Shown here piece after piece: positions 1 through 64,000 of a DNA stretch of 64,000 nt. The first letter of the stretch is position 1; the number at the start of each line of letters is the position of its first letter. A program made the position numbers and the translations under genes. Source of the DNA: a virus. The notes beneath the pieces were generated by a model that was not told where the DNA came from, did no database searches, and was given only the letters and a program-made list of their open reading frames with translations. The stretch covers positions 1 through 64,000 of IMG/VR virus record IMGVR_UViG_3300036770_005816, one strand, 5' to 3'.

Positions 1-823
1 TTTTGACGTAGCGTTTTCCAGTGCACCAAACGGTGTAAGAACCAGAAACTGGCGCAATGGAGAATTCTCTGCTTGACTCGTCAAAAGAAATGACGCTGTC
101 GGCTCTATCTTCGTGACCTATCGGTTCACTAGAAGGGCGAACCGCATTGACCCAGTTTGTTCCATCAAACTCAAGAAGTTGACCGTTTTGTGCGGAAGTA
201 ATTACGACATCCGACAAATCATTCAGTGGACCTGTCGGACCCGTTGGACCTGTCGCACCCGTTGGTCCTGTTGGTCCAGTTGCACCCGCAACACCCGTTG
301 CACCCGTAGGACCAACAGGACCCGTCGGACCAGTCGGACCCGCATCTCCGCCAACTTCCACCCAGAACGAGTCATAGTACACGAACATTTTGCCCGTATC
401 CGACTCGTACCAAAGGTCTCCGACTTCAGGTGATGCTGGTGCGCCGTCGCTAACAGTTACCGACGTGCCGCCACCGCCGCCAGTTACCTGCGTCCATGCG
501 CCGCCCGAACGAAAATAGAAAAGATTGTTCGTTGTATCGACGGCGAGTGCGCCATCTGGCAGTGCTGCGCTGGGAGTGCCAGCAACAGCCATCGTGACGA
601 CGCCAGAAATTGCCTTGAGAACATCGTCGGTAGCAAGAGTGTTTGCGCCATCACGATAAAGATTCGTGTCATATACGCCTTCGCCGTCGCTCCACGAAAT
701 GCGACCGCCCGCTTCAATTTTTACGCGACCGTAAACCTCACCATTTACGAAAACCGTGAGCGCATCAGACCCAGCAGACGCCAACTGCTTAATTGTTATG
801 GGGACTGTAAATTTTTGCGCCAC
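1..823 (-). CDS. Collagen-like tail fibre protein (partial, C-terminus beyond window)
   Basis: The reading frame starts at a GTG at 823 and stays open to the left edge, so the C-terminus is missing. The first five residues (M-A-Q-K-F) match those of the next gene upstream, a common start for phage fibre proteins. The middle, encoded at about 225-350, is a run of Gly-X-Y triplets rich in Pro and Thr, the signature of a collagen-like triple helix. Gly-rich and beta-rich flanks resemble fibre domains. It lies at the distal end of the tail operon, where receptor-binding proteins usually sit. A role in host attachment is inferred from the repeats and the position; the receptor-binding tip is not visible here. 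Confidence 0.75.
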
Positions 824-849
824 GACCTCAATCGCTTTCGACTATGTTT

Positions 850-873
850 TGATTGACCCCTCGAGGTCAATCA
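850..873. repeat. 9-bp perfect inverted repeat between the two fibre genes
   Basis: TGATTGACC at 850-858 pairs perfectly with GGTCAATCA at 865-873 across a 6-base loop. It sits just after the stop of the 437-residue fibre gene and about 27 bases before the GTG of the collagen-like gene. There is no good T-run on the minus-strand side, so it could be a weak terminator or an mRNA-stability hairpin. Confidence 0.5.
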
Positions 874-877
874 TAGA

Positions 878-2191
878 TTAGCCCGTGACGACGATTGTGT
901 AGTCGTTTGCGCTAATCGTTCCGTTTAGGACAACGCTGACCGAGTTGCTGTTTGCACGAATGGTGTCGCCGATGACAGTTGCACCGCTTGACACCTCGTA
1001 CACCTGAATGAGAACATCAGTCGTGTTGAAATTGTGGGTAACGGTCGTCGTGGAGACACCGCCGACGCTTGCTGCGCAACCCTGCTTGGCAACTCTCGCC
1101 AAGGACGGAACGCTCGTCGTGCGACCAGTGGCTTCAGAAGCGGCAGAAGCAAGATTGGTTCTTGCACCAGACTCGGTAGAAGCATTTGTACCACCGTGCT
1201 CGACAGCGACATCCGTTGCCGCCCATGTGCCCGTGGTAATCGTGCCAAGGGTGGTGATGCTCGACTGACCAACATAGGTGGCGGCAATGTCAACCGCATC
1301 ACTAGTAATTGCAGTTCTGTCAGCAACGACGTTGACATTGATTTGGTTGCCGACTTGCGAAAGACCATCACCAGCAATAAACGAACCAGCGCCAGAGAAC
1401 TGCGTCCACGCGATTGCCGTAGAGCCAACGGTGATTGTTCCGTTGGTTGAGATGACAAAGCCCTTGTCGGAGTTGACCGTACCTTCTTCAACGAAGGTGA
1501 ATGTTCCTGGGGAGAGTTCACCAGTGTCGGCAGTGCCGTTTGAATCAGATGCTCTTACTGGCGCGCCACTTGCCTGAACGACATAGATGCCGTTATCTAC
1601 ATGCGCGACACCAGGACCGCCTTGGTCTTTGACCAAGATTCTGTCGCCGGCAACAAGTGTGACGCCATCGAGTTCATCTCCAGCCTCGAGGTCGGCAGCA
1701 AGATTTACCGAGGCAGTGGTAGCAGCGCGAACTGACTGCTTGACATCGAGACCTTGACGGGCAGCATCGACATAGCCCTTGGTCGCGATGTGTGCGGCAT
1801 CGGTCGGGGTCGCAACTTTTGCGTTTCCGTTTGCATCGCGCTTGACTAGTTTGCTCGCAGTCGCATCAGCGGTCGCATCATTGAGCATGTTCCAGAAGGT
1901 GCTGGAGAGAAGACCTGCACTGTCAGTATCGGCAAGGTTGAGCGTGAGGGTAATTTGACCGTTGGACTCACCAATTGTGAGCGCATCCGTATAGGAGCCG
2001 CCAGCAACGACGCTGTGCAGCATTTTTCTCCACGCAGAACCAGACCAAACCTTGATGGTGTCTTCGGTCGAGTTGTAGATGAGGCGACCCTCAAAATTGC
2101 CAACGCTCGGGTCGGTAGCAAGAACCTCAAAGGTGGCATTAACCAGTTGATTCTGATTGAGGTCAATATTTGTGAGGAACTTTTGCGCCAT
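878..2191 (-). CDS. Tail fibre protein
   Basis: A 437-residue protein with the M-A-Q-K-F start and an Asn/Gln-rich N-terminus that probably docks it to the baseplate. The middle contains the repetitive I-T-T-L-G-T-I-T-T-G-T-W type sequence followed by a G-G-T-N segment, which is widespread in phage tail fibres as I know the family. The last 60 residues form a beta-rich tip with an H-N-F-N-T-T-D-V element, related to the end of the 115-residue protein encoded next. It belongs to the minus-strand tail operon downstream of the baseplate genes. The fibre role is well supported by composition and position; its receptor is unknown. Confidence 0.7.
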   Translation of the reverse strand: MAQKFLTNIDLNQNQLVNATFEVLATDPSVGNFEGRLIYNSTEDTIKVWSGSAWRKMLHSVVAGGSYTDALTIGESNGQITLTLNLADTDSAGLLSSTFWNMLNDATADATASKLVKRDANGNAKVATPTDAAHIATKGYVDAARQGLDVKQSVRAATTASVNLAADLEAGDELDGVTLVAGDRILVKDQGGPGVAHVDNGIYVVQASGAPVRASDSNGTADTGELSPGTFTFVEEGTVNSDKGFVISTNGTITVGSTAIAWTQFSGAGSFIAGDGLSQVGNQINVNVVADRTAITSDAVDIAATYVGQSSITTLGTITTGTWAATDVAVEHGGTNASTESGARTNLASAASEATGRTTSVPSLARVAKQGCAASVGGVSTTTVTHNFNTTDVLIQVYEVSSGATVIGDTIRANSNSVSVVLNGTISANDYTIVVTG

Positions 2192-2201
2192 TAGTCCTGC
2201 C

Positions 2202-2549
2202 TTATGTCAAATACGCGTAGCCACTGAAAGGTGCCGAGAAAATTACCCGAACCTGTGTGTCACTATCATACACTATTTCGCCGTAAACCTTAGTAAGACT
2301 TGAATCCACAACGGTAACAGAAGGCTTCCCACCAAGTGCGTGAGTAATTGTCCATGTAGAACTTGCCGTGTTTTGGGTATGCACATGGCGGTCATTGAGA
2401 ACTGCCTCGTCCACCGTAAAAGAAGTAAGGGCAGTGAAAAACGGTGTGTCTGGCCACCCTTCAGCAGTTTTAGGTCCGTAAAAGTCACCCGTGACCACAT
2501 CGATGTAAATATCTCCGATGTTTCCGTAGTTTGACGGGATGCTGGGCAT
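2202..2549 (-). CDS. Small tail-fibre-like protein
   Basis: 115 residues. The N-terminus (Y-G-N-I-G-D-I-Y-I-D then F-Y-G-P-K) matches the short G-D-x-Y-x-D...G-x-x-Y-G-P-K module often found in fibre proteins. The C-terminal half (W-T-I-T-H-A-L-G-G-K-P-S-V-T...) is the same kind of beta domain that ends the neighbouring 437-residue fibre. It may be a separate fibre tip or an accessory fibre subunit. Its stop and start are tightly spaced with both neighbours, so it is co-transcribed with the tail operon. Confidence 0.5.
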   Translation of the reverse strand: MPSIPSNYGNIGDIYIDVVTGDFYGPKTAEGWPDTPFFTALTSFTVDEAVLNDRHVHTQNTASSTWTITHALGGKPSVTVVDSSLTKVYGEIVYDSDTQVRVIFSAPFSGYAYLT

Positions 2550-2734
2550 TAAATCTCTACCTCAATCTCCCAAGGAACACCATTCCCATAAATTAGCGAC
2601 TGCCTGTCAATCAAACCTGGAATCGTGATACGCACAACATTTGGCTGTTCTTCCACGATTTGAACAATATTTCTTTGGTCTTCAAGAACGGCATTGAAGT
2701 CCGCATTGTTGATGGTGACTGGTACGGTCGGCAT
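2549..2734 (-). CDS. Small hypothetical tail-region protein
   Basis: 61 residues, acidic, with no recognised domain. It overlaps both neighbours by one base (TAATG type junctions), which supports it as a real, translationally coupled gene. The sequence contains regular alternating hydrophobic residues suggesting beta strands, as in a fibre connector. I cannot assign a function. Confidence 0.5.
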   Translation of the reverse strand: MPTVPVTINNADFNAVLEDQRNIVQIVEEQPNVVRITIPGLIDRQSLIYGNGVPWEIEVEI

Positions 2735-3087
2735 TAGCGAGTCACTTCTTTCTCTAGACGGAATTCGCCTCGAAGAACCTTAAAAACTTGACCTGTTGAA
2801 GTTTTAACTATCTCAAGGTCGTAGTATCCGCCGCGAGACAGGGCTGCAGTTTCCGTGGGTGTGAGCCGTATGTCTATTATGCCCAACGTTGGGGATATCG
2901 TGATGCGTCCGTTGGAGGTGGAAAGTTCAATAAGCGGAGAGCCAGTGGACTCCACCTCGCGCCGAACCTGCATTCTTGCCGTGTAACCAGTGAGATTGTA
3001 TGGGGTGCCGTCAGAATCCTGAAGTTCAAGGCTGCGCTCAAACGTCGACCCTTGGTCGCACACCATGTTGTATCTACCAGCGAGCAT
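2734..3087 (-). CDS. Baseplate/tail accessory protein with beta-sandwich look
   Basis: 117 residues. It starts with a D-Q-G-S-T-F segment followed by an L-T-G-Y-T-A-R-M-Q-V-R stretch, a pattern I know from short immunoglobulin-like proteins encoded among tail fibre genes of many phages. The rest alternates hydrophobic and polar residues as expected for a beta sandwich. It is coupled to the 61-residue gene downstream and follows the probable terminator at 3101-3138. It probably decorates or links fibres; this is inference from position and fold appearance. Confidence 0.5.
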   Translation of the reverse strand: MLAGRYNMVCDQGSTFERSLELQDSDGTPYNLTGYTARMQVRREVESTGSPLIELSTSNGRITISPTLGIIDIRLTPTETAALSRGGYYDLEIVKTSTGQVFKVLRGEFRLEKEVTR

Positions 3088-3100
3088 TTAGACACCTCAT

Positions 3101-3138
3101 AAAAGACTGATTTTATTATAAATCAGCAGGCGTCTTTT
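3101..3138 (-). terminator. Probable Rho-independent terminator (nested hairpin)
   Basis: CTGATTT at 3107-3113 pairs with AAATCAG at 3120-3126 over a 6-base loop, with an outer AAAAGAC (3101-3107) and GTCTTTT (3132-3138) pairing. Read on the minus strand, the stem is followed by a TCTTTTAT run. It lies between the holin-like gene and the next minus-strand gene. Confidence 0.5.
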
Positions 3139-3148
3139 CGCCGTCAGA

Positions 3149-3388
3149 TTACTTCTTCTTCTTTTTGGAATGCTCCTCAGCAACAGCGGTCACAACAGAA
3201 AAAATGGCTGTGGTGGTCTTGTCGCCGATTTTCGTGGAAAGCCACGCCATTCCCGCCAAAGCAACAGGGGTAAACAACGCCACCACCTCGGAGCCAAAGC
3301 CCGCCTTGCCTGCCAGATAAGCCAAAGCGCCAATGACGGCACCCTTGACTGCTTGGTCGCTGACGTTTGCCTTAATGTTATTGTCCAT
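3149..3388 (-). CDS. Holin-like small membrane protein
   Basis: 79 residues from the ATG at 3388, which has a GGAGGAAACA ribosome site just upstream; a GTG 12 bases earlier is possible but would bury that site. Two hydrophobic segments (about residues 16-33 and 38-54) are joined by a short polar turn, and the C-terminus ends in six lysines or near-lysines. Two membrane spans with a charged tail is the usual class II holin architecture. No endolysin gene is next to it in this window, so the lysis role is inferred from topology alone. A tail-associated membrane protein is an alternative. Confidence 0.5.
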   Translation of the reverse strand: MDNNIKANVSDQAVKGAVIGALAYLAGKAGFGSEVVALFTPVALAGMAWLSTKIGDKTTTAIFSVVTAVAEEHSKKKKK

Positions 3389-3400
3389 TGTTTCCTCCAC

Positions 3401-3664
3401 CTATTCGGTTTCGTCTGTTTCTTCATTTGCTGTAGGGAAATGCACTTCACCTTCGCTGAGCATCGTGCTCGCCGAGTGAAGCATCCCGTATGCCAACCAC
3501 GGAGTCATCGTGTCCGAGACAGAAAGATGAAGCATCTGTGTCTCTTCGTCGGCAACCTCCGCAATAATTATGTAGTTGGTGACAAGTTTTGAAGGCAAAT
3601 TTTCGCGCATAAATTTCTGCATTTGCTCCATAATCGGCTCGCCGATTTGCTCGTCATCACTCAT
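3401..3664 (-). CDS. Hypothetical acidic protein
   Basis: 87 residues, strongly acidic at both ends. The middle has mixed hydrophobic stretches but no clear membrane span. No family recognised. It precedes the holin-like gene by a few bases in the same operon and has a GGGGAG ribosome site before the ATG, so it is likely real. It could be a lysis accessory or a tail-region protein; nothing in the sequence decides. Confidence 0.5.
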   Translation of the reverse strand: MSDDEQIGEPIMEQMQKFMRENLPSKLVTNYIIIAEVADEETQMLHLSVSDTMTPWLAYGMLHSASTMLSEGEVHFPTANEETDETE

Positions 3665-3689
3665 ATGGCTCCCCTCTAGGGATACTTTA

Positions 3690-3718
3690 AGTTTACACCA
3701 ATTAAGCCCACCCGAAAA
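3690..3718 (-). promoter_or_regulatory. Candidate promoter (minus strand)
   Basis: On the minus strand TTTTCG (3718-3713) and TAAACT (3695-3690) are separated by 17 bases, in the 65-base gap before the 87-residue gene. The -35 element is a weak match. Confidence 0.3.
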
Positions 3719-3729
3719 GCGAAGTAAAC

Positions 3730-5022
3730 CTATGCCACCAATTCGTGATGTATCACCATACCGAGAGGTCTTGCAGGTTCGATAACTTGCAAAATATAGG
3801 GATTCTCGTCACCGACAATCAAACCCAAAACATCAGAAGCAAACGTTTCCCCAATTTTTGTTTCAAAAGTTATTTCATTTGTCCCAACGGTATATGAAAC
3901 AGTTTTTGTTTCCGAAAGCAACAATTGTATCGCCGAAATCATAGCCGTGATTGTTCCTGCGTTATGACCGTAAAAACCTGTTTCTACTTGCCACCTAAAG
4001 TATCCGTCTGTTCCTCCAGAGAATCCCGACGAAGAAATGGCAGACGAAGCCAAAACATGTGTGCTGTCAAGTTCTGATTCATCAAGAACAAACTCCGTCC
4101 ATTCCTCACCGTTCGTCGATGGCTCGTATGTGACAAGTAGTTCTCTCCCCCTGAAGTGCGATAGCCATTGAAGTGTTTCCAATGTTTCGGCTGTTTCGGC
4201 GCTTATCAGGGTGCTGTATGTGCTTGAGTCATTTGGGTCAAAATCGGATTCACTGTCCAAATATTGTGATGCTTCATACTTGTCTTCAACAGTTCCGGCA
4301 GTTGCAAATGAAACATCAATAAGGCGGGCAAGGGGGAATGAGACAGTATTGTCCAACTCAATAAAATCTTGCGCCAAAAAAACTTCAGGTATTAAACCAA
4401 CTACTTCTCGGGAAAAATTGTTGAGGAATAGGTCGTTAAGCATTGTTATGGTTGGGCGTGCCACATTTGCAATACCAACTTCTGAATCATAAACAATGCG
4501 AACCCGCACACCGATTGAATATCTTTGTGATGCGGGTGAACTAGGTACCGCTAATCGATTTGCGCGAACCAAAACCCATTTTACGGCGTCATCAGCACCA
4601 TAGCGTATTTGGCGCGAGCCGAATTCCCCCTCGATGACATCTGCGGGGTTTGTGGACAGCAGGTATTTATTGGAAACCGCATCATATGAAACTTTGGTAA
4701 TTATTGATTGCACATAAATAGTGCAGTCTTTCGTGGGGCGAATCCACACAAACGACTCAATCCCGTCGTCTGCATCATCGAAGTCTGTTACGGCAAACTG
4801 AGATGGTATATCGTAAGACGGGTCTCCCCAAATATTGAAGTAGACATTTACTTCGGACGCCCCTTCTGCACGCAGGGAGCCGAATTCCGCATCAAGGTAT
4901 ACCGTCGGGTCGCTGTTCAGGGTTTGGTCGCTAGACCAAAGACCTCCAAGCGACGTAACATAAACCGCTTCGTTGAAGCGACGTTCGGACTCATCAATAT
5001 AGTTCCGTATATATACAGTCAT
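3730..5022 (-). CDS. Baseplate-associated protein, unknown family
   Basis: 430 residues from the ATG at 5022, which lies two bases after the stop of the gpJ-like gene; a longer upstream frame exists but would run far into that gene. The protein is acidic and rich in beta-type sequence, with no enzyme motif. The C-terminal third has repeated Trp/Phe/Tyr-rich segments. Its place directly after gpJ suggests a baseplate periphery or tail-fibre attachment protein. I do not recognise the family, so the role rests on gene order. Confidence 0.55.
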   Translation of the reverse strand: MTVYIRNYIDESERRFNEAVYVTSLGGLWSSDQTLNSDPTVYLDAEFGSLRAEGASEVNVYFNIWGDPSYDIPSQFAVTDFDDADDGIESFVWIRPTKDCTIYVQSIITKVSYDAVSNKYLLSTNPADVIEGEFGSRQIRYGADDAVKWVLVRANRLAVPSSPASQRYSIGVRVRIVYDSEVGIANVARPTITMLNDLFLNNFSREVVGLIPEVFLAQDFIELDNTVSFPLARLIDVSFATAGTVEDKYEASQYLDSESDFDPNDSSTYSTLISAETAETLETLQWLSHFRGRELLVTYEPSTNGEEWTEFVLDESELDSTHVLASSAISSSGFSGGTDGYFRWQVETGFYGHNAGTITAMISAIQLLLSETKTVSYTVGTNEITFETKIGETFASDVLGLIVGDENPYILQVIEPARPLGMVIHHELVA

Positions 5023-5024
5023 GT

Positions 5025-6206
5025 TTAAGTGCCAGATACAGCAGTGGTCGTGCAATTACCAATAGGTATCACGCCTTTTTCCAATATTGTTACATTGTTG
5101 CCAGATTCGGTGGCAAGCGAAGACGATGCCGCAAGTTCGCTGACACATGTATCGACATACCTAACCCCAGGTACGCGTGATGCGATAGAGGAGAGATATT
5201 TGGAGTCGACTGTTTCTTTCCAGTCCCAACCCGCAACAGACAGATACGCTTCAATAGCATCGGTGACAGCAAGGGCGACTGTTGCGGTTGAATAATTTGG
5301 TTCCGAAACAACATTTATCGTGACATCAACCAAAATGACTTGTGTATCGTGCATATCAACTGAAACACCCGCAACTATTCTTGATTCCAAATCATTTTCT
5401 ATAATGGTTTTTTGGGCAGACGAAATTGCGTTGCCGTCGCTGTCACAAAGCGACACGGTTACGGAACCTGGTGCGTCAGCAGCGCTGAATTCCATATCGG
5501 ATGAATCCGTCAAATCATAAACCTTGAACCGCGCAACAGTCGGATATGCTGTCGAAATATAGTTAGTCATTTGAGAAGCGGTAACCAACGAGGCATTCAA
5601 CGATGCAAGAAAACGAACAGCCCTGTTGAAGTAGTCGGTGTCCGTTTCAGCATCAGTTCCGACGGTCGAAACTGACCCCATGGTTACCGTCAAAATGAAA
5701 GGGCTTGTCGATATGAGGGTCAGGGTCGATGCTGCGGGTATGTCTGGATATTGTGATGGAGTTACCGCTGTCGCGGAAACAGTTCCAGATGTATTCCCTG
5801 AAGCAATTTCCAAATCTTCAGAAGTTTCGTAAAGGTATTGTGTCAATACACCGTCACTATCGAAGACATCGAACGAAACAACTGTTCCTGCCGCAATGGT
5901 CACCCCAGTGTTAATCGTGACCTCGAAAGTAATGTTTGCTTGCGATGGTGTTGCCGAGATGCGGTCAAAACCCATCAAGGAAAGAAGACCTTGCATCAAA
6001 GAGTTTGGCAACCTGTTTATTGCCGTAATGAGAGATTCCGTTTGTACGGAAGAAGCCTCAAGTATCGCATTTTCTGTGGTTCCGGGTCGAGGATTGAATT
6101 CCGGAAATGCAGTTTTAGCGTATTCCACCGATTCGTCATAAATCGTCTGCGCAGTTTTGTCAAATAGCGTCAGGTCTACATATGGTGTGAAGTCGGGTGT
6201 CGCCAT
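5025..6206 (-). CDS. Baseplate protein J-like
   Basis: 393 residues. The N-terminus has the F-D-K-T-A-Q-T-I-Y-D type start, an A-I-L-E-A-S-S-V-Q segment and an R-I-S-A-T-P-S-Q-A-N region leading into a beta domain with I-A-A-G-T-V-V-S-F, which is the core pattern of the gpJ/T4 gp6-like wedge family. The central part carries the T-D-T-D-Y-F-N-R-A-V-R-F-L-A-S helix typical of gpJ. It builds the baseplate wedge ring that triggers sheath contraction. It is one base pair from the gp25-like gene, the usual order in Mu/P2-like tails. Confidence 0.88.
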   Translation of the reverse strand: MATPDFTPYVDLTLFDKTAQTIYDESVEYAKTAFPEFNPRPGTTENAILEASSVQTESLITAINRLPNSLMQGLLSLMGFDRISATPSQANITFEVTINTGVTIAAGTVVSFDVFDSDGVLTQYLYETSEDLEIASGNTSGTVSATAVTPSQYPDIPAASTLTLISTSPFILTVTMGSVSTVGTDAETDTDYFNRAVRFLASLNASLVTASQMTNYISTAYPTVARFKVYDLTDSSDMEFSAADAPGSVTVSLCDSDGNAISSAQKTIIENDLESRIVAGVSVDMHDTQVILVDVTINVVSEPNYSTATVALAVTDAIEAYLSVAGWDWKETVDSKYLSSIASRVPGVRYVDTCVSELAASSSLATESGNNVTILEKGVIPIGNCTTTAVSGT

Positions 6207-6207
6207 G

Positions 6208-6507
6208 TCAGTTCCTTACCGTGAATTTGATTCCTAAAGAAATATTTCCTTCATCGTTCGCCCTAACAGAAGATACCTCTGTCACGGTTATTTCTTGTAC
6301 GAATTGAGCAGCCTGACGAACATAAGAATCCGCCACGGATTTTGTGTTGAAGGAAGGGTCTTTCACTCCGTACAACTGGCTCATAGGCAATTCCCCGACT
6401 TCTATCTGAAGTGTGTTCGAGAGCAGGGTTGCGTAATATTCGTCGGTTCCTTCGGGAATGGTGGACATTGTTCCGTCGGCTTTAAAAGAAATAGGCAGTT
6501 TCAACAT
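6208..6507 (-). CDS. gp25-like baseplate wedge protein
   Basis: 99 residues. The middle contains an L-P-M-S-Q-L-Y-G segment followed by a helix and a T-E-V-S-S-V strand, matching the gpW/gp25 family whose EPR-like core contacts the sheath base. Length is close to the family's usual 100-130 residues. It lies immediately upstream of gpJ, as in most contractile phage tails. It should nucleate sheath assembly together with gpJ. Assignment rests on size, sequence pattern and order. Confidence 0.75.
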   Translation of the reverse strand: MLKLPISFKADGTMSTIPEGTDEYYATLLSNTLQIEVGELPMSQLYGVKDPSFNTKSVADSYVRQAAQFVQEITVTEVSSVRANDEGNISLGIKFTVRN

Positions 6508-6921
6508 TTATAGTTTCCCAACTAGGACACCTTGGTCTAAGGAGTCGTTTATCAAGACTACCAAAACACGCTGACCGACAGAGGGCAAATTCAGATTTCC
6601 GTAAACGCCCTGTATGTCCGTTGTGGTGCTCGAAAGCGCTACAGATGTCACAACAGTAACCCCATCTGCTGTCCCCGTCGTGACACTCAAAGTTTGTTTT
6701 ACTGGCGTCTCGACAGACCTAGTAAACAATTCCAAACATTTGTATGGTCCGAGTTCCGCGCCATCGTTAATAGCAGGAATCCGAACAAAAGCAGTATTCG
6801 TGGAAGAGGAAACAGCAGTAACTATCCCGATGTGAATAGAGGAACCACGGCTGTCATTCCTCTGCAAAGAGTCTGCGCGTTGAAAAATGCCCATCCCGTC
6901 ATTCATGTTCACTACCGACAC
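6508..6921 (-). CDS. Baseplate spike/hub OB-fold protein (gpV/gp5-like)
   Basis: 137 residues. After a polar N-terminus there is an I-G-I-V-T-A-V...A-F-V-R-I-P core and a closing V-G-Q-R-V-L-V-V-L-I-N-D...G-V-L-V-G-K-L segment, which is the five-stranded OB barrel found at the start of gpV-type spike proteins. No long beta-helix needle follows, so it is shorter than P2 gpV. It sits between the hub gene and gp25, the expected place. It probably connects the hub to a separate spike or acts as a minimal spike. Confidence 0.65.
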   Translation of the reverse strand: MSVVNMNDGMGIFQRADSLQRNDSRGSSIHIGIVTAVSSSTNTAFVRIPAINDGAELGPYKCLELFTRSVETPVKQTLSVTTGTADGVTVVTSVALSSTTTDIQGVYGNLNLPSVGQRVLVVLINDSLDQGVLVGKL

Positions 6922-6923
6922 AA

Positions 6924-8039
6924 CTAACTCCCACTTCCTGAGATAACGGTTATTTCGTTAATTTTTTCGTTTAACTTTCGCTTATCTGCCGGAGCAAGTT
7001 TATCCACCGTAGCAAAAGAAATCGCAATCGGTTCCGGTTGAGCAAATTGATATTTGACATTCGTAATTATGTACGCGTTATCAAAACCTTCAATAACTTT
7101 GTCACCTTGGATGACATTTTTCCCATCAATAATAACTCTCGGCATCACTGTCATCCCCGCACGCAACCTGTAGGCAGAACCTTCACCTTTGTCATACAGC
7201 GGACCGCCCCAAATCTCCGCAGAACCCTCTGACTCTTTCGGTGAGTCCTCCGAACGCCTAAATGAAGGTGCCTTCAGCAAGAGAAGACGTTTTGTTTCGG
7301 GGTCAATATCGCTGAATGCATTATGAGGGTAAAGAAGTGGAACATAGTAAAGTTGGCGTTTCTCGGTTTTGCCTTGATATGTTTCCACGGAAACACCCTC
7401 AACTGACTCGAAGCCCCATCTGCCGAGCATCCACTGAGGTGAACCGAAGAACAGTTTGTTGTTCGCGACGAAACACATGAACGATATGTCCTGTGCTGCC
7501 CTCAAGAGAACATCCCAAACAGAATCACGGTTATTCTTTTCTTTAATCTTGATTGTTGACTGCTTGATGCCAGGTATTTCCTCTATGTAGGGTTCCAAGC
7601 CGAACTTTGTCGCAACTTTTCTGGCGTATTCAAAACCGGTGGAAGACCTAAACGATTGCGGCGTTTTATCTTCCTTCATTTCCTGTACAGCCTTGTCGCG
7701 CAATTCCAACTTGACAGTCCAATGCTCTCCATCGGATTGGTTGATTTCAATCGTTGAAATACGGAATGTCATCCCATAGCCTTCTGGTTCTGCGGGGTTG
7801 TAGCCCCCCTTGAACAGCACTGGTGTTCCGATTTGAAAATAGTTGTTTTGGTACATCTTCAACCCAACATCAACCAACTCGACAGTTAACTGAGCGCAAC
7901 CGTTCACCGTGTAATCGACGAGAAGGCTTGTAACATTCTGTGCTATTTCAAAAGTTCGACGCTCATTCTCCCAAGGCGTTTCAAACTGTTGTTTTGGAGC
8001 CTTCGTCCAATCTATGAGCAGTACATCGTTGCCTATCAT
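6924..8039 (-). CDS. Baseplate hub protein (gpD/gp27/XkdQ-like)
   Basis: 371 residues. It begins with a beta-rich tube-like domain containing S-L-L-V-D-Y-T-V-N and F-Q-I-G-T-P-V-L-F, followed by a helical segment (F-E-Y-A-R-K-V-A-T-K-F-G-L) and a D-V-L-L-R-A-A-Q-D segment that are typical of hub proteins such as P2 gpD and Bacillus XkdQ. The hub joins the tail tube to the spike. It lies between the tube-initiator-like gene and the OB-fold gene. The family assignment is from remembered sequence patterns and gene order. Confidence 0.75.
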   Translation of the reverse strand: MIGNDVLLIDWTKAPKQQFETPWENERRTFEIAQNVTSLLVDYTVNGCAQLTVELVDVGLKMYQNNYFQIGTPVLFKGGYNPAEPEGYGMTFRISTIEINQSDGEHWTVKLELRDKAVQEMKEDKTPQSFRSSTGFEYARKVATKFGLEPYIEEIPGIKQSTIKIKEKNNRDSVWDVLLRAAQDISFMCFVANNKLFFGSPQWMLGRWGFESVEGVSVETYQGKTEKRQLYYVPLLYPHNAFSDIDPETKRLLLLKAPSFRRSEDSPKESEGSAEIWGGPLYDKGEGSAYRLRAGMTVMPRVIIDGKNVIQGDKVIEGFDNAYIITNVKYQFAQPEPIAISFATVDKLAPADKRKLNEKINEITVISGSGS

Positions 8040-8045
8040 GGTCGC

Positions 8046-8837
8046 CTAGTCGTTGCGCCTAGCCAAAGCATCAATTGCCGCCTGCGCAGCCTTCTGGTTC
8101 TTAACCCAATCGATTCCCAAAGCCGCCAAGTGGTCTTGAATAACCGAAAGGGGAAGACCCTTTTTGTTGATTTTTTCAGGAAAACAAATTTCTGGATGTC
8201 GCCTAGCCCACTTTTTGTTTTTGCAGTTTTTGGGTGGGCGCACCTTCTTCAAAATGGGGATATAAGAAATATTTTGATAAGGATTTCTGTTCTCAATCAA
8301 ACTCAACTGACAATTAGCCTGAGTAATTTGATTCAGGGTATTTCTGCGTGTTGACTCAAATGAAAACTCGACAATACTGAAAAACAATCCTTCGGCATTC
8401 GCCTCGGCAGACATGTTTCTGTAAGCCTGAGGTTGTGTCAGCAACTCATCAAAATTAAGCAACGATACGAGCCTGTTTGAACTAGCCGCGAACCTTCGCA
8501 AAGCCTGCAAATCGTTCTCAATTGAAGTAACAAGACCATCGCCAGGTTTAGCAAGAGTAAATGTCATATTTACGGTCATCAACCTGTGGGATTTGAAAGT
8601 AACTATTGGTGTAGTGCCGGGTCTAGGTATTTGCGCTATCTCATCAGACAAATCTCCATACTGAACACTTATCGGATTGTATGGCAAGTAAAAATCTTCC
8701 GTGTCCTCACCGCCGGTTGGGGACGGGTGAAGACGGATAATCAGCGAGCGCGCAGAGGCAGATTCACCAGCCAACAAAGAAGCGCCAAGTGAAGTATTTT
8801 CGTTGAGACGCAACCACACCGTAACTGTTTTAGCCAT
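8046..8837 (-). CDS. Tube-baseplate connector (contractile injection tube family)
   Basis: 263 residues. The N-terminal half has an N-P-I-S-V-Q-Y-G-D-L...P-R-P-G-T-T-P-I-V-T-F pattern seen in the tube-initiator/LysM-type proteins (gp53, XkdP and related injection-system tube proteins). A helical, Arg-rich region follows, and the last 90 residues contain a K-K-V-R-P-P-K-N-C-K stretch and a Lys-rich linker. No classical LysM repeat is visible. The gene lies directly after the tape measure and before the hub, the standard location for this connector. Confidence 0.65.
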   Translation of the reverse strand: MAKTVTVWLRLNENTSLGASLLAGESASARSLIIRLHPSPTGGEDTEDFYLPYNPISVQYGDLSDEIAQIPRPGTTPIVTFKSHRLMTVNMTFTLAKPGDGLVTSIENDLQALRRFAASSNRLVSLLNFDELLTQPQAYRNMSAEANAEGLFFSIVEFSFESTRRNTLNQITQANCQLSLIENRNPYQNISYIPILKKVRPPKNCKNKKWARRHPEICFPEKINKKGLPLSVIQDHLAALGIDWVKNQKAAQAAIDALARRND

Positions 8838-8852
8838 AAAACACCTCAGTCA

Positions 8853-11800
8853 TTATCTAGGTCCTAAAGATGATGGCGTTGGTGGATTTCCTCCGCGCTC
8901 CTGCTGGTCTCTAATCGCCCGTTGCGTAGCCGCCTCAATCTGTCTGATTATGTCAGGTGTCAACATAGGTGCGTTGATGTTGTTCGTCACCATGTATTGC
9001 TTCATGGCTGGTGAAAGCGTCTTTTCCACATATCGTTCACGCCTATCCGCAGGACCTGCGCCAACAGCCGTACTAATGTTCCCGATTGCGGACGGTCCTG
9101 TGTTGATACCTAACAATTTTTGAAGGTCACCCATTCCTCCGCCAAGATTAAATTTTTGTCCTGCGTCCGCCAAATTAGCCAAAAAGAAAGGATTATCCTT
9201 CATTCCTGTCTCTATGCGACTCATTATTTGAGCGCTAGACATACCGCCCAAACCTTCAACACCACCAAGCAAATCAGTCAAAAGTTCTGGATTTTCCGCA
9301 ACACCTCTTCTTAGGTCAGCAATTAATTGCTCTGGTCCGATTACTTCAAGTAGGCGCGCTTTAATCCTGTCTTTTGAGGCTTGGTCAACACCAGACATCA
9401 AGCCCATCTCAAGGTCTTGACTGATTGCGGCAAACGCGGAAGCAGCACCACCAGCCTCACCATATTTAGCGGTTCCACGCAACAGCGACTGTTCGATAAG
9501 GTTGTCGATTTGTTCAGCCGAAGTATCACCGCCAGCGATGGCTTCTTGCGCAGCGTTCATGCCAGCGACAGCCTCGCGCTCTTGTCTGGCTTTCTCGATA
9601 CGGCTCATTGCTCCTGTTGTGATAAGACCAGTAAGTTCACCCCATTTAGCCTTCACGATTCCAGCCAACTGCGTCATGTTGCGACCGCTCATCATGAGCA
9701 CATCACGGAATGAAAGAACTTTGCTCCTGAGGTTTATGCCTGCTTCGTTAGCCAACTTGTTCATGGCATCAGTGCCCATGCCCATCATTCGTTCTGCGAG
9801 ACCTGCGTTAGCCGTATAGATGTTCACCTGTTTATCAAATCGTGTTAACTGCGCTTCAAATTTCGCAACATGCTTATTGTATTCCTCCATGTGCGTAACA
9901 GTCTTCATGTTTGCTTCATGTTGGGCTATTGCATCGGCTCTTGCTTGGGCAAGACCCTCTATGTCGCCAGCGTTGAACGCATCGTTCATCGACGAAGTGA
10001 ATCCGTCAACAAGTTGCTCACCCATCAACTTTGCTTCGCGTTGCGCTGCACCAGAAGCCATCCATCCTTTTACGCCACCGACAAGGGCGCCAAGACCTGC
10101 GCCAACAGCGGTTCCAATAACTGGAATGAAACTACCCACGGCTGCTCCAATTGCTGCGCCCGCTAAAGCACTTGACCCGGCACCCATAGCACGAGATTTG
10201 CCAGAAGTATTTTTGAATTTGGAGCCAATAAAATCTCCAGCGGCATAAGACCCGCCGGCAATCAAGGCAAGTCCACCTAATCCACCTACACCAACTTTCC
10301 CTCCAGCGCTTCCCAATTTGCCCAATTTGCCACCCTTACCCAAAAGCCCTCCACCGCCAGTAGCGCTAATTTTTGCTCCACCCAAACCCATCATGGACGC
10401 CAAACCAAAACCAGTCATCGCAATACCTGCGCCCTGCTTCAATGCACCACCAGCAGTAGATGTGTCGCCGGCATTTGCCATTGTGTATGCTCCGCCCGCT
10501 GCTAGTAGAGCAGGCAAAATAGGACTTGCCTTCAATTTTCCGTATCCAGAACGGAAAGAACTCTGCATTCTCTGGTATCGCGTTCCTCTATATCCCGCCC
10601 CACCAGGGAAGTTAGTGGGAGTGCCACCAGAGCCAGGAATTACACCTCCCCCAACGGGTGCGCCGTTGACATAAACATTGTTGGCGCGGATAGCCATATC
10701 TTTTCCGAACATGCTTCCGAAAACTTTAAAAAATCTTGAAAATATTGTTAGAGACGCATAGATAGCCAAAATAGCGGTAACGGCTTTAACCAGAGTTCCC
10801 CCTTTACCACCCAAATCCATGATGCGGTTCATAATCTTGGTGAAAATCTCAAAGACCTTTGTTGCGCCCTTGACCATTGCATCCAATGCGGGCAAGGCGT
10901 CAACAAAAGCGCGTTTTAACATGTTCGCATAGTCACCAATAGCGCCTATGAACTTGACCATGGTGTCGGCGAACTGCTCGATTCTGTCACCATTTTTCAA
11001 AACCAAGTCGGACAAAAAGTTCATTCCGCCACCGAACTTGTCCATCAAACCTTCAAATAAAGGTCCGAAAAATTTATCAATCAGCATTTGACCAGCGGGA
11101 ACAAATTGTCGCGCCCAGTCCTGCATTTTTTCAAAACCACCACTGATTTTGTCAAAAATCGACTTTATTTGCTGGAAGAAAGTTGGCGTCGTATTGATGT
11201 ACTTGTTCACCAAATTGACCAGCAAATCACTCGCCTTTTGAACGAAAGATTCTGCATCTCTAAAAAACTTGTTGGCACCAAATTGTCTCAAAACAGGTGA
11301 AAGCCTGAGAATCGTAACTTTCAGAGTCGTGCCAATTCTCTCAACCGCATCACCAGCAGGACCAAGAAATTCTTGACCCAAATCTTGCAACAACGCCTTA
11401 ATATCAGCCATCGTCGTCTTGAACCGACCAATAAGCGTGTTATTCAACAAATCCAACTGACCCGCATATTTCTTTTGGAAAGTCTCACCAAGATTTCCTT
11501 CCGCGGCTGCTTTAAAGAACTCCTCCTGAGTCTTAATGCCGAGCGCTTTAGCCTCTTTGATAATTTTCTCAAAGTCAGGACCGAGTGCCTTAGCCTCCTC
11601 GCCCGCACCACCAAGACCGCTCTTTTGAACCTTGGCAAAAAACTCTGCAAGTTTCTCAGTGTTCTTGCCAATGTCGCCACCACTTCCTGTGACGATGTTC
11701 ATCAACCCCTCAAACGCAGCGACAGTTTGCCCCGTAACGGGAGCCTGCTTGCTCAAAGTTGTGAACGCAGACTGCAAAGACTTTGCGCCAGCAACTGCGA

Positions 11801-12419
11801 GCGAAGACCTGTTAACAAACATATCCATTGCTTGCGATGCTGCCGTCAAACGGTCAGAGGTGTTCATGCTCCCTTCCGCATACATCGGAGCGACCTGTGC
11901 GGCTTGGAATTCACGCTGAGCAGCAATAAATGTGGTTAGCGCGACAGAAGCAGCAGCAAAACCATAGGCAAGACTGCTCATCGCCGCGCGATACAGTTTT
12001 ACGAAGCCTGTGCCAGACTTAAACAAAGCGGTAATGAGAGCCATACCGCCAGCAAGAAGAGGCAACTCAATCAAGGCAAGTTTGTTGACAAGGCTTATCA
12101 TCCCACCAAACGCGCCAATCAGTTTCCCCATATCTTGACGGAAAGCAAAAGTCTGTTTCAACAAACCCGCATAACGACCCCTCAAAAGCCTTGATGAGTT
12201 TCCAGCCCTGCGCATTGCGTTACCGAGACGGTCTTGGTCTCGGGTGGTACGGGTGTTTTCTTCCCGAACGCGTCTCGTGCTTTCATGAAGACGCTCAGTC
12301 TCATCATTCAGTTCTTCAACATCACCAGCCAAACGTCGCAAGGCTCGGCGCATAGCCTCAATCTGCGCCGTATCCGCATCAACATCAATTGTTATTACTA
12401 CGCGCTCTGCTGCTGGCAT
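8853..12419 (-). CDS. Tape measure protein
   Basis: 1188 residues, the longest protein of the tail module. The N-terminus is a charged coiled coil (about residues 20-70). Hydrophobic segments occur near 100-135, 145-165 and 540-565, with Gly/Ala-rich membrane-like stretches between about 680 and 790, including a G-A-A-I-G-A-A-V-G-S element typical of tape measures. By the usual 0.15 nm per residue rule its length predicts a tail of roughly 180 nm. It sits between the chaperone frameshift pair and the baseplate genes, as expected. It sets tail length and probably helps form the channel during DNA entry. Confidence 0.93.
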   Translation of the reverse strand: MPAAERVVITIDVDADTAQIEAMRRALRRLAGDVEELNDETERLHESTRRVREENTRTTRDQDRLGNAMRRAGNSSRLLRGRYAGLLKQTFAFRQDMGKLIGAFGGMISLVNKLALIELPLLAGGMALITALFKSGTGFVKLYRAAMSSLAYGFAAASVALTTFIAAQREFQAAQVAPMYAEGSMNTSDRLTAASQAMDMFVNRSSLAVAGAKSLQSAFTTLSKQAPVTGQTVAAFEGLMNIVTGSGGDIGKNTEKLAEFFAKVQKSGLGGAGEEAKALGPDFEKIIKEAKALGIKTQEEFFKAAAEGNLGETFQKKYAGQLDLLNNTLIGRFKTTMADIKALLQDLGQEFLGPAGDAVERIGTTLKVTILRLSPVLRQFGANKFFRDAESFVQKASDLLVNLVNKYINTTPTFFQQIKSIFDKISGGFEKMQDWARQFVPAGQMLIDKFFGPLFEGLMDKFGGGMNFLSDLVLKNGDRIEQFADTMVKFIGAIGDYANMLKRAFVDALPALDAMVKGATKVFEIFTKIMNRIMDLGGKGGTLVKAVTAILAIYASLTIFSRFFKVFGSMFGKDMAIRANNVYVNGAPVGGGVIPGSGGTPTNFPGGAGYRGTRYQRMQSSFRSGYGKLKASPILPALLAAGGAYTMANAGDTSTAGGALKQGAGIAMTGFGLASMMGLGGAKISATGGGGLLGKGGKLGKLGSAGGKVGVGGLGGLALIAGGSYAAGDFIGSKFKNTSGKSRAMGAGSSALAGAAIGAAVGSFIPVIGTAVGAGLGALVGGVKGWMASGAAQREAKLMGEQLVDGFTSSMNDAFNAGDIEGLAQARADAIAQHEANMKTVTHMEEYNKHVAKFEAQLTRFDKQVNIYTANAGLAERMMGMGTDAMNKLANEAGINLRSKVLSFRDVLMMSGRNMTQLAGIVKAKWGELTGLITTGAMSRIEKARQEREAVAGMNAAQEAIAGGDTSAEQIDNLIEQSLLRGTAKYGEAGGAASAFAAISQDLEMGLMSGVDQASKDRIKARLLEVIGPEQLIADLRRGVAENPELLTDLLGGVEGLGGMSSAQIMSRIETGMKDNPFFLANLADAGQKFNLGGGMGDLQKLLGINTGPSAIGNISTAVGAGPADRRERYVEKTLSPAMKQYMVTNNINAPMLTPDIIRQIEAATQRAIRDQQERGGNPPTPSSLGPR

Positions 12420-12463
12420 TTCCGAACCTCTTGGCTAGGTCGGATATGAGCGCTCCAGCGAAA

Positions 12464-12673
12464 TCAGCGACTACGGCGCTTTTCTTCCGCTTCCTGTTTT
12501 TCTCTATCCTGCTCTACAACTTTAGCACAGGCGAGACGAATCAGCCATTCCTCTTCCGTGCAGTCAAGCAATGCAATAGGGTCAGTGCCCCAAAGTTCGC
12601 CTAGCCGCGCCGCTGTGGCGACGCGTCCGTCATTGACTAGTTCGACGAACGCGTCTTCGTAGGGTCCAGTGCC
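12464..12673 (-). CDS. Tail assembly chaperone, -1 frame extension (gpT-like)
   Basis: A 70-codon open frame in the -1 phase of the 168-residue chaperone gene, running from just after a TGA at 12674-12676 to a TGA at 12464-12466. Its translation reads Y-E-D-A-F-V-E-L-V...L-G-E-L-W-G-T-D-P...E-E-E-W-L-I-R-L-A-C-A and ends in a charged helix, a normal protein-like sequence with no credible start codon of its own. It lies exactly where lambda-type G-GT frameshift extensions lie, before the tape measure. The slip must occur between 12637 and 12673; the GGACCCT run is a possible but non-canonical site. Confidence 0.65.
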   Translation of the reverse strand, partial: GTGPYEDAFVELVNDGRVATAARLGELWGTDPIALLDCTEEEWLIRLACAKVVEQDREKQEAEEKRRSR

Positions 12674-13143
12674 TCAACATTGTCACCATAACCTGCAGCC
12701 TCAATAATCGCGACAGCAGCAGCCTCAATGTGAGGCTCCAAACCGAAAAAGGCGTGAACACAGTCAGGATGCGGACGAGTAGTCCCCGTCATCTCCATAA
12801 TTTCAGGAGACGCAAAAGTCAACTCAACACCCTTGTCATCAGTAACGACTTCGTCGTTCACAACGATGCCCGTGCAAGTAGCGGCAATCAACTGACACGA
12901 AAACTTGAGGGTGTCCATGCCCTTCTTGGTCTCTTCGCCTGCGTTCTTGCGCCATGCACGCATCTGATTCTGCGTGATGTTCGGCGAAACTCTGACCATT
13001 ACCCCCGGTCGCTCAGGAACCTGAACATAAATATCAGGACGGGTAACCTTCTGTGTGATGATGCTGCGCAACTGACCAAGAACAGTCGGTTCGCTAGCGG
13101 TATTTGGTGTGTCGTCAGAAGACGAAAAAGTGAAGTTGCTCAT
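12637..13143 (-). CDS. Tail assembly chaperone (gpG-like)
   Basis: 168 residues, mostly helical with an acidic N-terminus. The region M-R-A-W-R-K-N-A-G-E-E-T...S-C-Q-L-I-A-A-T-C-T-G-I-V and a late P-H-P-D-C-V-H-A-F-F motif are in keeping with tail chaperones of actinophages. It is encoded between the tube gene and the tape measure and is followed by an open -1 frame, so a minority product fused to that frame is expected. These proteins coat the tape measure during tail assembly and are absent from the virion. Confidence 0.7.
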   Translation of the reverse strand: MSNFTFSSSDDTPNTASEPTVLGQLRSIITQKVTRPDIYVQVPERPGVMVRVSPNITQNQMRAWRKNAGEETKKGMDTLKFSCQLIAATCTGIVVNDEVVTDDKGVELTFASPEIMEMTGTTRPHPDCVHAFFGLEPHIEAAAVAIIEAAGYGDNVEALDPTKTRSSN

Positions 13144-13199
13144 ACGGCAGACACTAGCACCACGGCATAGCCGCGAAATGCAACTACCTCAAGCAAGAA

Positions 13200-13682
13200 T
13201 CAGGCTGTACCAGACGGGTTGGTTCCAACCGAAACCGTCGAAATGCTGAAAGTCATCGCGAAGGTGGCAGGGGTTCCCGAGGTGGCGTCACCATCAGGCT
13301 CGGTCAAACCGACCAAGAGAGCCTGCGTGTACTGCCTGTCGGCACCCGGCACCGCAATATCACAGTCAAAGACATGGATGTCGATGTTGTAGCGGGCGCG
13401 ACCAACCAACTGACGCAAATCCTGCAACTTGTTGAGGAACGCCGCGTCTTGCGAAACATAGCCCGTGACCGTCACATCGCCAATTTCGGCAGGTGCACAC
13501 AGCGTCTCGGGGAACAGGTCACCACCGTGATAAACCTTTTCCACAGCCGCAGTGATTTCGCCACCGCTGACCTGCGTAAAGTAGTCAGGAAAGGTGGGAA
13601 GATTTGCACCCTGAACCGGCGAAATCTTCGCGACAATCTGTCGCTGAGTCGCAAGATTCTTGAAGAGAGTCGGACGCGCCAT
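13200..13682 (-). CDS. Tail tube protein
   Basis: 160 residues starting M-A-R-P-T-L-F-K-N-L, with a beta-rich body containing G-G-E-I-T-A-A-V-E-K-V-Y-H-G-G and G-D-V-T-V-T-G-Y-V-S, typical of major tube proteins of contractile phages. Size is right for the family. It follows the sheath gene with a 12-base gap and precedes the chaperone genes, the canonical order. It polymerises into the inner tube through which DNA passes. Confidence 0.85.
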   Translation of the reverse strand: MARPTLFKNLATQRQIVAKISPVQGANLPTFPDYFTQVSGGEITAAVEKVYHGGDLFPETLCAPAEIGDVTVTGYVSQDAAFLNKLQDLRQLVGRARYNIDIHVFDCDIAVPGADRQYTQALLVGLTEPDGDATSGTPATFAMTFSISTVSVGTNPSGTA

Positions 13683-13693
13683 TTATTCCTCCG

Positions 13694-15157
13694 TTATTCG
13701 AGTGCTGTGGTCAGGTTGGACTTGATAAGGTCAACTTCAATCTTGTCTCCGATGCTGGAGACTCGGACACCGACGCGAGCCTTCACGGTTCCCGTCTCAA
13801 GTTGGCTTGCGGGGTTCAAAGCCGCGTCGCACTTGATTGTGTAGCCGTAGTCAAGTCTCTTGCCGAGGGCATCGAAGCCCTCATAGAAACCACCAGCGAT
13901 ACGAATCGGCTCAAGGATGCCTTGGAGGGCGTTGATGATGTTAGCGAACACCACTGAGCGACCGTCAATCGTGGAGAAGACGAGGTCATCGAGTGCGTTC
14001 TCAGCCTGCACGACGATGTAGTTGATGACATCGCGGGCATTGATGAAACGCCACTGCTGAGTGAGCGTCGAGTGCGAACGCGCACCGTAGATTCTCACAC
14101 GACCGTTAACAAGGCGAAGCGGGTTGACCCTGTCGCCTTCCATTCCGTCTGCATCAGAACGGCTCACCGTAAGGGCTAGACCGCTGACGAAGGAAGCCTC
14201 GGACGCAACTCCTGCGTAAGCCTTCCACGGACCTGCCGCGTTGTGCGTCTTGGAGCGAACAGCCGCAACGAAACCGTCGGGCGGAATGTTCACAGTGACA
14301 GAACCGTTGGGAATCTGCACCCAAGGATGATAGAAAGCCATGTACTCGTGGTACTCCGTACCCGTGTACCCCGTTGACGCGGCGCGAGCCTGTGAAAGCG
14401 TCGCAGTCGAAGCAAACGAACAGATTGCAATTCGGTTGTTTTGATAGGCGTGCGTGCGCATCGCATCATAAACAGCGGCATCGCTCGAGCCGGTTGCGAC
14501 ACCGGGGATGGACACCGCACCAGAACCGAGTTCAGTCGTGAACAGCGAGAGCGCTGCAGTGTAATCGGTTTTTGCGATAGCACCGTCTGTGCCACTAGTG
14601 AAAGCCGACTCCGAAACGGCGACCAAAAGGCTCGAACCACTTGCACCAGATGTGAGTGAAGCAGAGAAATAGTTGGCGGCAGTTGAGGAGAAGTTGATTG
14701 CAGTAATCGCCTCGTCAAGGCTCGTAAATCCGAAACCGCTGAAAACCTCGGCGTCCGCATATGTAACAGTCAAATCAAAGTTGATTGTGTTGTTGACGAC
14801 AGTCGCTTCAAGACTGTTTCCCCAAGTGCCTGCACCGACAGCAGTAAGAGTGATTCCGGGAGCACTCGAAGGAGCATCCAAATCGACACTTGCGGCAACT
14901 GCTGCCGAGGCGGTTGCCCGCGCAACATACGCCTGAACTCCGCCTTCCTCGAAGAAGGTCTTCAGCGTGTACCAAGTGTAGTGCCCAGAAACATGTCCAC
15001 CGAACTTCGTCTCAAAGTCCTCAAGCGAAGTGACAAGCACTGCCTCTCCGTCGATTCCTCGTGCTGTCTGACCGACGACGAAGAAGGTTTGTGCTGGTGC
15101 TGCACCGGCATTGACGGCGCCTGTGCGAACTGCTGTTGAAATCGTTACTCCGGGCAT
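13694..15157 (-). CDS. Tail sheath protein
   Basis: 487 residues. The start (M-P-G-V-T-I-S...) and a Q-T-F-F-V-V-G-Q-T-A-R-G segment match the sheath N-terminal domain. The C-terminal domain contains the conserved N-P-L-R-L-V-N-G-R-V-R-I-Y-G-A-R region and the W-R-F-I-N-A-R-D-V-I-N-Y-I strand-helix that mediate handshaking with neighbouring subunits. A variable central insertion (about residues 100-230) is Ser/Thr/Gly-rich. It fixes the phage as a contractile-tailed virus. A GGAGG ribosome site precedes the start. Confidence 0.93.
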   Translation of the reverse strand: MPGVTISTAVRTGAVNAGAAPAQTFFVVGQTARGIDGEAVLVTSLEDFETKFGGHVSGHYTWYTLKTFFEEGGVQAYVARATASAAVAASVDLDAPSSAPGITLTAVGAGTWGNSLEATVVNNTINFDLTVTYADAEVFSGFGFTSLDEAITAINFSSTAANYFSASLTSGASGSSLLVAVSESAFTSGTDGAIAKTDYTAALSLFTTELGSGAVSIPGVATGSSDAAVYDAMRTHAYQNNRIAICSFASTATLSQARAASTGYTGTEYHEYMAFYHPWVQIPNGSVTVNIPPDGFVAAVRSKTHNAAGPWKAYAGVASEASFVSGLALTVSRSDADGMEGDRVNPLRLVNGRVRIYGARSHSTLTQQWRFINARDVINYIVVQAENALDDLVFSTIDGRSVVFANIINALQGILEPIRIAGGFYEGFDALGKRLDYGYTIKCDAALNPASQLETGTVKARVGVRVSSIGDKIEVDLIKSNLTTALE

Positions 15158-15206
15158 CCGGTGTCCTCCGTCGTTTAGTGCAACTCAGGAAATATTGCTA
15201 TTAGCG

Positions 15207-15234
15207 AGTATACATTAGGTGAGTTGCGCAAAAA
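15207..15234 (-). promoter_or_regulatory. Candidate promoter for the sheath-tube-tape operon
   Basis: On the minus strand a strong -10 match TATACT (15212-15207) is preceded 16 bases away by TTTTTG (15234-15229). It lies just inside the gap after the acidic 108-residue gene and about 50 bases before the sheath start. Confidence 0.4.
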
Positions 15235-15244
15235 TGAAACTCGC

Positions 15245-15571
15245 TTAAATATCTGTGGGTTCTTCATTGGACGAAGGCTCTGACTCTTCAGCCGGGGCAA
15301 CAGGAACGCTTTCTTCCACCGATGGTTCGATGGGTGCTGGTTCTTCTTGCTTCGCCTTCGATTTTGAAACTTTTTTTGCGGGTTCACCAACCACAGTCAA
15401 GAAACCTTCGTCAAGCAAAGACACCAAAACAGGGCTTTCCTTTACCCATGCAGTTTGGTGGCTGTCCAATAGGTGACCTTCATCCGTTACCTGAAGCGCT
15501 CCACCTGTGGCATTCCAAACTTTGAGCATCCCCGATGCGCCAGCAAATGTTGGGTCTAGGTTAATCTTCAT
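15245..15571 (-). CDS. Small head-tail region protein with acidic tail
   Basis: 108 residues in two parts. The first 55 form a compact domain (L-K-V-W-N-A-T-G-G-A-L...V-L-V-S-L-L-D-E-G-F-L-T-V-V) and the last 45 are an unstructured Pro/Glu/Ser-rich tail. Similar two-part proteins occur next to sheath genes in other phages, but I do not know a function. The gene is three bases from its upstream neighbour and shares its operon. Confidence 0.5.
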   Translation of the reverse strand: MKINLDPTFAGASGMLKVWNATGGALQVTDEGHLLDSHQTAWVKESPVLVSLLDEGFLTVVGEPAKKVSKSKAKQEEPAPIEPSVEESVPVAPAEESEPSSNEEPTDI

Positions 15572-15573
15572 GC

Positions 15574-16167
15574 TTAAGCCTCACGTAAATTGAAGGTATC
15601 TAGGTCGGTGCTCAAATGAGAACCGACTTGGTCTCTGTATATAATTTCGTTAATAGTTAGATTATACCCCAAATAAGCACCCGCAAGAACTCTGTCACCT
15701 TTTATCAAGGTCAAATCAGAAAACTCTTCAGTCAATGTTGATTCATCCAAATTGACATCACAACCATATGTTTCATCATGCCTATTCAGGGAAGGTCTGT
15801 CAAGCAATGCCGAGCGAAGAACAGTTGTGAGACGGTCACGCATCAAAGTAACCTGCTCAGAACCTTCGGTTTTCGTCCAAACATAAGTTCGCATCGTGTA
15901 ATTCACCCGATACATGGGGTCACCCTCCGCACCCATCATCAATCTGTCAAATCGGTTTGTGGAAATAACAACCGTAATCAGAGTCGGCCAGTGGTCAAGG
16001 GCTATCGGCTCATAGGTTAGGTACAACTCGGGTGTCGGAAGTTCCCTATCGTCGAGGTTCCATCCACTTCTGTACTTGATTAACCTATTCGGAAAATCAG
16101 AAGACAGATAATTGTTGACGTAGTACTTCGCGAATTGGGCGCCCTGCATCAACTCACCGTAACTCAT
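15574..16167 (-). CDS. Tail terminator / head-tail joining protein candidate
   Basis: 197 residues from the ATG at 16167, which overlaps the stop of the upstream gene by one base (TAATG); a longer upstream frame exists but lies wholly inside that gene. The protein has a helical start followed by mixed alpha/beta sequence with W-P-T-L-I-T-V-V-I-S and T-L-I-K-G-D-R-V-L strands. Between the tail-completion gene and the sheath, phages normally encode the tail terminator, which caps the tube. The role is assigned by gene order; the sequence itself is not diagnostic. Confidence 0.5.
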   Translation of the reverse strand: MSYGELMQGAQFAKYYVNNYLSSDFPNRLIKYRSGWNLDDRELPTPELYLTYEPIALDHWPTLITVVISTNRFDRLMMGAEGDPMYRVNYTMRTYVWTKTEGSEQVTLMRDRLTTVLRSALLDRPSLNRHDETYGCDVNLDESTLTEEFSDLTLIKGDRVLAGAYLGYNLTINEIIYRDQVGSHLSTDLDTFNLREA

Positions 16168-16715
16168 TATGACTCCGGTAGCAGTTGTCCAGCAGCCACG
16201 CCGATACGACCTTCGACAACATGGCGTGCACAAAGAACCGCGAGCATCGCCGAAAAGCCGGCAGGCTCATAGACGATTTGTCGTTTCGGCATTTTGCTTG
16301 TTCCATATTGATGGAACTTTGCGTACTCAATATGGGTGCCGAATTCTGCGCTCATGTCATTAATTTTGTTTGCAGGACCATCCAAGTTGCGCAAAGAATT
16401 AAACAATCGTTTCGTGAGGACAAGCATTGCGCCAGCACCAGCAGTTCCCCTTGCACCTCTGCCACTAACCCCGACACCACCACCTTCTGCCTTCCATGCC
16501 GCATATCGCGAGTTCAGAGGCGCCCAACCACCGACGGGCAAGCCATTTGTGGCAAAATTATTTCCGTTCATTAAACCTAGTTCTCGTTTAGCCCACTTGA
16601 AAACAGGTTTGAAGTTTCGCATTCTGTCACTCATGCCTTCGAGCAGACGCTGAGCATCGTCGTCATCGACGCGAATTCTCATTTGGACAGGCATTAAATT
16701 CTCACTCTTCGCCAA
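16167..16715 (-). CDS. Tail completion / virion morphogenesis protein (gpG-like)
   Basis: 182 residues. The C-terminal third contains E-F-G-T-H-I-E-Y-A-K-F-H-Q-Y-G-T, then P-K-R-Q-I, a hallmark of the Mu gpG / HK97 gp10 tail-completion family. The middle has a Gly-rich loop (G-G-G-V-G-V-S-G-R-G). Its first 22 bases overlap the end of the head-tail connector gene. It helps join tail to head during assembly. Confidence 0.75.
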   Translation of the reverse strand: MAKSENLMPVQMRIRVDDDDAQRLLEGMSDRMRNFKPVFKWAKRELGLMNGNNFATNGLPVGGWAPLNSRYAAWKAEGGGVGVSGRGARGTAGAGAMLVLTKRLFNSLRNLDGPANKINDMSAEFGTHIEYAKFHQYGTSKMPKRQIVYEPAGFSAMLAVLCARHVVEGRIGVAAGQLLPES

Positions 16716-17332
16716 CGCTTCAGCGAAGCAAGTTCCTTTTCCATGAATCCAGTTTCTAGCGGAGCAACATTTCTAGTCTCCAAGTCCTTGATACCAACAA
16801 CGTCATCGTGCATGTTCTGCATTTCCCGTGTTGCGGCGCGAAGAATGGTGAGTTTGAACATTTTGATGTTTTCGCCAGCAAGACCAGCGTCGTATTCAAT
16901 AACGATTCTGTCGTTAGCAAAAGATGTGTACAAGTCCAATCCGTATTTGCGTACGATGTAGTCGCGCCCCTCGACTTGCAGATGCGCAACAGTGGGTTCT
17001 TGCGGTCTATAAATGTTCACAGAAGCAACTGAAACAACTGGCGAGTTTTCAAGATAAATGGTTGGAGGCGGAGCCGCGATTAAGCCGATTTCTCTTGTTG
17101 CGCCGTCATCGCCTGCATCGTCCCAATCGTAGAGAAACGATGTGAGCGGAAGACCAGAGTGGTTATGTTCCATCACATGCTCTTCAGTGAAAGTTTGAAC
17201 TTCTACGGGTCTGCCCAAGTACGACTCAAGTTCGCTTTGCAAGCCCTCAAGAACGTATTCGGCAGCCTGCTCCTGCCTATTGGAGAAACGAATATCCATG
17301 TAGTTTTGAAGTTCAGTTACCGTTACGAGCAC
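16694..17332 (-). CDS. Head-tail connector (adaptor) protein
   Basis: 212 residues from a GTG at 17332 with a GGGAGG ribosome site. The start L-V-T-V-T-E-L-Q-N-Y-M followed by Q-E-Q-A-A-E-Y-V-L-E-G-L-Q-S-E-L-E-S-Y-L-G-R-P is the helical pattern of gp6/gp15-like adaptor proteins that bind below the portal. A beta-rich insertion with I-Y-R-P-Q-E-P and a C-terminal helical pair follow. It stands first in the joining-gene cluster, the usual order. Confidence 0.7.
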   Translation of the reverse strand: MLVTVTELQNYMDIRFSNRQEQAAEYVLEGLQSELESYLGRPVEVQTFTEEHVMEHNHSGLPLTSFLYDWDDAGDDGATREIGLIAAPPPTIYLENSPVVSVASVNIYRPQEPTVAHLQVEGRDYIVRKYGLDLYTSFANDRIVIEYDAGLAGENIKMFKLTILRAATREMQNMHDDVVGIKDLETRNVAPLETGFMEKELASLKRWRRVRI

Positions 17333-17348
17333 GGTTCAACCTCCCGTG

Positions 17349-17753
17349 TTATCGTCTACGGGAACGGCGACGCTCCAAAAGGTTTGCGGCTGCTCTCGCT
17401 GCTCGCGCCAAACCCCTTCGGATTCTCCCAACTCGTCTACCCGATGAACGGCTTGCTACTTGACGCGCAGGTCTACCACCGCCGGCTGCCCTTGCGTTGC
17501 CAGCAGCCCTGCCTGCCCTACGACCAACTGCTCTAGTTCTGTCTCTTCCGGATGCCGCTCTTTGCGCTGCTCGACGACCAGCAAGAAGTTCCTGCTGACG
17601 GCGACGATAGTAGCGAGCATTACCGGGAACTGTTCGCCCACCGACACGACGAGGACGACGCACAAAACGACCGCGGCGAACAACATTGCCTCGTCTGTCT
17701 AGACCGGTTCTGAACTCAATATCTTCGGTAAAAGGTGACCTTGGGCGTGGCAT
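17349..17753 (-). CDS. Arginine-rich protamine-like protein
   Basis: 134 residues from the ATG at 17753, which has a GGAGG ribosome site 3-4 bases before it; a longer frame upstream would overlap the ParB-like gene and lacks such a site. By my count 43 residues are Arg and none is Lys. Apart from a short acidic patch near residues 10-13 and scattered Glu/Asp it is Arg/Ala/Gly throughout, so it should bind nucleic acid and be disordered alone. It lies between the head-tail connector gene and the ParB-like gene. A DNA-condensing or DNA-gating virion protein is plausible but unproven. Its codons are more GC-rich than those of its neighbours. Confidence 0.6.
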   Translation of the reverse strand: MPRPRSPFTEDIEFRTGLDRRGNVVRRGRFVRRPRRVGGRTVPGNARYYRRRQQELLAGRRAAQRAASGRDRTRAVGRRAGRAAGNARAAGGGRPARQVASRSSGRRVGRIRRGLARAARAAANLLERRRSRRR

Positions 17754-17776
17754 ATCCCTCCAAAAAGTACACTCAG

Positions 17777-17805
17777 ACTTTACCACACTAATTATGGCTG
17801 TGAAA
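17777..17805 (-). promoter_or_regulatory. Candidate promoter for the head-tail/tail operon
   Basis: On the minus strand TTTCAC (17805-17800) and TAAAGT (17782-17777) are separated by exactly 17 bases in the 55-base gap before the arginine-rich gene. The gap is otherwise unaccounted for. Confidence 0.5.
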
Positions 17806-17808
17806 TCA

Positions 17809-18357
17809 CTACCTATCAGGATTTGGCGGTCGCTCAATAATCGAAGATTCAACTTCCGTAACCTTGGGAACTTCCACTGGGACCCAGGCACGGGAATACT
17901 CATATTTCTCTAAATCTTTTCGCTTCAGCAAATCCCCAGTAGCCAAAAGTTCTATTTCGTCATCCGACATTGACAGTATGGTCGCAAGTTCGTCGTCACC
18001 ATATTTATTGGAATTGAGTATCCTTTTTACAGCCCTGCTCAAAAGAACAGGATGGGTTGCGCCCCTAGCCCTATTCAAACGGATATGCAAAATCATTGCG
18101 TCTATTTCGTCCACATCGTGATACAAAACAGGAACAGAAGAGCCGTGCCTCTTCACGAATCGCTCTTCAGTGGAAGCAATGTGCCATCGGGTGGTTCCGT
18201 CAATAATCGTCTGGTCTTCAAGTCTGACAACAATCGGCTGTAGCCATCCAGACTCAATCAAAGAAGTGCGCAACAACACCACGTCAGGGCGCAGGATATA
18301 TGTCGCTTTCCATGAAGGTGGTTTTATGGAAGAAGATGGAACTGTATGAATTTGCAC
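17809..18357 (-). CDS. ParB-like protein (IbrB-like partner)
   Basis: 182 residues from a GTG at 18357 that overlaps the stop of the PAPS-reductase-like gene (TAGTG). The N-terminal 110 residues follow the ParB/sulfiredoxin pattern: L-I-E-S-G-W-L-Q-P-I-V-V, then I-I-D-G-T-T-R-W-H-I with the D-G-x-x-R nucleotide-binding core, and a helical A-T-H-P-V-L-L-S-R-A segment. ParB-like/PAPS-reductase-like pairs are known as IbrB/IbrA in E. coli prophages and recur in phages. The tight coupling suggests a functional complex. CTPase or nuclease activity cannot be decided from sequence. Confidence 0.75.
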   Translation of the reverse strand: MQIHTVPSSSIKPPSWKATYILRPDVVLLRTSLIESGWLQPIVVRLEDQTIIDGTTRWHIASTEERFVKRHGSSVPVLYHDVDEIDAMILHIRLNRARGATHPVLLSRAVKRILNSNKYGDDELATILSMSDDEIELLATGDLLKRKDLEKYEYSRAWVPVEVPKVTEVESSIIERPPNPDR

Positions 18358-19490
18358 TAGTAATCGTTTCCTTCCTCTAATGCTTTCATTCTCATTGTGT
18401 GCGCCCGAGTTTTCGGACCGACAGGTGTTGGCGTTGATTGATGAAACTCGTTCAACAAAAGTGTACGAATCAAATACTCGAACGGAAACCCGAACGGGTC
18501 TACGGCACGCTTTTTTCTGAACAAAGCAGCGAACTTCATAGCCTCTTTGTGGATACCGTCGGAAAGCATGTTGTCATCAATGCACATCTTCACGCCGTCC
18601 CATCCTTGAGATGCATAATAAGAAATGAGTCCTTCTATATCGAAGAATTGCCAGTATCTTCTCTGCGCATCTATCTGCGGGAAACACCTGACAAGTTCAT
18701 CGAAGAAATCAGGTTCCGTGGCAACAACATCACCAATTCTTCGCGATGCGACAGAGTGGAGTGGGATGCCGACACGCGAGTTACTCCTCGTTAAATGTGC
18801 ATAGTCGTAGTAGGCGCAGTATTCTGCCCCATGCTCATCGACGATGAATTTCATGACATCTTCTGTTCGCCAGTCGTAGATTATTTTTGCGAATTTAAGC
18901 GGAATGGATTTAGGCAAAAGAAATGGGGAAACGATGTAGTTCTCATGCAACTTTTGAACGCATGACCTATATCTGACCATTGATTCGTTCGCTCTAACGC
19001 CTGTGATGAAGGCAACCCTGCCTGTTTTGCCTTGCATCGTGTAATAGTCAACGATTTTGGGGGTTGGCTTGTTCGGGTCTAACCCGAAATGTTCGGCACG
19101 AATAGCCCAAGGGGGCATATCTCTGACTAGTCGACCTTCTTGCTTTCTTTGCTCTGACCACAACATCAAGTATTCACGCCTACCCAAAACCCAAACCTCC
19201 TGTGAAGATGGGAGGCAGTACCACTCCATATCAACCCACGTGTAGTTTTTTACCTTGGTGACAAAATCGATAACCGACGGACTAACCATCTCTTCGTCAC
19301 GAAAAATGACTTTTACAGGTCCTAGCCCGCGTTCTTCATGGATTTCCTTCGCAAGATAAAGAATCGCTGTTGAGTCCTTACCTCCGCTGAACTGCAGGCA
19401 TACCGTATCGAAAGTGTCGTACACATGACGGATTCGTTGACGCGCTGCATCAACGCATGAAATATCCAGAAACATTCGTTGGCGAGGCAC
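18357..19490 (-). CDS. PAPS-reductase-like (PP-loop) protein, IbrA/DndC-like
   Basis: 377 residues from a GTG at 19490. The PP-loop S-G-G-K-D-S lies at residues 35-40, the adenylate/pyrophosphate-binding motif of PAPS reductases, DndC and IbrA. A G-V-R-A-N-E-S-M segment and an R-S-C motif follow, and the central region carries the Y-D-W-R-T-E-D-V type element of the family. Free sulfate reduction in a phage is unlikely; the usual phage hypotheses are gene regulation or nucleic-acid modification with the ParB-like partner. A TAGTAT hexamer six bases before the GTG could allow leaderless initiation, but no -35 is visible. Confidence 0.85.
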   Translation of the reverse strand: MPRQRMFLDISCVDAARQRIRHVYDTFDTVCLQFSGGKDSTAILYLAKEIHEERGLGPVKVIFRDEEMVSPSVIDFVTKVKNYTWVDMEWYCLPSSQEVWVLGRREYLMLWSEQRKQEGRLVRDMPPWAIRAEHFGLDPNKPTPKIVDYYTMQGKTGRVAFITGVRANESMVRYRSCVQKLHENYIVSPFLLPKSIPLKFAKIIYDWRTEDVMKFIVDEHGAEYCAYYDYAHLTRSNSRVGIPLHSVASRRIGDVVATEPDFFDELVRCFPQIDAQRRYWQFFDIEGLISYYASQGWDGVKMCIDDNMLSDGIHKEAMKFAALFRKKRAVDPFGFPFEYLIRTLLLNEFHQSTPTPVGPKTRAHTMRMKALEEGNDY

Positions 19491-19515
19491 TTGGTGATAC
19501 TACACCAATCGGCGA

Positions 19516-19929
19516 CTACTTTGTCGTCGTGTAAATCTCTATGAAATGTTTTCTGTCGTCATTCGTGTGCAAATTCAAACCAACCTGCTGAATCGTTTTT
19601 TGCAGTTTGGGGTGAGGGGGCTGATATTGGGTCGTACCCGAATTGACCGCATCGCGTATCTGCGTGTAGTGACTCCAAGCCTGATGAGGTGTCGGCTCCT
19701 TGCTGGTGAATTGCCTGTGTTCGGTCACGAGCATCCCCGGTGTCGGCAAGAACTGTTCCCGCTCGGCGAGTCTCTTCGCAGCAGCGATAATGTCGTCGTC
19801 GCTGTACTCCGAGAGGATGATATTCCAAGCGCGAAATGTGGACTTGCGAGACTCTATCCCGACAGGAAGTTCCTTATTCCACATGGCATAAACAACCTCT
19901 ACCACTTCGGCTAATTGCTTTTTGTCCAC
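19516..19929 (-). CDS. Helicase loader/inhibitor-like protein
   Basis: 137 residues, mostly helical. The pattern A-W-N-I-I-L-S-E-Y-S-D-D-D-I-I-A-A-A-K-R-L followed by F-L-P-T-P-G-M-L resembles the SPP1 G39P family of helicase loaders and related phage replication-organiser domains. The C-terminus is variable. It neighbours recombination genes. The match is by pattern only, so the role in loading a replicative helicase is tentative. Confidence 0.5.
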   Translation of the reverse strand: MDKKQLAEVVEVVYAMWNKELPVGIESRKSTFRAWNIILSEYSDDDIIAAAKRLAEREQFLPTPGMLVTEHRQFTSKEPTPHQAWSHYTQIRDAVNSGTTQYQPPHPKLQKTIQQVGLNLHTNDDRKHFIEIYTTTK

Positions 19930-20540
19930 TAGTTACCGCCAGAAATGTATTCGTCGTCCTTGTCAATGTCGTGACATGCTTCGTCGAATTCCCATCTTCC
20001 GTCAAGGGAAGCCCACAATGCTTCATCTAGTCGCGTCGGCTCAAACTCGTACTCGCGCATGAGTTCGCGATGTCGTTCAATCGCGCGACGGTAAAAGTCA
20101 ACTATCGTCCCATTCGGGGAAGCCTCACCATCGGCGATGAGAGCCATCTTTGAAACCTCATCAAACCGCTTTTCGACATGGAAACGGAATGAAATAACCT
20201 TGCGTTTCTTTGCCTCAAGATTTGATGTCACTTCTTCTATGTGAAGTAGACCTTCGCGCCCAAGATTCGAGTACCTGTCAACGCATTCATTGATTTGGTC
20301 GTCGAACCGCTCAACCTGTCGGGTCAGATTAAGCAACAGCGACGAAAGCGCGTCACGCCAACGACCGAGATTGTCTTCGCGACGCAGAAAAGCGGCACCA
20401 TCCTGGCTTGCTCGTTTCTTGACATCCAAAGCAACAAGTTGCGCAAAATCTTCGTCGTTCATGTTTTCCCTGACAATAACATCACGATTGTTCTTTTCCT
20501 TGAAGTATCCGTCATGGTATTTCGTATCTTCTCTATACAC
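19929..20540 (-). CDS. Hypothetical helical protein
   Basis: 203 residues with long charged helices and probable coiled coil between about residues 60 and 150. No recognised family. The ATG has a GGAG site eight bases upstream, and its stop overlaps the start of the helicase-loader-like gene. Being inside the replication/recombination operon suggests a DNA-metabolism accessory, but no motif shows it. Confidence 0.45.
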   Translation of the reverse strand: MYREDTKYHDGYFKEKNNRDVIVRENMNDEDFAQLVALDVKKRASQDGAAFLRREDNLGRWRDALSSLLLNLTRQVERFDDQINECVDRYSNLGREGLLHIEEVTSNLEAKKRKVISFRFHVEKRFDEVSKMALIADGEASPNGTIVDFYRRAIERHRELMREYEFEPTRLDEALWASLDGRWEFDEACHDIDKDDEYISGGN

Positions 20541-20564
20541 ATTAACTCCTATTTTGTTGTGTGT

Positions 20565-21323
20565 TTATCGCGCCCAAGCAGGGCAAATAGTTTTAAAGTG
20601 ACACCAACCGCAAAGATTGCTAGTGCGGTACTCGAATTCCTCCGATTCGCACCGTTCGTCAATCATTTTGCGTGTTTTCACTATGTGCTCTTTTACCTTG
20701 CTTATGCGTTCCTCCGTAGGGGAGAATGTCAACTTAACCCCTTCTTTCAGATAAATCAAATTGAGCGAACCAATATTTTTGTTACTTGCGTCACCAGCCA
20801 AGATTCCGTAAATGACAAGTTGGTCGAATTTGTCGTCTCGCCACTCTTTGCGAGGAACTTTGCCAGTCTTGTAGTCGCTGACCTGAATCAAATCCTCTTC
20901 ATCAACAACCCAACGGTCGATAATGCCCTTGACGCGCACCCCGTCGACATCTCCAACAAATTCTGTTTCCACTCCGTTGAGAACAACAAGTTCAGGGTTT
21001 TCTACCTTCCACAGATTTTCCACACAAAACCATGCCCGCCAACGAAAATCCCTTGCCCCCTGCTCCGTTTTGGTTAAGTGTTCCGCAGGGTCTTTGTATT
21101 GGTTCCAAACATTCGAGGCGATAAACCGAGCATTCTGAATAGTTCTCTCGGATGGTTCCAACTTGTAGAAGACCTCAAGAATCTCATGCACGAAATTCCC
21201 GAGCAAGGTTTCCTGCGTCGGCGGTTCCTTGAGATTGTCTATCCGCGAATACTTGTATTTGAGCGGACACTGATGAAATGTGGCGATTGAACTCGCGGAA
21301 AGATAATCGGGTGCTACAAGCAA
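20565..21323 (-). CDS. PD-(D/E)XK nuclease, RecB/Cas4-like with Fe-S cluster
   Basis: 252 residues. It starts with an L-S-A-S-S-I-A-T-F-H-Q-C-P-L-K-Y element (Cys19), then a conserved His at 46. The nuclease core is G-I-I-D-R (Asp136) followed by V-S-D-Y-K-T-G-K with Asp150 and Lys152. The C-terminus has C-x2-C-x5-C at residues 238, 241 and 247, which with Cys19 forms the four-cysteine iron-sulphur site of AddB/Cas4-type enzymes. It should resect or process DNA ends and is encoded next to the Rad52-like annealing protein, a typical recombination pair. Confidence 0.88.
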   Translation of the reverse strand: MLVAPDYLSASSIATFHQCPLKYKYSRIDNLKEPPTQETLLGNFVHEILEVFYKLEPSERTIQNARFIASNVWNQYKDPAEHLTKTEQGARDFRWRAWFCVENLWKVENPELVVLNGVETEFVGDVDGVRVKGIIDRWVVDEEDLIQVSDYKTGKVPRKEWRDDKFDQLVIYGILAGDASNKNIGSLNLIYLKEGVKLTFSPTEERISKVKEHIVKTRKMIDERCESEEFEYRTSNLCGWCHFKTICPAWAR

Positions 21324-21329
21324 GATGAA

Positions 21330-22034
21330 TCAGTTCGTGAATGTTCCGCCGAAACTGAGACGCACAACTTCCGCACGAATCAGGTTCAACTCTTCGTCAT
21401 TCATCTTCGACAAGGGCTTCTGCACACCGTTGCTGTGTTCAGCCCAATACGCTTTCACAGCCTTTTTACCGTCGTCGCTCAAGGAATCAAAAAGCGACTT
21501 GACCTCATCGTAGAGACTGTTGACAACGGTCTGTTGTGTCGGTGCCACCTGCTTGCTGATGTCAATCATTTCTTCAACTTCCATCGCGTCTTCGCTACGA
21601 GCAAGATACAAGCCCACTCCCAATGCCTGCGCCGCTTTCTTGAGCGCATCAGAAATAGCACCCTTGAACTCATCGCCAAGGTCAAGAATTTGACCCTGCT
21701 TCGTGCGCTTAATTTTTTGACCGCCGATACCGTCGCGGATAACCGAACTGAACTCGGTGATGTTGTACTCAAGGCGGACATGGGCGATGACAAAATCGGG
21801 GTCGTGTTGGTCGCGTTCGCACTTGACAACAGTCATCGACCAATTGTCAACACCTAGCACCTTGTTGAGTCGGTTGATTACTTCGCTTACTGGAATGTAG
21901 GTGAGGTTGACACCACCTTTGTTGATTTTCCGTTCCATCTCCTGTGCGAATGGTTCGGAAAGGTCTTTGTAGATGTCTACCTTTGGTGTTTGTTCGGTCA
22001 CTGTGTGTTCTCCTGTTTCGTTGATTACTGACAT
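21330..22034 (-). CDS. Rad52-family single-strand annealing protein
   Basis: 234 residues from the ATG at 22034 with an AAGGAGG ribosome site; a longer frame extends 51 bases upstream into the preceding gene. The core Y-I-P-V-S-E-V-I-N-R-L-N-K-V-L-G...N-W-S near residues 46-66 and G-D-E-F-K-G-A-I-S-D-A-L-K-K-A-A near 120-135 are the Rad52/Rad22 signature. The C-terminus is a short helical tail. It anneals single strands during phage recombination, working with the adjacent RecB-like nuclease. Confidence 0.9.
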   Translation of the reverse strand: MSVINETGEHTVTEQTPKVDIYKDLSEPFAQEMERKINKGGVNLTYIPVSEVINRLNKVLGVDNWSMTVVKCERDQHDPDFVIAHVRLEYNITEFSSVIRDGIGGQKIKRTKQGQILDLGDEFKGAISDALKKAAQALGVGLYLARSEDAMEVEEMIDISKQVAPTQQTVVNSLYDEVKSLFDSLSDDGKKAVKAYWAEHSNGVQKPLSKMNDEELNLIRAEVVRLSFGGTFTN

Positions 22035-22035
22035 C

Positions 22036-22554
22036 TTACGCCTCCTTGTGGACGATGAGATTTGTTTTGGCTTCGCCGATTTCACAGTATTGGTCGGCGT
22101 TTATGCCGATTTTTGAAAGTTCCTTGACGCGCCAATACGAAGGCTGTACATAGTCGAGCAATTTCAACGCGATTTGCTCGGATGTCATAACAACCTCGCC
22201 CGTGTCCATGTCGACGGACATTTGGTTCAATCTGCGCAAAACCTCACGAGTCAGGTTTTCGTGTTGCCAAGTTTTCCTGTCCGCACCCGTTTTCTTCTCA
22301 ATGGATTGACCGTTGGAAGCAGAGAACGGGATATCGGGAAGAGAGTCGATGACCATTCCCGAATAGTCCGAATACATCACACCAATTTCAGCCTTGATGG
22401 TGTGCATCAAAACGAGTGCATCAATGCGGTCTTGTGTGCTCTCGCTTTCGGCAATGTTTTTGAGCGTCGCCTGAACTTCAATCAGTTGCTTGCGCAACGC
22501 CATGAGAGAGCCGAGGGTAGGCGAGTCTGCCCACTTTTCGTTTTGGTTTGACAT
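22036..22554 (-). CDS. Conserved hypothetical protein in recombination operon
   Basis: 172 residues, helical, with W-A-D-S-P-T-L-G-S-L-M-A-L-R-K near the start and a late Y-V-Q-P-S-Y-W-R-V-K-E-L. No catalytic motif. Its stop is one base from the Rad52-like start and a ribosome site for that gene lies in its end, so translation is coupled. It may be an accessory of the annealing protein. I do not recognise the family. Confidence 0.5.
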   Translation of the reverse strand: MSNQNEKWADSPTLGSLMALRKQLIEVQATLKNIAESESTQDRIDALVLMHTIKAEIGVMYSDYSGMVIDSLPDIPFSASNGQSIEKKTGADRKTWQHENLTREVLRRLNQMSVDMDTGEVVMTSEQIALKLLDYVQPSYWRVKELSKIGINADQYCEIGEAKTNLIVHKEA

Positions 22555-22570
22555 GAGTGTTTCCTGTGTC

Positions 22571-22831
22571 TTAGATGCGCGGGATATTGGTGCGCAACAC
22601 TACCGAAAGACGGGTCATCGTGTCAAGCGACGGAGAGAAATGTCCGTTCTCGATGCGGTTGATGGTCTTGCGGTCTACGCCTGCATATTCGGCAAGAGCC
22701 TCTTGGCTCAACTTCGCCTTAACACGGCTGTTTTTCACCCAAGAAGAAAACACTTCGCGACTGTTGTCGGAAGCCTTCCGTAGTTCGGTCTTTGTGGGAC
22801 GCTTGAGGGTCTTTGTTGCTGTTGTTGTCAT
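22571..22831 (-). CDS. XRE-type helix-turn-helix regulator
   Basis: 86 residues from the ATG at 22831, with GGAGG upstream; longer frames run into the terminase gene. Residues about 33-82 form a full helix-turn-helix: L-S-Q-E-A-L-A-E-Y-A-G-V-D-R-K-T-I-N-R-I-E-N-G is the classic XRE helix 2-3 pattern. The N-terminal 30 residues are basic. It is encoded between the large terminase and recombination genes and may time their expression. Possible operators are the inverted repeats in the nearby divergent region, unproven. Confidence 0.85.
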   Translation of the reverse strand: MTTTATKTLKRPTKTELRKASDNSREVFSSWVKNSRVKAKLSQEALAEYAGVDRKTINRIENGHFSPSLDTMTRLSVVLRTNIPRI

Positions 22832-22847
22832 AGTGGTATAACCTCCA

Positions 22848-24152
22848 CTAGACGATGATAGTGACAGGTTTCCTCTGTGGCAACCCCAAACCCGTAAGAA
22901 ACACGAATGCCCCAACCGCAGAGTCGACTTGGTCATCATGGTTGCAAGCCTCGGGGAAAGAAGAAAACTCATCAAGCCAATCGGTGAGCCAAGCACCGCG
23001 TACAAGGCGCACATTGCCGTTGGCTACCGCAGCAGCGAACGGTCTCGCTCTTGTGACTTTGTCCCCCGTGGGTCGTTCGCCCATAAGGTCGTAGCCGGGG
23101 ACGACATAGCGCGCGTATTGGTCAATGAGTGCCTTGCCTGACGAACCCGGTTCCTGTTCCATGCGGATGGCTACATTTGCCCCGTCTTCTCTGGCTGTCT
23201 GAGCCACAAAAGCCTCCACCTTTTCCCCTTTTGCCCGTATTTTGCGGACATCAATCACATAGGCAATTCCCGCCTCGAACATCATTAATGTTCCTACCGT
23301 CCAGTCGGGGTCGGGGTTCCCTGGGTGGGGTTCGGTGGCAGCCAAGTCCCAATATCTGACGAAACGACTAGAACTTGATGGATTTGGGAGTTCTGTGTAG
23401 TCAATAATAGGAAAATTGGTTCTATCAAACATGGTTCCTAGCGTTGTAGCCCACCAATCGCCACTTTCCAGCCGTCGGCGCTCAATAGGGTCTAGGGACG
23501 CAAGCGCTTGACGATAGGAATCCGCGTCGATTCCGGGGTTATCCGTCAGGAACGAAGGCACAAAAATACGGTTTTCTTCCTTGCCCTCGACAATGAACCT
23601 CTGCCTAACCCAATTGGGTGCGGGGTTGGAAGCCGCCCTCATTCTTAAAGGAACCTCAGAAAGCGGACCAGAAGCGGGTCGACGCAAACGGGAAAACAGA
23701 TAGCGGTAATCCGACTCCCTGATTTCGGTCACTTCGTCCATGCCAATGAACTGAAACTCCGAACCTTTGTATCGAAGGTAGTCGTTCGTATTATTTAGAT
23801 AGCCGAACGAGATTCTCGCACCAGACGGGAAAGTCGCCACATAACTGTTGGCGTTCCAATGAACATCGTCATAGTTGGAAATCCAAGTACGGAAGCGGTC
23901 CATAAGCGCTCCCGGCAAAGATAGGTCGGCATAGGTTTTTCTGAAAAGAATCGCCGAATAGTTAGGAACATCCACATACTGCAAAGCGGACATCAAAAGA
24001 GCCGAAGATTTACCTCCACCCGCAGCCCCACCGAACAGAGCCTCCAAAGCGTATGTTCGCAGAAAAACAAGTTGGGTAACGGAAGGCTGCTCAGGGCAAA
24101 ACAAAGGCTCCTTCGGCATCAGGTAATCGTAAATAGATTTCCAGTCAGGCAT
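22848..24152 (-). CDS. terL: Terminase large subunit
   Basis: 434 residues. Walker A is G-G-A-A-G-G-G-K-S at 41-49 and Walker B with the catalytic acid is F-I-G-M-D-E ending at Glu141. The nuclease domain has R-Y-W-D-L-A-A-T-E (Asp270), D-P-D-W-T, an M-E-Q-E-P-G-S-S-G segment and N-H-D-D-Q-V-D-S (Asp407, 408, 411). All motifs of an active packaging ATPase/nuclease are present. It is encoded divergently from the portal gene, while the likely small subunit lies some 33 kb away. Confidence 0.95.
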   Translation of the reverse strand: MPDWKSIYDYLMPKEPLFCPEQPSVTQLVFLRTYALEALFGGAAGGGKSSALLMSALQYVDVPNYSAILFRKTYADLSLPGALMDRFRTWISNYDDVHWNANSYVATFPSGARISFGYLNNTNDYLRYKGSEFQFIGMDEVTEIRESDYRYLFSRLRRPASGPLSEVPLRMRAASNPAPNWVRQRFIVEGKEENRIFVPSFLTDNPGIDADSYRQALASLDPIERRRLESGDWWATTLGTMFDRTNFPIIDYTELPNPSSSSRFVRYWDLAATEPHPGNPDPDWTVGTLMMFEAGIAYVIDVRKIRAKGEKVEAFVAQTAREDGANVAIRMEQEPGSSGKALIDQYARYVVPGYDLMGERPTGDKVTRARPFAAAVANGNVRLVRGAWLTDWLDEFSSFPEACNHDDQVDSAVGAFVFLTGLGLPQRKPVTIIV

Positions 24153-24230
24153 GGTTTTCCATAATCTGTTTAAGAAGCACCTGTACTGTACTATGGAAGC
24201 ACATACGTTTTTGCTAAGGTGACGGGCGGA
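24153..24230. promoter_or_regulatory. Divergent intergenic region between terminase and portal operons
   Basis: A 78-base gap from which the minus-strand packaging/recombination genes and the plus-strand head genes diverge. A TACTAT hexamer with -10 character is present on the plus strand within the repeated GTACTGTACTAT sequence; no clear -35 fits. It must hold at least one promoter, but I cannot place it securely. Confidence 0.3.
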
Positions 24231-24407
24231 ATGGACAAAATCAACTATTTTCGCAAACTCACCACTCGTACATCCGCGGCAAACACTCTGATGGTTTTAT
24301 TCATAGTAGGAACAACGATTGGTGCGGGAATGATAATGCTTCCGGCGGGATTCATAGTCGGTGGGGTCACCTGCGGCGTTTACGGGTTCCTGTTGGGGTC
24401 TGAATAA
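24231..24407 (+). CDS. Small two-span membrane protein
   Basis: 58 residues from the ATG at 24231, preceded by GGCGGA; a GTG 12 bases upstream is an alternative. After a basic N-terminus there are two hydrophobic stretches, about residues 19-36 and 38-56, separated by Pro-Ala-Gly. Its TAA overlaps the portal ATG. The position before the portal gene is unusual for a holin. It could anchor assembly at the membrane or be an antiholin; unknown. Confidence 0.5.
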   Translation: MDKINYFRKLTTRTSAANTLMVLFIVGTTIGAGMIMLPAGFIVGGVTCGVYGFLLGSE

Positions 24408-26611
24408 TGGCTTGGAACAACACGAATAATAAAAATCTTGCGAACTCGCAAGAAGAAAAAGTGCTGAACCCTGGCGCGCCCGTCGTCTACGACATGGGCA
24501 AAGTCGGACGCCCATACCGAGACGGTTGGGATATTGAACGCGCATACCGAGAAGGACACCAAAAAGTTACTTGGGTGTTCCGATGCATTGATGCGATTGC
24601 CGGCAACCAATCACGCCTGCCCATCATGTTGCGAAAAAACAATGACCAAAGAGGCGAGCGGGTAAAAGCAGACAGACCAATCATGGAATTGCTCAACAGC
24701 AAATCCAACATGGGGGAAAACTCGTTCATTTTCCGCTACAGACTTTCGGCTCAACTACTGATGAGCAGCCGCGGAGTCTTCATCGAAAAGATTCGAGGCA
24801 ACGACGGACGCTTGATTGCCCTGCATCTTCTCCCTCCGCAACACACCGCACCAATACCCGATGCAAGAAAGTTTGTTTCGGGATTCGAAGTTGACATGCA
24901 CAACGGAACAAAAGTTCGCCTCAAGCCAGAAGATGTGTGCTGGATTCGCAGACCACACCCATTAGACCCGTATCTCTCAATCACACCAATGGAAGCAGCG
25001 GGAATCGCAATTGAGTTGGAAAACCTTTCCAAGATGTACAACCGCAACTACATGCTCAACGATGGAAGACCTGGCGGTTTGCTTGTCGTCCGAGGGGACA
25101 TGGAGGAAGACGACAAGGCGGAGTTGCGCTCTAGATTCCGTGGAAACATCACAAAGACGGGGGCGACAACCGTTATCGCATCTAGCGATGGCGTTGATTA
25201 TGTCGACACGTCAGCGTCACCGCGTGATGCCGCATATACGCAAATGCGCCAAATACAGAAAGAAGAAATCCTTTCGGCATTCGGCGTTCCAGAGTCAGTC
25301 ATAGGAAATGCCGCGGGCAGAACATTTAGCAACGCATCAGAAGAGTTAAGAGTTTTCTGGATGGAAACAATGGTTCCCCATCTGCACACTCTTGCTCGCG
25401 CCCTCGACGAACTCGACGACAAATATTATGTCGACTTTGACACTTCAGATATCCCCATTTTGATTCTCGCCAAACAAGAACGCGAGCGATACCACATGGA
25501 CGAGTTCCAACAGGGTTTGATTTCGCTCAACGAATACCGAGATGCGACAGGCAAGAAAAAAGTTGAGTCAGAACTCGCTGACTCACTGTTGTCCAACCCG
25601 AACCTCACCCCGATTGCCAACACGGAAAAGCCGTTCAAGCCAGAACAGCAACAACCAGTTGACATGGTCGGAGCAGAGCAGGGAGCACCCGCAGGGGGAA
25701 TGCCTCCCATGGAAGGCGCGCCCGCGATGCCACAGCCAGCGCCCCCCGCACCCATACCGGCACCTGAACCAGCGGGCGGAGAAGTTTCACCAGAAAACAC
25801 TGCGATGGCGCCAGCAGAACAACTCAGCGAATTTGAATCTTTACAGAACGATATTCACAGCAAGTTCATTGAGCAGTTGGAAAGCAAGGCTGATGCCGAC
25901 ACTGACAGATGGACAGAAATTTTGGACAGAAGCCTTGAACGCTTGTTCGAAAGACAACAGCGTGTTGTCATGGAGAAGGCAAACGGCAAAAAAGCGTTGA
26001 AAGCAATTCAAAATGGGACGCTCACTGCCGAGATGATTTTCGACAAAGATGTTTGGGATAAGCAAATGAACGACGACATCAAGCCAGTGATTGTCGCAAT
26101 TTGCAACGAGGCGAAGGAATATGTTTCTACGCGCTCCAATATGCCTGCGGAACTAGACGAAGAAGAACTCGAGAAGATGGCGCAGGAACAGATTGCGCGA
26201 ATGCAACAGGCGAATCAGTCAACATTCGAGGAAATTGTTTCTGCCGTTCTTGTTGCTCTTGCTGGTGGGGACGACGACGATAAGTCCGCTCTCCTGAGGC
26301 TTGCCCTTGTCGCCATTTTCATTAATCTGCTCCGTAAGCGCAAGCGTGCAATGGCTGAGCATGAGGCTCAGACTGCCTATAATGCTGGTGTTTTCCTTTC
26401 AGGTAAAGACGCTGGCGGTCTCTCCAAGACATGGTTGACACGCAAAGACCCCAATGTTCGTGCCACCCATCAGTTCTTGGAAGGTAAGACCGTCGACTTT
26501 GGTGAGGGTTTTGTTGTGAACAACATGATTCTGAGGTTCCCCGGCGACCCGCTCGCCCCACCGTCGCTCACCTACAACTGTCGATGCCGCCTCAGACTGA
26601 GGTTCGATTAG
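24407..26611 (+). CDS. Portal protein fused to MuF-like head morphogenesis domain
   Basis: 734 residues. Residues 1 to about 400 are an HK97-type portal: helical core, a P-L-D-P-Y-L-S-I-T-P-M-E-A region and the F-Q-Q-G-L-I-S-L-N-E-Y-R-D-A-T-G end. A Pro/Ala-rich linker (about 415-475) leads to a helical segment and a C-terminal MuF-like domain with K-T-W-L-T-R-K-D-P-N-V-R-A-T-H, G-K-T-V-D and a final N-C-R-C-R motif. In most phages portal and MuF are separate genes, so this is a fusion. The portal is the DNA gate; the MuF part sits inside the head near it. Confidence 0.9.
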   Translation: MAWNNTNNKNLANSQEEKVLNPGAPVVYDMGKVGRPYRDGWDIERAYREGHQKVTWVFRCIDAIAGNQSRLPIMLRKNNDQRGERVKADRPIMELLNSKSNMGENSFIFRYRLSAQLLMSSRGVFIEKIRGNDGRLIALHLLPPQHTAPIPDARKFVSGFEVDMHNGTKVRLKPEDVCWIRRPHPLDPYLSITPMEAAGIAIELENLSKMYNRNYMLNDGRPGGLLVVRGDMEEDDKAELRSRFRGNITKTGATTVIASSDGVDYVDTSASPRDAAYTQMRQIQKEEILSAFGVPESVIGNAAGRTFSNASEELRVFWMETMVPHLHTLARALDELDDKYYVDFDTSDIPILILAKQERERYHMDEFQQGLISLNEYRDATGKKKVESELADSLLSNPNLTPIANTEKPFKPEQQQPVDMVGAEQGAPAGGMPPMEGAPAMPQPAPPAPIPAPEPAGGEVSPENTAMAPAEQLSEFESLQNDIHSKFIEQLESKADADTDRWTEILDRSLERLFERQQRVVMEKANGKKALKAIQNGTLTAEMIFDKDVWDKQMNDDIKPVIVAICNEAKEYVSTRSNMPAELDEEELEKMAQEQIARMQQANQSTFEEIVSAVLVALAGGDDDDKSALLRLALVAIFINLLRKRKRAMAEHEAQTAYNAGVFLSGKDAGGLSKTWLTRKDPNVRATHQFLEGKTVDFGEGFVVNNMILRFPGDPLAPPSLTYNCRCRLRLRFD

Positions 26612-26642
26612 TTTCAGTAAACTGTGTGGCACTTTACTGAAA
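26612..26642. repeat. 10-bp perfect inverted repeat before the protease gene
   Basis: TTTCAGTAAA (26612-26621) and TTTACTGAAA (26633-26642) are perfect complements across an 11-base loop, followed by GTGTTGCATTTTT. It lies directly after the portal/MuF stop. It may be a terminator on the plus strand (short T-run) or an operator for a dimeric repressor. Confidence 0.5.
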
Positions 26643-26687
26643 GTGTTGCATTTTTGAACAGTCAAATAGTTTATTGTGGTAGTACCT

Positions 26688-29198
26688 ATGTCGGACACAA
26701 TAAGCACACAACAGGAAAGCCTCACCGAATATAAGGCGTCCCAAGGTCAGTTCAATATTGATGAAGCACAAGGCATCATCGAAGCATTCGTCGCAGGAAT
26801 CGGAAACAAGGACTCTGTCGGCGACATCATCGTCTCGGGGGCGTTCAACGGAAGCCTAAAGCGACGAAAGCCTCGCGTTGTGTGGGGTCACAACTGGAAC
26901 GAGCCAATCGGAAAAGTCTTGGAAATCTACGAAGTTCCGAGAACCGACCCGCGTCTTCCCGCGAAAATGAAGAATGCGGGAATCGGTGGTTTGTATGCCC
27001 GTGTGCAGTTCAACCTGAAATCGGAGCGCGGGCGTCAGGCTTTCGCCGATGTCGCCTTCTTCGGGGAAGAGCAGGAGTGGTCGATTGGCTACAAGACGCT
27101 TGATGCCGACTTTGACCCATCAAAAAACGCAAATGTGTTGAAGCAAGTTGAGTTGTACGAGGTTTCACCTGTTTTACATGGCGCCAATCAGTTGACTGGA
27201 ACCATCAGCATTAAGGCTGACCAACCGTTGAAAGACCCCAAGGGCGGTTTGACCGCCGCCGGACGGCGCCATTTCAACCGAACAGAAGGTTCAAATCTTA
27301 AACCGGGTGTCAAGGGACGCGCGGACACCCCCGAAAAAATGAGACGCAAGGGTTCGTTCCTGACAAGATTCTTCACGAATCCATCAGGACCGATGAAGGA
27401 CGAAAATGGAAAACCAACCAGATTGGCTTTGTCAGCAGCAGCGTGGGGTGAACCCGTTCCGCAGGACAGGTCAGATGCCGCTGCTCTAGCAGCAAAGGGT
27501 CGTCGCCTTTTGGAAAGATATGAAAACTCCAAAAAGAAAAAGAAGGATGACGCCGACTTCGAAGAACTTCAAAGCAAGGCTTTGGAACAGTACGAAAATG
27601 ACAGCGAAATAAAAGCAGAAGAAAAAATGCATGTCAAGCGGGCGATTCTTGCGTTCGGTCCGAAACCACAAAACCCGATGGCTTTGCAAATGCTTCGCGC
27701 TCGAGCGATGGAGCAGTACAAAAAACGGAAACTCGCAGAACTCATGATGCGGATGATGCAAGAACGGGAACAAGATAACGACGAAGACGACGACGATGGC
27801 ATCCCGGCGAAAAATCCGATGGCTGGTCGCGTGCAAAATCTTGCCTATGCGCTTGCAGAAAAGTTCGGTGGAGCAGTCCGAGTGCGGGAATCAGATGCAA
27901 ACAGCGTAATTTTTGACCATAAAGGAGATGAAGGGAAGCAGACCCTTCGAGTCTCCTATCACTACGAAGACGGAAAGTTCATGTTTGGCGACCCGACAAG
28001 GGTAAAGCCAAAAGTCGTTTACATGAACTTGGACAACGACAATGTCCCCTCCGGCTCCGATGAAGAGCGTCGATACATAGACCGATACAACATGGACGAA
28101 GACCCGCAGATACCCGAAGGTGTTAAGCCGAAGATGCCAGAAAAGGCTGACCCGCTCGGCGGTCTCATCCCTCAGGAAGTAGTAACTGCACGGACAAGAG
28201 GATACGGTCCGCGAAGAGGCAACCTAGAAAGACTTCTTCGCTATTGGCGTCCGATTATGCGAAAGCCCGGTGGGTTCCGTCGTTGTCGAGTGATTCTTGC
28301 CAACCACCCAGAGTTGTATCCGTTGAACAACATCTGCGCGTGGCTGCACCACGAAACAACAGGACTCTGGCCGAACGAGGGTTGCCATCATCCGGGTATG
28401 AAGAATTGCCGAAAAAAACTCAAGGGAATCAAGAACGGTTCCATCTGGAGTGATTCACAGTGGAACGAGCGACTTGCGAGACTTGCCGGCAAGAAAGATG
28501 ACGGCTCGTTCACGATAGACGATGTGATTGACGAATTCGGTGATATGGGCACAGAGGAAAAAAATGCCATGATGATGGAAGAAGTCGCGGAACGCCTCGC
28601 TTTCAAGCCGATGGACGATTACGAAACAGACGACGATGATGACGCCAACGAGAAGGCTTATGGTGCGCTTAGGGACTTCATGAATTCCGAACCAGAGTTC
28701 GTCTCTTACATGACTGGTGACGACAATTGGGTCATGGAGGGCGAGGATGAAGACGGGATTACGGTCGAGTCTCCGCTTAAGGGTTCTGGTGGCGGTGGCT
28801 GTGGATGCGGTGGCTCCTGTGGCGGTGGTGGCAAAGAAATGATTGCTGCCTTGGCGGCTGCACTGGCGGACATGGTCAAGGAATTGGAAGACGATGTGGA
28901 TGTCAAGGCTGGTCGGGTGCTCAACGGTCGAAATATGAAGCGCCTAAAAGAGGCGTATCAACTTCTGCAAGATGTCTTGATGTCTGGCGGCGCTGAGGAT
29001 ATGGAGAGCAAATCTCACCTAATCCAAGCCGAAAACACAAGTGTTTACAATCTGAAACAGGCTCTTGACCCCGTCTTCGATTACCACGGAATTGAGGCAG
29101 TTGCGAACGAGGACGGCGTTCTCATCCGTGACATCGCATCGATTTCGGATGAAGCAGCGGAGGCATTGGTTATTCGACTAAAATCATTAGAAGTCTGA
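26688..29198 (+). CDS. Prohead protease with long C-terminal extension
   Basis: 836 residues from the ATG at 26688. Residues 1 to about 185 are an HK97-type (S78) prohead protease: W-G-H-N-W with His68 and W-S-I-G-Y-K with Ser132, followed by V-E-L-Y-E-V-S-P-V-L-H-G. The remaining 650 residues are far beyond the family's usual 200 or so. They include a Lys/Glu helical region, a F-R-R-C...N-N-I-C-A-W-L-H-H-E-T-T-G region with H-H-P-G-M-K-N-C, and a Gly/Cys-rich run near residue 705. The extension may act as scaffold or carry a second activity; it could be cut off by the protease itself. Confidence 0.82.
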   Translation: MSDTISTQQESLTEYKASQGQFNIDEAQGIIEAFVAGIGNKDSVGDIIVSGAFNGSLKRRKPRVVWGHNWNEPIGKVLEIYEVPRTDPRLPAKMKNAGIGGLYARVQFNLKSERGRQAFADVAFFGEEQEWSIGYKTLDADFDPSKNANVLKQVELYEVSPVLHGANQLTGTISIKADQPLKDPKGGLTAAGRRHFNRTEGSNLKPGVKGRADTPEKMRRKGSFLTRFFTNPSGPMKDENGKPTRLALSAAAWGEPVPQDRSDAAALAAKGRRLLERYENSKKKKKDDADFEELQSKALEQYENDSEIKAEEKMHVKRAILAFGPKPQNPMALQMLRARAMEQYKKRKLAELMMRMMQEREQDNDEDDDDGIPAKNPMAGRVQNLAYALAEKFGGAVRVRESDANSVIFDHKGDEGKQTLRVSYHYEDGKFMFGDPTRVKPKVVYMNLDNDNVPSGSDEERRYIDRYNMDEDPQIPEGVKPKMPEKADPLGGLIPQEVVTARTRGYGPRRGNLERLLRYWRPIMRKPGGFRRCRVILANHPELYPLNNICAWLHHETTGLWPNEGCHHPGMKNCRKKLKGIKNGSIWSDSQWNERLARLAGKKDDGSFTIDDVIDEFGDMGTEEKNAMMMEEVAERLAFKPMDDYETDDDDDANEKAYGALRDFMNSEPEFVSYMTGDDNWVMEGEDEDGITVESPLKGSGGGGCGCGGSCGGGGKEMIAALAAALADMVKELEDDVDVKAGRVLNGRNMKRLKEAYQLLQDVLMSGGAEDMESKSHLIQAENTSVYNLKQALDPVFDYHGIEAVANEDGVLIRDIASISDEAAEALVIRLKSLEV

Positions 29199-29246
29199 AA
29201 TATGATTACATCGATTTGGTATGAGTAGCATCAGGCGAATACTTAT

Positions 29247-30803
29247 ATGAGTTATACTTCTAGAACAGGTTTACCACAAAAGTCAGCAAAGTATCAGTGC
29301 ATGGTATCGGGCGAAAAACGCTCGACTCCTTGTAGCGGATGCTCCAGTCCAAAGTCTTGCCTCGTGAAGACGATGCAATACAAGGAGTCAGAAAACATGG
29401 CAGATACACCAACAGTCGGATTGAACGCAGACGGCACCATTAAGTGTGCAAAGAGTCTCGATTTGAAAGAGTGCGGCTACAAGCCGGGCGAGAAAGTTTG
29501 CGGCAAATGCGGCGCCGAGGCTGTCTCTGTGAAGGGTGAGGGTTACGGCGGAATGTCATCCGAGTGGGTGTCCGCCCCGAAGAAGAAGAAGACTCGCAAG
29601 ATGATGGGCAACACTTTGCCGTCGGACGTTGACGAGGATGACGAAGAGCAGATGCCAGAAAAAGGCAAAAAGCCTATGGTCAAGCCAGCATCAGTCATGG
29701 AGAACATGGTTGACGATGCCGACATGATGGACGACGACGAAGACGACGACGACATGGAGGACACCGAAAAGGAAGACGGTGCCGAAGGTTCGGACATGAT
29801 GGACGACGACATGATGGACGACGAAGACGAAGAAAAAATGTGGACAGAACTTGAGGACATGCTCAAGAAGCGCAAGAAGGCTCGCAAGAAGCGTATGGCT
29901 TCAATGGGCATGAAGAGCGCTTTCGAAGGTGATGACCAAGCGTTCGTGTGTGGCATTGAGCGCAAAGTGTTCGGCGGTGGAAGTTCACCGTGTGCCAACT
30001 GCCCTGGCGGTTGCGCTCCGCATGATGACATGCCAACACTTGTCGAGATTGAGGGAATCGCCGAAGACATGTTCTCGGGCAAGATTCTTGATTCTGGCTA
30101 CGCAGACCTGTCGGACATTTTCGTCGTTGACATTGAACGCAAGGACGGAAAGCCGATTGAGGCGTACTTTGACGGAACCAGCGGAGAGTGCATGGGTTGG
30201 CACCTTCTCAACGAAGACCTGATTGGTGAAGTTGCGGGAATCCCCGGCGAGAAAATCATTTCGTTTGACGATGCCGCCAACATCGCAGTTAAGTCGATTG
30301 AGGGCGAAGTTGTCGCTGTCGACGCCGACATGTTCGAAGGCTATGACGCATACGCTGTCGAAATCGAAGGCGTGGACGGCAAGTCATACGATGTGTTCGT
30401 CGGTGTTGACGGAGAAGTTCTCGGCTATGACGAGTACGAGCCTGAAGAGGCTGCCGACATTGACGCAGAAGTTGCTGACCTTGCGTTGAAGCGCATGTAC
30501 AGCGATGAGCGTCGCGATGAACTTGCCAAGGAAGGCATGGCTCTCCCCGATGGTTCTTACCCAATCGTTGACGAGGCTGACTTGCAGAACGCAATTCAGG
30601 CTTTCGGTCGCGCGAAGGACAAGGAAGCCGCTAAGAAGCACATCATGAAGCGTGCTCGCGCCCTCGGCAAGGAAGACATGATTCCCGAGAACTGGATGAA
30701 TGAAGAGAAGACACTCAGCGACGACGAGGCGAAGAAGTTCATCGGCGATTTGATGGAGTTCGAAATGCTTTCCGTCGAGCAAGATGGAGTGGATGGACGA
30801 TGA
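29247..30803 (+). CDS. Acidic Cys-knuckle protein, possible scaffold
   Basis: 518 residues. Three cysteine clusters look like zinc knuckles: Cys18/29/32/38, Cys67/76/85/88 and Cys235/249/252/256. Residues about 125-200 are a run of Asp/Glu/Met. A tandem beta segment with F-V-V-D-I-E-R-K-D-G and a domain near the end (P-I-V-D-E-A-D-L-Q-N-A-I-Q-A-F-G) resembling short capsid-maturation-associated domains follow. The position after the protease suggests a scaffold. An internal ATG at 29397 with a better ribosome site (AAGGAG) could give a shorter product lacking the first knuckle. Confidence 0.6.
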   Translation: MSYTSRTGLPQKSAKYQCMVSGEKRSTPCSGCSSPKSCLVKTMQYKESENMADTPTVGLNADGTIKCAKSLDLKECGYKPGEKVCGKCGAEAVSVKGEGYGGMSSEWVSAPKKKKTRKMMGNTLPSDVDEDDEEQMPEKGKKPMVKPASVMENMVDDADMMDDDEDDDDMEDTEKEDGAEGSDMMDDDMMDDEDEEKMWTELEDMLKKRKKARKKRMASMGMKSAFEGDDQAFVCGIERKVFGGGSSPCANCPGGCAPHDDMPTLVEIEGIAEDMFSGKILDSGYADLSDIFVVDIERKDGKPIEAYFDGTSGECMGWHLLNEDLIGEVAGIPGEKIISFDDAANIAVKSIEGEVVAVDADMFEGYDAYAVEIEGVDGKSYDVFVGVDGEVLGYDEYEPEEAADIDAEVADLALKRMYSDERRDELAKEGMALPDGSYPIVDEADLQNAIQAFGRAKDKEAAKKHIMKRARALGKEDMIPENWMNEEKTLSDDEAKKFIGDLMEFEMLSVEQDGVDGR

Positions 30804-31051
30804 GGAAACCCGGCGCGGAACACGCAGGCTCTTGGCGGGGACTCGCCAAGGGTGATGCCCCAACCCCAACTCCTGTTGTGAGTCGTGAAGTTGAGGCTCC
30901 GAAGAAGACACGCAAGAAGAAGGAACCAGAGGCAAATGTTGCACCAGCAGAACCTGAGAATGTTGCTGTGGTGGAAGAAGCCGCTGTCGTCGAAGAAGTC
31001 GCTGTCAAAGAAACTTCAGAAGAGTCCGAGAACCAGACAGAATCATTGTGA
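30800..31051 (+). CDS. Small disordered protein (Lys/Pro then Glu/Val-rich)
   Basis: 83 residues starting at an ATGA overlap with the preceding gene. The first half is basic and Pro-rich with a K-K-T-R-K-K-K stretch, the second half is acidic (repeated V-V-E-E-A/V). Likely disordered; no family recognised. Could be a linker, decoy or scaffold fragment in the head operon. Confidence 0.45.
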   Translation: MRKPGAEHAGSWRGLAKGDAPTPTPVVSREVEAPKKTRKKKEPEANVAPAEPENVAVVEEAAVVEEVAVKETSEESENQTESL

Positions 31052-31063
31052 TTCGGAGAGACG

Positions 31064-33562
31064 ATGAGTTCGTCTCTCATGTTTGACGCAAACAGACGGG
31101 TAGAGAACTACCGCAAATCGGTAGCGTTCGTTGACGAAAATGTTTTGATGTTCAAGGGTTTCCTTGGACCTTCGTTAAAGGACAAACCTGAACTTGTTAC
31201 GGTTGGTGCGAGGGCTGCCCGTGCTGCTGGTGTGATTGTAGACAGCCTCGGCAAACTGCGATGCCCTCCCGGTACGCCTAACGCAAACCAATTCACAGAC
31301 ATGCAGATGTCGAACTGCATGGTGCCGGGGATGGGAACAGCCAAAAAACTTAAAGACCGTGCAGCCAACGCGATGGGAACACTTCTTAGCACAGCGGGCA
31401 AAGCGATGGATAAAAAAGGCGTCAAGGGTGCGATGCGGGTAGCCGCGATGGCAAGTTTGGCGAGTTTGGATGTGCTTGATTACAAACAAAATGATGGAAG
31501 TGGGGCGATGTCTGCGACCATTCTGGCGATGGGCGACATAGTTCGTTCTGCCGGACGAGAAGTAGCAGAAAGAGCATTGGACAGGTTGCAACGCAATGGA
31601 AAAATCTCACAAGAACAACGCGAACAACTTGACAAAGTTGTAGACAAACTTGCTCCGATAGCCGCCGAAAGACTTGTCTTGGGCGGTGTTCAAGCGGTCA
31701 ATGCGTGGAGACGAGCACGAAAACAGCGGACACCAACAACCGAAACAGCGGATGCGCTTGAACCAAGGCAACCGAAACTGAAACAACCGAGACACCTTAT
31801 TGAACCAAACGCAATGGGTTCAGTAGATGTTTCTCAGGTTTTGCCAAGCGCACCAGAAAAATCTATGCGCACCGAGAACAATATGCCAATCACTGTTGAT
31901 GCGGAAAGATTCAATGGGGAACTCGCACAAAAAGTTTCGTCCCTGTTGGACAAATATGGAATAGACAAATCTTTACCTCCAAGTCAGCAGTTGGATGGGC
32001 TAGCCAAAAAAATGGGAGTTGTGCTTCCTCGTTCGATGTCAAAACAATTGGACGATTCGGTGGAATACCTGCTCGGTGAAGGCAAGACGGTCGCAGACGG
32101 TTTTGTTCAAGGGATAAACAATCCAGACCCATTGGCTGTGGACGTTCTTAGGGTCAAAGGGCAAAGCATCCTTGATGCAGTCAAGTTGGCGGAGTCAGGT
32201 CCTGAAGGAAGAGCACAAGTGAGGGAAGCAATCGCGCAGGGCTACTTGGAGACGATAACCGGCGTGGAGATGATGTTCACGGATAATCCCGCCATGAGGG
32301 GTGCGCTCATGCTTGATTTGCACGGAGATGAATACTCCAAGAAATTCCCAGCAATGAAAGAGGCGGCTGGATATGCGTACCAAACCTACACCCCGAATGG
32401 GATGATGACTCAGGTCAATTTCCTGCCGCATTCATTGATGTTTGACCAAGATGCAATCCAAGGAATTGTTCCAAAAGGTCAAGGGCTGAATCACAGCGTA
32501 AGATTTTCTGGTGCAGACGACCATCAAATAGGTTTGGGTATACACGAAGCGGCGCACGCGGAGCACTTCTACCACCAATACGCAGCGTTGGGCATAAAAA
32601 TCGGGCAAGACTCAGGAACGATAGAACAACAGGTAAGAGCAAAAGGACCGCGACTTGAAGATTCGTATATTGGGGTTATGTTCGCCCACAGATACGAATT
32701 CTCGTCAGAAATGACATGGGACGAAGTGGTGGAACAGTTGGATAAGGCGGGTAGCAATGAGTCGCTTGATTCGTTGATGGCTGTTGTCGCCCAAGATGCG
32801 ACGAGAATCAACATGAAGACTGGCACCCCTGCAGATGATGCAAAGACGGGATATTTGTACTCTCACTTCGGAGGCGCGAACGGAATACAATCAGGTAAGC
32901 AAACTGTCTCCGTGATTGAGGCAGTTGAGAATTACACGAGGGCACAGCAATTCCCCAACATTGTTCCATTTTTGCCGAGGGACGAACAAGGAAACCAAAT
33001 CCCCATTCAACGATTGACTCAAGCGCAGACCGACGAAGTGTACGAAAAAGCCAAAGCAGCCGTCAAACTTGAATTGCCCGAAAATATTGAACTTGTCGAC
33101 CCGAATACGGGTGAGGTTCTTTCTGACGAAGGTGCCGCGAAGATGGTGAAAGATGCCATGAACGGACAATTCATTTCAGGGCTTGCCCAAGAATATGTTG
33201 GAGTTAGAAACGACTATCTCGGTATCAGGGAATCCACCATTTCGACAAATGGAGTACCCAACGAAGAAGTTATGGCTGCGCTTGGCGTCTCTTCTGACTA
33301 CGGCAAAACGAACATCATGGAAGCGACAGCAGAAGGTAGAGTCGTTGATGTATACGGACGCAATTTCACGAGTTTCAACATGGAGCAAGAGCAAGTAACG
33401 AAAGTTCGGGAAATGTTAGGGCGTCTTTTCCCCAAGAGTTACGACGACAGACCCTCAGGTAAACCACCGTCTGCGGCTGTTCTCCAACAAAAAATACAGC
33501 AAATCACATCACGAATGCCCACAATCAGAAGAAAAGAAGGAAGCGTAGATTCCGTCGTATGA
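31064..33562 (+). CDS. Tagged metallopeptidase-like protein (RCP motif plus HExxH)
   Basis: 832 residues. The 20-residue cysteine motif (R-C-P-P-G-T...F-T-D...C) spans residues 66-85, the same tag as in the proteins starting at 33887, 35227 and 40435. A helical Ala-rich segment (about 95-215) follows, then a linker. Residues 494-504 read H-E-A-A-H-A-E-H-F-Y-H, an HExxH zinc-peptidase motif whose H-A-E-H extension also occurs in the 791-residue protein at the right end. A third zinc ligand cannot be chosen with confidence. It may be a virion-borne or maturation protease. Confidence 0.6.
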   Translation: MSSSLMFDANRRVENYRKSVAFVDENVLMFKGFLGPSLKDKPELVTVGARAARAAGVIVDSLGKLRCPPGTPNANQFTDMQMSNCMVPGMGTAKKLKDRAANAMGTLLSTAGKAMDKKGVKGAMRVAAMASLASLDVLDYKQNDGSGAMSATILAMGDIVRSAGREVAERALDRLQRNGKISQEQREQLDKVVDKLAPIAAERLVLGGVQAVNAWRRARKQRTPTTETADALEPRQPKLKQPRHLIEPNAMGSVDVSQVLPSAPEKSMRTENNMPITVDAERFNGELAQKVSSLLDKYGIDKSLPPSQQLDGLAKKMGVVLPRSMSKQLDDSVEYLLGEGKTVADGFVQGINNPDPLAVDVLRVKGQSILDAVKLAESGPEGRAQVREAIAQGYLETITGVEMMFTDNPAMRGALMLDLHGDEYSKKFPAMKEAAGYAYQTYTPNGMMTQVNFLPHSLMFDQDAIQGIVPKGQGLNHSVRFSGADDHQIGLGIHEAAHAEHFYHQYAALGIKIGQDSGTIEQQVRAKGPRLEDSYIGVMFAHRYEFSSEMTWDEVVEQLDKAGSNESLDSLMAVVAQDATRINMKTGTPADDAKTGYLYSHFGGANGIQSGKQTVSVIEAVENYTRAQQFPNIVPFLPRDEQGNQIPIQRLTQAQTDEVYEKAKAAVKLELPENIELVDPNTGEVLSDEGAAKMVKDAMNGQFISGLAQEYVGVRNDYLGIRESTISTNGVPNEEVMAALGVSSDYGKTNIMEATAEGRVVDVYGRNFTSFNMEQEQVTKVREMLGRLFPKSYDDRPSGKPPSAAVLQQKIQQITSRMPTIRRKEGSVDSVV

Positions 33563-33801
33563 AAAAAAATACGAAAAACGATGAAATAGTAAGCGTAGAG
33601 CAGGTTCATTGGGTGGGTTACGGCTGGCTTGTCGTATCCCCAAATGGACAAGAAGAGTGGTATCGGATATATCTGAAAGACGAAAAACTAACCCCTCAAG
33701 AATGGGATTTTGTGCAGACGGTACGCCCCAAAGTGATGCTTCCACCAAAGATTATCAATGACGAAAACATACAAGAGTGGCGAAAAACAATTAAACAGTA
33801 G
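33559..33801 (+). CDS. Small hypothetical protein
   Basis: 80 residues in an ATGA overlap with the preceding gene. The middle (H-W-V-G-Y-G-W-L-V-V-S-P-N-G-Q-E-E-W-Y) suggests a small beta domain. No family recognised. Small genes like this alternate with the giant ones in this block, so it may be a chaperone or immunity-type partner of the preceding large protein; that is speculation from gene order. Confidence 0.45.
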   Translation: MKKNTKNDEIVSVEQVHWVGYGWLVVSPNGQEEWYRIYLKDEKLTPQEWDFVQTVRPKVMLPPKIINDENIQEWRKTIKQ

Positions 33802-33816
33802 ACATAATCATGCTCA

Positions 33817-33845
33817 TTTAGCGTGACCTGTAAATAAGGTACAAT
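33817..33845 (+). promoter_or_regulatory. Candidate promoter for the giant-protein block
   Basis: TTTAGC at 33817-33822 and TACAAT at 33840-33845 are separated by 17 bases in the 85-base gap before the 447-residue gene. The -10 is good and the -35 moderate. Confidence 0.45.
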
Positions 33846-33886
33846 CAAATAGCCAGCCAGTGTGGCTTATCACGGCGAGGGTACGG

Positions 33887-35230
33887 ATGCAAAACGGCTT
33901 AAATTCATCAATTGCGCAACTTCTCCGCAAACAGGTACGTCTTTCGCGCGGTCACAAAAGCATGCGCAGAACCGTGTTGCCGATAGAACGAGAATACAAC
34001 ATCAAATTTTCGGAAATTGAACAAACCAATTCGTTTGACGAATCCGACATCTATAACGCGCCATTGAACGGCGACAGAAACCTAATCAATTTCAAAACAA
34101 TGATGTACCTAAGGAAACTGGAGTCGCGACTCGCTTCACCCATTGACATACTCGCATACGACGAAAAGGTCGGGTTGGTCGGTTCAAGAACAGGGTTCGG
34201 CAGAACACTTCAAGCAGTCGGTTCCGCAATCACGCCGGGCAACATCAGCACGATACGAAGCCCTGTCCGTTCTGCTATTTGGCGGGCTTTGACACCGGGC
34301 GGTGGCGGAGGAAGAGGGCGAAAACTTCCCGGCGAGCGTGGATACAGGTGCCCTGCTGGTTTTGAATTCGGTGGTCGTTTTACCGACAGTGCATTTTCTA
34401 CATGTGGCGCTCAGTTGTTTGAGATACCAGGTCCGCTCGCGTTGGCTGCTCGCGCCATCCGCGGAGCGATGAACCCTCCGTCGGCAAGGCTTGAAAGCCT
34501 CTCGCAGGTGGTTCAAGGCAACGCGTCGCCTGATAGGGCTGTGCAAATTCAGCGAATGGCTCAGATTCCTCGCGACAACATACCCAATAAACAAAAGTTT
34601 GCACAATCAGTCGCATCATCAATAACAACATTGAAGGCGTCCCCACAGGGTGATGCCCGAATGATTCGCAGGGATGGAACAATTTTCCGACCAATCGTTC
34701 CTTCCTCAATCCTTAGACAATTCAGCGGAAACAAAGACATGATGGACGGCGCATTTGTCCGAGCGGTACAAGTGCCGAAAGATATCGCACCTGACGATGT
34801 CGCCCTGCTTGCCGGCGCATCAATGCAAAGAATTTCATTTGTTGCACCAAACGGTGTGGTAATTTCGATTGAGCGACCACGCGCACTGACGGTAGGTGAA
34901 CGACGGAAGTTCGGTCGCCAACTGAACAAAGTGATAGGTGAAACAGACCAATATGAAGTTGGTAAAAACATCAAAGATTTTGCCGAAAGAAGTAACGGTG
35001 CGTTCAAGTACACAGAAACATATGGCGATGTGAAAAACCCGAACGAGTTAGTGACAGTGATTGGCAAAGATGGCGTTGAACGACAGGTGCGTCGATGGAT
35101 TTACGAAACCTTCATAAAGGCTGGCGAAGAAGCACGGACACCCAAACAGCAGGGCGCGAAGCGACGCCAAGTGGCGGAGGCTGGACGAGAAGCGGCTGAG
35201 CGTCTAGCGGAAAGTTCATCAAGAAGATGA
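33887..35230 (+). CDS. Tagged protein with RCP motif, unknown core
   Basis: 447 residues from the ATG at 33887, where a GAGGG lies upstream; an in-frame GTG 27 bases earlier is possible. The cysteine tag R-C-P-A-G-F-E-F-G-G-R-F-T-D...C is at about residues 154-173 and is preceded by a Gly-rich linker. The C-terminal 250 residues contain a beta-rich part with R-I-S-F-V-A-P-N-G-V-V-I-S and an Arg-rich helical tail. No catalytic motif is recognised. It shares the tag with the two kinase-like giants next door and overlaps the first of them by ATGA. Confidence 0.55.
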   Translation: MQNGLNSSIAQLLRKQVRLSRGHKSMRRTVLPIEREYNIKFSEIEQTNSFDESDIYNAPLNGDRNLINFKTMMYLRKLESRLASPIDILAYDEKVGLVGSRTGFGRTLQAVGSAITPGNISTIRSPVRSAIWRALTPGGGGGRGRKLPGERGYRCPAGFEFGGRFTDSAFSTCGAQLFEIPGPLALAARAIRGAMNPPSARLESLSQVVQGNASPDRAVQIQRMAQIPRDNIPNKQKFAQSVASSITTLKASPQGDARMIRRDGTIFRPIVPSSILRQFSGNKDMMDGAFVRAVQVPKDIAPDDVALLAGASMQRISFVAPNGVVISIERPRALTVGERRKFGRQLNKVIGETDQYEVGKNIKDFAERSNGAFKYTETYGDVKNPNELVTVIGKDGVERQVRRWIYETFIKAGEEARTPKQQGAKRRQVAEAGREAAERLAESSSRR

Positions 35231-38200
35231 AGAAAGTATTTTTCGTTCGTCGTGACGGCGGAAAGCCGTACATGCTTGTCACCGTTCAACCGGGTGGGAC
35301 GGAATTCCAACCCATTTCCGATGATGCCGACGATGTATCTGATGTTCTTGAAAGTGTGTTCAAAAACAAGCCGATAACCAAACGACAACTCGACGATGCA
35401 CTAGACCAAGATTTCGCCATTGAGGGACCTGTTGCCGTAACTCGTGACACAAACAAAAAAATCAAGGAGTTCGCGAACACCGATGTGCCTTCTTTGAAGA
35501 GCATGGATTTTTCTGCAATCAAAATCAGCGATTTGGGTGTATCGAACACTAAAGATTTGGTGAACTTTAAGGCTCGCTCGTTCTTGTATGACCAAACAAA
35601 AACAACCTTCAATTATGAAGTGAAACGGGTTCGCGCAATCTGGGACCCAAGTTTGTCTATTCCGGGGACGGGTCGCCGTGGCGGTTGGAGATGTCCTGTA
35701 GGCACTAGATATGGTGGACAAATCACCGACAGATTTGGCAGAAATTGTGGTTGGGGTGTCGCGCGAAGAATAGCCAACGCAATCACAAACATCGGTGAAC
35801 GACTAGAAAGTGTTGACGATAGGCGCAGGGGGCGCAGAGCCGAACAAAGAAATCAGCGAGTTATGCGACGCCTCCAAAGAGATGCTCGTGGTGGAGCAGC
35901 CGAGCGAGGTTTGAGGGCTGTTGCGGATGTTCTTGACGGCGAAGATACGGCATCGCCAACGCCAGAAGCACCAGCAGCAAGAACACCGAAAGCGCCTGCG
36001 AAGCCACGCGGTCGGAGAAGAGTGTTCGATAGTGACGTTCGGGATGCGGGTTTACGCGACTCGGAATTGAGAAGAGTGCGTCGGGAAATCGAAGAACCTG
36101 GCGCTCCTCGAACAGGTGTAATCGACTTGGACGACACGATTGAACTTCCCGCTGGAGAGAGTACACCCGACAGCCGTTCTTTCCGTAATGTCAACAATAG
36201 ATTCCCGAAGAATGGTCTGCCCGACGAAGCGTATTGGCGTAGGGACAGTTACACGGGTGACGACAAAGCGGAACTCGAAAGGCGTTTTGGAAGATACTAC
36301 GACGATAAAAACAAGATTAACCAAAGAGGGAAGTTTGTAAATCAGCGTCTAGATGATTTCCGTAAGCGTCAAGCGGCTCCCAAGAAGAAACCAGAACCAC
36401 GAAAACAGCCTCGCGGTAAGCGCAAGCCGAGCCAGCGACCGAAAGGTGTTGTCGAAGGTCCGCTGGACGGTGAATCTTTCAATGACTATGTCGACCGAAA
36501 ATACGATGAGTACAAAAATCGTGTAGAGAAGATACAACGAGATGGTGGTCGTGCTGGTTTGTTGACGAAGAAAGAGTGGTTTGATGTTAACCAAGGGAAT
36601 TTGCGTAGTGCTTGGGATAAGAAAAATCCCGACAAGAAGCGACGCGAACCGCGCAAAAAGCCAGCAGGAAGAGCAAAACCACCTGTAGCAGACAAAGAGC
36701 CGACACCTAAGCGACCCCGAAAAATCAGCAAGAAAGATGTTTTCGATAACAGCATCCAAGCGGTTTCCTATGAGGGCGCCGCAAAGAAAATTGATGACCT
36801 TCCAGATAACTGGCTCGGGGACGGACCGAATCGTTTTGCCAATGCCGAAGGAATGAGGGACAGCCTGCGTAGACTCGCAGCGCGTCTCGCCAAATACGAC
36901 AAAGACGACCGAGTTGAACTTGAAAACGGGGAAGATATTCGTGTAGAGGATTTGGCGAAGAATGTGCTCGATGCTGCTGACGCTTGGGATAGGTTCGCAA
37001 AGCGTGCCGGGAACGATGATGATGAGAGGGCGCGTCGTGCGGAGGTAGCCGACATTTTGGAGAATCAGCGCGCCAACAATAGACCAGCACAACCTGATAC
37101 ACGGGAACGAATTGAACAACTGATTGACGAAGAAGCAGAGATTGAACGACAGTTGGAGCGTAACAATCTCGCGAACTTTGGTGCCGACGCCAAAGATTGG
37201 ACAGAAGCACACGACGGCATGATGAAACAAATCGGTTTGCGCAACGACGAAGTCCGCAACGAAGACGACCAAGCATTTAAAGATAATTGGAATGCAGAAG
37301 ATGCAGAACAAAGAAACCAATTTGAAGAAGAGATGGCGCAGTTGGACATGGGCAACATGGACGCCGCCGAACTAGAAGAGCGAATAAACCTCCGAGATGA
37401 ACAAATTAAACAAGCGCTTGAACAACTAGAAAAAGATTTGAAACTAGTTGAAAAGTTAAGAAAACCCCAAAATCCAGAAGAGTTTGCTGAACGCAAGAGA
37501 GCGTTTGAGCGCATTGCAGCCAACGAACGACGCGTAAACCTGAATAAGCAATTCAACAAAGAAAACAGAGGCATTCTCGAAGGGATGCGTGACAATGGTG
37601 GGACGACTCAGTCTCCACCACGAGGTGCGAAGAAACCCAAGAATTCTGACATTAAACGGGTAGTCAAGTTTGAGGAAATAGACGAAAACGAAGGCATCAG
37701 TGTCGGTGACGCAATAGCCCATATCGGATTTAGAGACGAGGACGACAGAGTTATCGATGCACTTGCAGAGAAGTTCGGAATTCCCACACGAGACACTCAA
37801 CGACAAAGAGAATCTAATGTCGGGCGAGTCAATATGGCTGATGTTGGAGAAGCAATTCGTGAGCGGATTGAGCGAAACAAGAAAGAACGATGGAACCCAA
37901 ACGAGAAAAAAGAATTTGCAGAAAAACTAGCCGACCAAGATGATGATGTTTTGGACAGAACCGAAGAGGACGCTGACCGCGCCGTGGACCAGGCTGCAGA
38001 CAAAGTTCGTACAGCGTTGGAAGATTTGGCACGAATCAGAAGAAAAATCAAAGAACGTAAAGGCTCACTCAAGAGACTAAAGAAAGAAGATAAACAAGAC
38101 TTGCAGAGAGAGGCTGACCGTCTCATAGTGTGGAACGCAATTCTTCTCGAAAAGCGCGCCCGTTTGAAGATGGTGCAAGACGAACTTCAAAAGCGACAGG

Positions 38201-40086
38201 GTCGTGGAGGTGTGGCAGAAAACGACGCTAAAGCATTTGACGATGTTGTCAAAGAAGTTAACGGGATGGTGAGTCGAACCGATGACAAACTTAGTGATTC
38301 GCAAGTTGCGGAACTGAAAAACATTTTCGAAGAATATCGAAATCAAGCAGGACCGATTAAAAGAAATGTCGATGCTCGCATAGAGTTCGACAGACTAGTT
38401 AATGAAGGTCAAATAGACCCACAAATCGACGAGTTGATTCAAGGTAGGCGCGACAAATTGGATGAAGCGCAAAGAAAGCGTAACGTCGCTAGACAAAACA
38501 TGGATAGGGGTCTTGGCAACGGAAAAGTTTCAGAGAAGATGGATGAAATCCGCGAATATGTTAAGGCGCAAAGAAATGTCCGTCAGATTGAAGAAGAATT
38601 AGACAGGTTCGAGAAGCGCAAAAATGTCATAAAACAGCAGAAGAAGCGAATTCCGTCGGATTACAAACTGTTTGTTGATGAAGGTGGAATGGAACTGAAT
38701 GATGTTACAAGCGAAATGTTGCGCGGTGGCGCGGACAGGGGAGCGGTCGAGCAGGATTGGTTTAGGAAACAAGTCGAAGACGGCATCGCCAAACAAGTCC
38801 TAGATGAAGGAAACGATTTCGAAGGAGGCGCCGTTTATCGACTCCCGAACGGTTCGTATGTTTTCATTTCCGATAAGCAGCGAACACGAATGCGACAGAT
38901 GGAGGAGAGAGAACGACTTCCCAAAAATCAAAGAGCAGAGCGAATAATCATAATCGACAAAAAATATGCCCCCGACAGACCAGCGAACGCACGACCACAA
39001 ATGCAGAAAGCGTTGGGGACAGAAGACCGAGGTCCTGTCGGCAACGCATTCCCACGACGCAGAAATGAAATGGGCGAATTCGGCATCAAATTCTCCGAAA
39101 AAGGAATCGGAGAGTATGTTCCCGTCAACAACCCTGAGATACGCACAAAAGAAGATGCAATCAAATGGGTCGCGAATGGGGAATCACTCGATGAAGTTCC
39201 GCACGAGTTTTGGCACGACGCAATTGAAGCGAACTCAAGCACAGCGAAACGCGATAAATCTAAGCGATTTAGGCAACTTGCTAGAAACGGTGGAGCAGTT
39301 GGGGATACGCGAATATACGTCCTCCGCGATAAAAGCGGTTATGGAACGAATCATGGCATCGTTCTCAAAGCGGCACAACCCGGAGACAATATTGGCGAGG
39401 TGGTTGGGTGGAATTATCTAGACCGCCTGGGCATCATTGATGGCGGCGCCGTATATGACGGCGAATCAGAAGGAGGTCAGCGGTATGTCATGTTTAACTT
39501 CGCGTTCAAAGACATTCCAGAAGGAAATGAAATTGACATGAGAGAAGGCGTCGAAAACTTCGCTGTTGGCGATGCAGAAGCAGACCCGTACCAGGCTCTT
39601 CCGGGACGTGTCACCCATTGGCTTGCAAACTATATGCTTGGCGTTTCGGATAGACATCCATGGAACGGATTCCTCAAAAGGGTTAAAAATGATGGACAAG
39701 ACAAGGTTCATATAGTCCCAATTGATTTGGGCTGGGCGGGTCGCGCTGTTCTCGACGACCCAATCCAATTTGTCGAATTTGGGTATCTTGGACTCGACAG
39801 CGGAATTCTTGACGACATGCAACGTCTATATGCTTCCGCTACGCCAGAAAATAAACAACGAATACTTCGCGACCTGACAAGAGCCGTGGACAATGTGATT
39901 GAAAAAACTGAAAACATGCTCGATGTCGATTTGGATGTCTTTGTTGCTCAGGCTATAAAAAACGTGCCCGAGAAAGAACGAAGAAGCGCGCAAAATAAGT
40001 CTGAGAGACTATACAACCAGATGAAAGGTCTCTTGGATACCCTAAAGCGTAGACGTCAAGCAATTATCGACAAGGTGACAAGGTAG
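35227..40086 (+). CDS. Giant tagged protein with PI3/PI4-kinase-like C-terminus
   Basis: 1619 residues, the largest in the window. An N-terminal module (about 1-75) is shared with the protein from 44559. The cysteine tag lies at 155-174. A conserved block follows near 315-380 (S-R-S-F-R-N-V-N-N-R-F-P-K-N-G-L), then a charged, coiled-coil body to about 1200. The C-terminal domain has a candidate ATP lysine (V-L-K, Lys1381), a catalytic loop S-D-R-H-P-W-N at 1474-1480, and a metal-binding I-D-L-G with Asp1500. The loop and the residues before it fit the PI3/PI4-kinase signature in full. Lipid or protein kinase activity is inferred. It is paralogous to the 40435 protein. Confidence 0.7.
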   Translation: MKKVFFVRRDGGKPYMLVTVQPGGTEFQPISDDADDVSDVLESVFKNKPITKRQLDDALDQDFAIEGPVAVTRDTNKKIKEFANTDVPSLKSMDFSAIKISDLGVSNTKDLVNFKARSFLYDQTKTTFNYEVKRVRAIWDPSLSIPGTGRRGGWRCPVGTRYGGQITDRFGRNCGWGVARRIANAITNIGERLESVDDRRRGRRAEQRNQRVMRRLQRDARGGAAERGLRAVADVLDGEDTASPTPEAPAARTPKAPAKPRGRRRVFDSDVRDAGLRDSELRRVRREIEEPGAPRTGVIDLDDTIELPAGESTPDSRSFRNVNNRFPKNGLPDEAYWRRDSYTGDDKAELERRFGRYYDDKNKINQRGKFVNQRLDDFRKRQAAPKKKPEPRKQPRGKRKPSQRPKGVVEGPLDGESFNDYVDRKYDEYKNRVEKIQRDGGRAGLLTKKEWFDVNQGNLRSAWDKKNPDKKRREPRKKPAGRAKPPVADKEPTPKRPRKISKKDVFDNSIQAVSYEGAAKKIDDLPDNWLGDGPNRFANAEGMRDSLRRLAARLAKYDKDDRVELENGEDIRVEDLAKNVLDAADAWDRFAKRAGNDDDERARRAEVADILENQRANNRPAQPDTRERIEQLIDEEAEIERQLERNNLANFGADAKDWTEAHDGMMKQIGLRNDEVRNEDDQAFKDNWNAEDAEQRNQFEEEMAQLDMGNMDAAELEERINLRDEQIKQALEQLEKDLKLVEKLRKPQNPEEFAERKRAFERIAANERRVNLNKQFNKENRGILEGMRDNGGTTQSPPRGAKKPKNSDIKRVVKFEEIDENEGISVGDAIAHIGFRDEDDRVIDALAEKFGIPTRDTQRQRESNVGRVNMADVGEAIRERIERNKKERWNPNEKKEFAEKLADQDDDVLDRTEEDADRAVDQAADKVRTALEDLARIRRKIKERKGSLKRLKKEDKQDLQREADRLIVWNAILLEKRARLKMVQDELQKRQGRGGVAENDAKAFDDVVKEVNGMVSRTDDKLSDSQVAELKNIFEEYRNQAGPIKRNVDARIEFDRLVNEGQIDPQIDELIQGRRDKLDEAQRKRNVARQNMDRGLGNGKVSEKMDEIREYVKAQRNVRQIEEELDRFEKRKNVIKQQKKRIPSDYKLFVDEGGMELNDVTSEMLRGGADRGAVEQDWFRKQVEDGIAKQVLDEGNDFEGGAVYRLPNGSYVFISDKQRTRMRQMEERERLPKNQRAERIIIIDKKYAPDRPANARPQMQKALGTEDRGPVGNAFPRRRNEMGEFGIKFSEKGIGEYVPVNNPEIRTKEDAIKWVANGESLDEVPHEFWHDAIEANSSTAKRDKSKRFRQLARNGGAVGDTRIYVLRDKSGYGTNHGIVLKAAQPGDNIGEVVGWNYLDRLGIIDGGAVYDGESEGGQRYVMFNFAFKDIPEGNEIDMREGVENFAVGDAEADPYQALPGRVTHWLANYMLGVSDRHPWNGFLKRVKNDGQDKVHIVPIDLGWAGRAVLDDPIQFVEFGYLGLDSGILDDMQRLYASATPENKQRILRDLTRAVDNVIEKTENMLDVDLDVFVAQAIKNVPEKERRSAQNKSERLYNQMKGLLDTLKRRRQAIIDKVTR

Positions 40087-40091
40087 CGGTT

Positions 40092-40445
40092 ATGGCTGAT
40101 TTTGCAAAAATAGTTTTAGACAATGATTACTTCTATTCATTCAAAGATGAACCAGATACATGCATCGCCAAAAATGATAACGGGAACATAGAGTTGCGGG
40201 GCAATAACAAAAAAATTGTGGACTTTGTTTATGATGTTTTGTCTGAGTCTGCAGGCAAATCGACATATTCAAACTCGAAATATGGTTTAGAATATGTGTT
40301 GTCAAAATTGGTCGGTCCGTCAATTGACTACAGTTCCGATTTCTCATTTATTGAAGAGGATTATGAGGAACTTGCCGAAAAACTCAAAGTGACCAAATCT
40401 TTCAAAGTTATATCTACAAAGAAACAAATGAGCGATGACGAATAA
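40092..40445 (+). CDS. Small hypothetical protein between the kinase-like giants
   Basis: 117 residues, acidic, with an I-E-L-R-G-N-N-K-K-I-V-D-F-V-Y strand-helix and no recognised motif. It begins 5 bases after the first giant and its last 11 bases overlap the start of the second. Conserved spacing between paralogous giants suggests a dedicated partner, for example a chaperone, but nothing in the sequence proves it. Confidence 0.5.
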   Translation: MADFAKIVLDNDYFYSFKDEPDTCIAKNDNGNIELRGNNKKIVDFVYDVLSESAGKSTYSNSKYGLEYVLSKLVGPSIDYSSDFSFIEEDYEELAEKLKVTKSFKVISTKKQMSDDE

Positions 40446-43400
40446 GAATCTCATCAACTATAAAGCGCAACGCTTCCAAAGTGAACTGAATAAAACCACG
40501 TTCGCTTATGAAGTGAAGCGTGTTCGCGCGTTGTGGGACCCGACACTTTCAATACCTGGGACGGGTAGACGTGGCGGTTGGAGATGTCCTGTTGGTACGC
40601 GGTACGGAGGTCAGATAACCGACCGTTTTGGAAGAAACTGTGGGTGGGGCGTTGCTCGCCGTATTGCAAACTCCATCACGAACATTGGTGAAAGATTGGA
40701 AAGCCTCGACGACAGGCGTAGGGGCAGACGAGTAGATAGACGAAACAGGCGTATGGCTGGACGGCTTCAGCGGAACGCGGAAGCAGGTCGGGCAGAGCGC
40801 CGTTTGCGCGGTGTCGCCGATGTCCTGGATGGCGGAGAAGGAACCGACCGAGTAGCACGACCGCCACGAGGGAGAGAAGTTGTCCTTGATGATGTGGACG
40901 CTCCAGAGACTTCCCCTGTTGTCTTAGATGATGGTGGGAGACCGCTAGACGGAAGAGCCGAAAGACGAGAGGCGCGTAAGCGCAGAAGGCAAGAACGACG
41001 CGAGCGACGACTCCGTGAAGCGCAGGAAAGAGAAGAGAGAGGTGACCCACCTGCAGGTCAACTTGGTCGCGGCTGGCGAGGCGTTCTTTCGGAAGGCAAT
41101 CGAAGATACAACGAACAAGGAAATCGTCCTTGGTGGGGTGAGGGTCAACCTGCACCGCGCCCTGATGCTGATTCGGTTGATGTTCCGAGCAGACCAGACA
41201 GAGGTGACGCAGATGCGGAAACACCGCGTCCTCGTCGCCCGCGACCAGAAGGAGAACGCGGACGACGCAGACCGCGAGCAGAGCGAGACGAAGCAGACAT
41301 AGTTGAACCGACTCCAGAAACACCTGATGCATCAGAACCGACACCAGAGGCTCCGAGACCGCCACGGAGACCACGAGCACCGCGAGATGGGGAGGAAAGA
41401 CGACCACGCCCAGGCGAGCGGAGACCTCCACGCGTACCGGCTGCCGACGAAGAAGACGAAGGACTGTTTGACGATTTCCTTAGACCCGGCGCACCGAAGC
41501 GTGACGGCAGAGAACCTGGGGAGATTGTTATCGGTAGCGACGGAGAACCCTATAAATGGGTACCGAACCCCGATGCGAACGTTATTGGTGCAGGAAAACA
41601 AGAAAAGGGTTTTTGGGTTCCCGCATCTGAAGTCGATTTAGAAAATGACCGCCTGAGAAAGAAAGAGCGAAGAGTAAAAGGCGACGATTTACGCAACCCG
41701 AAATCACCAAAAGGTGCACCAGACCCAGAAGGCAAGAACCGTATTTGGACGGACGATGAGGGCGACCAATGGGAGTACGACCCGAACAGCAGACAGTGGA
41801 ACATCAGAGGCAATCCGAGTAAGCGCCGTGAGGCTGAAGAAAACGACAGAGCAAGGCGAGACAATAGGAATGAGCGGTTGCGTGAAAGAAACGAGCGTGG
41901 GAGACGCAGGGCGCCACGCGATGAAGATGAGCGAGACAGAGATTTGCGTTTTTCTGAACGCCGACGTGTACGAAGAGAAATAGAAGAACCCGGCGCACCA
42001 CGAACAGCGCCCGGGGAAACACCAGAAGCGGAAGCACCAAAGCCCAAGAGACCTGCTCGCAAGAGGAACCGTAGACGTGCCGCTTCTGATGAAATCGCAA
42101 CTGAGTCAGCGACTCGACGACCACCAACTCCGAAAGACAAGCCACAAGGCGGACAACCTAAGCCGTCAGAGCGAATCAACCTTGATGAGGAAATGATTGA
42201 ACTTGCGGAAGGCGAGAGTATGCCCGATTCGCGTTCATTCCGAAATGTGAATAACCGTTTCCCGAAGAACGGTCTCCCGAAGAGCGCATATTGGCGTAAA
42301 CCAGATTACGACGGTAATGACAAACCAGAACTTGAACGACGTTTTGGCAGATACTACGATGCGGACGGGAATATCAATAACCGTGGTCGTTTGGTTAATC
42401 AAGAAATTGAAAAACGTAAACGTGGGGGTGGTCTCACACCGAAAGGTCGCAAGCCTCGCCAACGCAAAAAGCCGGCTGATGCACCGAAGCAACCCGTGGA
42501 GAACACTCCACCGAATCAGGCTGATATCCCATCGCCACCGTCATTGGCGGTCACCGAGGAAGCATCAACTGCATTCAGAGAACTTCCGGACGACGCCAAG
42601 ACAAAAGCGCGACAACTTTTCCGTGTGCTTATGCGAGGCAGAGACAGGGAAAATGAAGTTCAAGATGATGTCGTCGATAATGCGATTCGTCGTCCACCTG
42701 GCGATGTAAACAATCAGAATCTTAGAGCACTGCTTGCCGCTCAGCAACAAAATATACAAAGAATAACAAAAGACAAATCTGACGCAACAGCAAACATTGA
42801 GCGGTTGAAACAGGATTACGGGTTGGATAGTCCAACGGGTTTGCGATACGACATTCTTCCTGATGATGTCAAAGACCGCTATGTAGACAATGTTGCCGTC
42901 GTCATGCGCGCAGATAAAGAACTGGCGAGCAATCAAAGACGAATCGCAAGATTGCAAGAAGAAATTATCAGGCGAGATATCGCGAACCCTCCAGTAAACC
43001 AGCCGCAGACTCCGCAGGCTGGACAGACCCCTTCGCCAACGCCGCAATCTCCGCAGCCTCAAGGTCGAAGAAAACTCGCTGACAGATTCATGTTTGTAAA
43101 GCGACGCAAGAATCGTGACAATGTGGTTGCCCCACTCGGTGACGTCGACAAAAATGGAGTCGTTGTTGGCAAGACGGTGAAAGTTGGCGAAAACGGCATG
43201 AACACCAAAGATGAAGCCGTTAAATATTTGCAAGATGGTGGTGAAATAGGAAACGTTCCAGACGAATTCCTGTTTGATGCACTTGAGGGAGTGTCGCATG
43301 ACGGTTCACAGGATTGGGGAGATTTCGTAACCGAAGATGTGTTCAACGACTTGGTTACTAGGGGTGTGATTAACGCGGATGGAATCGACTACGACGCATT

Positions 43401-44238
43401 CCGCCGAAAGAAGTATCATCACTTCTTGTTTGCGCAGGCTCTCTCTGCTTCCGACATGGAAATACCCGAGGAACTCAGAGACAAACTTAAAGGGAAAAAG
43501 TTCGTTCGACTAAGGAGCGGAAGTGCGGCAGCACCTTGGTTGCATTTCCGTGTTTCGGATGACGGGAAACGCCTCACCGGTGAGGGTTTCGTTATCAAGC
43601 CACCAGATGGCTATAACGGCGACGAATCCAACATGTTTGAACTTATGGGCGCCGAATTGTCCGCAATGCTAGGAGCACCAGGCGAAGGTGGTCGTGTTGA
43701 CGGACTCAAAAACGGAAGTAGAACCATTGTTATTCCTTTCGGTGGAAACATGATTGAAGGGAAAATGGTTGTCGGCGTCTATAATCACAAAGGCAATAAA
43801 AAAGACAGACTATTGAATGTCTTGTCGAATTTTGTTCTCAATGTTGGCGACAGACATGGGTTTAATGGAATGGTGTTTAAAGATGAAAACGGGAACGATG
43901 TCGCATATCCGATTGATTTTGGTCGAGCAAGCCCTGGGCGAACTGTGACCGAGGACGGGTTGCGCAATTATTGGGAGACTTTCGATATGGATAGAAAAGC
44001 GGGAATGGGCGCGCGCGATATTGGAGCAGCGAACGAGTTGGGAAGAGAACTTCTTCCCAGACTTAAGGCTATTGATTTTGAAGAAATGGCACGACGATTT
44101 GGCGCAATGTATGGTGACAAACAGGCTCTAAGCGCTGCACAGGTTGCGGAGAGAATTGACCAAATCAGGAAACGGGTCAACGCCATTATTCGCATCCTTG
44201 AGACACGAGGGCTTGGCGATGTTCTGTTTCAGCGTTAA
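40435..44238 (+). CDS. Second tagged giant with PI3/PI4-kinase-like C-terminus
   Basis: 1267 residues. The cysteine tag is at 50-69 and is identical in its 20 residues to that of the 1619-residue protein. An Arg-rich, Pro-rich disordered region (about 90-560) follows, then the shared S-R-S-F-R-N-V-N-N-R-F block (about 600-650). The C-terminal domain has V-I-K (Lys1055), the catalytic loop G-D-R-H-G-F-N at 1138-1144 and I-D-F-G with Asp1161, which is the active-site layout of PI3/PI4-type kinases. It lacks the N-terminal module of its paralogue. Third positions have diverged while the tag protein sequence has not, implying selection. Confidence 0.7.
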   Translation: MTNKNLINYKAQRFQSELNKTTFAYEVKRVRALWDPTLSIPGTGRRGGWRCPVGTRYGGQITDRFGRNCGWGVARRIANSITNIGERLESLDDRRRGRRVDRRNRRMAGRLQRNAEAGRAERRLRGVADVLDGGEGTDRVARPPRGREVVLDDVDAPETSPVVLDDGGRPLDGRAERREARKRRRQERRERRLREAQEREERGDPPAGQLGRGWRGVLSEGNRRYNEQGNRPWWGEGQPAPRPDADSVDVPSRPDRGDADAETPRPRRPRPEGERGRRRPRAERDEADIVEPTPETPDASEPTPEAPRPPRRPRAPRDGEERRPRPGERRPPRVPAADEEDEGLFDDFLRPGAPKRDGREPGEIVIGSDGEPYKWVPNPDANVIGAGKQEKGFWVPASEVDLENDRLRKKERRVKGDDLRNPKSPKGAPDPEGKNRIWTDDEGDQWEYDPNSRQWNIRGNPSKRREAEENDRARRDNRNERLRERNERGRRRAPRDEDERDRDLRFSERRRVRREIEEPGAPRTAPGETPEAEAPKPKRPARKRNRRRAASDEIATESATRRPPTPKDKPQGGQPKPSERINLDEEMIELAEGESMPDSRSFRNVNNRFPKNGLPKSAYWRKPDYDGNDKPELERRFGRYYDADGNINNRGRLVNQEIEKRKRGGGLTPKGRKPRQRKKPADAPKQPVENTPPNQADIPSPPSLAVTEEASTAFRELPDDAKTKARQLFRVLMRGRDRENEVQDDVVDNAIRRPPGDVNNQNLRALLAAQQQNIQRITKDKSDATANIERLKQDYGLDSPTGLRYDILPDDVKDRYVDNVAVVMRADKELASNQRRIARLQEEIIRRDIANPPVNQPQTPQAGQTPSPTPQSPQPQGRRKLADRFMFVKRRKNRDNVVAPLGDVDKNGVVVGKTVKVGENGMNTKDEAVKYLQDGGEIGNVPDEFLFDALEGVSHDGSQDWGDFVTEDVFNDLVTRGVINADGIDYDAFRRKKYHHFLFAQALSASDMEIPEELRDKLKGKKFVRLRSGSAAAPWLHFRVSDDGKRLTGEGFVIKPPDGYNGDESNMFELMGAELSAMLGAPGEGGRVDGLKNGSRTIVIPFGGNMIEGKMVVGVYNHKGNKKDRLLNVLSNFVLNVGDRHGFNGMVFKDENGNDVAYPIDFGRASPGRTVTEDGLRNYWETFDMDRKAGMGARDIGAANELGRELLPRLKAIDFEEMARRFGAMYGDKQALSAAQVAERIDQIRKRVNAIIRILETRGLGDVLFQR

Positions 44239-44265
44239 ATTTATGCAGATTGGTAGAGTGCAATC

Positions 44266-44562
44266 ATGAAAAAAACCATGTGGGTCGGTATGGTCGGGAT
44301 GGGGAACTCTGTTGTTGTGGGTTTCGACGGAGAAAAGGTGAGGTGCGCATCAACCTCGCCAGAGTTCGAAGAGTATGTTTTGAACAATGTCAATTCTGAA
44401 CGAGTTTCGGAATTGGCGCAAAAAGATAAAGATTTCAATTATCCGCTTTATGTTGGGACATCAACCATGATGTCCTTCGGGGAGGAAGTTCCTTGGGATG
44501 AAGAGGGTTTCAAAATGTTGTCAGAAATCGCTCGCGCCTTAAGGGAAAAACAGCAAAAGTGA
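44266..44562 (+). CDS. Small hypothetical protein
   Basis: 98 residues with a G-M-V-G-M-G-N-S-V-V-V-G-F-D-G strand pair, then acidic helices. No family recognised. A TAGAGT hexamer ends six bases before its ATG, which would permit leaderless initiation, but no -35 is evident. Its stop overlaps the GTG of the next gene. It may partner the large protein it precedes or follows. Confidence 0.45.
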   Translation: MKKTMWVGMVGMGNSVVVGFDGEKVRCASTSPEFEEYVLNNVNSERVSELAQKDKDFNYPLYVGTSTMMSFGEEVPWDEEGFKMLSEIARALREKQQK

Positions 44563-45911
44563 CTACTTCGTTCGTTGTTCGCAAACGTGACGGTTCCCCG
44601 TATTTCGTCGCCACGACAGGTAAAGGGAAAACCACTTTCCGTGCTGTCTCTGCTGACGCCAAAGAACTTCTCTCCGCTTTCAAGGACGAATACTCCGATT
44701 CTGATATAACCAAACAAGAATTGGAAGTTGCCCTAGACAGAGGTATGACCGTCGAGGGTCCAATGCCCGAGTCGGCAGTTCCAAATGCGCTGGAGCGTGA
44801 AGTGAAGCCGAACGAAAAGGCTGCGAGGGTGGCATCTCGTGAGCAGGCTCTCACCGTAGCGAGACTTCTCGGTTGTCGAGGCGCCCATCAGCACGAAAAT
44901 GGTTCGTGGATGCCATGCACAACTCATGAAGAATTCGAGGCGTTGAAAAAAGGCAAGAACGACTACTACCAAGTTTCTTCGAAGAGCCGTATGCACGGTT
45001 TCACCGAGATTGAGCATCGAACGCAATTGGCGTTGACCAAATCAGGCGAGTATTACGAGGACAGGGCGATGGCTGAAGAAGCGTCGAAAAGACGCGGATG
45101 TAAGGGTGTGCGAGTCATAAAGATTGGTGGCGTCACCTACTACGCCCCTTGTGTTGCTACGGAAAGATTCGAGAAGTTGCGTGAGCGTCCGGTGGCGGGA
45201 ATTGAGACACTTCCTGACGGCGGTTTGGTATCAGCGAAAATGGACACAAAAGGATTTGTTCCTTTTGTCAGCAGGTCTACCGACCCAGACACATTCCCGA
45301 ATCCTGATTCGGCGCGTATCCGTGCAAGAAATCTTGGCTGTATCGGCATACGAAGGTATGTTGCTCGTGACGGGAAAACTGTTTGGATGCCGTGCTCCAA
45401 CGGCTCAGATTACAACCGAGTCATGAAACTGCGGAATGATGGAAGCCCGAAAAACAGGAGAGGCAATAAACCCAGTCGCGGTCGCAAGAGTTTGGTTGAT
45501 TCATCCTTTATTGAGGAAAAGGTTGTCAGAAAGCCGAAGCGAAAGAGTCCACAAATTGATAGCGAGACCGTGAACCGCCTCGCTGTTCTTGTTCGACGCC
45601 ACAATGCTGATGTATCCAAGCAGATACATCGAACCAATTTGAGGGACGCGAAGATTGTGTATCTACGCGGTCTTTCTTCTGGTGGCGAGGCGTCTGCGAA
45701 AAAACGTTTGTCGGATTTCTTTGAATCCATGAAGTCTGACAAGCCCACAAAGCGCGGAACCCGCAGGGATTTCGACTTGGTTCCCGACAATCATCCTTCC
45801 AAGAGCGGGAAGTCAGCAAAAAGGGACGACGCTTACGGTGACGGTGTTATGGGGGTTAAGTATTCGGGTGGGTGTTGCCCCAAGGTTGTGAAACGATATC
45901 ACCGACTGTAA
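44559..45911 (+). CDS. Protein with three GC-x-G...PC repeats
   Basis: 450 residues from a GTG overlapping the previous stop (GTGA). Residues 1-75 are homologous to the N-terminus of the 1619-residue giant (F-V-V-R-K-R-D-G-S-P-Y...I-T-K-Q-E-L...V-E-G-P). Three copies of a short module follow, each with G-C-x-G and a downstream P-C: Cys106/120, Cys181/198 and Cys261/279. Such cysteine pairs occur in other phage head-associated proteins as I recall. The C-terminus is basic and ends with a G-V-K-Y-S-G-G-C-C-P element. It is the last gene before the capsid promoter. A head accessory role is inferred. Confidence 0.55.
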   Translation: MTTSFVVRKRDGSPYFVATTGKGKTTFRAVSADAKELLSAFKDEYSDSDITKQELEVALDRGMTVEGPMPESAVPNALEREVKPNEKAARVASREQALTVARLLGCRGAHQHENGSWMPCTTHEEFEALKKGKNDYYQVSSKSRMHGFTEIEHRTQLALTKSGEYYEDRAMAEEASKRRGCKGVRVIKIGGVTYYAPCVATERFEKLRERPVAGIETLPDGGLVSAKMDTKGFVPFVSRSTDPDTFPNPDSARIRARNLGCIGIRRYVARDGKTVWMPCSNGSDYNRVMKLRNDGSPKNRRGNKPSRGRKSLVDSSFIEEKVVRKPKRKSPQIDSETVNRLAVLVRRHNADVSKQIHRTNLRDAKIVYLRGLSSGGEASAKKRLSDFFESMKSDKPTKRGTRRDFDLVPDNHPSKSGKSAKRDDAYGDGVMGVKYSGGCCPKVVKRYHRL

Positions 45912-45945
45912 ACAATTTATAGTTAGATTCTGTTTTTGGTATTAG

Positions 45946-45975
45946 TTGCATTTATTGCTACTACAAACATGTTAT
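45946..45975 (+). promoter_or_regulatory. Candidate promoter for the major capsid gene
   Basis: TTGCAT (45946-45951) and TGTTAT (45970-45975) are 18 bases apart in the 164-base gap upstream of the capsid gene. A second -35-like TTGACT lies at 46002-46007 with only a poor -10. The rest of the gap holds the untranslated leader and a strong TAGGAGGAAATC ribosome site before the ATG at 46076. Strong separate expression fits a capsid gene. Confidence 0.5.
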
Positions 45976-46075
45976 TCTCGTACTAGTAGTTAATGTAACA
46001 GTTGACTGCTGACTGGGTGCTTACCTAAGTCGAAATATATCAGTACCCAATCAAGTATTTCCGTAGGAGGAAATC

Positions 46076-47392
46076 ATGTCAGACGACATTCGTCTTCGCG
46101 AGTTGCAGAACGCACTTCGCGAAAAGATGGCTGACAACAAGACCATTGCCGACTCGTTCAAAGTCGAAGATGGCACTGTTGTTGTTTCAGCCGAACAAAA
46201 GTCAGCGTTCGACCGCAATATGTCGGACATCCGTGAAATCAAGAGCCTGATTGAGGGCATTGAGGGAATGCGCGATGCAGAGAAGTGGGCTTCGGCTCCT
46301 GCCTCTGAGTCGGTTGCGCAGGCTTCGAATGCACAGCCTCAGCAGGTCGAGCAGAGAATGAGCATCAAGAGCCTCGGCGAAGCGTTCCTTTCGTCCGATG
46401 AGTACAAGGCGCTCGCCTCTGGTCGAAACGGCGCGAACATGCCGGCTCCGTTCGTGTACAACGTGAAGGATGTCTTCACGGGTATGCCGACCGGTCCTGC
46501 TTCGCCGCTTTCCTCGGTTGAACAGTTCGGTCAGTTCCAGCGTGACCCGATGGTGGTCTCGCCGACCCGTACCCGTCGCGTCCGCGACCTCTTCCCGAAG
46601 CGCACCACGAACGCTGCGGTGATTGAGTACTTCCGCCAGATTGGTTACACCGCCGTCACTGGCGCGCCGACCAACAATGCGGCTCCTGTCTCTGAGCGCT
46701 CGGGTTCGCCCGCAGTGTTCACTGCGAAGCCACAGTCTGGTTTGAAGTTCACTGGTCATCAGGCACCGGTTCGCACGCTTGCCCACTGGGAAGCAGCGCA
46801 CCGCAATGTGCTCGCCGACGAGCCGCAACTCCGTAGCATCATCGACAACGAGTTGATGTACGGTCTGCGTCTTCTTGAGGACGAGCAAATCCTGAACGGT
46901 GACGGCACCGGCGAGAACCTCGAAGGTGTTCTCCAGACCACGGGCATCCAGACCTACGATTGGTCTTCTGGTGCGACGGGTGACCTCAAGGCGGACGCGA
47001 TTCGTCGCGCAGCCACCTTGTCGTTCCTCGCGTACTACGAGCCGACGGGCGTCGTGATGCACCCGAACGACTGGGAAGACATCGAACTGTCGAAGGACGA
47101 CAACGGACAGTACCTGGTTGCTGTCTCGGTCGCCCTCGGCGGAACCCCGCGTCTGTGGCGCATCCCGGTTGTGGACACGCCGGCAATCGCAGAAGGCACC
47201 GCTCTTGTCGGTGCGTTCGGCACTGCCGCGCAGATTTACGACCGTGAGCAGGCAAGCATCCGAATCAGCGAGCAGCACGCAGACTTCTTCGTGCGCAACG
47301 CGATTGTGGTGCTCGCCGAGCAGCGTCTCGCACTCGCTGTCAAGCGTCCTGAGGCATTCGTTGCCGTCTCGTTTGACAACGCTCCTGCCTGA
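46076..47392 (+). CDS. Major capsid protein (HK97 fold)
   Basis: 438 residues. The first 100 or so form a charged helical delta region that the prohead protease would remove. The remainder has the HK97 pattern: an N-arm with P-T-R-T-R-R-V-R-D-L-F-P, an E-loop region with T-A-K-P-Q-S-G-L-K-F, the spine helix (H-R-N-V-L-A-D-E-P-Q-L-R-S-I-I-D-N-E-L), G-T-G-E-N-L-E-G-V-L and the late V-V-M-H-P-N-D-W-E-D-I and P-V-V-D-T-P strands. Codon use is more biased and GC-rich than that of its neighbours, typical of a highly expressed gene. It has its own promoter and terminator. Confidence 0.93.
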   Translation: MSDDIRLRELQNALREKMADNKTIADSFKVEDGTVVVSAEQKSAFDRNMSDIREIKSLIEGIEGMRDAEKWASAPASESVAQASNAQPQQVEQRMSIKSLGEAFLSSDEYKALASGRNGANMPAPFVYNVKDVFTGMPTGPASPLSSVEQFGQFQRDPMVVSPTRTRRVRDLFPKRTTNAAVIEYFRQIGYTAVTGAPTNNAAPVSERSGSPAVFTAKPQSGLKFTGHQAPVRTLAHWEAAHRNVLADEPQLRSIIDNELMYGLRLLEDEQILNGDGTGENLEGVLQTTGIQTYDWSSGATGDLKADAIRRAATLSFLAYYEPTGVVMHPNDWEDIELSKDDNGQYLVAVSVALGGTPRLWRIPVVDTPAIAEGTALVGAFGTAAQIYDREQASIRISEQHADFFVRNAIVVLAEQRLALAVKRPEAFVAVSFDNAPA

Positions 47393-47418
47393 TAACGGCT
47401 GAAGCGCAGTAAGCGTAG

Positions 47419-47462
47419 CCCCCACCCAAGCCCTTCGGGGTGCGGGTGGGGGTTTCGTTTTT
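47419..47462 (+). terminator. Rho-independent terminator after the capsid gene
   Basis: CCCCCACCC (47419-47427) pairs with GGGTGGGGG (47444-47452). Between them CCC and GGG close a TTCG tetraloop. A TTTCGTTTTT run follows. A textbook strong terminator. Confidence 0.92.
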
Positions 47463-47495
47463 ATATCGACATGTTTGTTATGGGATAATTGAGTG

Positions 47496-48356
47496 ATGGC
47501 TGACGAAAGCAAAAATCTGAAAGTAAAACTTCTTGGAATACCATTTAGTGGTTTTCTCCGCAGAGGGAAGCCCGGTATACCGAGAGATGGCGATGGTGAC
47601 GGAATGTTCACACCCGTCGGCTCTACTGAAGACAACATGCCGTATCCAGCAGTGGTAAACACGGTGGTTAATTTTCTCAGAAAAAAAACCCCTAGTTACA
47701 AGAAAGATTTGGCTCGCAGACGTAACCGCGTTAAGGAAATCATTGCAGACGCACGAAAAGGCGGATTCACTAGAGACAGAAATATTGAAGGGGATGTAAA
47801 AACAGGGATATCGGTAGGTCTCAACAGACACGGATTGAGCAGAGATGTTTCTGATGTTTGGGATAAAGATGGAAACCCGAAAGAAGAAGCAATTCAAACA
47901 GTTCTTGCATGGATGCAGTATCACGGTGACAAAGTATTCGGCAATCCGCTTCCGGGGGCGCGTGAGCGCGGGATTGGCGGATGGGTGCAAACCGTAGATG
48001 GCGTGCCGCGATTCTTCCTCGATGTCGTAGACATATATCCGACCACAGACGAAAATATTGCAAAAGCAGCGTCTCTTGGCAAAGCACAAAATCAGAAAGA
48101 AGTGGCAATTTTGGACAAGGTTTGGGAGGCTAAGGAAGCCGACGCACGGAAGGAGCCTTCAGATTGGAATGCTCCTTTCATAGACAGCGGTGGAGATGGT
48201 GCAGATGTCATTGATTGGGAGTTTTTCAATGACGCGCGCGGAGTTTTCGCTGAACCGAAACGAACGATATCTAGAATATTTAGACCGAATCAATCTGGCA
48301 AATCAGAAGATTTGTCATTCAGGTTTGTGATAACGGAGGATTCATCAAATGGCTGA
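47496..48356 (+). CDS. Tagged protein with DGDGDG motif and C-terminal alpha/beta domain
   Basis: 286 residues from the ATG at 47496 (a GTG sits one codon earlier). Residues 9-51 carry the V-K-L-L-G-I-P...D-G-D-G-D-G-M...E-D-N-M-P-Y-P tag shared with the two right-end proteins. The body includes a region (I-G-G-W-V-Q...F-F-L-D-V-V-D-I-Y-P, then a helix with K-A-Q-N-Q) that resembles, in my memory, a domain found at the ends of actinophage MuF-type proteins. No catalytic residues are evident. It directly follows the capsid terminator, so it needs its own promoter. Confidence 0.55.
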   Translation: MADESKNLKVKLLGIPFSGFLRRGKPGIPRDGDGDGMFTPVGSTEDNMPYPAVVNTVVNFLRKKTPSYKKDLARRRNRVKEIIADARKGGFTRDRNIEGDVKTGISVGLNRHGLSRDVSDVWDKDGNPKEEAIQTVLAWMQYHGDKVFGNPLPGARERGIGGWVQTVDGVPRFFLDVVDIYPTTDENIAKAASLGKAQNQKEVAILDKVWEAKEADARKEPSDWNAPFIDSGGDGADVIDWEFFNDARGVFAEPKRTISRIFRPNQSGKSEDLSFRFVITEDSSNG

Positions 48357-48504
48357 GAACGAAAACGGAAACATGAAATTTAGGAATGTTTCGATACCGA
48401 AAGATTTTTGGTCGATGCCATTGGAGAAGCAGCGGGAGTTCGCAAGGGATTTTCTCATGCGTTTTAGCCCGAATGAAGAGGTACGGAAACAGTCGGATAA
48501 ATGA
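48349..48504 (+). CDS. Small protein, 51 residues
   Basis: It starts at an ATG overlapping the end of the previous gene, with GGAGG eight bases upstream. It reads M-A-E-N-E-N-G-N-M-K-F-R-N-V... and continues with W-S-M-P-L-E-K-Q-R-E-F-A-R-D-F-L. A short amphipathic helix is likely. No family recognised. The good ribosome site and overlap favour a real gene. Confidence 0.5.
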   Translation: MAENENGNMKFRNVSIPKDFWSMPLEKQREFARDFLMRFSPNEEVRKQSDK

Positions 48505-48638
48505 TGTATAGGTTGTCTATTTTGAAATTCAAACTGCAATCGTGTATTTATTCTGTGTTGGTTAAATTTTTGGATTGGCGTCTATCTGCTTGGAAACGGG
48601 CAGAGAAAAGAAAACGAATGAGAGACAGTAATGAGTGA
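48501..48638 (+). CDS. Possible small basic protein, 45 residues
   Basis: An ATGATG start overlaps the previous stop. The protein has a hydrophobic first half and a basic C-terminus (W-K-R-A-E-K-R-K-R-M-R). Its end overlaps the nuclease start. Coupling is plausible but the coding signal is weak. Confidence 0.3.
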   Translation: MMYRLSILKFKLQSCIYSVLVKFLDWRLSAWKRAEKRKRMRDSNE

Positions 48639-49035
48639 ACGATTTTGGTATGGTGCAACCGTTTTGAAAGTGGTTGACGGTGACACTGTCGATTTGATGA
48701 TTGACCTCGGATTCAACATCCACCACAAAGTCCGTGTTCGCCTTTATGGTGTCAACACGCCCGAATCCCGAACCAAAGATTTAGCGGAAAAACAAATGGG
48801 CTTGAAAGCGAAATCATTTACCGAGGATTGGCTGACTCGTCACAAATGGGTGTACATAAATACAATCCCCGACAAGAACGACAAGTACGGTCGCATACTC
48901 GCACGCGTATTCTCGTCAGACGATGTTGAATCACCAACAACTGCGTGTCTGAACAAAGACATTATTGATGCAGGGTATGCGCGCGAATACTACGGTGTCG
49001 GCGACAAAACATGGACGGAATTCAAACAGGGTTAG
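48631..49035 (+). CDS. Staphylococcal-nuclease-like thermonuclease
   Basis: 134 residues. The core shows V-V-D-G-D-T-V near residue 15, then R-V-R-L-Y-G-V-N-T-P-E with the catalytic Arg37 and Glu45, and a later Y-G-R-I-L-A-R-V with the second Arg. All catalytic elements of the SNase family are present. No signal peptide is visible, so it acts in the cytoplasm or is carried in particles. It might degrade host DNA. The stop overlaps that of the convergent gene by 2 bases. Confidence 0.9.
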   Translation: MSERFWYGATVLKVVDGDTVDLMIDLGFNIHHKVRVRLYGVNTPESRTKDLAEKQMGLKAKSFTEDWLTRHKWVYINTIPDKNDKYGRILARVFSSDDVESPTTACLNKDIIDAGYAREYYGVGDKTWTEFKQG

Positions 49036-49298
49036 TCAGCCTCTTGGGGGGTTGTCCAACCCCTATTTGATGCACGCCATACAGAAGGTGAGTGTTCCTT
49101 TTCTACGGAACTTTTCACATCCAAGTCCTCATACAGTCTGAGAACATGTATGCATGGGTCATCGTTTTCGTCTAGCGCCCACGCCTCGCTTTCCGATGCG
49201 GGAAGCCCGTCATGCATAGCACATACGGGCGGACCACAAAAACCCTTCTTGTATCCGTATTCGAGCCATTCTTCTGCGCTCATATTGATGTCTGTCAT
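49032..49298 (-). CDS. Conserved small actinophage-type protein
   Basis: 88 residues. The sequence E-E-W-L-E-Y-G-Y-K-K-G-F-C-G-P-P-V-C...H-D-G-L-P...D-P-C-I-H-V-L-R-L-Y is a pattern I have met in hypothetical proteins of actinophages. The spaced Cys/His residues could bind a metal. Last gene of the four-gene operon behind the promoter at 50383-50411. Function unknown. Confidence 0.6.
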   Translation of the reverse strand: MTDINMSAEEWLEYGYKKGFCGPPVCAMHDGLPASESEAWALDENDDPCIHVLRLYEDLDVKSSVEKEHSPSVWRASNRGWTTPQEAD

Positions 49299-49300
49299 AG

Positions 49301-49567
49301 TTATTTATTGTCCTTCCCATAATAAAAGGGTTTAGCCATATCGGAAATTTTTCTGGTTATGTCACCGAGAGTTCCCGATGTTTTCTCCCATACGACCATT
49401 GTCTGCTTGGTATTCGCAGTGACTTCTTTTTGAACTCCCTTGATTTGACCTCGAAGTTCCAGCATCTCCTTGCGGATGTCTTCGATGTCTTTTTGGAGTT
49501 CGTCGATGGTTTCCGCGAATTCCTGTCTGATTTTTTCGAACTGTGGATTGTCGCCTTGTTCAGCCAC
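49301..49567 (-). CDS. Coiled-coil protein
   Basis: 88 residues, nearly all charged heptad-like helix (E-T-I-D-E-L-Q-K-D-I-E-D-I-R-K-E-M-L-E-L) with a short polar C-terminus. No membrane span. It could be a dimerising regulator or structural spacer. Gap of 2-3 bases to each neighbour in the operon supports it as real. Confidence 0.5.
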   Translation of the reverse strand: MAEQGDNPQFEKIRQEFAETIDELQKDIEDIRKEMLELRGQIKGVQKEVTANTKQTMVVWEKTSGTLGDITRKISDMAKPFYYGKDNK

Positions 49568-49570
49568 TGC

Positions 49571-49846
49571 TTAACCGATATACCTTTCTTTGTCTACTTG
49601 GTTTTCTGCTTTGGATGCAATGTTTTCCCAAATGTCTGGACGGTGTTTTCTCACCCAACGAGCAGCGAGTTGTGCGCGTTTTGCGTTGAGAACAGCGTAA
49701 TACCGAGCCGAAGCGGCTCCATGCTGTGTTTTGCGATACTTGCGCATATATTCACTCGCCGCCTCCTTGCAGGAGTTACATCTGCATTTTCTGTTGGTAT
49801 ACGAGTTGTATGTTCCGTGGTTGATTGGAGAGCCTTTAGCGCCCAT
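49571..49846 (-). CDS. Small Cys/His protein (HGT...CRC..C family)
   Basis: 91 residues from the ATG at 49846, which shares a base with the previous stop (TGATG) and has GGAGG just upstream. H-G-T-Y-N-S-Y...C-R-C-N-S-C-K-E-A-A-S-E-Y near the N-terminus is a widespread phage pattern, with three Cys and a His able to bind zinc. The rest is a basic helix. DNA binding is likely but not demonstrated. Confidence 0.6.
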   Translation of the reverse strand: MGAKGSPINHGTYNSYTNRKCRCNSCKEAASEYMRKYRKTQHGAASARYYAVLNAKRAQLAARWVRKHRPDIWENIASKAENQVDKERYIG

Positions 49847-50376
49847 CACATTTCCTCCGCAGGGTGCCATGGGTCTAAACGCAAACCGTTCTCATGGATT
49901 TTGAGGAGTTCGTCCTTTTTGAACCCGAACAATTTTTCCAAATAGGAAATAATCAGTTCGTTCGGACAAAATGACCGCCTGTACCTCATTCCCGAGTATG
50001 AACTTGACGGGTGGTTGTTGCGCAAGGTGATGTAAGCCTCTTCAGCGTCCCAGCCGTTGGAGATTGCCACACCCCATGCTGTGGATGTTGAGCGACTGAT
50101 TCCTGCGTGACAATGAACAAGGATGTTTTCCCGCCCATGCCCCCAAGAAACCATTTCTCGTACATTCTCAAATGTGGGTGGTTTCATCCCCCAATGACTG
50201 TCAACAACATCATCGAATTCCACAACGAGGTGGTCGGGATGGTCGAACTTGACTTCGCGCTTGCTTGGTCCTGCCGTTATTACGGACGCATACTCGTGAG
50301 CGTGCTTCCGTGCCTCCTCCAAGTTTCTTACCGTCGGGAGGAGAGCCAGCGACGATTGTGTGTATGTATTACTCAT
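49846..50376 (-). CDS. Protein tyrosine/dual-specificity phosphatase-like
   Basis: 176 residues. H-C-H-A-G-I-S-R-S at 88-96 is the Cx5R active-site loop with nucleophile Cys89 and Arg95. Upstream acidic residues (Asp56, Asp57, Asp59) could provide the general acid. The Ser after Arg is conserved. This fits the cysteine-phosphatase superfamily; substrates could be proteins, lipids or nucleotides. It is the first gene of the operon and its ATG is 7 bases from a -10 box, so the mRNA is probably leaderless. The genome also carries kinase-like proteins. Confidence 0.85.
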   Translation of the reverse strand: MSNTYTQSSLALLPTVRNLEEARKHAHEYASVITAGPSKREVKFDHPDHLVVEFDDVVDSHWGMKPPTFENVREMVSWGHGRENILVHCHAGISRSTSTAWGVAISNGWDAEEAYITLRNNHPSSSYSGMRYRRSFCPNELIISYLEKLFGFKKDELLKIHENGLRLDPWHPAEEM

Positions 50377-50382
50377 GGGAAT

Positions 50383-50411
50383 AGTGTATGTCGAGGGAAT
50401 GTGGTTGTCAA
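50383..50411 (-). promoter_or_regulatory. Near-consensus promoter, leaderless start
   Basis: On the minus strand TTGACA (50411-50406), a 17-base spacer and TACACT (50388-50383). The predicted transcription start falls on or beside the ATG at 50376, leaving no room for a ribosome site. Confidence 0.8.
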
Positions 50412-50447
50412 CCCCTTTGTGGTTACTTACATGGGTGTAATTAGGGG

Positions 50448-50476
50448 TTGCAAATCAAAACGTACCTAGTTAAGAT
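50448..50476 (+). promoter_or_regulatory. Promoter for the basic 83-residue gene
   Basis: TTGCAA (50448-50453), 17-base spacer, TAAGAT (50471-50476). It lies back to back with the minus-strand promoter at 50383-50411. A leader of about 50 bases follows. Confidence 0.65.
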
Positions 50477-50531
50477 TGCACCAATCAATCAATCGGTGGG
50501 TAAAACTGCCGTTACAAGTGGAGAAACACAC

Positions 50532-50783
50532 ATGACAACTACATATGAAAAAATGCGAAACAAGGTCGGAAACCGTCGCGGTAGAAAACCGCTACCTGAG
50601 CATGTTCGCAAAGAGCGTTTGGAACAGCGCAAGGCTGAGAACCGTCAAAGAATGGAAGCGAAGCGTCGTGCATGGTTCGTTCTTGAGAACAAGTACACCG
50701 ATGAGTTCACCAAGGTGTATGAAGAGGAACTTCGCAAACTCCAACGGGGCAAGTACTCCGTAAAGACCAAAAACAACAAGTAA
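50532..50783 (+). CDS. Small basic helical protein
   Basis: 83 residues from the ATG at 50532 with GTGGAG upstream; longer frames start inside the promoter. Highly charged: R-R-G-R-K-P-L-P near residue 18, then long Arg/Lys/Glu helices. Probably binds nucleic acid. It has its own promoter and a strong terminator, so it is a single-gene unit, which often marks an early regulator or host-takeover protein in phages. No family recognised. Confidence 0.55.
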   Translation: MTTTYEKMRNKVGNRRGRKPLPEHVRKERLEQRKAENRQRMEAKRRAWFVLENKYTDEFTKVYEEELRKLQRGKYSVKTKNNK

Positions 50784-50818
50784 ACATCTAGTCCGCAGAT
50801 GTCGGACCAAGGTTTCTG

Positions 50819-50868
50819 CCCCATCGCCTCTCTCACCCCTTTCCGAGAGGCGGTGGGGTATTTTTTTG
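50819..50868 (+). terminator. Strong Rho-independent terminator
   Basis: A 14-bp stem (one wobble pair) formed by 50819-50832 and 50845-50858, loop of 12 bases, followed by TATTTTTTT. It ends the 83-residue gene unit. Confidence 0.93.
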
Positions 50869-50877
50869 TGTTACCAT
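50869..50877 (+). promoter_or_regulatory. Extended -10 element, leaderless GTG start
   Basis: TGT-TACCAT at 50869-50877 matches an extended -10 (TGNTANNNT). The GTG at 50884 begins 7 bases after it, so the mRNA would be leaderless. No -35 is visible because the terminator occupies that position. Confidence 0.4.
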
Positions 50878-50883
50878 CTGAAA

Positions 50884-51189
50884 GTGAGCACGAATCCCGA
50901 ATACCTATACGGAGAATTCCAAATATTGCGCGCCGACAGACAGCCCTGCCCGATTTGTGGACACCCGACAGGCGATTGCCCAAACGACTCTGCGGAACCT
51001 TTGCACAATAAAAACATTGTTGGTGTTGGTCTTTTTCAGAGCCTAGACCACGAAACCAAAATAATAGTCAATGAAGATGTGTACGAAGAACGAACCCTCT
51101 ATGGTCGTCAAACAATAAAAGTTTTAAAGTTCCGAAAAGGTCAACAAATACCTATTTCTGTTGCGCGTGAAAACGGACTCATCGAATAG
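50884..51189 (+). CDS. Small zinc-binding hypothetical protein
   Basis: 101 residues from the GTG at 50884. C-P-I-C-G-H near residue 22 and a later C give a zinc-knuckle appearance. The C-terminal part is beta-rich with V-L-K-F-R-K-G-Q-Q-I. This arrangement resembles small proteins encoded beside ribonucleotide reductase genes in actinophages, but I cannot name it. Encoded just upstream of the reductase. Confidence 0.55.
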   Translation: MSTNPEYLYGEFQILRADRQPCPICGHPTGDCPNDSAEPLHNKNIVGVGLFQSLDHETKIIVNEDVYEERTLYGRQTIKVLKFRKGQQIPISVARENGLIE

Positions 51190-51201
51190 CGCGACAGACC
51201 G

Positions 51202-51230
51202 TTTACTGAAACACCCGCCTAGGGTAAAAT
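51202..51230 (+). promoter_or_regulatory. Promoter for the ribonucleotide reductase gene
   Basis: TTTACT (51202-51207), 17-base spacer, TAAAAT (51225-51230), then a 40-base leader to the ATG at 51271 with an AAGAAAG ribosome site. Confidence 0.65.
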
Positions 51231-51270
51231 AGTTTCTTCCCAAAACCAAACAAGAAAGAAAAGTGTCCCC

Positions 51271-53202
51271 ATGGAGAAAGTCGGCTTGACCCCACAGTTT
51301 TTGGAGCAGTATCGAAATGTGGTTCCGCCTTGGGGTTTCAGTGGACTTGGGGAAATCGTCTACCTTCGAACATACTCTCGCCCAATCGAGGGTGTTGAAC
51401 GAAACGAAACATGGATTGAAACCGTGTCGCGCTGCGTAAACGGAGCGGTAGAAATCGGCGTGCCGTGGACACAAAAAGATTTGGAAGCAATCTTCGACCA
51501 TGTCTACAACCTTCGTTGCTCTTTCTCTGGTCGCGCACTGTGGCAGTTGGGGACTCCACTCATCAAGAAGTTCAACGCGTCCTCGCTAAACAACTGCTAT
51601 TTCACAAACATTGAAAGAATTGAAGATTTCGAACTTTTGTTTGATTACTTGATGCTCGGTGGCGGAGTGGGTTTTTCGGTTGAGCGCTCAAAAATTCACG
51701 ACTTGCCCAAAGTTCGCGCCAATGTAAAAATCACGCACGAGCGAACCAATGATGCTGACATCATTGTCCCCGACAGCAGGCAAGGGTGGCGTCGTCTTCT
51801 GCACAGCGTATTGAAGTCTTTCTTCGATACGGGCAAATCTTTCACCTACTCCACTATTCTCATCCGCGAATTCGGTGCACCACTCAAAACCTTCGGTGGC
51901 ACCGCCAGCGGACCGGGGGCGCTCGTTGACGGCATCGAAGATATCTGCAAGGTGATGAGAAACCGCGAAGGGAAAAAGTTGCGGTCAGTAGATGTTCTAG
52001 ATATTTGCAACATCATCGGTCGGATTGTCGTCTCAGGTTCATCCCGAAGGTCTGCGCAGATTGCCATCGGCGACCCCGACGATGTCCTTTTCCTTCGTGC
52101 AAAAAATTGGGCTAACGGCGACATCCCCGCTTGGCGTGCCAACAGCAACAACAGCATTTACGCCGACTACTACGACCACATCATGCCAGAACTCTGGAAG
52201 GGGTACACAGGTAACGGGGAACCTTACGGACTCGTGAACAGGCGTCTTGCTCGGAAGCATGGTCGCCTTGGCGATGTCCGACCCGACAACAGCATTGAGG
52301 GATTCAATCCTTGCGCAGAAATTGGGCTTGGGGACGGCGAGTCATGCAACCTTGCGACTATCTTCCTGCCGAATGTGGAGTCATTGAAACAGTTGAAGGA
52401 AATATCGCGCCTTCTTTACATGCTCCAAAAGCAGATAACACGCCTTTCGTATCCGTATGAAAAGACAACAGAAATTGTGAACAAAAATGCTCGACTTGGG
52501 CAAAGCATTACAGGGATTCTTCAATGCAATGACGAACAAATTTCTTGGCTTTCCGATGCGTATGAAGCGTTGGACAAACTCGACCAAGAGTATTCACAGA
52601 AACACGGTTTCCCCCGTTCGGTGAGGCTTACGACGGTTCAGCCATCTGGAACACTTTCCCTACTGCCAGGTGTCACTCCGGGTGTGCATCCAGCGTTCGC
52701 GCCGTTCTACATCCGTAGAGTGCGTTTCGGCGCAGCCGACCCGCTTGTGGACAACCTGCGCAAACGGGGGCATAAGGTCGTGTGGGATATCGGTCTCGAC
52801 GGTCGGGAAGACCACACCAAATATGTGGTCGAATTCCCCTGCAAATCACCACAGGGCGCTGTCCTCGCAGAAAACATGACAGCCATTGAACAGTTGGAAT
52901 GGGTCAAAAAAATGCAGACGGTATGGGCTGACAATGCCGTTTCAGTCACCGTTTACTACCGCAAAGAAGAACTTGACTCCATCAAGGAATGGCTTTCCAA
53001 GAACTACGACGATGGTATCAAATCGGTATCATTCCTTCTCCACAGCGACCACAACTTCCCGCTACCCCCTTACGAGGCGTGCACGGAAGAGCACTACAAC
53101 CAAATGGTCTCAAAAATTGACCTGAGTGTTGCCCTTACGCCGATATCGGGAGAAGATTTGGATATCGACGCATGCGCTTCGGGGGCTTGTCCAATCAAGT
53201 AG
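51271..53202 (+). CDS. nrdJ: Adenosylcobalamin-dependent (class II) ribonucleotide reductase
   Basis: 643 residues. N-N-C-Y-F (Cys109) and the catalytic loop N-P-C-A-E-I-G-L (thiyl Cys348, Glu350), followed by S-C-N (Cys359), match class II triphosphate reductases. The C-terminal C-A-S-G-A-C-P tail provides the cysteine pair that recycles the active site. No second subunit or class III glycyl-radical site is seen. It makes deoxynucleotides for phage replication without oxygen dependence, but needs host-supplied vitamin B12. Length is a little shorter than the Lactobacillus enzyme. Confidence 0.93.
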   Translation: MEKVGLTPQFLEQYRNVVPPWGFSGLGEIVYLRTYSRPIEGVERNETWIETVSRCVNGAVEIGVPWTQKDLEAIFDHVYNLRCSFSGRALWQLGTPLIKKFNASSLNNCYFTNIERIEDFELLFDYLMLGGGVGFSVERSKIHDLPKVRANVKITHERTNDADIIVPDSRQGWRRLLHSVLKSFFDTGKSFTYSTILIREFGAPLKTFGGTASGPGALVDGIEDICKVMRNREGKKLRSVDVLDICNIIGRIVVSGSSRRSAQIAIGDPDDVLFLRAKNWANGDIPAWRANSNNSIYADYYDHIMPELWKGYTGNGEPYGLVNRRLARKHGRLGDVRPDNSIEGFNPCAEIGLGDGESCNLATIFLPNVESLKQLKEISRLLYMLQKQITRLSYPYEKTTEIVNKNARLGQSITGILQCNDEQISWLSDAYEALDKLDQEYSQKHGFPRSVRLTTVQPSGTLSLLPGVTPGVHPAFAPFYIRRVRFGAADPLVDNLRKRGHKVVWDIGLDGREDHTKYVVEFPCKSPQGAVLAENMTAIEQLEWVKKMQTVWADNAVSVTVYYRKEELDSIKEWLSKNYDDGIKSVSFLLHSDHNFPLPPYEACTEEHYNQMVSKIDLSVALTPISGEDLDIDACASGACPIK

Positions 53203-53204
53203 TG

Positions 53205-53603
53205 ATGCTGTACTGCCTGAAGGACGCAAAAGTCCACGAGATTTATCGGAAAACTGCTGAAATAATCAGCGAACATGGATTCACGCATGTTCTTCCGTAC
53301 GACCCATACACAAAACAAGTTGACTTTTATGGCGCTCTTCTTCTCGCGTGTGGTGCATCAGAAAAACTTTTGGCATCAGGGTTTGAAGATGCAGAAGATA
53401 CGAATGTCCCCCCAATAAATTTGGGGAAGGTTAAAGTCGCCTACGAATACATCGAGGCGGTGCTAGGGGAAGACCCATCCGTATGGGCGGAAACCCATAC
53501 ATCGGAACAAGCACAAAAAGTGCTTCTTCGGCTTGCGGACAGAATAGAAATTTCTATAAATCTGCCAGAAACTACTTCTTTGAAGCCTCATCAAACAAAC
53601 TAA
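53205..53603 (+). CDS. DUF6197-like protein
   Basis: 132 residues from the ATG at 53205; earlier in-frame starts lie inside the reductase gene. The pattern of a helix with A-E-I-I-S-E-H-G-F, an A-L-L-L-A-C-G turn and a later A-Y-E-Y-I-E-A-V-L-G...A-E-T-H...R-L-A-D-R-I resembles the DUF6197 family as I recall it. Function is unknown for that family. It ends convergently with the methyltransferase, overlapping it by 32 bases. Confidence 0.5.
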   Translation: MLYCLKDAKVHEIYRKTAEIISEHGFTHVLPYDPYTKQVDFYGALLLACGASEKLLASGFEDAEDTNVPPINLGKVKVAYEYIEAVLGEDPSVWAETHTSEQAQKVLLRLADRIEISINLPETTSLKPHQTN

Positions 53604-54957
53604 GTTGTTCCGTCGCTTTACGCAGAGCGATGTCTTCGAGTTCTTTGTCTAGTCTGCGCGTTGCGATTCCCGCATATTCTGGATTGAGTTCACAACCGCG
53701 ATAGTCGCGACCCAAACGCATCGCCACAACACCAGTCGTACCAGACCCAAAGAACGGGTCAAGAACAGTGCAGGGAACAATTTCTTCTGTCGCACAGTCA
53801 CAACTCTTCTCCCATCCCTTTGTTTCCGTATGCGTATACCCAGCGTCTCCTTTGCCGTTGATTTCCGCGTATGCCCCATCGTAATTATTCGGGCGGTACC
53901 GTGGGTCGTCCTCGGGTAATTCACTTCGCGAAATGCGCTTGCGCTCCACAACTCGATGGTAAGGCGACAGACACAGGGCGCAACATCCGTGTTCGGATGT
54001 TCCTGCCTTGATGCAAGGCTCAACCAAGTCTGTTGGGAATGTCGCGAAATGTGCTTCTTTGAATGGTTTCGTTGTCACTGACCAAACTGAGCGTTTGTTT
54101 CTTGTCGCGCCAGTTGTGCCATTCATTGAGTTGCTGATTACCCCGCGTCGCTTATCTGCTCTGGAGCCTCTGTCGTCGAAAGCGTAAACTGCGGGTTCTT
54201 TGATTGATTCGGAATCAAAAAAGTATCTAGGTTTCTTTGTCAAAAGAAAGATGTATTCATGAGCCTTGGTGCATCTGTCCAAAACTGATTCTGGCATCGG
54301 GTTCGGCTTATGCCAAATAATATCTTGCCGTAGATACCAGCCTGCTTCTTGGAGCGCTAGAGCCACTCTCCACGGGATGCCGACAAGGTCTTTGGGTTTT
54401 AGGTGTCCGTCGTCGCGACCTATCTTTGCGCGAAAATCTTCGTTATCGCCGCCCGCGTTTGAAGCGTTCGTTGAAGCAATCGACTGCTTGTAGCCGTTGC
54501 CGTTACTGCCAGCATACGAATCTCCGAGGTTCAGCCACAGTGTCCCATCGTCTCGCAAGACACGCCAAATTTCAGCAAAAACACCGACCATGTCTTTGAC
54601 ATATTCATCAAACGTCGGTTCAAGCCCTAGTTGACTGTCCTCGCGGGTGGCGCCACATCTTTTACATATCGTTTTGTATATACCGTCCCCGATTGCGCCC
54701 TCTAGGTTTCTTTGACCCGTCGAGCAACTTTCGCTGAACTTGCTGTCTCGCTTATGCGAACAAGACGGGTCTCCACCTATCCACTTTGCTGTTCCGTAAT
54801 CCCGCAAACCCCAATAGGGGGGAGACGTGATAACACAATGAACGCTTCCATCAGGAAGCGACTTCAATGTTTCCCGAACATCACCTATCAGGATTTTCGG
54901 GTTCAAGTTTTGTTCCCCTGTCACGGGGGAGAAGTCTAGCGACCCCTCTTGAACCAT
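53572..54957 (-). CDS. Site-specific DNA methyltransferase (beta class)
   Basis: 461 residues. The catalytic motif T-S-P-P-Y-W-G at 44-50 and the SAM-binding F-x-G motif (D-P-F-F-G-S-G-T-T, near residue 400) appear in the N4-cytosine/N6-adenine beta order. C-x2-C pairs in the middle may bind zinc. No partner restriction enzyme is near it, so it is an orphan, probably protecting phage DNA from host restriction. The target sequence cannot be read from the protein. Confidence 0.9.
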   Translation of the reverse strand: MVQEGSLDFSPVTGEQNLNPKILIGDVRETLKSLPDGSVHCVITSPPYWGLRDYGTAKWIGGDPSCSHKRDSKFSESCSTGQRNLEGAIGDGIYKTICKRCGATREDSQLGLEPTFDEYVKDMVGVFAEIWRVLRDDGTLWLNLGDSYAGSNGNGYKQSIASTNASNAGGDNEDFRAKIGRDDGHLKPKDLVGIPWRVALALQEAGWYLRQDIIWHKPNPMPESVLDRCTKAHEYIFLLTKKPRYFFDSESIKEPAVYAFDDRGSRADKRRGVISNSMNGTTGATRNKRSVWSVTTKPFKEAHFATFPTDLVEPCIKAGTSEHGCCALCLSPYHRVVERKRISRSELPEDDPRYRPNNYDGAYAEINGKGDAGYTHTETKGWEKSCDCATEEIVPCTVLDPFFGSGTTGVVAMRLGRDYRGCELNPEYAGIATRRLDKELEDIALRKATEQLSLFDEASKK

Positions 54958-55208
54958 GCAAGGACACGCTGTCTCACCGAAGAGGACTTGATGTCGTTCG
55001 CGTACACGACGACCGACTCAAACGCCTTCTCCACTGCTGGAGCAGCCTCTGCGACCGCCGAGGCAACCGCCACGGCAGCGTCTTCAATGTCCTTCTTTGT
55101 TGATGCAACGCTCTTCTTCTTGGCAGAGGCAGACTTTGTGGAAGTCTTCTTCACCGAAGAGGTCTTTTTGTTGGTTTTCTTGTTGGTGGTTTTCTTCTTT
55201 TGTGCCAT
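54936..55208 (-). CDS. Histone-H1-like lysine-rich protein
   Basis: 90 residues from the ATG at 55208; longer frames lack a plausible start context. The first 40 residues are a Lys/Ser/Thr-rich tail with K-K-x-T repeats, the rest an Ala/Val-rich helix and a basic end. It should bind DNA nonspecifically, like H1-type proteins of bacteria and phages. It overlaps the methyltransferase start and shares its promoter. Confidence 0.6.
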   Translation of the reverse strand: MAQKKKTTNKKTNKKTSSVKKTSTKSASAKKKSVASTKKDIEDAAVAVASAVAEAAPAVEKAFESVVVYANDIKSSSVRQRVLAWFKRGR

Positions 55209-55218
55209 ACCCGAAACA

Positions 55219-55247
55219 CTAGTAGATGACACGACGCCCCAATGCAA
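55219..55247 (-). promoter_or_regulatory. Promoter for the H1-like/methyltransferase operon
   Basis: On the minus strand TTGCAT (55247-55242), 17-base spacer, TACTAG (55224-55219). The ATG at 55208 lies about 11 bases past the -10, so the leader is only a few bases. Confidence 0.55.
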
Positions 55248-55284
55248 CCCTTGGAACAACACCAAATAGGCTATTTTGGGGGTG

Positions 55285-55917
55285 ATGGAAACAGGCGTAT
55301 ACGAGACCGATTTAGACAAGGTCGCACTTGCAGTTGAAGCCATAAAACTGGCTAAACAGGCGACAGTTAGCGAGGGCGGTATCGGGGAAGACATGAACAT
55401 AAACCTGTTTTGTTGGAAAGGGGCGAAATTGGTGTCAATTCTCCAACTCACATCAACCCACAATTTGGACAGAGATGAGCGTCTGGAGCGCCTCACAAAG
55501 GCTGCCTGTATCAAGCGTCAGGGTTGGGGTGTCGATTCCTTCACATTCATAGCGGAGGGGTATTGCTCCCTGAAACCCTCCGAAACCAAAAATCAGGATT
55601 TGGCAAAACTGTTCGCCCAGCCCAACTCCCCAGTAACAGAATGTCTATCATTTACTCAACTTGGCTCAGATGTACCTATCTTTATATCAGTGCCTTACAA
55701 AATACTTTTGGGAAAACAAGTACAATTTGGGGACGCGCTCTGGTATTCCGCTCTGGATGTCATGCGCGACCTAACATATGCCGCGACGCTAAACGCTTCA
55801 CTGAAACTTGCTTACCACAGTGCCAAATTCACTGATGCAAAAGATGTTTACTTTGAGACTTTGGCTGACGAAATACACGACATAGGTTTTGACATTTTTT
55901 ATCGAGACGATTTGTGA
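55285..55917 (+). CDS. Conserved hypothetical protein
   Basis: 210 residues from the ATG at 55285. Starts M-E-T-G-V-Y-E-T-D-L-D-K-V, helical first third, then a beta-rich centre with I-N-L-F-C-W-K-G-A-K-L-V and several buried strands. No active-site motif. It precedes the MazG gene in a short plus-strand operon and may have a nucleotide-related role, but that is only association. Confidence 0.5.
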   Translation: METGVYETDLDKVALAVEAIKLAKQATVSEGGIGEDMNINLFCWKGAKLVSILQLTSTHNLDRDERLERLTKAACIKRQGWGVDSFTFIAEGYCSLKPSETKNQDLAKLFAQPNSPVTECLSFTQLGSDVPIFISVPYKILLGKQVQFGDALWYSALDVMRDLTYAATLNASLKLAYHSAKFTDAKDVYFETLADEIHDIGFDIFYRDDL

Positions 55918-55924
55918 GAACGAA

Positions 55925-56269
55925 ATGGTAGGACAAGACAAAATGGACTTTGCAAACTATCAGTGGCGGACAGGGCATACTGCGATTTATCCGACAGATA
56001 AGGCTCTTGAGTATCTATCGCTTGGTCTCGTGTCTGAGGCTGGAGAAGTGGCAGGAAAAGTTAAGAAGATTATCCGCGACCACGGTTCAGAACTCACCAC
56101 AGAATTGGTTGATGCGCTGGAATTAGAACTTGGTGATGTCCTTTGGTATATCGCACAGATGTGCACTGTCCTCAAATCAAATCTCGGGGTTGTGGCTAAC
56201 CGCAATGTGGACAAACTTGCTTTGCGCAAAGAGGCGAATACCCTTAAGGGAAGCGGGGACAATAGATAA
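55925..56269 (+). CDS. MazG-like nucleotide pyrophosphohydrolase
   Basis: 114 residues from the ATG at 55925 (an ATG at 55943 is an alternative). S-E-A-G-E-V-A-G-K-V-K-K and the later E-L-G-D-V-L-W-Y-I give the acidic E..E and E..D pairs that hold Mg2+ in the MazG/all-alpha NTP-PPase fold. It hydrolyses nucleoside triphosphates, perhaps noncanonical ones or alarmones, to favour phage DNA synthesis. Confidence 0.85.
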   Translation: MVGQDKMDFANYQWRTGHTAIYPTDKALEYLSLGLVSEAGEVAGKVKKIIRDHGSELTTELVDALELELGDVLWYIAQMCTVLKSNLGVVANRNVDKLALRKEANTLKGSGDNR

Positions 56270-56481
56270 TGGGCAAGAAAAACAAGCGCGTCACACGCGG
56301 CGCACAGCAAAGAGTTCGGTTCAACTATTTGACTGGGCAGACTGAAACCGTCCCCGGCACCAAGGCTGGCAAGAAACGCACTCGCTTGCCGTACGGTCAC
56401 CCCCTCAGAACCCACGACATGCCGAGAACGCGTGCAAACAAAAAAGAGAAGAGAGATGGAACGCCGAATAGCGATTCTTGA
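56269..56481 (+). CDS. Small basic protein
   Basis: 70 residues, Lys/Arg-rich, starting one base from the MazG stop. A P-Y-G-H-P-L-R-T-H element is notable. No recognised domain; likely nucleic-acid binding by charge. It overlaps the first bases of the oxygenase gene. Confidence 0.5.
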   Translation: MGKKNKRVTRGAQQRVRFNYLTGQTETVPGTKAGKKRTRLPYGHPLRTHDMPRTRANKKEKRDGTPNSDS

Positions 56482-57274
56482 CCATCATGATGCACAGCCA
56501 TCATTTGTGTTGGTGAAAGATGCAGAGATAGGGCACATACCACCCACCCCAACGGTTCCACCAAGTGATGATGTTGTGGAACAGGCACGCAAGTTGCTTT
56601 TGAAATTTGGTGCACACTACGGAATTCCAGTCGGGTATGCACAGGAACAAAACGGTCGTCTCATACAACATGTTCTCCCTAATCCCAAAACCGAGTATTC
56701 GCAAATGTCTTCGTCGTCAAAGACGATTCTCAAACTCCACACAGAGACAGCGTTTCACCCTTATAAGCCTGACTGGATTATCCTGATGTGTTTGCGTGGA
56801 GATGAAAACGCGTTCACCACTTATGCGCTTTGCAGTGACATTTTGCGTGATTTGGATAATGAGACGATTCTGGAATTGCGCAAACCACAGTTTTTTACGA
56901 CCACAGACGAAAGTTTTAGGCGCAACGGAGAGAAACACAGAATGATTCGTCTGCCTATTTTGGAAGACGGTTCGAACGGATTGGAGTTGTGTTACGACGA
57001 TGATTTGATGACGGGCGAAAACGCTGTCGCGGAGCGTGCTCTTCGTGCTTTGAGGTATGTGGTGGAATCAAAAACGAGGGAAATTGCGCTCGAATCTGGT
57101 GATGTTTTCATCATCAACAACAGAAAGTTGGTTCATGGTCGCAAACCTTTCCAGCCGCGATACGACGGAACAGACAGGTGGATGCTCAGATTGTTGCTGG
57201 TTGAAAAACTGCCGCCGAAATCGGAAATGATGAACCAACCACACCCCGTAATCAACACAGATTTTGGGGTGTAA
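56456..57274 (+). CDS. Fe(II)/2-oxoglutarate-dependent oxygenase (TauD/clavaminate-synthase type)
   Basis: 272 residues from the ATG at 56456, with GAGAAGAGAG upstream. The metal triad is H-T-E (His95, Glu97) and the late H-G-R (His227) with Arg241 or Arg245 to bind 2-oxoglutarate; the H-x-E rather than H-x-D form is seen in arginine/asparagine hydroxylases of this family. The product of such enzymes is a hydroxylated amino acid or peptide. In a phage it might modify a host or phage protein or nucleotide. Its substrate cannot be told from sequence. Confidence 0.8.
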   Translation: MERRIAILDHHDAQPSFVLVKDAEIGHIPPTPTVPPSDDVVEQARKLLLKFGAHYGIPVGYAQEQNGRLIQHVLPNPKTEYSQMSSSSKTILKLHTETAFHPYKPDWIILMCLRGDENAFTTYALCSDILRDLDNETILELRKPQFFTTTDESFRRNGEKHRMIRLPILEDGSNGLELCYDDDLMTGENAVAERALRALRYVVESKTREIALESGDVFIINNRKLVHGRKPFQPRYDGTDRWMLRLLLVEKLPPKSEMMNQPHPVINTDFGV

Positions 57275-57275
57275 T

Positions 57276-57476
57276 TTAGAACCAGTTAGGTCCTGAAAAA
57301 TATTTCTCTTCCAAAACAGGTTTGCTTGCTTTGTTTTCACGCAAGCCATATCCTTCGTAATCTTCAACAGACCTGTTCAGAACCGCAAAGTGGAAAAGCA
57401 AACCAGCAAAAATTATTGTTATAAGCGATAAGAGCATGCCGAATATTGTAAACAATATGCTTGTGCGCAGACGCAC
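57276..57476 (-). CDS. Small membrane protein
   Basis: 66 residues. One strong hydrophobic segment at about residues 8-33, then a polar tail with basic and acidic residues. A single-pass topology with an intracellular or outer tail is likely. It ends the minus-strand operon that begins at the right edge and overlaps the small terminase stop by one base. Could be a lysis or superinfection-exclusion protein; unproven. Confidence 0.5.
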   Translation of the reverse strand: MRLRTSILFTIFGMLLSLITIIFAGLLFHFAVLNRSVEDYEGYGLRENKASKPVLEEKYFSGPNWF

Positions 57477-58108
57477 TAAGTCGTGTGACTTGCCTCACCC
57501 TCAGGTTTTTCCTCTTCGTCTCCGTCGCCCTCCGTCAACGCAGGCATATTTCCCAACAAGCCAGTAAGCGCACTATCAGAAATAACACCAGCATCACGCA
57601 TAATCGACAACAACTTCTTAGCCTCAGTCTCGGGGTCAAACTTCGACGATTCCTTGACGCCGGGAGCGCCAGCCAAAACAGCCCGAAGATTCTGCTCTGA
57701 CGGATTGCCGAAAGTTTGCATATTTACATTGACATTGGACTGCTCCATACCCAACAGACGAGCACGACGGTCAATAATTGCGAGAACCGTTGACACCGCC
57801 TTAATGTCTGGTTCCATCGCAACCTCGGTGCCGTCATCCATTTTCACTTTTCGGTGTTGCGTGAGCGGCCAGATTGCGCTCTGAAGGGCGTCCAGACGCT
57901 CCAGTTCCATCTGTAAGACCTCTGGATAGGCGAGGAGGGCTTCCTGACTCAACTTACCCAACTGACGCCTAATAGAGCCGTGTACAGCATTGTTGGTCAT
58001 GCCAAAACGACGCGAAATCTCCGCAATAGGCACACCCGCCTGACGCATCTTGAAAATACGCACATCACGCTCGGCGAGAAACTCCCGAGTCAAACCTTTT
58101 TCTGTCAT
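57476..58108 (-). CDS. Terminase small subunit candidate
   Basis: 210 residues. The N-terminal part is a helix-turn-helix (I-A-E-I-S-R-R-F-G-M-T-N-N-A-V-H-G-S-I-R-R) of the kind small terminases use to recognise packaging sites; the centre is a helical oligomerisation region and the C-terminus acidic. It fits TerS better than a repressor because of its size and layout. It is encoded about 33 kb from the large subunit, which is unusual. A transcription factor remains possible. Confidence 0.65.
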   Translation of the reverse strand: MTEKGLTREFLAERDVRIFKMRQAGVPIAEISRRFGMTNNAVHGSIRRQLGKLSQEALLAYPEVLQMELERLDALQSAIWPLTQHRKVKMDDGTEVAMEPDIKAVSTVLAIIDRRARLLGMEQSNVNVNMQTFGNPSEQNLRAVLAGAPGVKESSKFDPETEAKKLLSIMRDAGVISDSALTGLLGNMPALTEGDGDEEEKPEGEASHTT

Positions 58109-59859
58109 ATTGGTTCTCTCAAATCAAGCAGTTCAAACGGGAAAACTTTCCCTCTCTTAAGTTTAGTCGGGAATGGTCGCTCATCACGGGCACCACGGAA
58201 ATGGCGGACATCGTAAACATATTCACCAACAGCAGTCGCATCAGGGTGTAAAGCCAAACCGAACTCTGGCCACCGCGACCAAACCGCAGACCCAAACGGA
58301 CGCAAATCCCTTGTACTCATAGAAGTACCGAGGGGGGCGTGGTGCTCAAGCCAAAGCGTGCAGTTGTAGTAGTCGCGAATCATGTCAAAATACCGAGCGA
58401 CCTCAACCGCAACAGCCTCAGATGTTCGTCCACCTGGGTCGATGAACGACTTGTAGATAGGTCCGATGAACAGCATGTCGGGCTTAATGGTCTCAACCGC
58501 TTCTTCAACGACAAGACGGTCTTTCGCCGTCAATAGATTCAGTCCAGCAGGCTTGATGAGAATATGAGCGTCGACTGATTTGACATGACCGAACCTGACA
58601 GCCGCACCCATAATATTCGCCGATGTTCTACGGATGATTCTCTCAGGGTTTTCTAGGTCTATCGTCAAAGTCCTGATTGGTTTGATTCGAGAAAAATTGA
58701 AGGGATGCAAACCAGCGGAAGCACAAATGGCGACCTGTCTGGCGAGCATCGTTTTTCCGACACCTTCGGCTGCGACGACCATTATTCGTTCGCCTCGCTC
58801 AACAAGTTGCGGAATTACCCAATCATAACTTTCATCAGCAGACTCACCCAAAAATTCTTGCCAATTGACCAAACGACCCTTGTCGTAATCGTTTTCGGTG
58901 TTTATTTGATTAAGAAGCATTGACGCCCGCGCGATACGGGTATCCTCAGATAGGTCATCACGCAAAAGAACTTTTGTCACCTGCTGAGCGACAGACGCAA
59001 GCGAACTGGTCGCTTCTTCCACCGCTATTTCGTCTTGCTCCTCGGATTCTTCTTCTTTTGCCTCAGACTCAGTTAGAGGCTCTGCATCTTTTGACTCCAA
59101 GAGGTCATTAAGTGAGCCACCATCGGCTAGCAAGTCGGAAACATCTTTGTATTTCGCTGGCGGAACCCACTGAATAACGGAGCACCCCGCATCACGCAAT
59201 ACGCTCGCCACATGGTCGGAATGCTCGCGTCCGGGGGCATCGTTGTCAGCAACGATGTAGACATTTGCGTTAGCCAAAGTCTCAGTGAAATTGTCCTGCC
59301 ACTTCCCTGCACCATTCGGTGGTGTCGTCGCACACCAACCAAGTTTTACGAGATTGTCTGCGTCTTTCTCTCCTTCGACCAACCATATGGTCTCGCCGTC
59401 TGATTTTGCTTTCAAAACCTGTGGCAGTCGATATAAAACTTTCGTGACACCGTTAAGTGAGTACACCCATTTTTTGGGATTGTCTGGGTCGGGGCGCCGT
59501 TGCATGAATGTCTTCTTGTTCCATTGGTCAACGAACCGCTGTTTTTGATAAAGCAACTCACCCTTTTCGTTCCTGTAATCGTATGTCGCGATAAGGGAAA
59601 GTTTCCGCTCTTCCTGTCGTGGCGGATACAACTCAGTCACTTTCATGTTCAGCGATTTGCAAATATCCACCACATCGCACCCGCCACCGCGATGGCAGGT
59701 GACTAATACGCGCCCGTCATTGCCTTGCCCAATGGAAAGAGATGGATTGTCATCGTCGTTCCTGCATGGGCATCGAGCCTGCCAACCAGAACCAGTCGCT
59801 CGGACACCATTGAGTTTGTCCAAAAATGACTGAACTGTTGGAGATGAAACATTTGGCAT
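58105..59859 (-). CDS. Primase-helicase (zinc finger, Toprim, RecA-like ATPase)
   Basis: 584 residues in three parts. Residues 30-61 hold C-P-C...T-C-H-R-G-G-G-C, the CHC-type zinc site. The Toprim core has V-E-G-E-K-D (162-166) and A-D-N-D-A-P-G (204-210). A linker leads to a RecA-like ATPase with A-A-E-G-V-G-K-T at 363-370 and a later D-M-L-F-I-G Walker B. This is the layout of bifunctional phage primase-helicases. It synthesises primers and unwinds DNA at the fork. Its stop overlaps the small terminase start. Confidence 0.9.
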   Translation of the reverse strand: MPNVSSPTVQSFLDKLNGVRATGSGWQARCPCRNDDDNPSLSIGQGNDGRVLVTCHRGGGCDVVDICKSLNMKVTELYPPRQEERKLSLIATYDYRNEKGELLYQKQRFVDQWNKKTFMQRRPDPDNPKKWVYSLNGVTKVLYRLPQVLKAKSDGETIWLVEGEKDADNLVKLGWCATTPPNGAGKWQDNFTETLANANVYIVADNDAPGREHSDHVASVLRDAGCSVIQWVPPAKYKDVSDLLADGGSLNDLLESKDAEPLTESEAKEEESEEQDEIAVEEATSSLASVAQQVTKVLLRDDLSEDTRIARASMLLNQINTENDYDKGRLVNWQEFLGESADESYDWVIPQLVERGERIMVVAAEGVGKTMLARQVAICASAGLHPFNFSRIKPIRTLTIDLENPERIIRRTSANIMGAAVRFGHVKSVDAHILIKPAGLNLLTAKDRLVVEEAVETIKPDMLFIGPIYKSFIDPGGRTSEAVAVEVARYFDMIRDYYNCTLWLEHHAPLGTSMSTRDLRPFGSAVWSRWPEFGLALHPDATAVGEYVYDVRHFRGARDERPFPTKLKRGKVFPFELLDLREPI

Positions 59860-59862
59860 CGG

Positions 59863-60255
59863 CTACTTGGTTTCCTCTTTGTTCTGAAGAGCGAGCGCCT
59901 GCCGTTTGCGTCGTTTGCTCTCCTTGTCGTTGTAAAGTCTCCGTGTTCGTTTCGCAACATCCGAAACGGTTCCCTGAGGCAGCGCGATGTTTCGCTCGAT
60001 GCGGTGATACTCGCGTTCCGATTCCGTCATGCCACCCCAAATGCCGAATGACTCGTTTTTGATTGCATACTCCGCACAAGGTTCACGAACTTCACAACCC
60101 ATGCAAATAGAAATCGCTTTCTTCTGTTCCCTTGAACGGACATGAGCAGATGACTCACCTTTTGGATAGAACAGACTGATTTCCGCACTACCTCGACAGG
60201 CAGCGAGTGAGGTGTCGAACGGCAAATAGTAACTGTTGGTGAGTTCTGTCGTCAT
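59863..60255 (-). CDS. WhiB-family iron-sulphur regulator
   Basis: 130 residues. Four cysteines at 20, 51, 54 and 60 (C-x2-C-x5-C) bind a [4Fe-4S] cluster, followed by G-I-W-G-G at 71-75, the hallmark WhiB turn that contacts the sigma factor. The C-terminal basic region should bind DNA. WhiB proteins are restricted to Actinobacteria and their phages, the strongest host clue here. Phage WhiBs usually reprogram or repress host transcription. Its ATG is 8 bases from the -10 box. Confidence 0.95.
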   Translation of the reverse strand: MTTELTNSYYLPFDTSLAACRGSAEISLFYPKGESSAHVRSREQKKAISICMGCEVREPCAEYAIKNESFGIWGGMTESEREYHRIERNIALPQGTVSDVAKRTRRLYNDKESKRRKRQALALQNKEETK

Positions 60256-60263
60256 GGGGCAAT

Positions 60264-60293
60264 ATCGTATTGCCTACAGCGCTCAAATGTCAA
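60264..60293 (-). promoter_or_regulatory. Near-consensus promoter for the WhiB gene
   Basis: On the minus strand TTGACA (60293-60288), an 18-base spacer and TACGAT (60269-60264). The ATG at 60255 lies 8 bases past the -10, so the leader is absent or nearly so. It overlaps the end of the preceding gene. Confidence 0.75.
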
Positions 60294-60726
60294 CAGTATT
60301 CTGACGACCAGCCACAATTTGTTTTATTTGGTCGTAACCCAGCAACACCGTCGCATAGTTGACAACCAACCGACCATCGTCGTCAACAGATGACACAATT
60401 TCAACGCTTTCATTAGGGCATCCGAAAGCACTGGCAAGCGCCGACTGCATACGGGCGATACCGACCTCATCAACAATATCTTGGTCATAGAAATCCCATA
60501 ATTCTTCAGTGACAGGGGGCGGAACAACGGTTAGCGTCCGCAACTGCCTCCCCGTTTCGGAAGCGACGACACACCAAGTGCACGCAATCTGCTCCGTTCT
60601 CGCAGGGCGTTTTCGTATCTCCACATGTCCACATTCGAGTGTATGGTGATACTCCACCCCACCCCAACTTCCGACACGCTCAATATTTTTAACTGTTTTT
60701 TGTGGAGCGGATTTTTTATTAATCAC
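60283..60726 (-). CDS. Hypothetical zinc-binding protein
   Basis: 147 residues. H-H-T-L-E-C-G-H-V and a C-T-W-C pair some 20 residues later resemble a small zinc ribbon. The rest is mixed alpha/beta with an acidic centre. No family recognised. It overlaps the stop of the 791-residue protein and ends under the WhiB promoter. Confidence 0.55.
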   Translation of the reverse strand: MINKKSAPQKTVKNIERVGSWGGVEYHHTLECGHVEIRKRPARTEQIACTWCVVASETGRQLRTLTVVPPPVTEELWDFYDQDIVDEVGIARMQSALASAFGCPNESVEIVSSVDDDGRLVVNYATVLLGYDQIKQIVAGRQNTVDI

Positions 60727-63098
60727 TTTTTCCTGTTGCGGTAACTCGCAGCCCTCCGCTCAGCAATCGTAGTGTTCGCCACAAACTGTCGCCCCCTCTT
60801 GTCGCCCTCAATCTTTTTGCGGTTAGTCGCCGCTCTCTGCGCAGGCGTCAAACGACCCCACACCTTATCGGGCAGATACCTGCGCATTTTGCCTCCACGC
60901 AACGCTGGTTTGCCGTCAGAAGTACGCCACTTCTCACGCGTCCACTTCTTCAACGAGCGTTGCTTCTTGTTCGGCGACTTACCCTTCTTGTACCCACCGC
61001 CAGCCTTACGGTATCTGACGGCTACCAACTGTGCTTTACGAGCAGACCACTGCCCAGGTCTGCCACCTTCGCTTCCAGCCATCACCCGTGCCTTGATTCT
61101 TTCACGCAAAGCATTGTTCGTGTAAGGGGACTCACCCTTAATATCGACAGCATTCGATTGGACAAGATAGAACTCGGCAACCCTTTGGTTGTAAACAGAC
61201 ATATCATCTCCCGTCTTTCGCTTCAATTTCTTTGCGATTCTCTTTCCTCTTCTATAGACACGCCTAACCAAACTTGCTATCGCGTCAAGCAAAACTTTCG
61301 ATTCTTTGGTTTCATCCACAGAATATTGCTGATTTTTGTTTTCTTTCCTCGGTGTCGCACTAGCCAAACCAGAACACAACGAAATTTCAATTGCACCAGT
61401 TTTACTGAAAGACAAACCAGAGTGCTCATGAACATTGTCTCGTTTGGCTTCCTTCTTTTCAATCCACGACGACATTTTTCTCCAAGCATCAACAAGTTCT
61501 TCATGAGGTGGCGTCAAACCGATTTTATCTGCCGCTCGCTGTTCGGCAACCCATTCAGAAAAATTGACTCCGGCATACGGGGACGTGCGCACCATGCGCC
61601 TACCTCTGTCACCAAAAATCAAAGACATCATATTTCTATTAATATTGTCAAACCACAACGACCACTGATAACTATTCGGGTCTCTAATAACCCCCAAGAT
61701 ACTGTCGCGGTCACCGTTTTTGTTAACAAAAGCATTTCCATAAGCATCGTTGGAAATAAAGTGTGTAACCAACCTGTTCGCCGCCATAATCCACAAAATG
61801 TCATCAGGTATATTTTCGCGTCCATATTTGTCAAGCAAATCGCCGTTCAAAACATCCCTGATGCTCGGAACATTAAATGCCGGCATCGCCTCATCGGGCA
61901 ATTTTTTCATGGCTTCCTTGACGACACCTATGCCCTGAGCAATGAATTCCTCCATCTCTTTGATGTCCGCGTCGGTTATGTTGAAATTAGGATTTTTTGC
62001 ACCAACGGTTGCTTCCTTTTGCAGATTCTGCAAAATCAAAAGATTTCGTGCGACATCGGACTTGGTTTTGGGTTCGATAACAAATTTTTGGGATGTGAGC
62101 CAAGTGTAGTAATGTTCTGCGTGCACAAACTCGTGGTCGGCAACATACGCACCATAGAGATAGTCAAGTTGGTCGTCCGACATCCCTAACTGCTCCAATG
62201 GAAGCAGGAATTCCCTTTCAATTCCCCACAACCGTTTATTCATGTTGGAAATGTCCGCTCCGTCAACTGAAAGGTCTGGCGGGAAATCCAAATACGAATA
62301 CATCATTGGGCGCTGTTGGTCATCCTTGATGCTTTTTATGCCGTCGGAAATTATTCCCGCCACACCGTCGTATTTGACCGCCGCATTTCTGTCTCCTCGG
62401 CGAGAGATACCGCGAAGCAACGAGGCAACATCTGGGCGCTCCTCGCCCCTTCGGAGCAGGGTCAAAAATAAGCCCATATCCGCTGGTGTGGGAGGCTCAT
62501 TATCGAATGCTCTCGCGATTTCCCCATCTTCCAATGCGCGTTCAGAATCACCCAAATTTGGATAAACAGATTTGAGTGCTTTTACGGCGTTCTCGTTTTT
62601 GGTCAAATCGCCAAACTTGTTGGTGTACCGCTCATAGATTTCGGCGTGTGCCTTGAGTATGTTCTGTGCTGCTTTTAGCGAACGCTGTTGCTCATTGCTT
62701 GGTGTGCGGGATTCGAGTTTATTCACTGTTGCCGATTCGTCAGAGCGGAGGTTTCTGACCTTGTTGAAAACTTTTTTAAACAAGGAAACCAATTCGTCAA
62801 CAGGTGGCGTGTAGGGGATATTGTCCTCTCCGCCGGGACCAGTCCTGAACCCGTCGCCGTCACCATCGAAATCTGCGACACCACCGATAGGGGTACCGAG
62901 AACTTTTACAATAAACTCTCCGTGATGTTTGACTTCTGTTGATTGTTCAGCACCATTTTTGATTCTTTTCATTACTTTTTTCGGTTCTTCGTTTTCCACC
63001 AATGTGTAGTAGTAAAAATCAGCCTTCTGTTTCGGAGTCAAAACCTGTACGGCTTTAGCCAAGTCCCTAGATTCCTGTATTGACATAACTGAAATCAT
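60723..63098 (-). CDS. Tagged metallopeptidase-like protein with DGDGDG tag and basic C-terminal domain
   Basis: 791 residues. Residues 64-98 carry the V-K-V-L-G-T-P-I-G-G...D-G-D-G-D-G-F...G-P-G-G-E-D-N-I-P-Y tag. At 322-329 the sequence is H-E-F-V-H-A-E-H, the same HExxHAEH core as in the 832-residue protein from 31064, with a matching Tyr. The last 150 residues are very basic and contain G-S-E-G-G-R-P-G-Q-W-S-A-R-K-A-Q-L and a R-Y-L-P-D-K-V-W...A-A-T-N-R-K-K segment, resembling the DUF5872 family as I recall it; likely nucleic-acid binding. It may be a virion or host-directed protease. Confidence 0.65.
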   Translation of the reverse strand: MISVMSIQESRDLAKAVQVLTPKQKADFYYYTLVENEEPKKVMKRIKNGAEQSTEVKHHGEFIVKVLGTPIGGVADFDGDGDGFRTGPGGEDNIPYTPPVDELVSLFKKVFNKVRNLRSDESATVNKLESRTPSNEQQRSLKAAQNILKAHAEIYERYTNKFGDLTKNENAVKALKSVYPNLGDSERALEDGEIARAFDNEPPTPADMGLFLTLLRRGEERPDVASLLRGISRRGDRNAAVKYDGVAGIISDGIKSIKDDQQRPMMYSYLDFPPDLSVDGADISNMNKRLWGIEREFLLPLEQLGMSDDQLDYLYGAYVADHEFVHAEHYYTWLTSQKFVIEPKTKSDVARNLLILQNLQKEATVGAKNPNFNITDADIKEMEEFIAQGIGVVKEAMKKLPDEAMPAFNVPSIRDVLNGDLLDKYGRENIPDDILWIMAANRLVTHFISNDAYGNAFVNKNGDRDSILGVIRDPNSYQWSLWFDNINRNMMSLIFGDRGRRMVRTSPYAGVNFSEWVAEQRAADKIGLTPPHEELVDAWRKMSSWIEKKEAKRDNVHEHSGLSFSKTGAIEISLCSGLASATPRKENKNQQYSVDETKESKVLLDAIASLVRRVYRRGKRIAKKLKRKTGDDMSVYNQRVAEFYLVQSNAVDIKGESPYTNNALRERIKARVMAGSEGGRPGQWSARKAQLVAVRYRKAGGGYKKGKSPNKKQRSLKKWTREKWRTSDGKPALRGGKMRRYLPDKVWGRLTPAQRAATNRKKIEGDKRGRQFVANTTIAERRAASYRNRKK

Positions 63099-64000
63099 TT
63101 GGACCTCTCCTGCACTGCCAGCATTGACCTATCGTAAACAACAACCACATTTGGTTCGGCATCACTATCTTCAGCAACTTCACTGACCCAACCATTGGAA
63201 ACAAGAACATTCAACCTAGTGCCCTTGACACCTCTCGCCGCCAAAGAACGGCTTATATCGTCATCACCATAAAAATTTGTTTCCCCACGCCCTATACGCG
63301 CGCGATGTTCGGCGACTGTTTTTTTCATTTCCTCGATAGACATCAATGCGTCTGGCGGAATTGCCACAACGAGCACTTCGCCACCGTCTTCGTAAAACCC
63401 TTGAGCATAAATATCGGCAGTTTCTCTATCTAGCGCAAAGTTAATGCCGTTGCCGTGCACCCCCATGCCCGCAAAATATTGACCGCTTCTGAAATCGTCA
63501 GCCATTTGTTTCGCTTTTATGACAGTTCCTTTCCCATCTTCACCCTCAACCATGGCTGTACTTAATCCTCTATATGCAATAATCCAACCTTCTTTACGGA
63601 GACGCTCTATCTCATCCGCAGAGACAACCTTTGGTGGTTTATCGAATCCCTGTTTTTCGGCAATCATTTCCAACTGAACATCCCGACCAACACCTTTTGG
63701 CACTTTCTCGAGCCTTTGTTTGTACTCTCTGCCTGCTTCAGACTTTTCGAATTCATCTTTGCTTTTACCAAATAGCGATGCCAAATCTTTAGTTAAGTCT
63801 CGTATTTGCCGCTTTAGTGGCGCAGGATATTTGTCGCCACCAGGACCGCTAACAAACCCGTCCCCGTCGCCGTCAATCTCAGACATACCGCCAATAGGCG
63901 TACCGAGAACCTTCACCGCCAAATTCTTTTTATCATTTTCTCCCGAATCAACCAAATCCCAGTACCCGAATTTCAACACGGCTGAAACACTCGGAACATC
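63095..64000 (-). CDS. Tagged ADP-ribosyltransferase-like protein (5' end beyond window)
   Basis: At least 294 residues from a GTG at 63979, but the frame is open to the window edge, so the real start may lie outside. Counting from that GTG, the DGDGDG tag is at 22-52. Y-R-G (136-138), then G-Q-Y-F-A-G-M-G-V-H-G-N-G-I-N-F-A (167-182) and a later E-containing helix match the R-S-E layout of ADP-ribosyltransferases and the MuF-associated enzymes of phages. If active it would transfer ADP-ribose to a host target. It overlaps the metallopeptidase gene by ATGA. Confidence 0.65.
   Translation of the reverse strand, partial: DVPSVSAVLKFGYWDLVDSGENDKKNLAVKVLGTPIGGMSEIDGDGDGFVSGPGGDKYPAPLKRQIRDLTKDLASLFGKSKDEFEKSEAGREYKQRLEKVPKGVGRDVQLEMIAEKQGFDKPPKVVSADEIERLRKEGWIIAYRGLSTAMVEGEDGKGTVIKAKQMADDFRSGQYFAGMGVHGNGINFALDRETADIYAQGFYEDGGEVLVVAIPPDALMSIEEMKKTVAEHRARIGRGETNFYGDDDISRSLAARGVKGTRLNVLVSNGWVSEVAEDSDAEPNVVVVYDRSMLAVQERSK

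What the first reader, a model, noticed from the sequence alone, without database searches (positions are those of the whole stretch)
35227..44238. PI3/PI4-kinase-like active sites at the ends of two giant phage proteins
The 1619-residue protein has S-D-R-H-P-W-N (1474-1480) and I-D-L-G (Asp1500); the 1267-residue protein has G-D-R-H-G-F-N (1138-1144) and I-D-F-G (Asp1161), with candidate lysines 1381 and 1055. Residues before the first loop fit, position by position, the PI3/4-kinase signature pattern as I remember it. Such kinases are rare in phages and the fusion to a tagged giant structural protein seems unusual.
Basis: partly seen in the sequence, partly recalled or inferred. Interest (0 to 1): 0.85.

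Follow-up and report, generated by a model that had tools for sequence, protein, structure and literature searches.

The report
Phage head proteins carrying exchangeable kinases
Two giant proteins in this phage's capsid gene cluster end in real, complete kinase domains of the PI3K/HipA type, each followed by a small partner gene that changes family when the kinase does, which suggests that the phage loads switchable protein-modifying weapons into its particle, each with its own antidote.

Summary
The domain is a genuine bilobed kinase (AlphaFold pLDDT 88 and 84). Its nearest solved folds are CtkA, HipA, HipT, PI4KIIα and PI3K. Across 42 homologues the only invariant residues are Lys, Glu, DRHxxN and Asp. 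"PI3/PI4 kinase" is too specific: the Pfam cut-off is missed and HipA-type protein kinases are at least as close. The fusion is not a curiosity. In related viral contigs, 39 of 49 loci carry one or two such tagged kinases between portal/protease and major capsid genes. In same-slot proteins with 79–95% identical N-termini, kinase and partner change together. Tagged proteins without an active kinase lack it. A distant phage has the kinase fused to the head protein MuF. Best reading (0.6): head-packaged, injected polymorphic kinase effectors with cognate immunity/antitoxin partners. Packaging, activity and neutralisation are inferred, untested.

The parts
35227..40086 (+). P1, 1619-aa tagged head-cluster protein: N-terminal FVxRRDGGKPY module, CPxGT tag, long charged linker, C-terminal class 2 kinase
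35692..35748 (+). P1 tag CPVGTRYGGQITDRFGRNC (aa 156-174), shared by P1, P2 and homologues in 49 viral loci
39049..40083 (+). P1 C-terminal kinase domain (aa 1275-1619), AlphaFold pLDDT 87.6, pTM 0.89
39367..39369 (+). P1 Lys1381, invariant beta3 lysine
39397..39399 (+). P1 Glu1391, invariant alpha-C glutamate
39649..39666 (+). P1 catalytic loop DRHPWN (aa 1475-1480)
39721..39732 (+). P1 IDLG (Asp1500), DFG-like metal-binding aspartate
40092..40445 (+). 117-aa partner gene of the class 2 kinase, 5 nt after P1; predicted immunity/antitoxin or chaperone
40435..44238 (+). P2, 1267-aa tagged head-cluster protein with C-terminal class 1 kinase
40585..40641 (+). P2 tag CPVGTRYGGQITDRFGRNC (aa 51-69)
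43099..44235 (+). P2 C-terminal kinase domain (aa 889-1267), AlphaFold pLDDT 84.1, pTM 0.87
43597..43599 (+). P2 Lys1055, invariant beta3 lysine
43639..43641 (+). P2 Glu1069, invariant alpha-C glutamate
43849..43866 (+). P2 catalytic loop DRHGFN (aa 1139-1144)
43912..43923 (+). P2 IDFG (Asp1161)
44266..44562 (+). 98-aa partner gene of the class 1 kinase, 27 nt after P2; predicted immunity/antitoxin or chaperone
33860..35230 (+). 456-aa tagged protein (tag variant CPAGFEFGGRFTDSAFSTC) without a kinase and without a partner gene; some homologues end in a degenerate kinase domain
31064..33562 (+). 832-aa protein with tag-like CPPGTPNANQFTDMQMSNC and a HEAAHAEHF zinc-peptidase-like motif
24407..29198 (+). 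portal protein (with Mu-F domain) and prohead protease: head-gene context
46076..47392 (+). HK97-type major capsid protein: head-gene context

Best explanation
P1 and P2 are effectors of the phage head. Their N-terminal parts (CPxGT tag and long charged linker) target them to the prohead, and their C-terminal domains are active PI3K/HipA-superfamily kinases, most likely Ser/Thr protein kinases. They are packaged, enter the next host with the DNA and phosphorylate host targets there. Each kinase is followed by its own small cognate gene; I propose that its product holds the kinase inactive in the producing cell (immunity/antitoxin) and is left behind at packaging. The kinase plus partner behaves as an exchangeable cassette on a conserved tagged N-terminus. 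SHOWN computationally: the kinase fold, the complete catalytic residues, purifying selection, the head-cluster location, kinase-class-specific partners, joint swapping, and a MuF fusion in another phage. INFERRED: packaging, injection, kinase activity, protein rather than lipid substrate, and neutralisation by the partner.
For: Fold: AF2 models match CtkA, HipA, HipT, PI4KIIalpha and PI3K. Residues: only K, E, DRHxxN and D are invariant in 42 homologues. PF00454 matches 33/42 at E<=0.1 (best 8.5e-9) and HipA_2 15/42. Kinase domains of close pairs have dN/dS 0.03-0.47. Context: order portal > protease > tagged proteins > MCP in the loci that span these genes. Partners: 42/42 kinases have an 82-117-aa ORF at -38 to +44 nt, and a leave-out HMM assigns 42/42 to the right kinase class; nearest-neighbour partner 40/42 against tag region 18/42, chance 0.21. 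Partners are under purifying selection, dN/dS about 0.03-0.18 in unsaturated pairs. Swaps: same-slot pairs with 79-95% identical N-termini have kinases 24-28% and partners 14-31% identical; window P2 against L005 P2 is 90% N-terminal, 23% kinase, 24% partner. Natural control: tagged proteins without an active kinase (p456, pseudokinase forms) are followed directly by the next tagged gene. An independent lineage (L087) has MuF fused to PI3_PI4_kinase, over the Pfam cut-off (42.4 bits), between portal and MCP with a 94-aa downstream ORF. Precedent for MuF toxins with small downstream immunity ORFs: PMC5576092, PMC11699363.
Against: No experiment shows packaging, injection, kinase activity or toxicity. 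Foldseek E-values are modest (6e-5 to 8e-5) with low TM-scores (0.3-0.46). The window proteins miss the Pfam cut-off. Partners match no known immunity or antitoxin family. MuF toxins are described as nearly confined to temperate phages, whereas no integrase or resolvase was found on this contig, though it may be a fragment. The third tagged protein of relatives could not be identified.
Confidence: 0.6

Rival explanations
1. The kinases act in the producing cell, phosphorylating capsid or host proteins during assembly or excluding superinfecting phages, and the small partner is a chaperone or regulator.
For: Genes lie in the late head cluster. The authors of PMC8008677 proposed superinfection immunity for the Gratiaviridae HipA-like kinase between portal and MCP. 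A partner that tracks the kinase fits a chaperone as well as an antitoxin.
Against: Does not explain fusion of the kinase to a shared tag and giant linker, the MuF fusion in another lineage, or repeated wholesale swapping of kinase classes, which fits conflict better than housekeeping.
Confidence: 0.22
2. The domains are lipid (phosphatidylinositol-type) or small-molecule kinases rather than protein kinases.
For: PF00454 is the best Pfam hit; PI4KIIalpha and PI3K are among the fold matches. From general knowledge, actinobacteria contain phosphatidylinositol, and the MCP's nearest cultured relatives infect actinobacteria.
Against: CtkA, HipA and HipT, which are protein kinases, rank as high or higher; some classes match HipA_2; the best PDB sequence match is a Fam20-type protein. 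Host unknown.
Confidence: 0.12
3. Catalytically dead, kinase-derived structural domains that only scaffold the head.
For: A degenerate kinase domain does exist on the paralogous p456 protein in seven loci.
Against: All catalytic residues are invariant in 42 domains; the degenerate paralogues lose them and also lack a partner gene.
Confidence: 0.04
4. The motifs are chance matches in low-complexity giant proteins.
For: Linkers are highly repetitive and charged; DRHxxN alone appears in 0.5% of P1 shuffles.
Against: 0 of 20,000 shuffles had the combined motif in both proteins; confident bilobed models; conservation in dozens of viral contigs.
Confidence: 0.01

Closest known systems
MuF polymorphic toxins of phages (PMC5576092; Bxa and Apk2, PMC11699363)
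   Same: Encoded in the head region; conserved N-terminal capsid-targeting part, variable C-terminal enzyme, small downstream immunity ORF
   Different: No MuF domain in P1/P2 (a different CPxGT tag); PI3K/HipA-like kinase warheads are not among those reported in the papers read; two or three tagged genes in series; no integrase found
HipA-like kinase of Gratiaviridae gut phages (PMC8008677)
   Same: HipA-superfamily kinase encoded between portal and major capsid genes of a tailed phage
   Different: No tag, giant fusion, class swapping or partner genes reported there; different phage group; the authors proposed superinfection immunity
HipBST toxin-antitoxin (PMC10627512, PMC9325769)
   Same: HipA-like kinase controlled by a separate protein with a fold related to part of HipA; HipT of Legionella is among the fold matches of P2
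   Different: Chromosomal tripartite module with antitoxin upstream; partners here are downstream, fall into several families without detected mutual similarity and match no solved structure
Polyvalent proteins (PMC5512222) and T4 Alt
   Same: Large phage proteins with effector domains thought to be co-injected with DNA; kinases, peptidases and GNATs are among their domains
   Different: Polyvalent-protein kinases are described as a distinct truncated Ser/Thr/Tyr-kinase group, not PI3K/HipA-like; Alt is an ADP-ribosyltransferase
PI3/PI4 kinases (PF00454) and CtkA
   Same: DRHxxN loop, DxG, beta3 Lys, bilobed fold
   Different: Window domains miss the Pfam cut-off; only part of the PF00454 profile aligns; fused to a phage head-cluster protein

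Membership tests
PI3/PI4 kinase (PF00454) | Pfam gathering score reached | tested here: not met
   15.3 and 13.3 bits against 27.1; only the distant MuF-kinase in L087 passes (42.4 bits)
PI3/PI4 kinase (PF00454) | Catalytic Lys, DRHxxN loop and DxG Asp | tested here: met
   Invariant in 42 homologues
PI3/PI4 kinase (PF00454) | PS00916 signature (pattern recalled from memory) | tested here: inconclusive
   P1 matches, P2 does not
PI3/PI4 kinase (PF00454) | Phosphoinositide substrate | not testable with these tools
   Needs biochemistry
HipA-type kinase | HipA-like fold | tested here: met
   Foldseek: HipA, HipT and CtkA among the best matches
HipA-type kinase | HipA-family Pfam model over cut-off | tested here: not met
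   Window domains do not match it; HipA_2 matches 15/42 homologues, best 1.3e-5; the member read in full scored 24.8 against 27 bits
HipA-type kinase | Adjacent HipB-like DNA-binding antitoxin | tested here: not met
   Adjacent small genes match no Pfam family
MuF polymorphic toxin | N-terminal MuF domain on the effector | tested here: not met
   No MuF match in P1/P2; MuF is on the portal protein and on the L087 kinase
[quoted passage not shown]
   42/42
Polymorphic toxin-like effectors | Conserved N-terminus with exchangeable C-terminal domain and cognate partner | tested here: met
Polymorphic toxin-like effectors | Toxicity relieved by the cognate partner | not testable with these tools
   Needs expression assays
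Virion-injected effector (T4 Alt-like) | Present in the capsid and injected | not testable with these tools
   Only head-cluster position and the MuF fusion in another lineage speak for it

The most novel reading that the evidence does not exclude
A non-MuF, tag-directed capsid delivery system in which possibly virulent phages carry two or three exchangeable effector-plus-antidote cassettes per genome, using PI3K/HipA-like kinases of several classes, each neutralised by its own unrelated small protein.
Probability: 0.5. Interest if true: 0.85.

Novelty: new variant of a known kind. Interest (0 to 1): 0.72.

Why it matters
It would add HipA/PI3K-like kinases to the known warheads of phage heads, show a capsid-targeting tag other than MuF, and give a testable set of kinase-inhibitor pairs. 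Cassettes swapped on one N-terminus allow tag, kinase and antidote functions to be tested separately.

Tried and rejected
Gordonia phage Upyo gp24 hit: no DRHxxN in the protein, rejected. PDB sequence searches with single domains gave nothing useful. GNAT identity for the third tagged protein: suggested by eye (GIATIYN...VWAKVGF) but Pfam and PDB profiles found nothing, so not claimed. Tag in cultured phages or GTDB genomes: none. Kinase search in GTDB genomes gave only distant hits in a Dependentiae and a cyanobacterial MAG. Common ancestry of the partner families: profile comparisons of the pairs tested gave probabilities of 3-5%. A partner hit to a surface-layer protein covers 25 residues, no stretch passes on its own, and it was taken as chance. 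Cantare gp11 at the equivalent locus has no kinase. Integrase, resolvase and one sheath family: none on this contig.

Full report
OBSERVATION. The recalled PS00916 pattern fits P1 fully but P2 fails at two positions. In 20,000 composition shuffles no pair showed the combined motif in both proteins, while DRHxxN alone occurs in 0.5% of P1 shuffles. The two C-terminal domains are homologous. PF00454 is the top Pfam hit for both, below its cut-off.

RELATIVES. The contig is a 133,214-base virus record. A near-identical contig (L002/L003) and one 59%-identical relative (L005) were found with the domains themselves. A search with the N-terminal tag brought in 49 viral loci. Forty-two non-identical tagged kinase domains were extracted (a few are still close relatives of each other). 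They fall into three groups, or six at a stricter threshold, of which I treat the two class 1 subgroups as one: 0a, 0b, 0c, 1 and 2. P1 is class 2 and P2 is class 1. In their alignment the only invariant columns are K, E, D-R-H-N and D. Selection used only DRHxxN, so K, E and the last D are independent support. Thirty-three of 42 match PF00454 at E<=0.1 (best 8.5e-9) and 15 match HipA_2. PHROG 3162, function unknown, matches 20 of them.

FOLD. AlphaFold2 models on the family alignment are confident (pLDDT 87.6 and 84.1; pTM 0.89 and 0.87). Foldseek against the PDB returns CtkA then PI3K for P1, and HipA, CtkA, PI4KIIalpha, PI3K and HipT for P2. E-values are modest and TM-scores low, so superfamily membership is well supported and closer membership is not. 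The nearest viral structures are uncultured-phage proteins, one already named PI3/4-kinase catalytic domain containing protein. A sequence profile finds Fam20-type, PI3Kalpha and PI4KA chains.

CONTEXT. The window gene order is portal (with MuF domain), prohead protease, 518-aa protein, 832-aa protein, 456-aa tagged protein, P1, small gene, P2, small gene, 450-aa protein, HK97-type capsid protein. The same order recurs in the related loci as far as they extend, with one or two tagged kinases in 39 of 49 and often a third tagged protein of unknown type. The nearest cultured capsid proteins are from Brevibacterium phage Cantare and Gordonia phages at 45-49% identity; the host of this phage is unknown.

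PARTNER GENES. Every one of the 42 kinase genes is followed at -38 to +44 nt by an ORF of 82-117 aa. HMMs built without the test sequence and without anything more than 60% identical to it assign all 42 to the class of the neighbouring kinase. Nearest-neighbour partners agree with kinase class in 40/42, against 18/42 for the tag region of the same proteins and 21% by chance. Partner families show no mutual similarity in the three pairs of profiles compared and match nothing informative in Pfam or the PDB. They are under purifying selection. Distant kinases outside the clade also have a following ORF: 94, 110, 136 and 229 aa. The third tagged proteins have their own partner family of mostly 74-106 aa. 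The tagged p456 proteins, including forms with a degenerate kinase domain (DRSPAT in place of DRHxxN; hhalign E 1.3e-11 to the active family), are followed directly by the next tagged gene.

CASSETTE SWAPPING. At the second slot of closely related phages, proteins whose N-terminal 250 aa are 79-95% identical carry kinases of different classes (24-28% identical) with different partners (14-31%). The window shows the same: P2 and its L005 counterpart are 90% identical at the N-terminus but have class 1 and class 0a kinases (23%) with different partners (24%), whereas P1 and its counterpart keep class 2 and the same partner family (69%).

INDEPENDENT LINEAGE. L087 and two further contigs encode a 595-aa protein with an N-terminal MuF-type head domain and a C-terminal PI3_PI4_kinase domain above the Pfam cut-off, between portal and capsid genes. 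Other distant viral contigs end ORFs of more than 2,100 residues with the same kinase.

INTERPRETATION. Head-gene location, a shared tag, a swappable enzyme, a class-matched small partner and absence of the partner where no active kinase is present are the hallmarks reported for MuF toxins and their immunity proteins (PMC5576092, PMC11699363). A kinase of the HipA superfamily held by a separate antitoxin protein also has a precedent (HipBST, PMC10627512, PMC9325769). I therefore favour virion-borne kinase effectors with cognate antidotes. A chaperone role for the partner and action in the producing cell remain open. Gratiaviridae HipA-like kinases between portal and capsid genes (PMC8008677) are the nearest published relatives by position; their authors proposed superinfection immunity. 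The literature library holds only open-licence papers, so prior description elsewhere cannot be excluded.

LIMITS. Packaging, injection, enzymatic activity, substrate and neutralisation are untested. Some of the 49 loci are near-duplicates and many are fragments. Co-inheritance alone could explain part of the partner-class match, but not the swapped cases.

Noticed in passing
window 31064-33562: 832-aa protein with a tag-like CPPGTPNANQFTDMQMSNC and HEAAHAEHF, a zinc-peptidase-like motif; Brevibacterium phage Cantare gp11 at the equivalent locus carries HEIGHSIGSW. Possibly another packaged effector.
   Followed up: partly
L014:12887-16003, L024:7646-11128 and others: Third tagged protein in many relatives, absent from the window, with a conserved unidentified C-terminal domain (GNAT-like by eye only) and its own ~85-aa partner family.
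   Followed up: partly
L025, L049, L051-L055 (p456 homologues): Degenerate kinase domain (DRSPAT replaces DRHxxN in most, no DxG) on the p456 tagged protein: a pseudokinase paralogue without a partner gene in the three checked.
   Followed up: partly
window 44559-45911 and 35227-35430: The 450-aa protein before the capsid gene shares the N-terminal FVVRKRDG module with P1 and holds three DUF3721 repeats.
   Followed up: no
L094:1-7452: Dependentiae MAG with five tandem genes carrying DRHxxN kinase-like domains.
   Followed up: no
L092:1-6969 and L083:1-6471: ORFs of more than 2,100 residues in other viral contigs that end in the same kinase; in L092 beside a portal/protease-like ORF.
   Followed up: partly
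window 51271-53202 and 56432-57274: B12-dependent (class II) ribonucleotide reductase and a TauD-like dioxygenase in the same phage.
   Followed up: no
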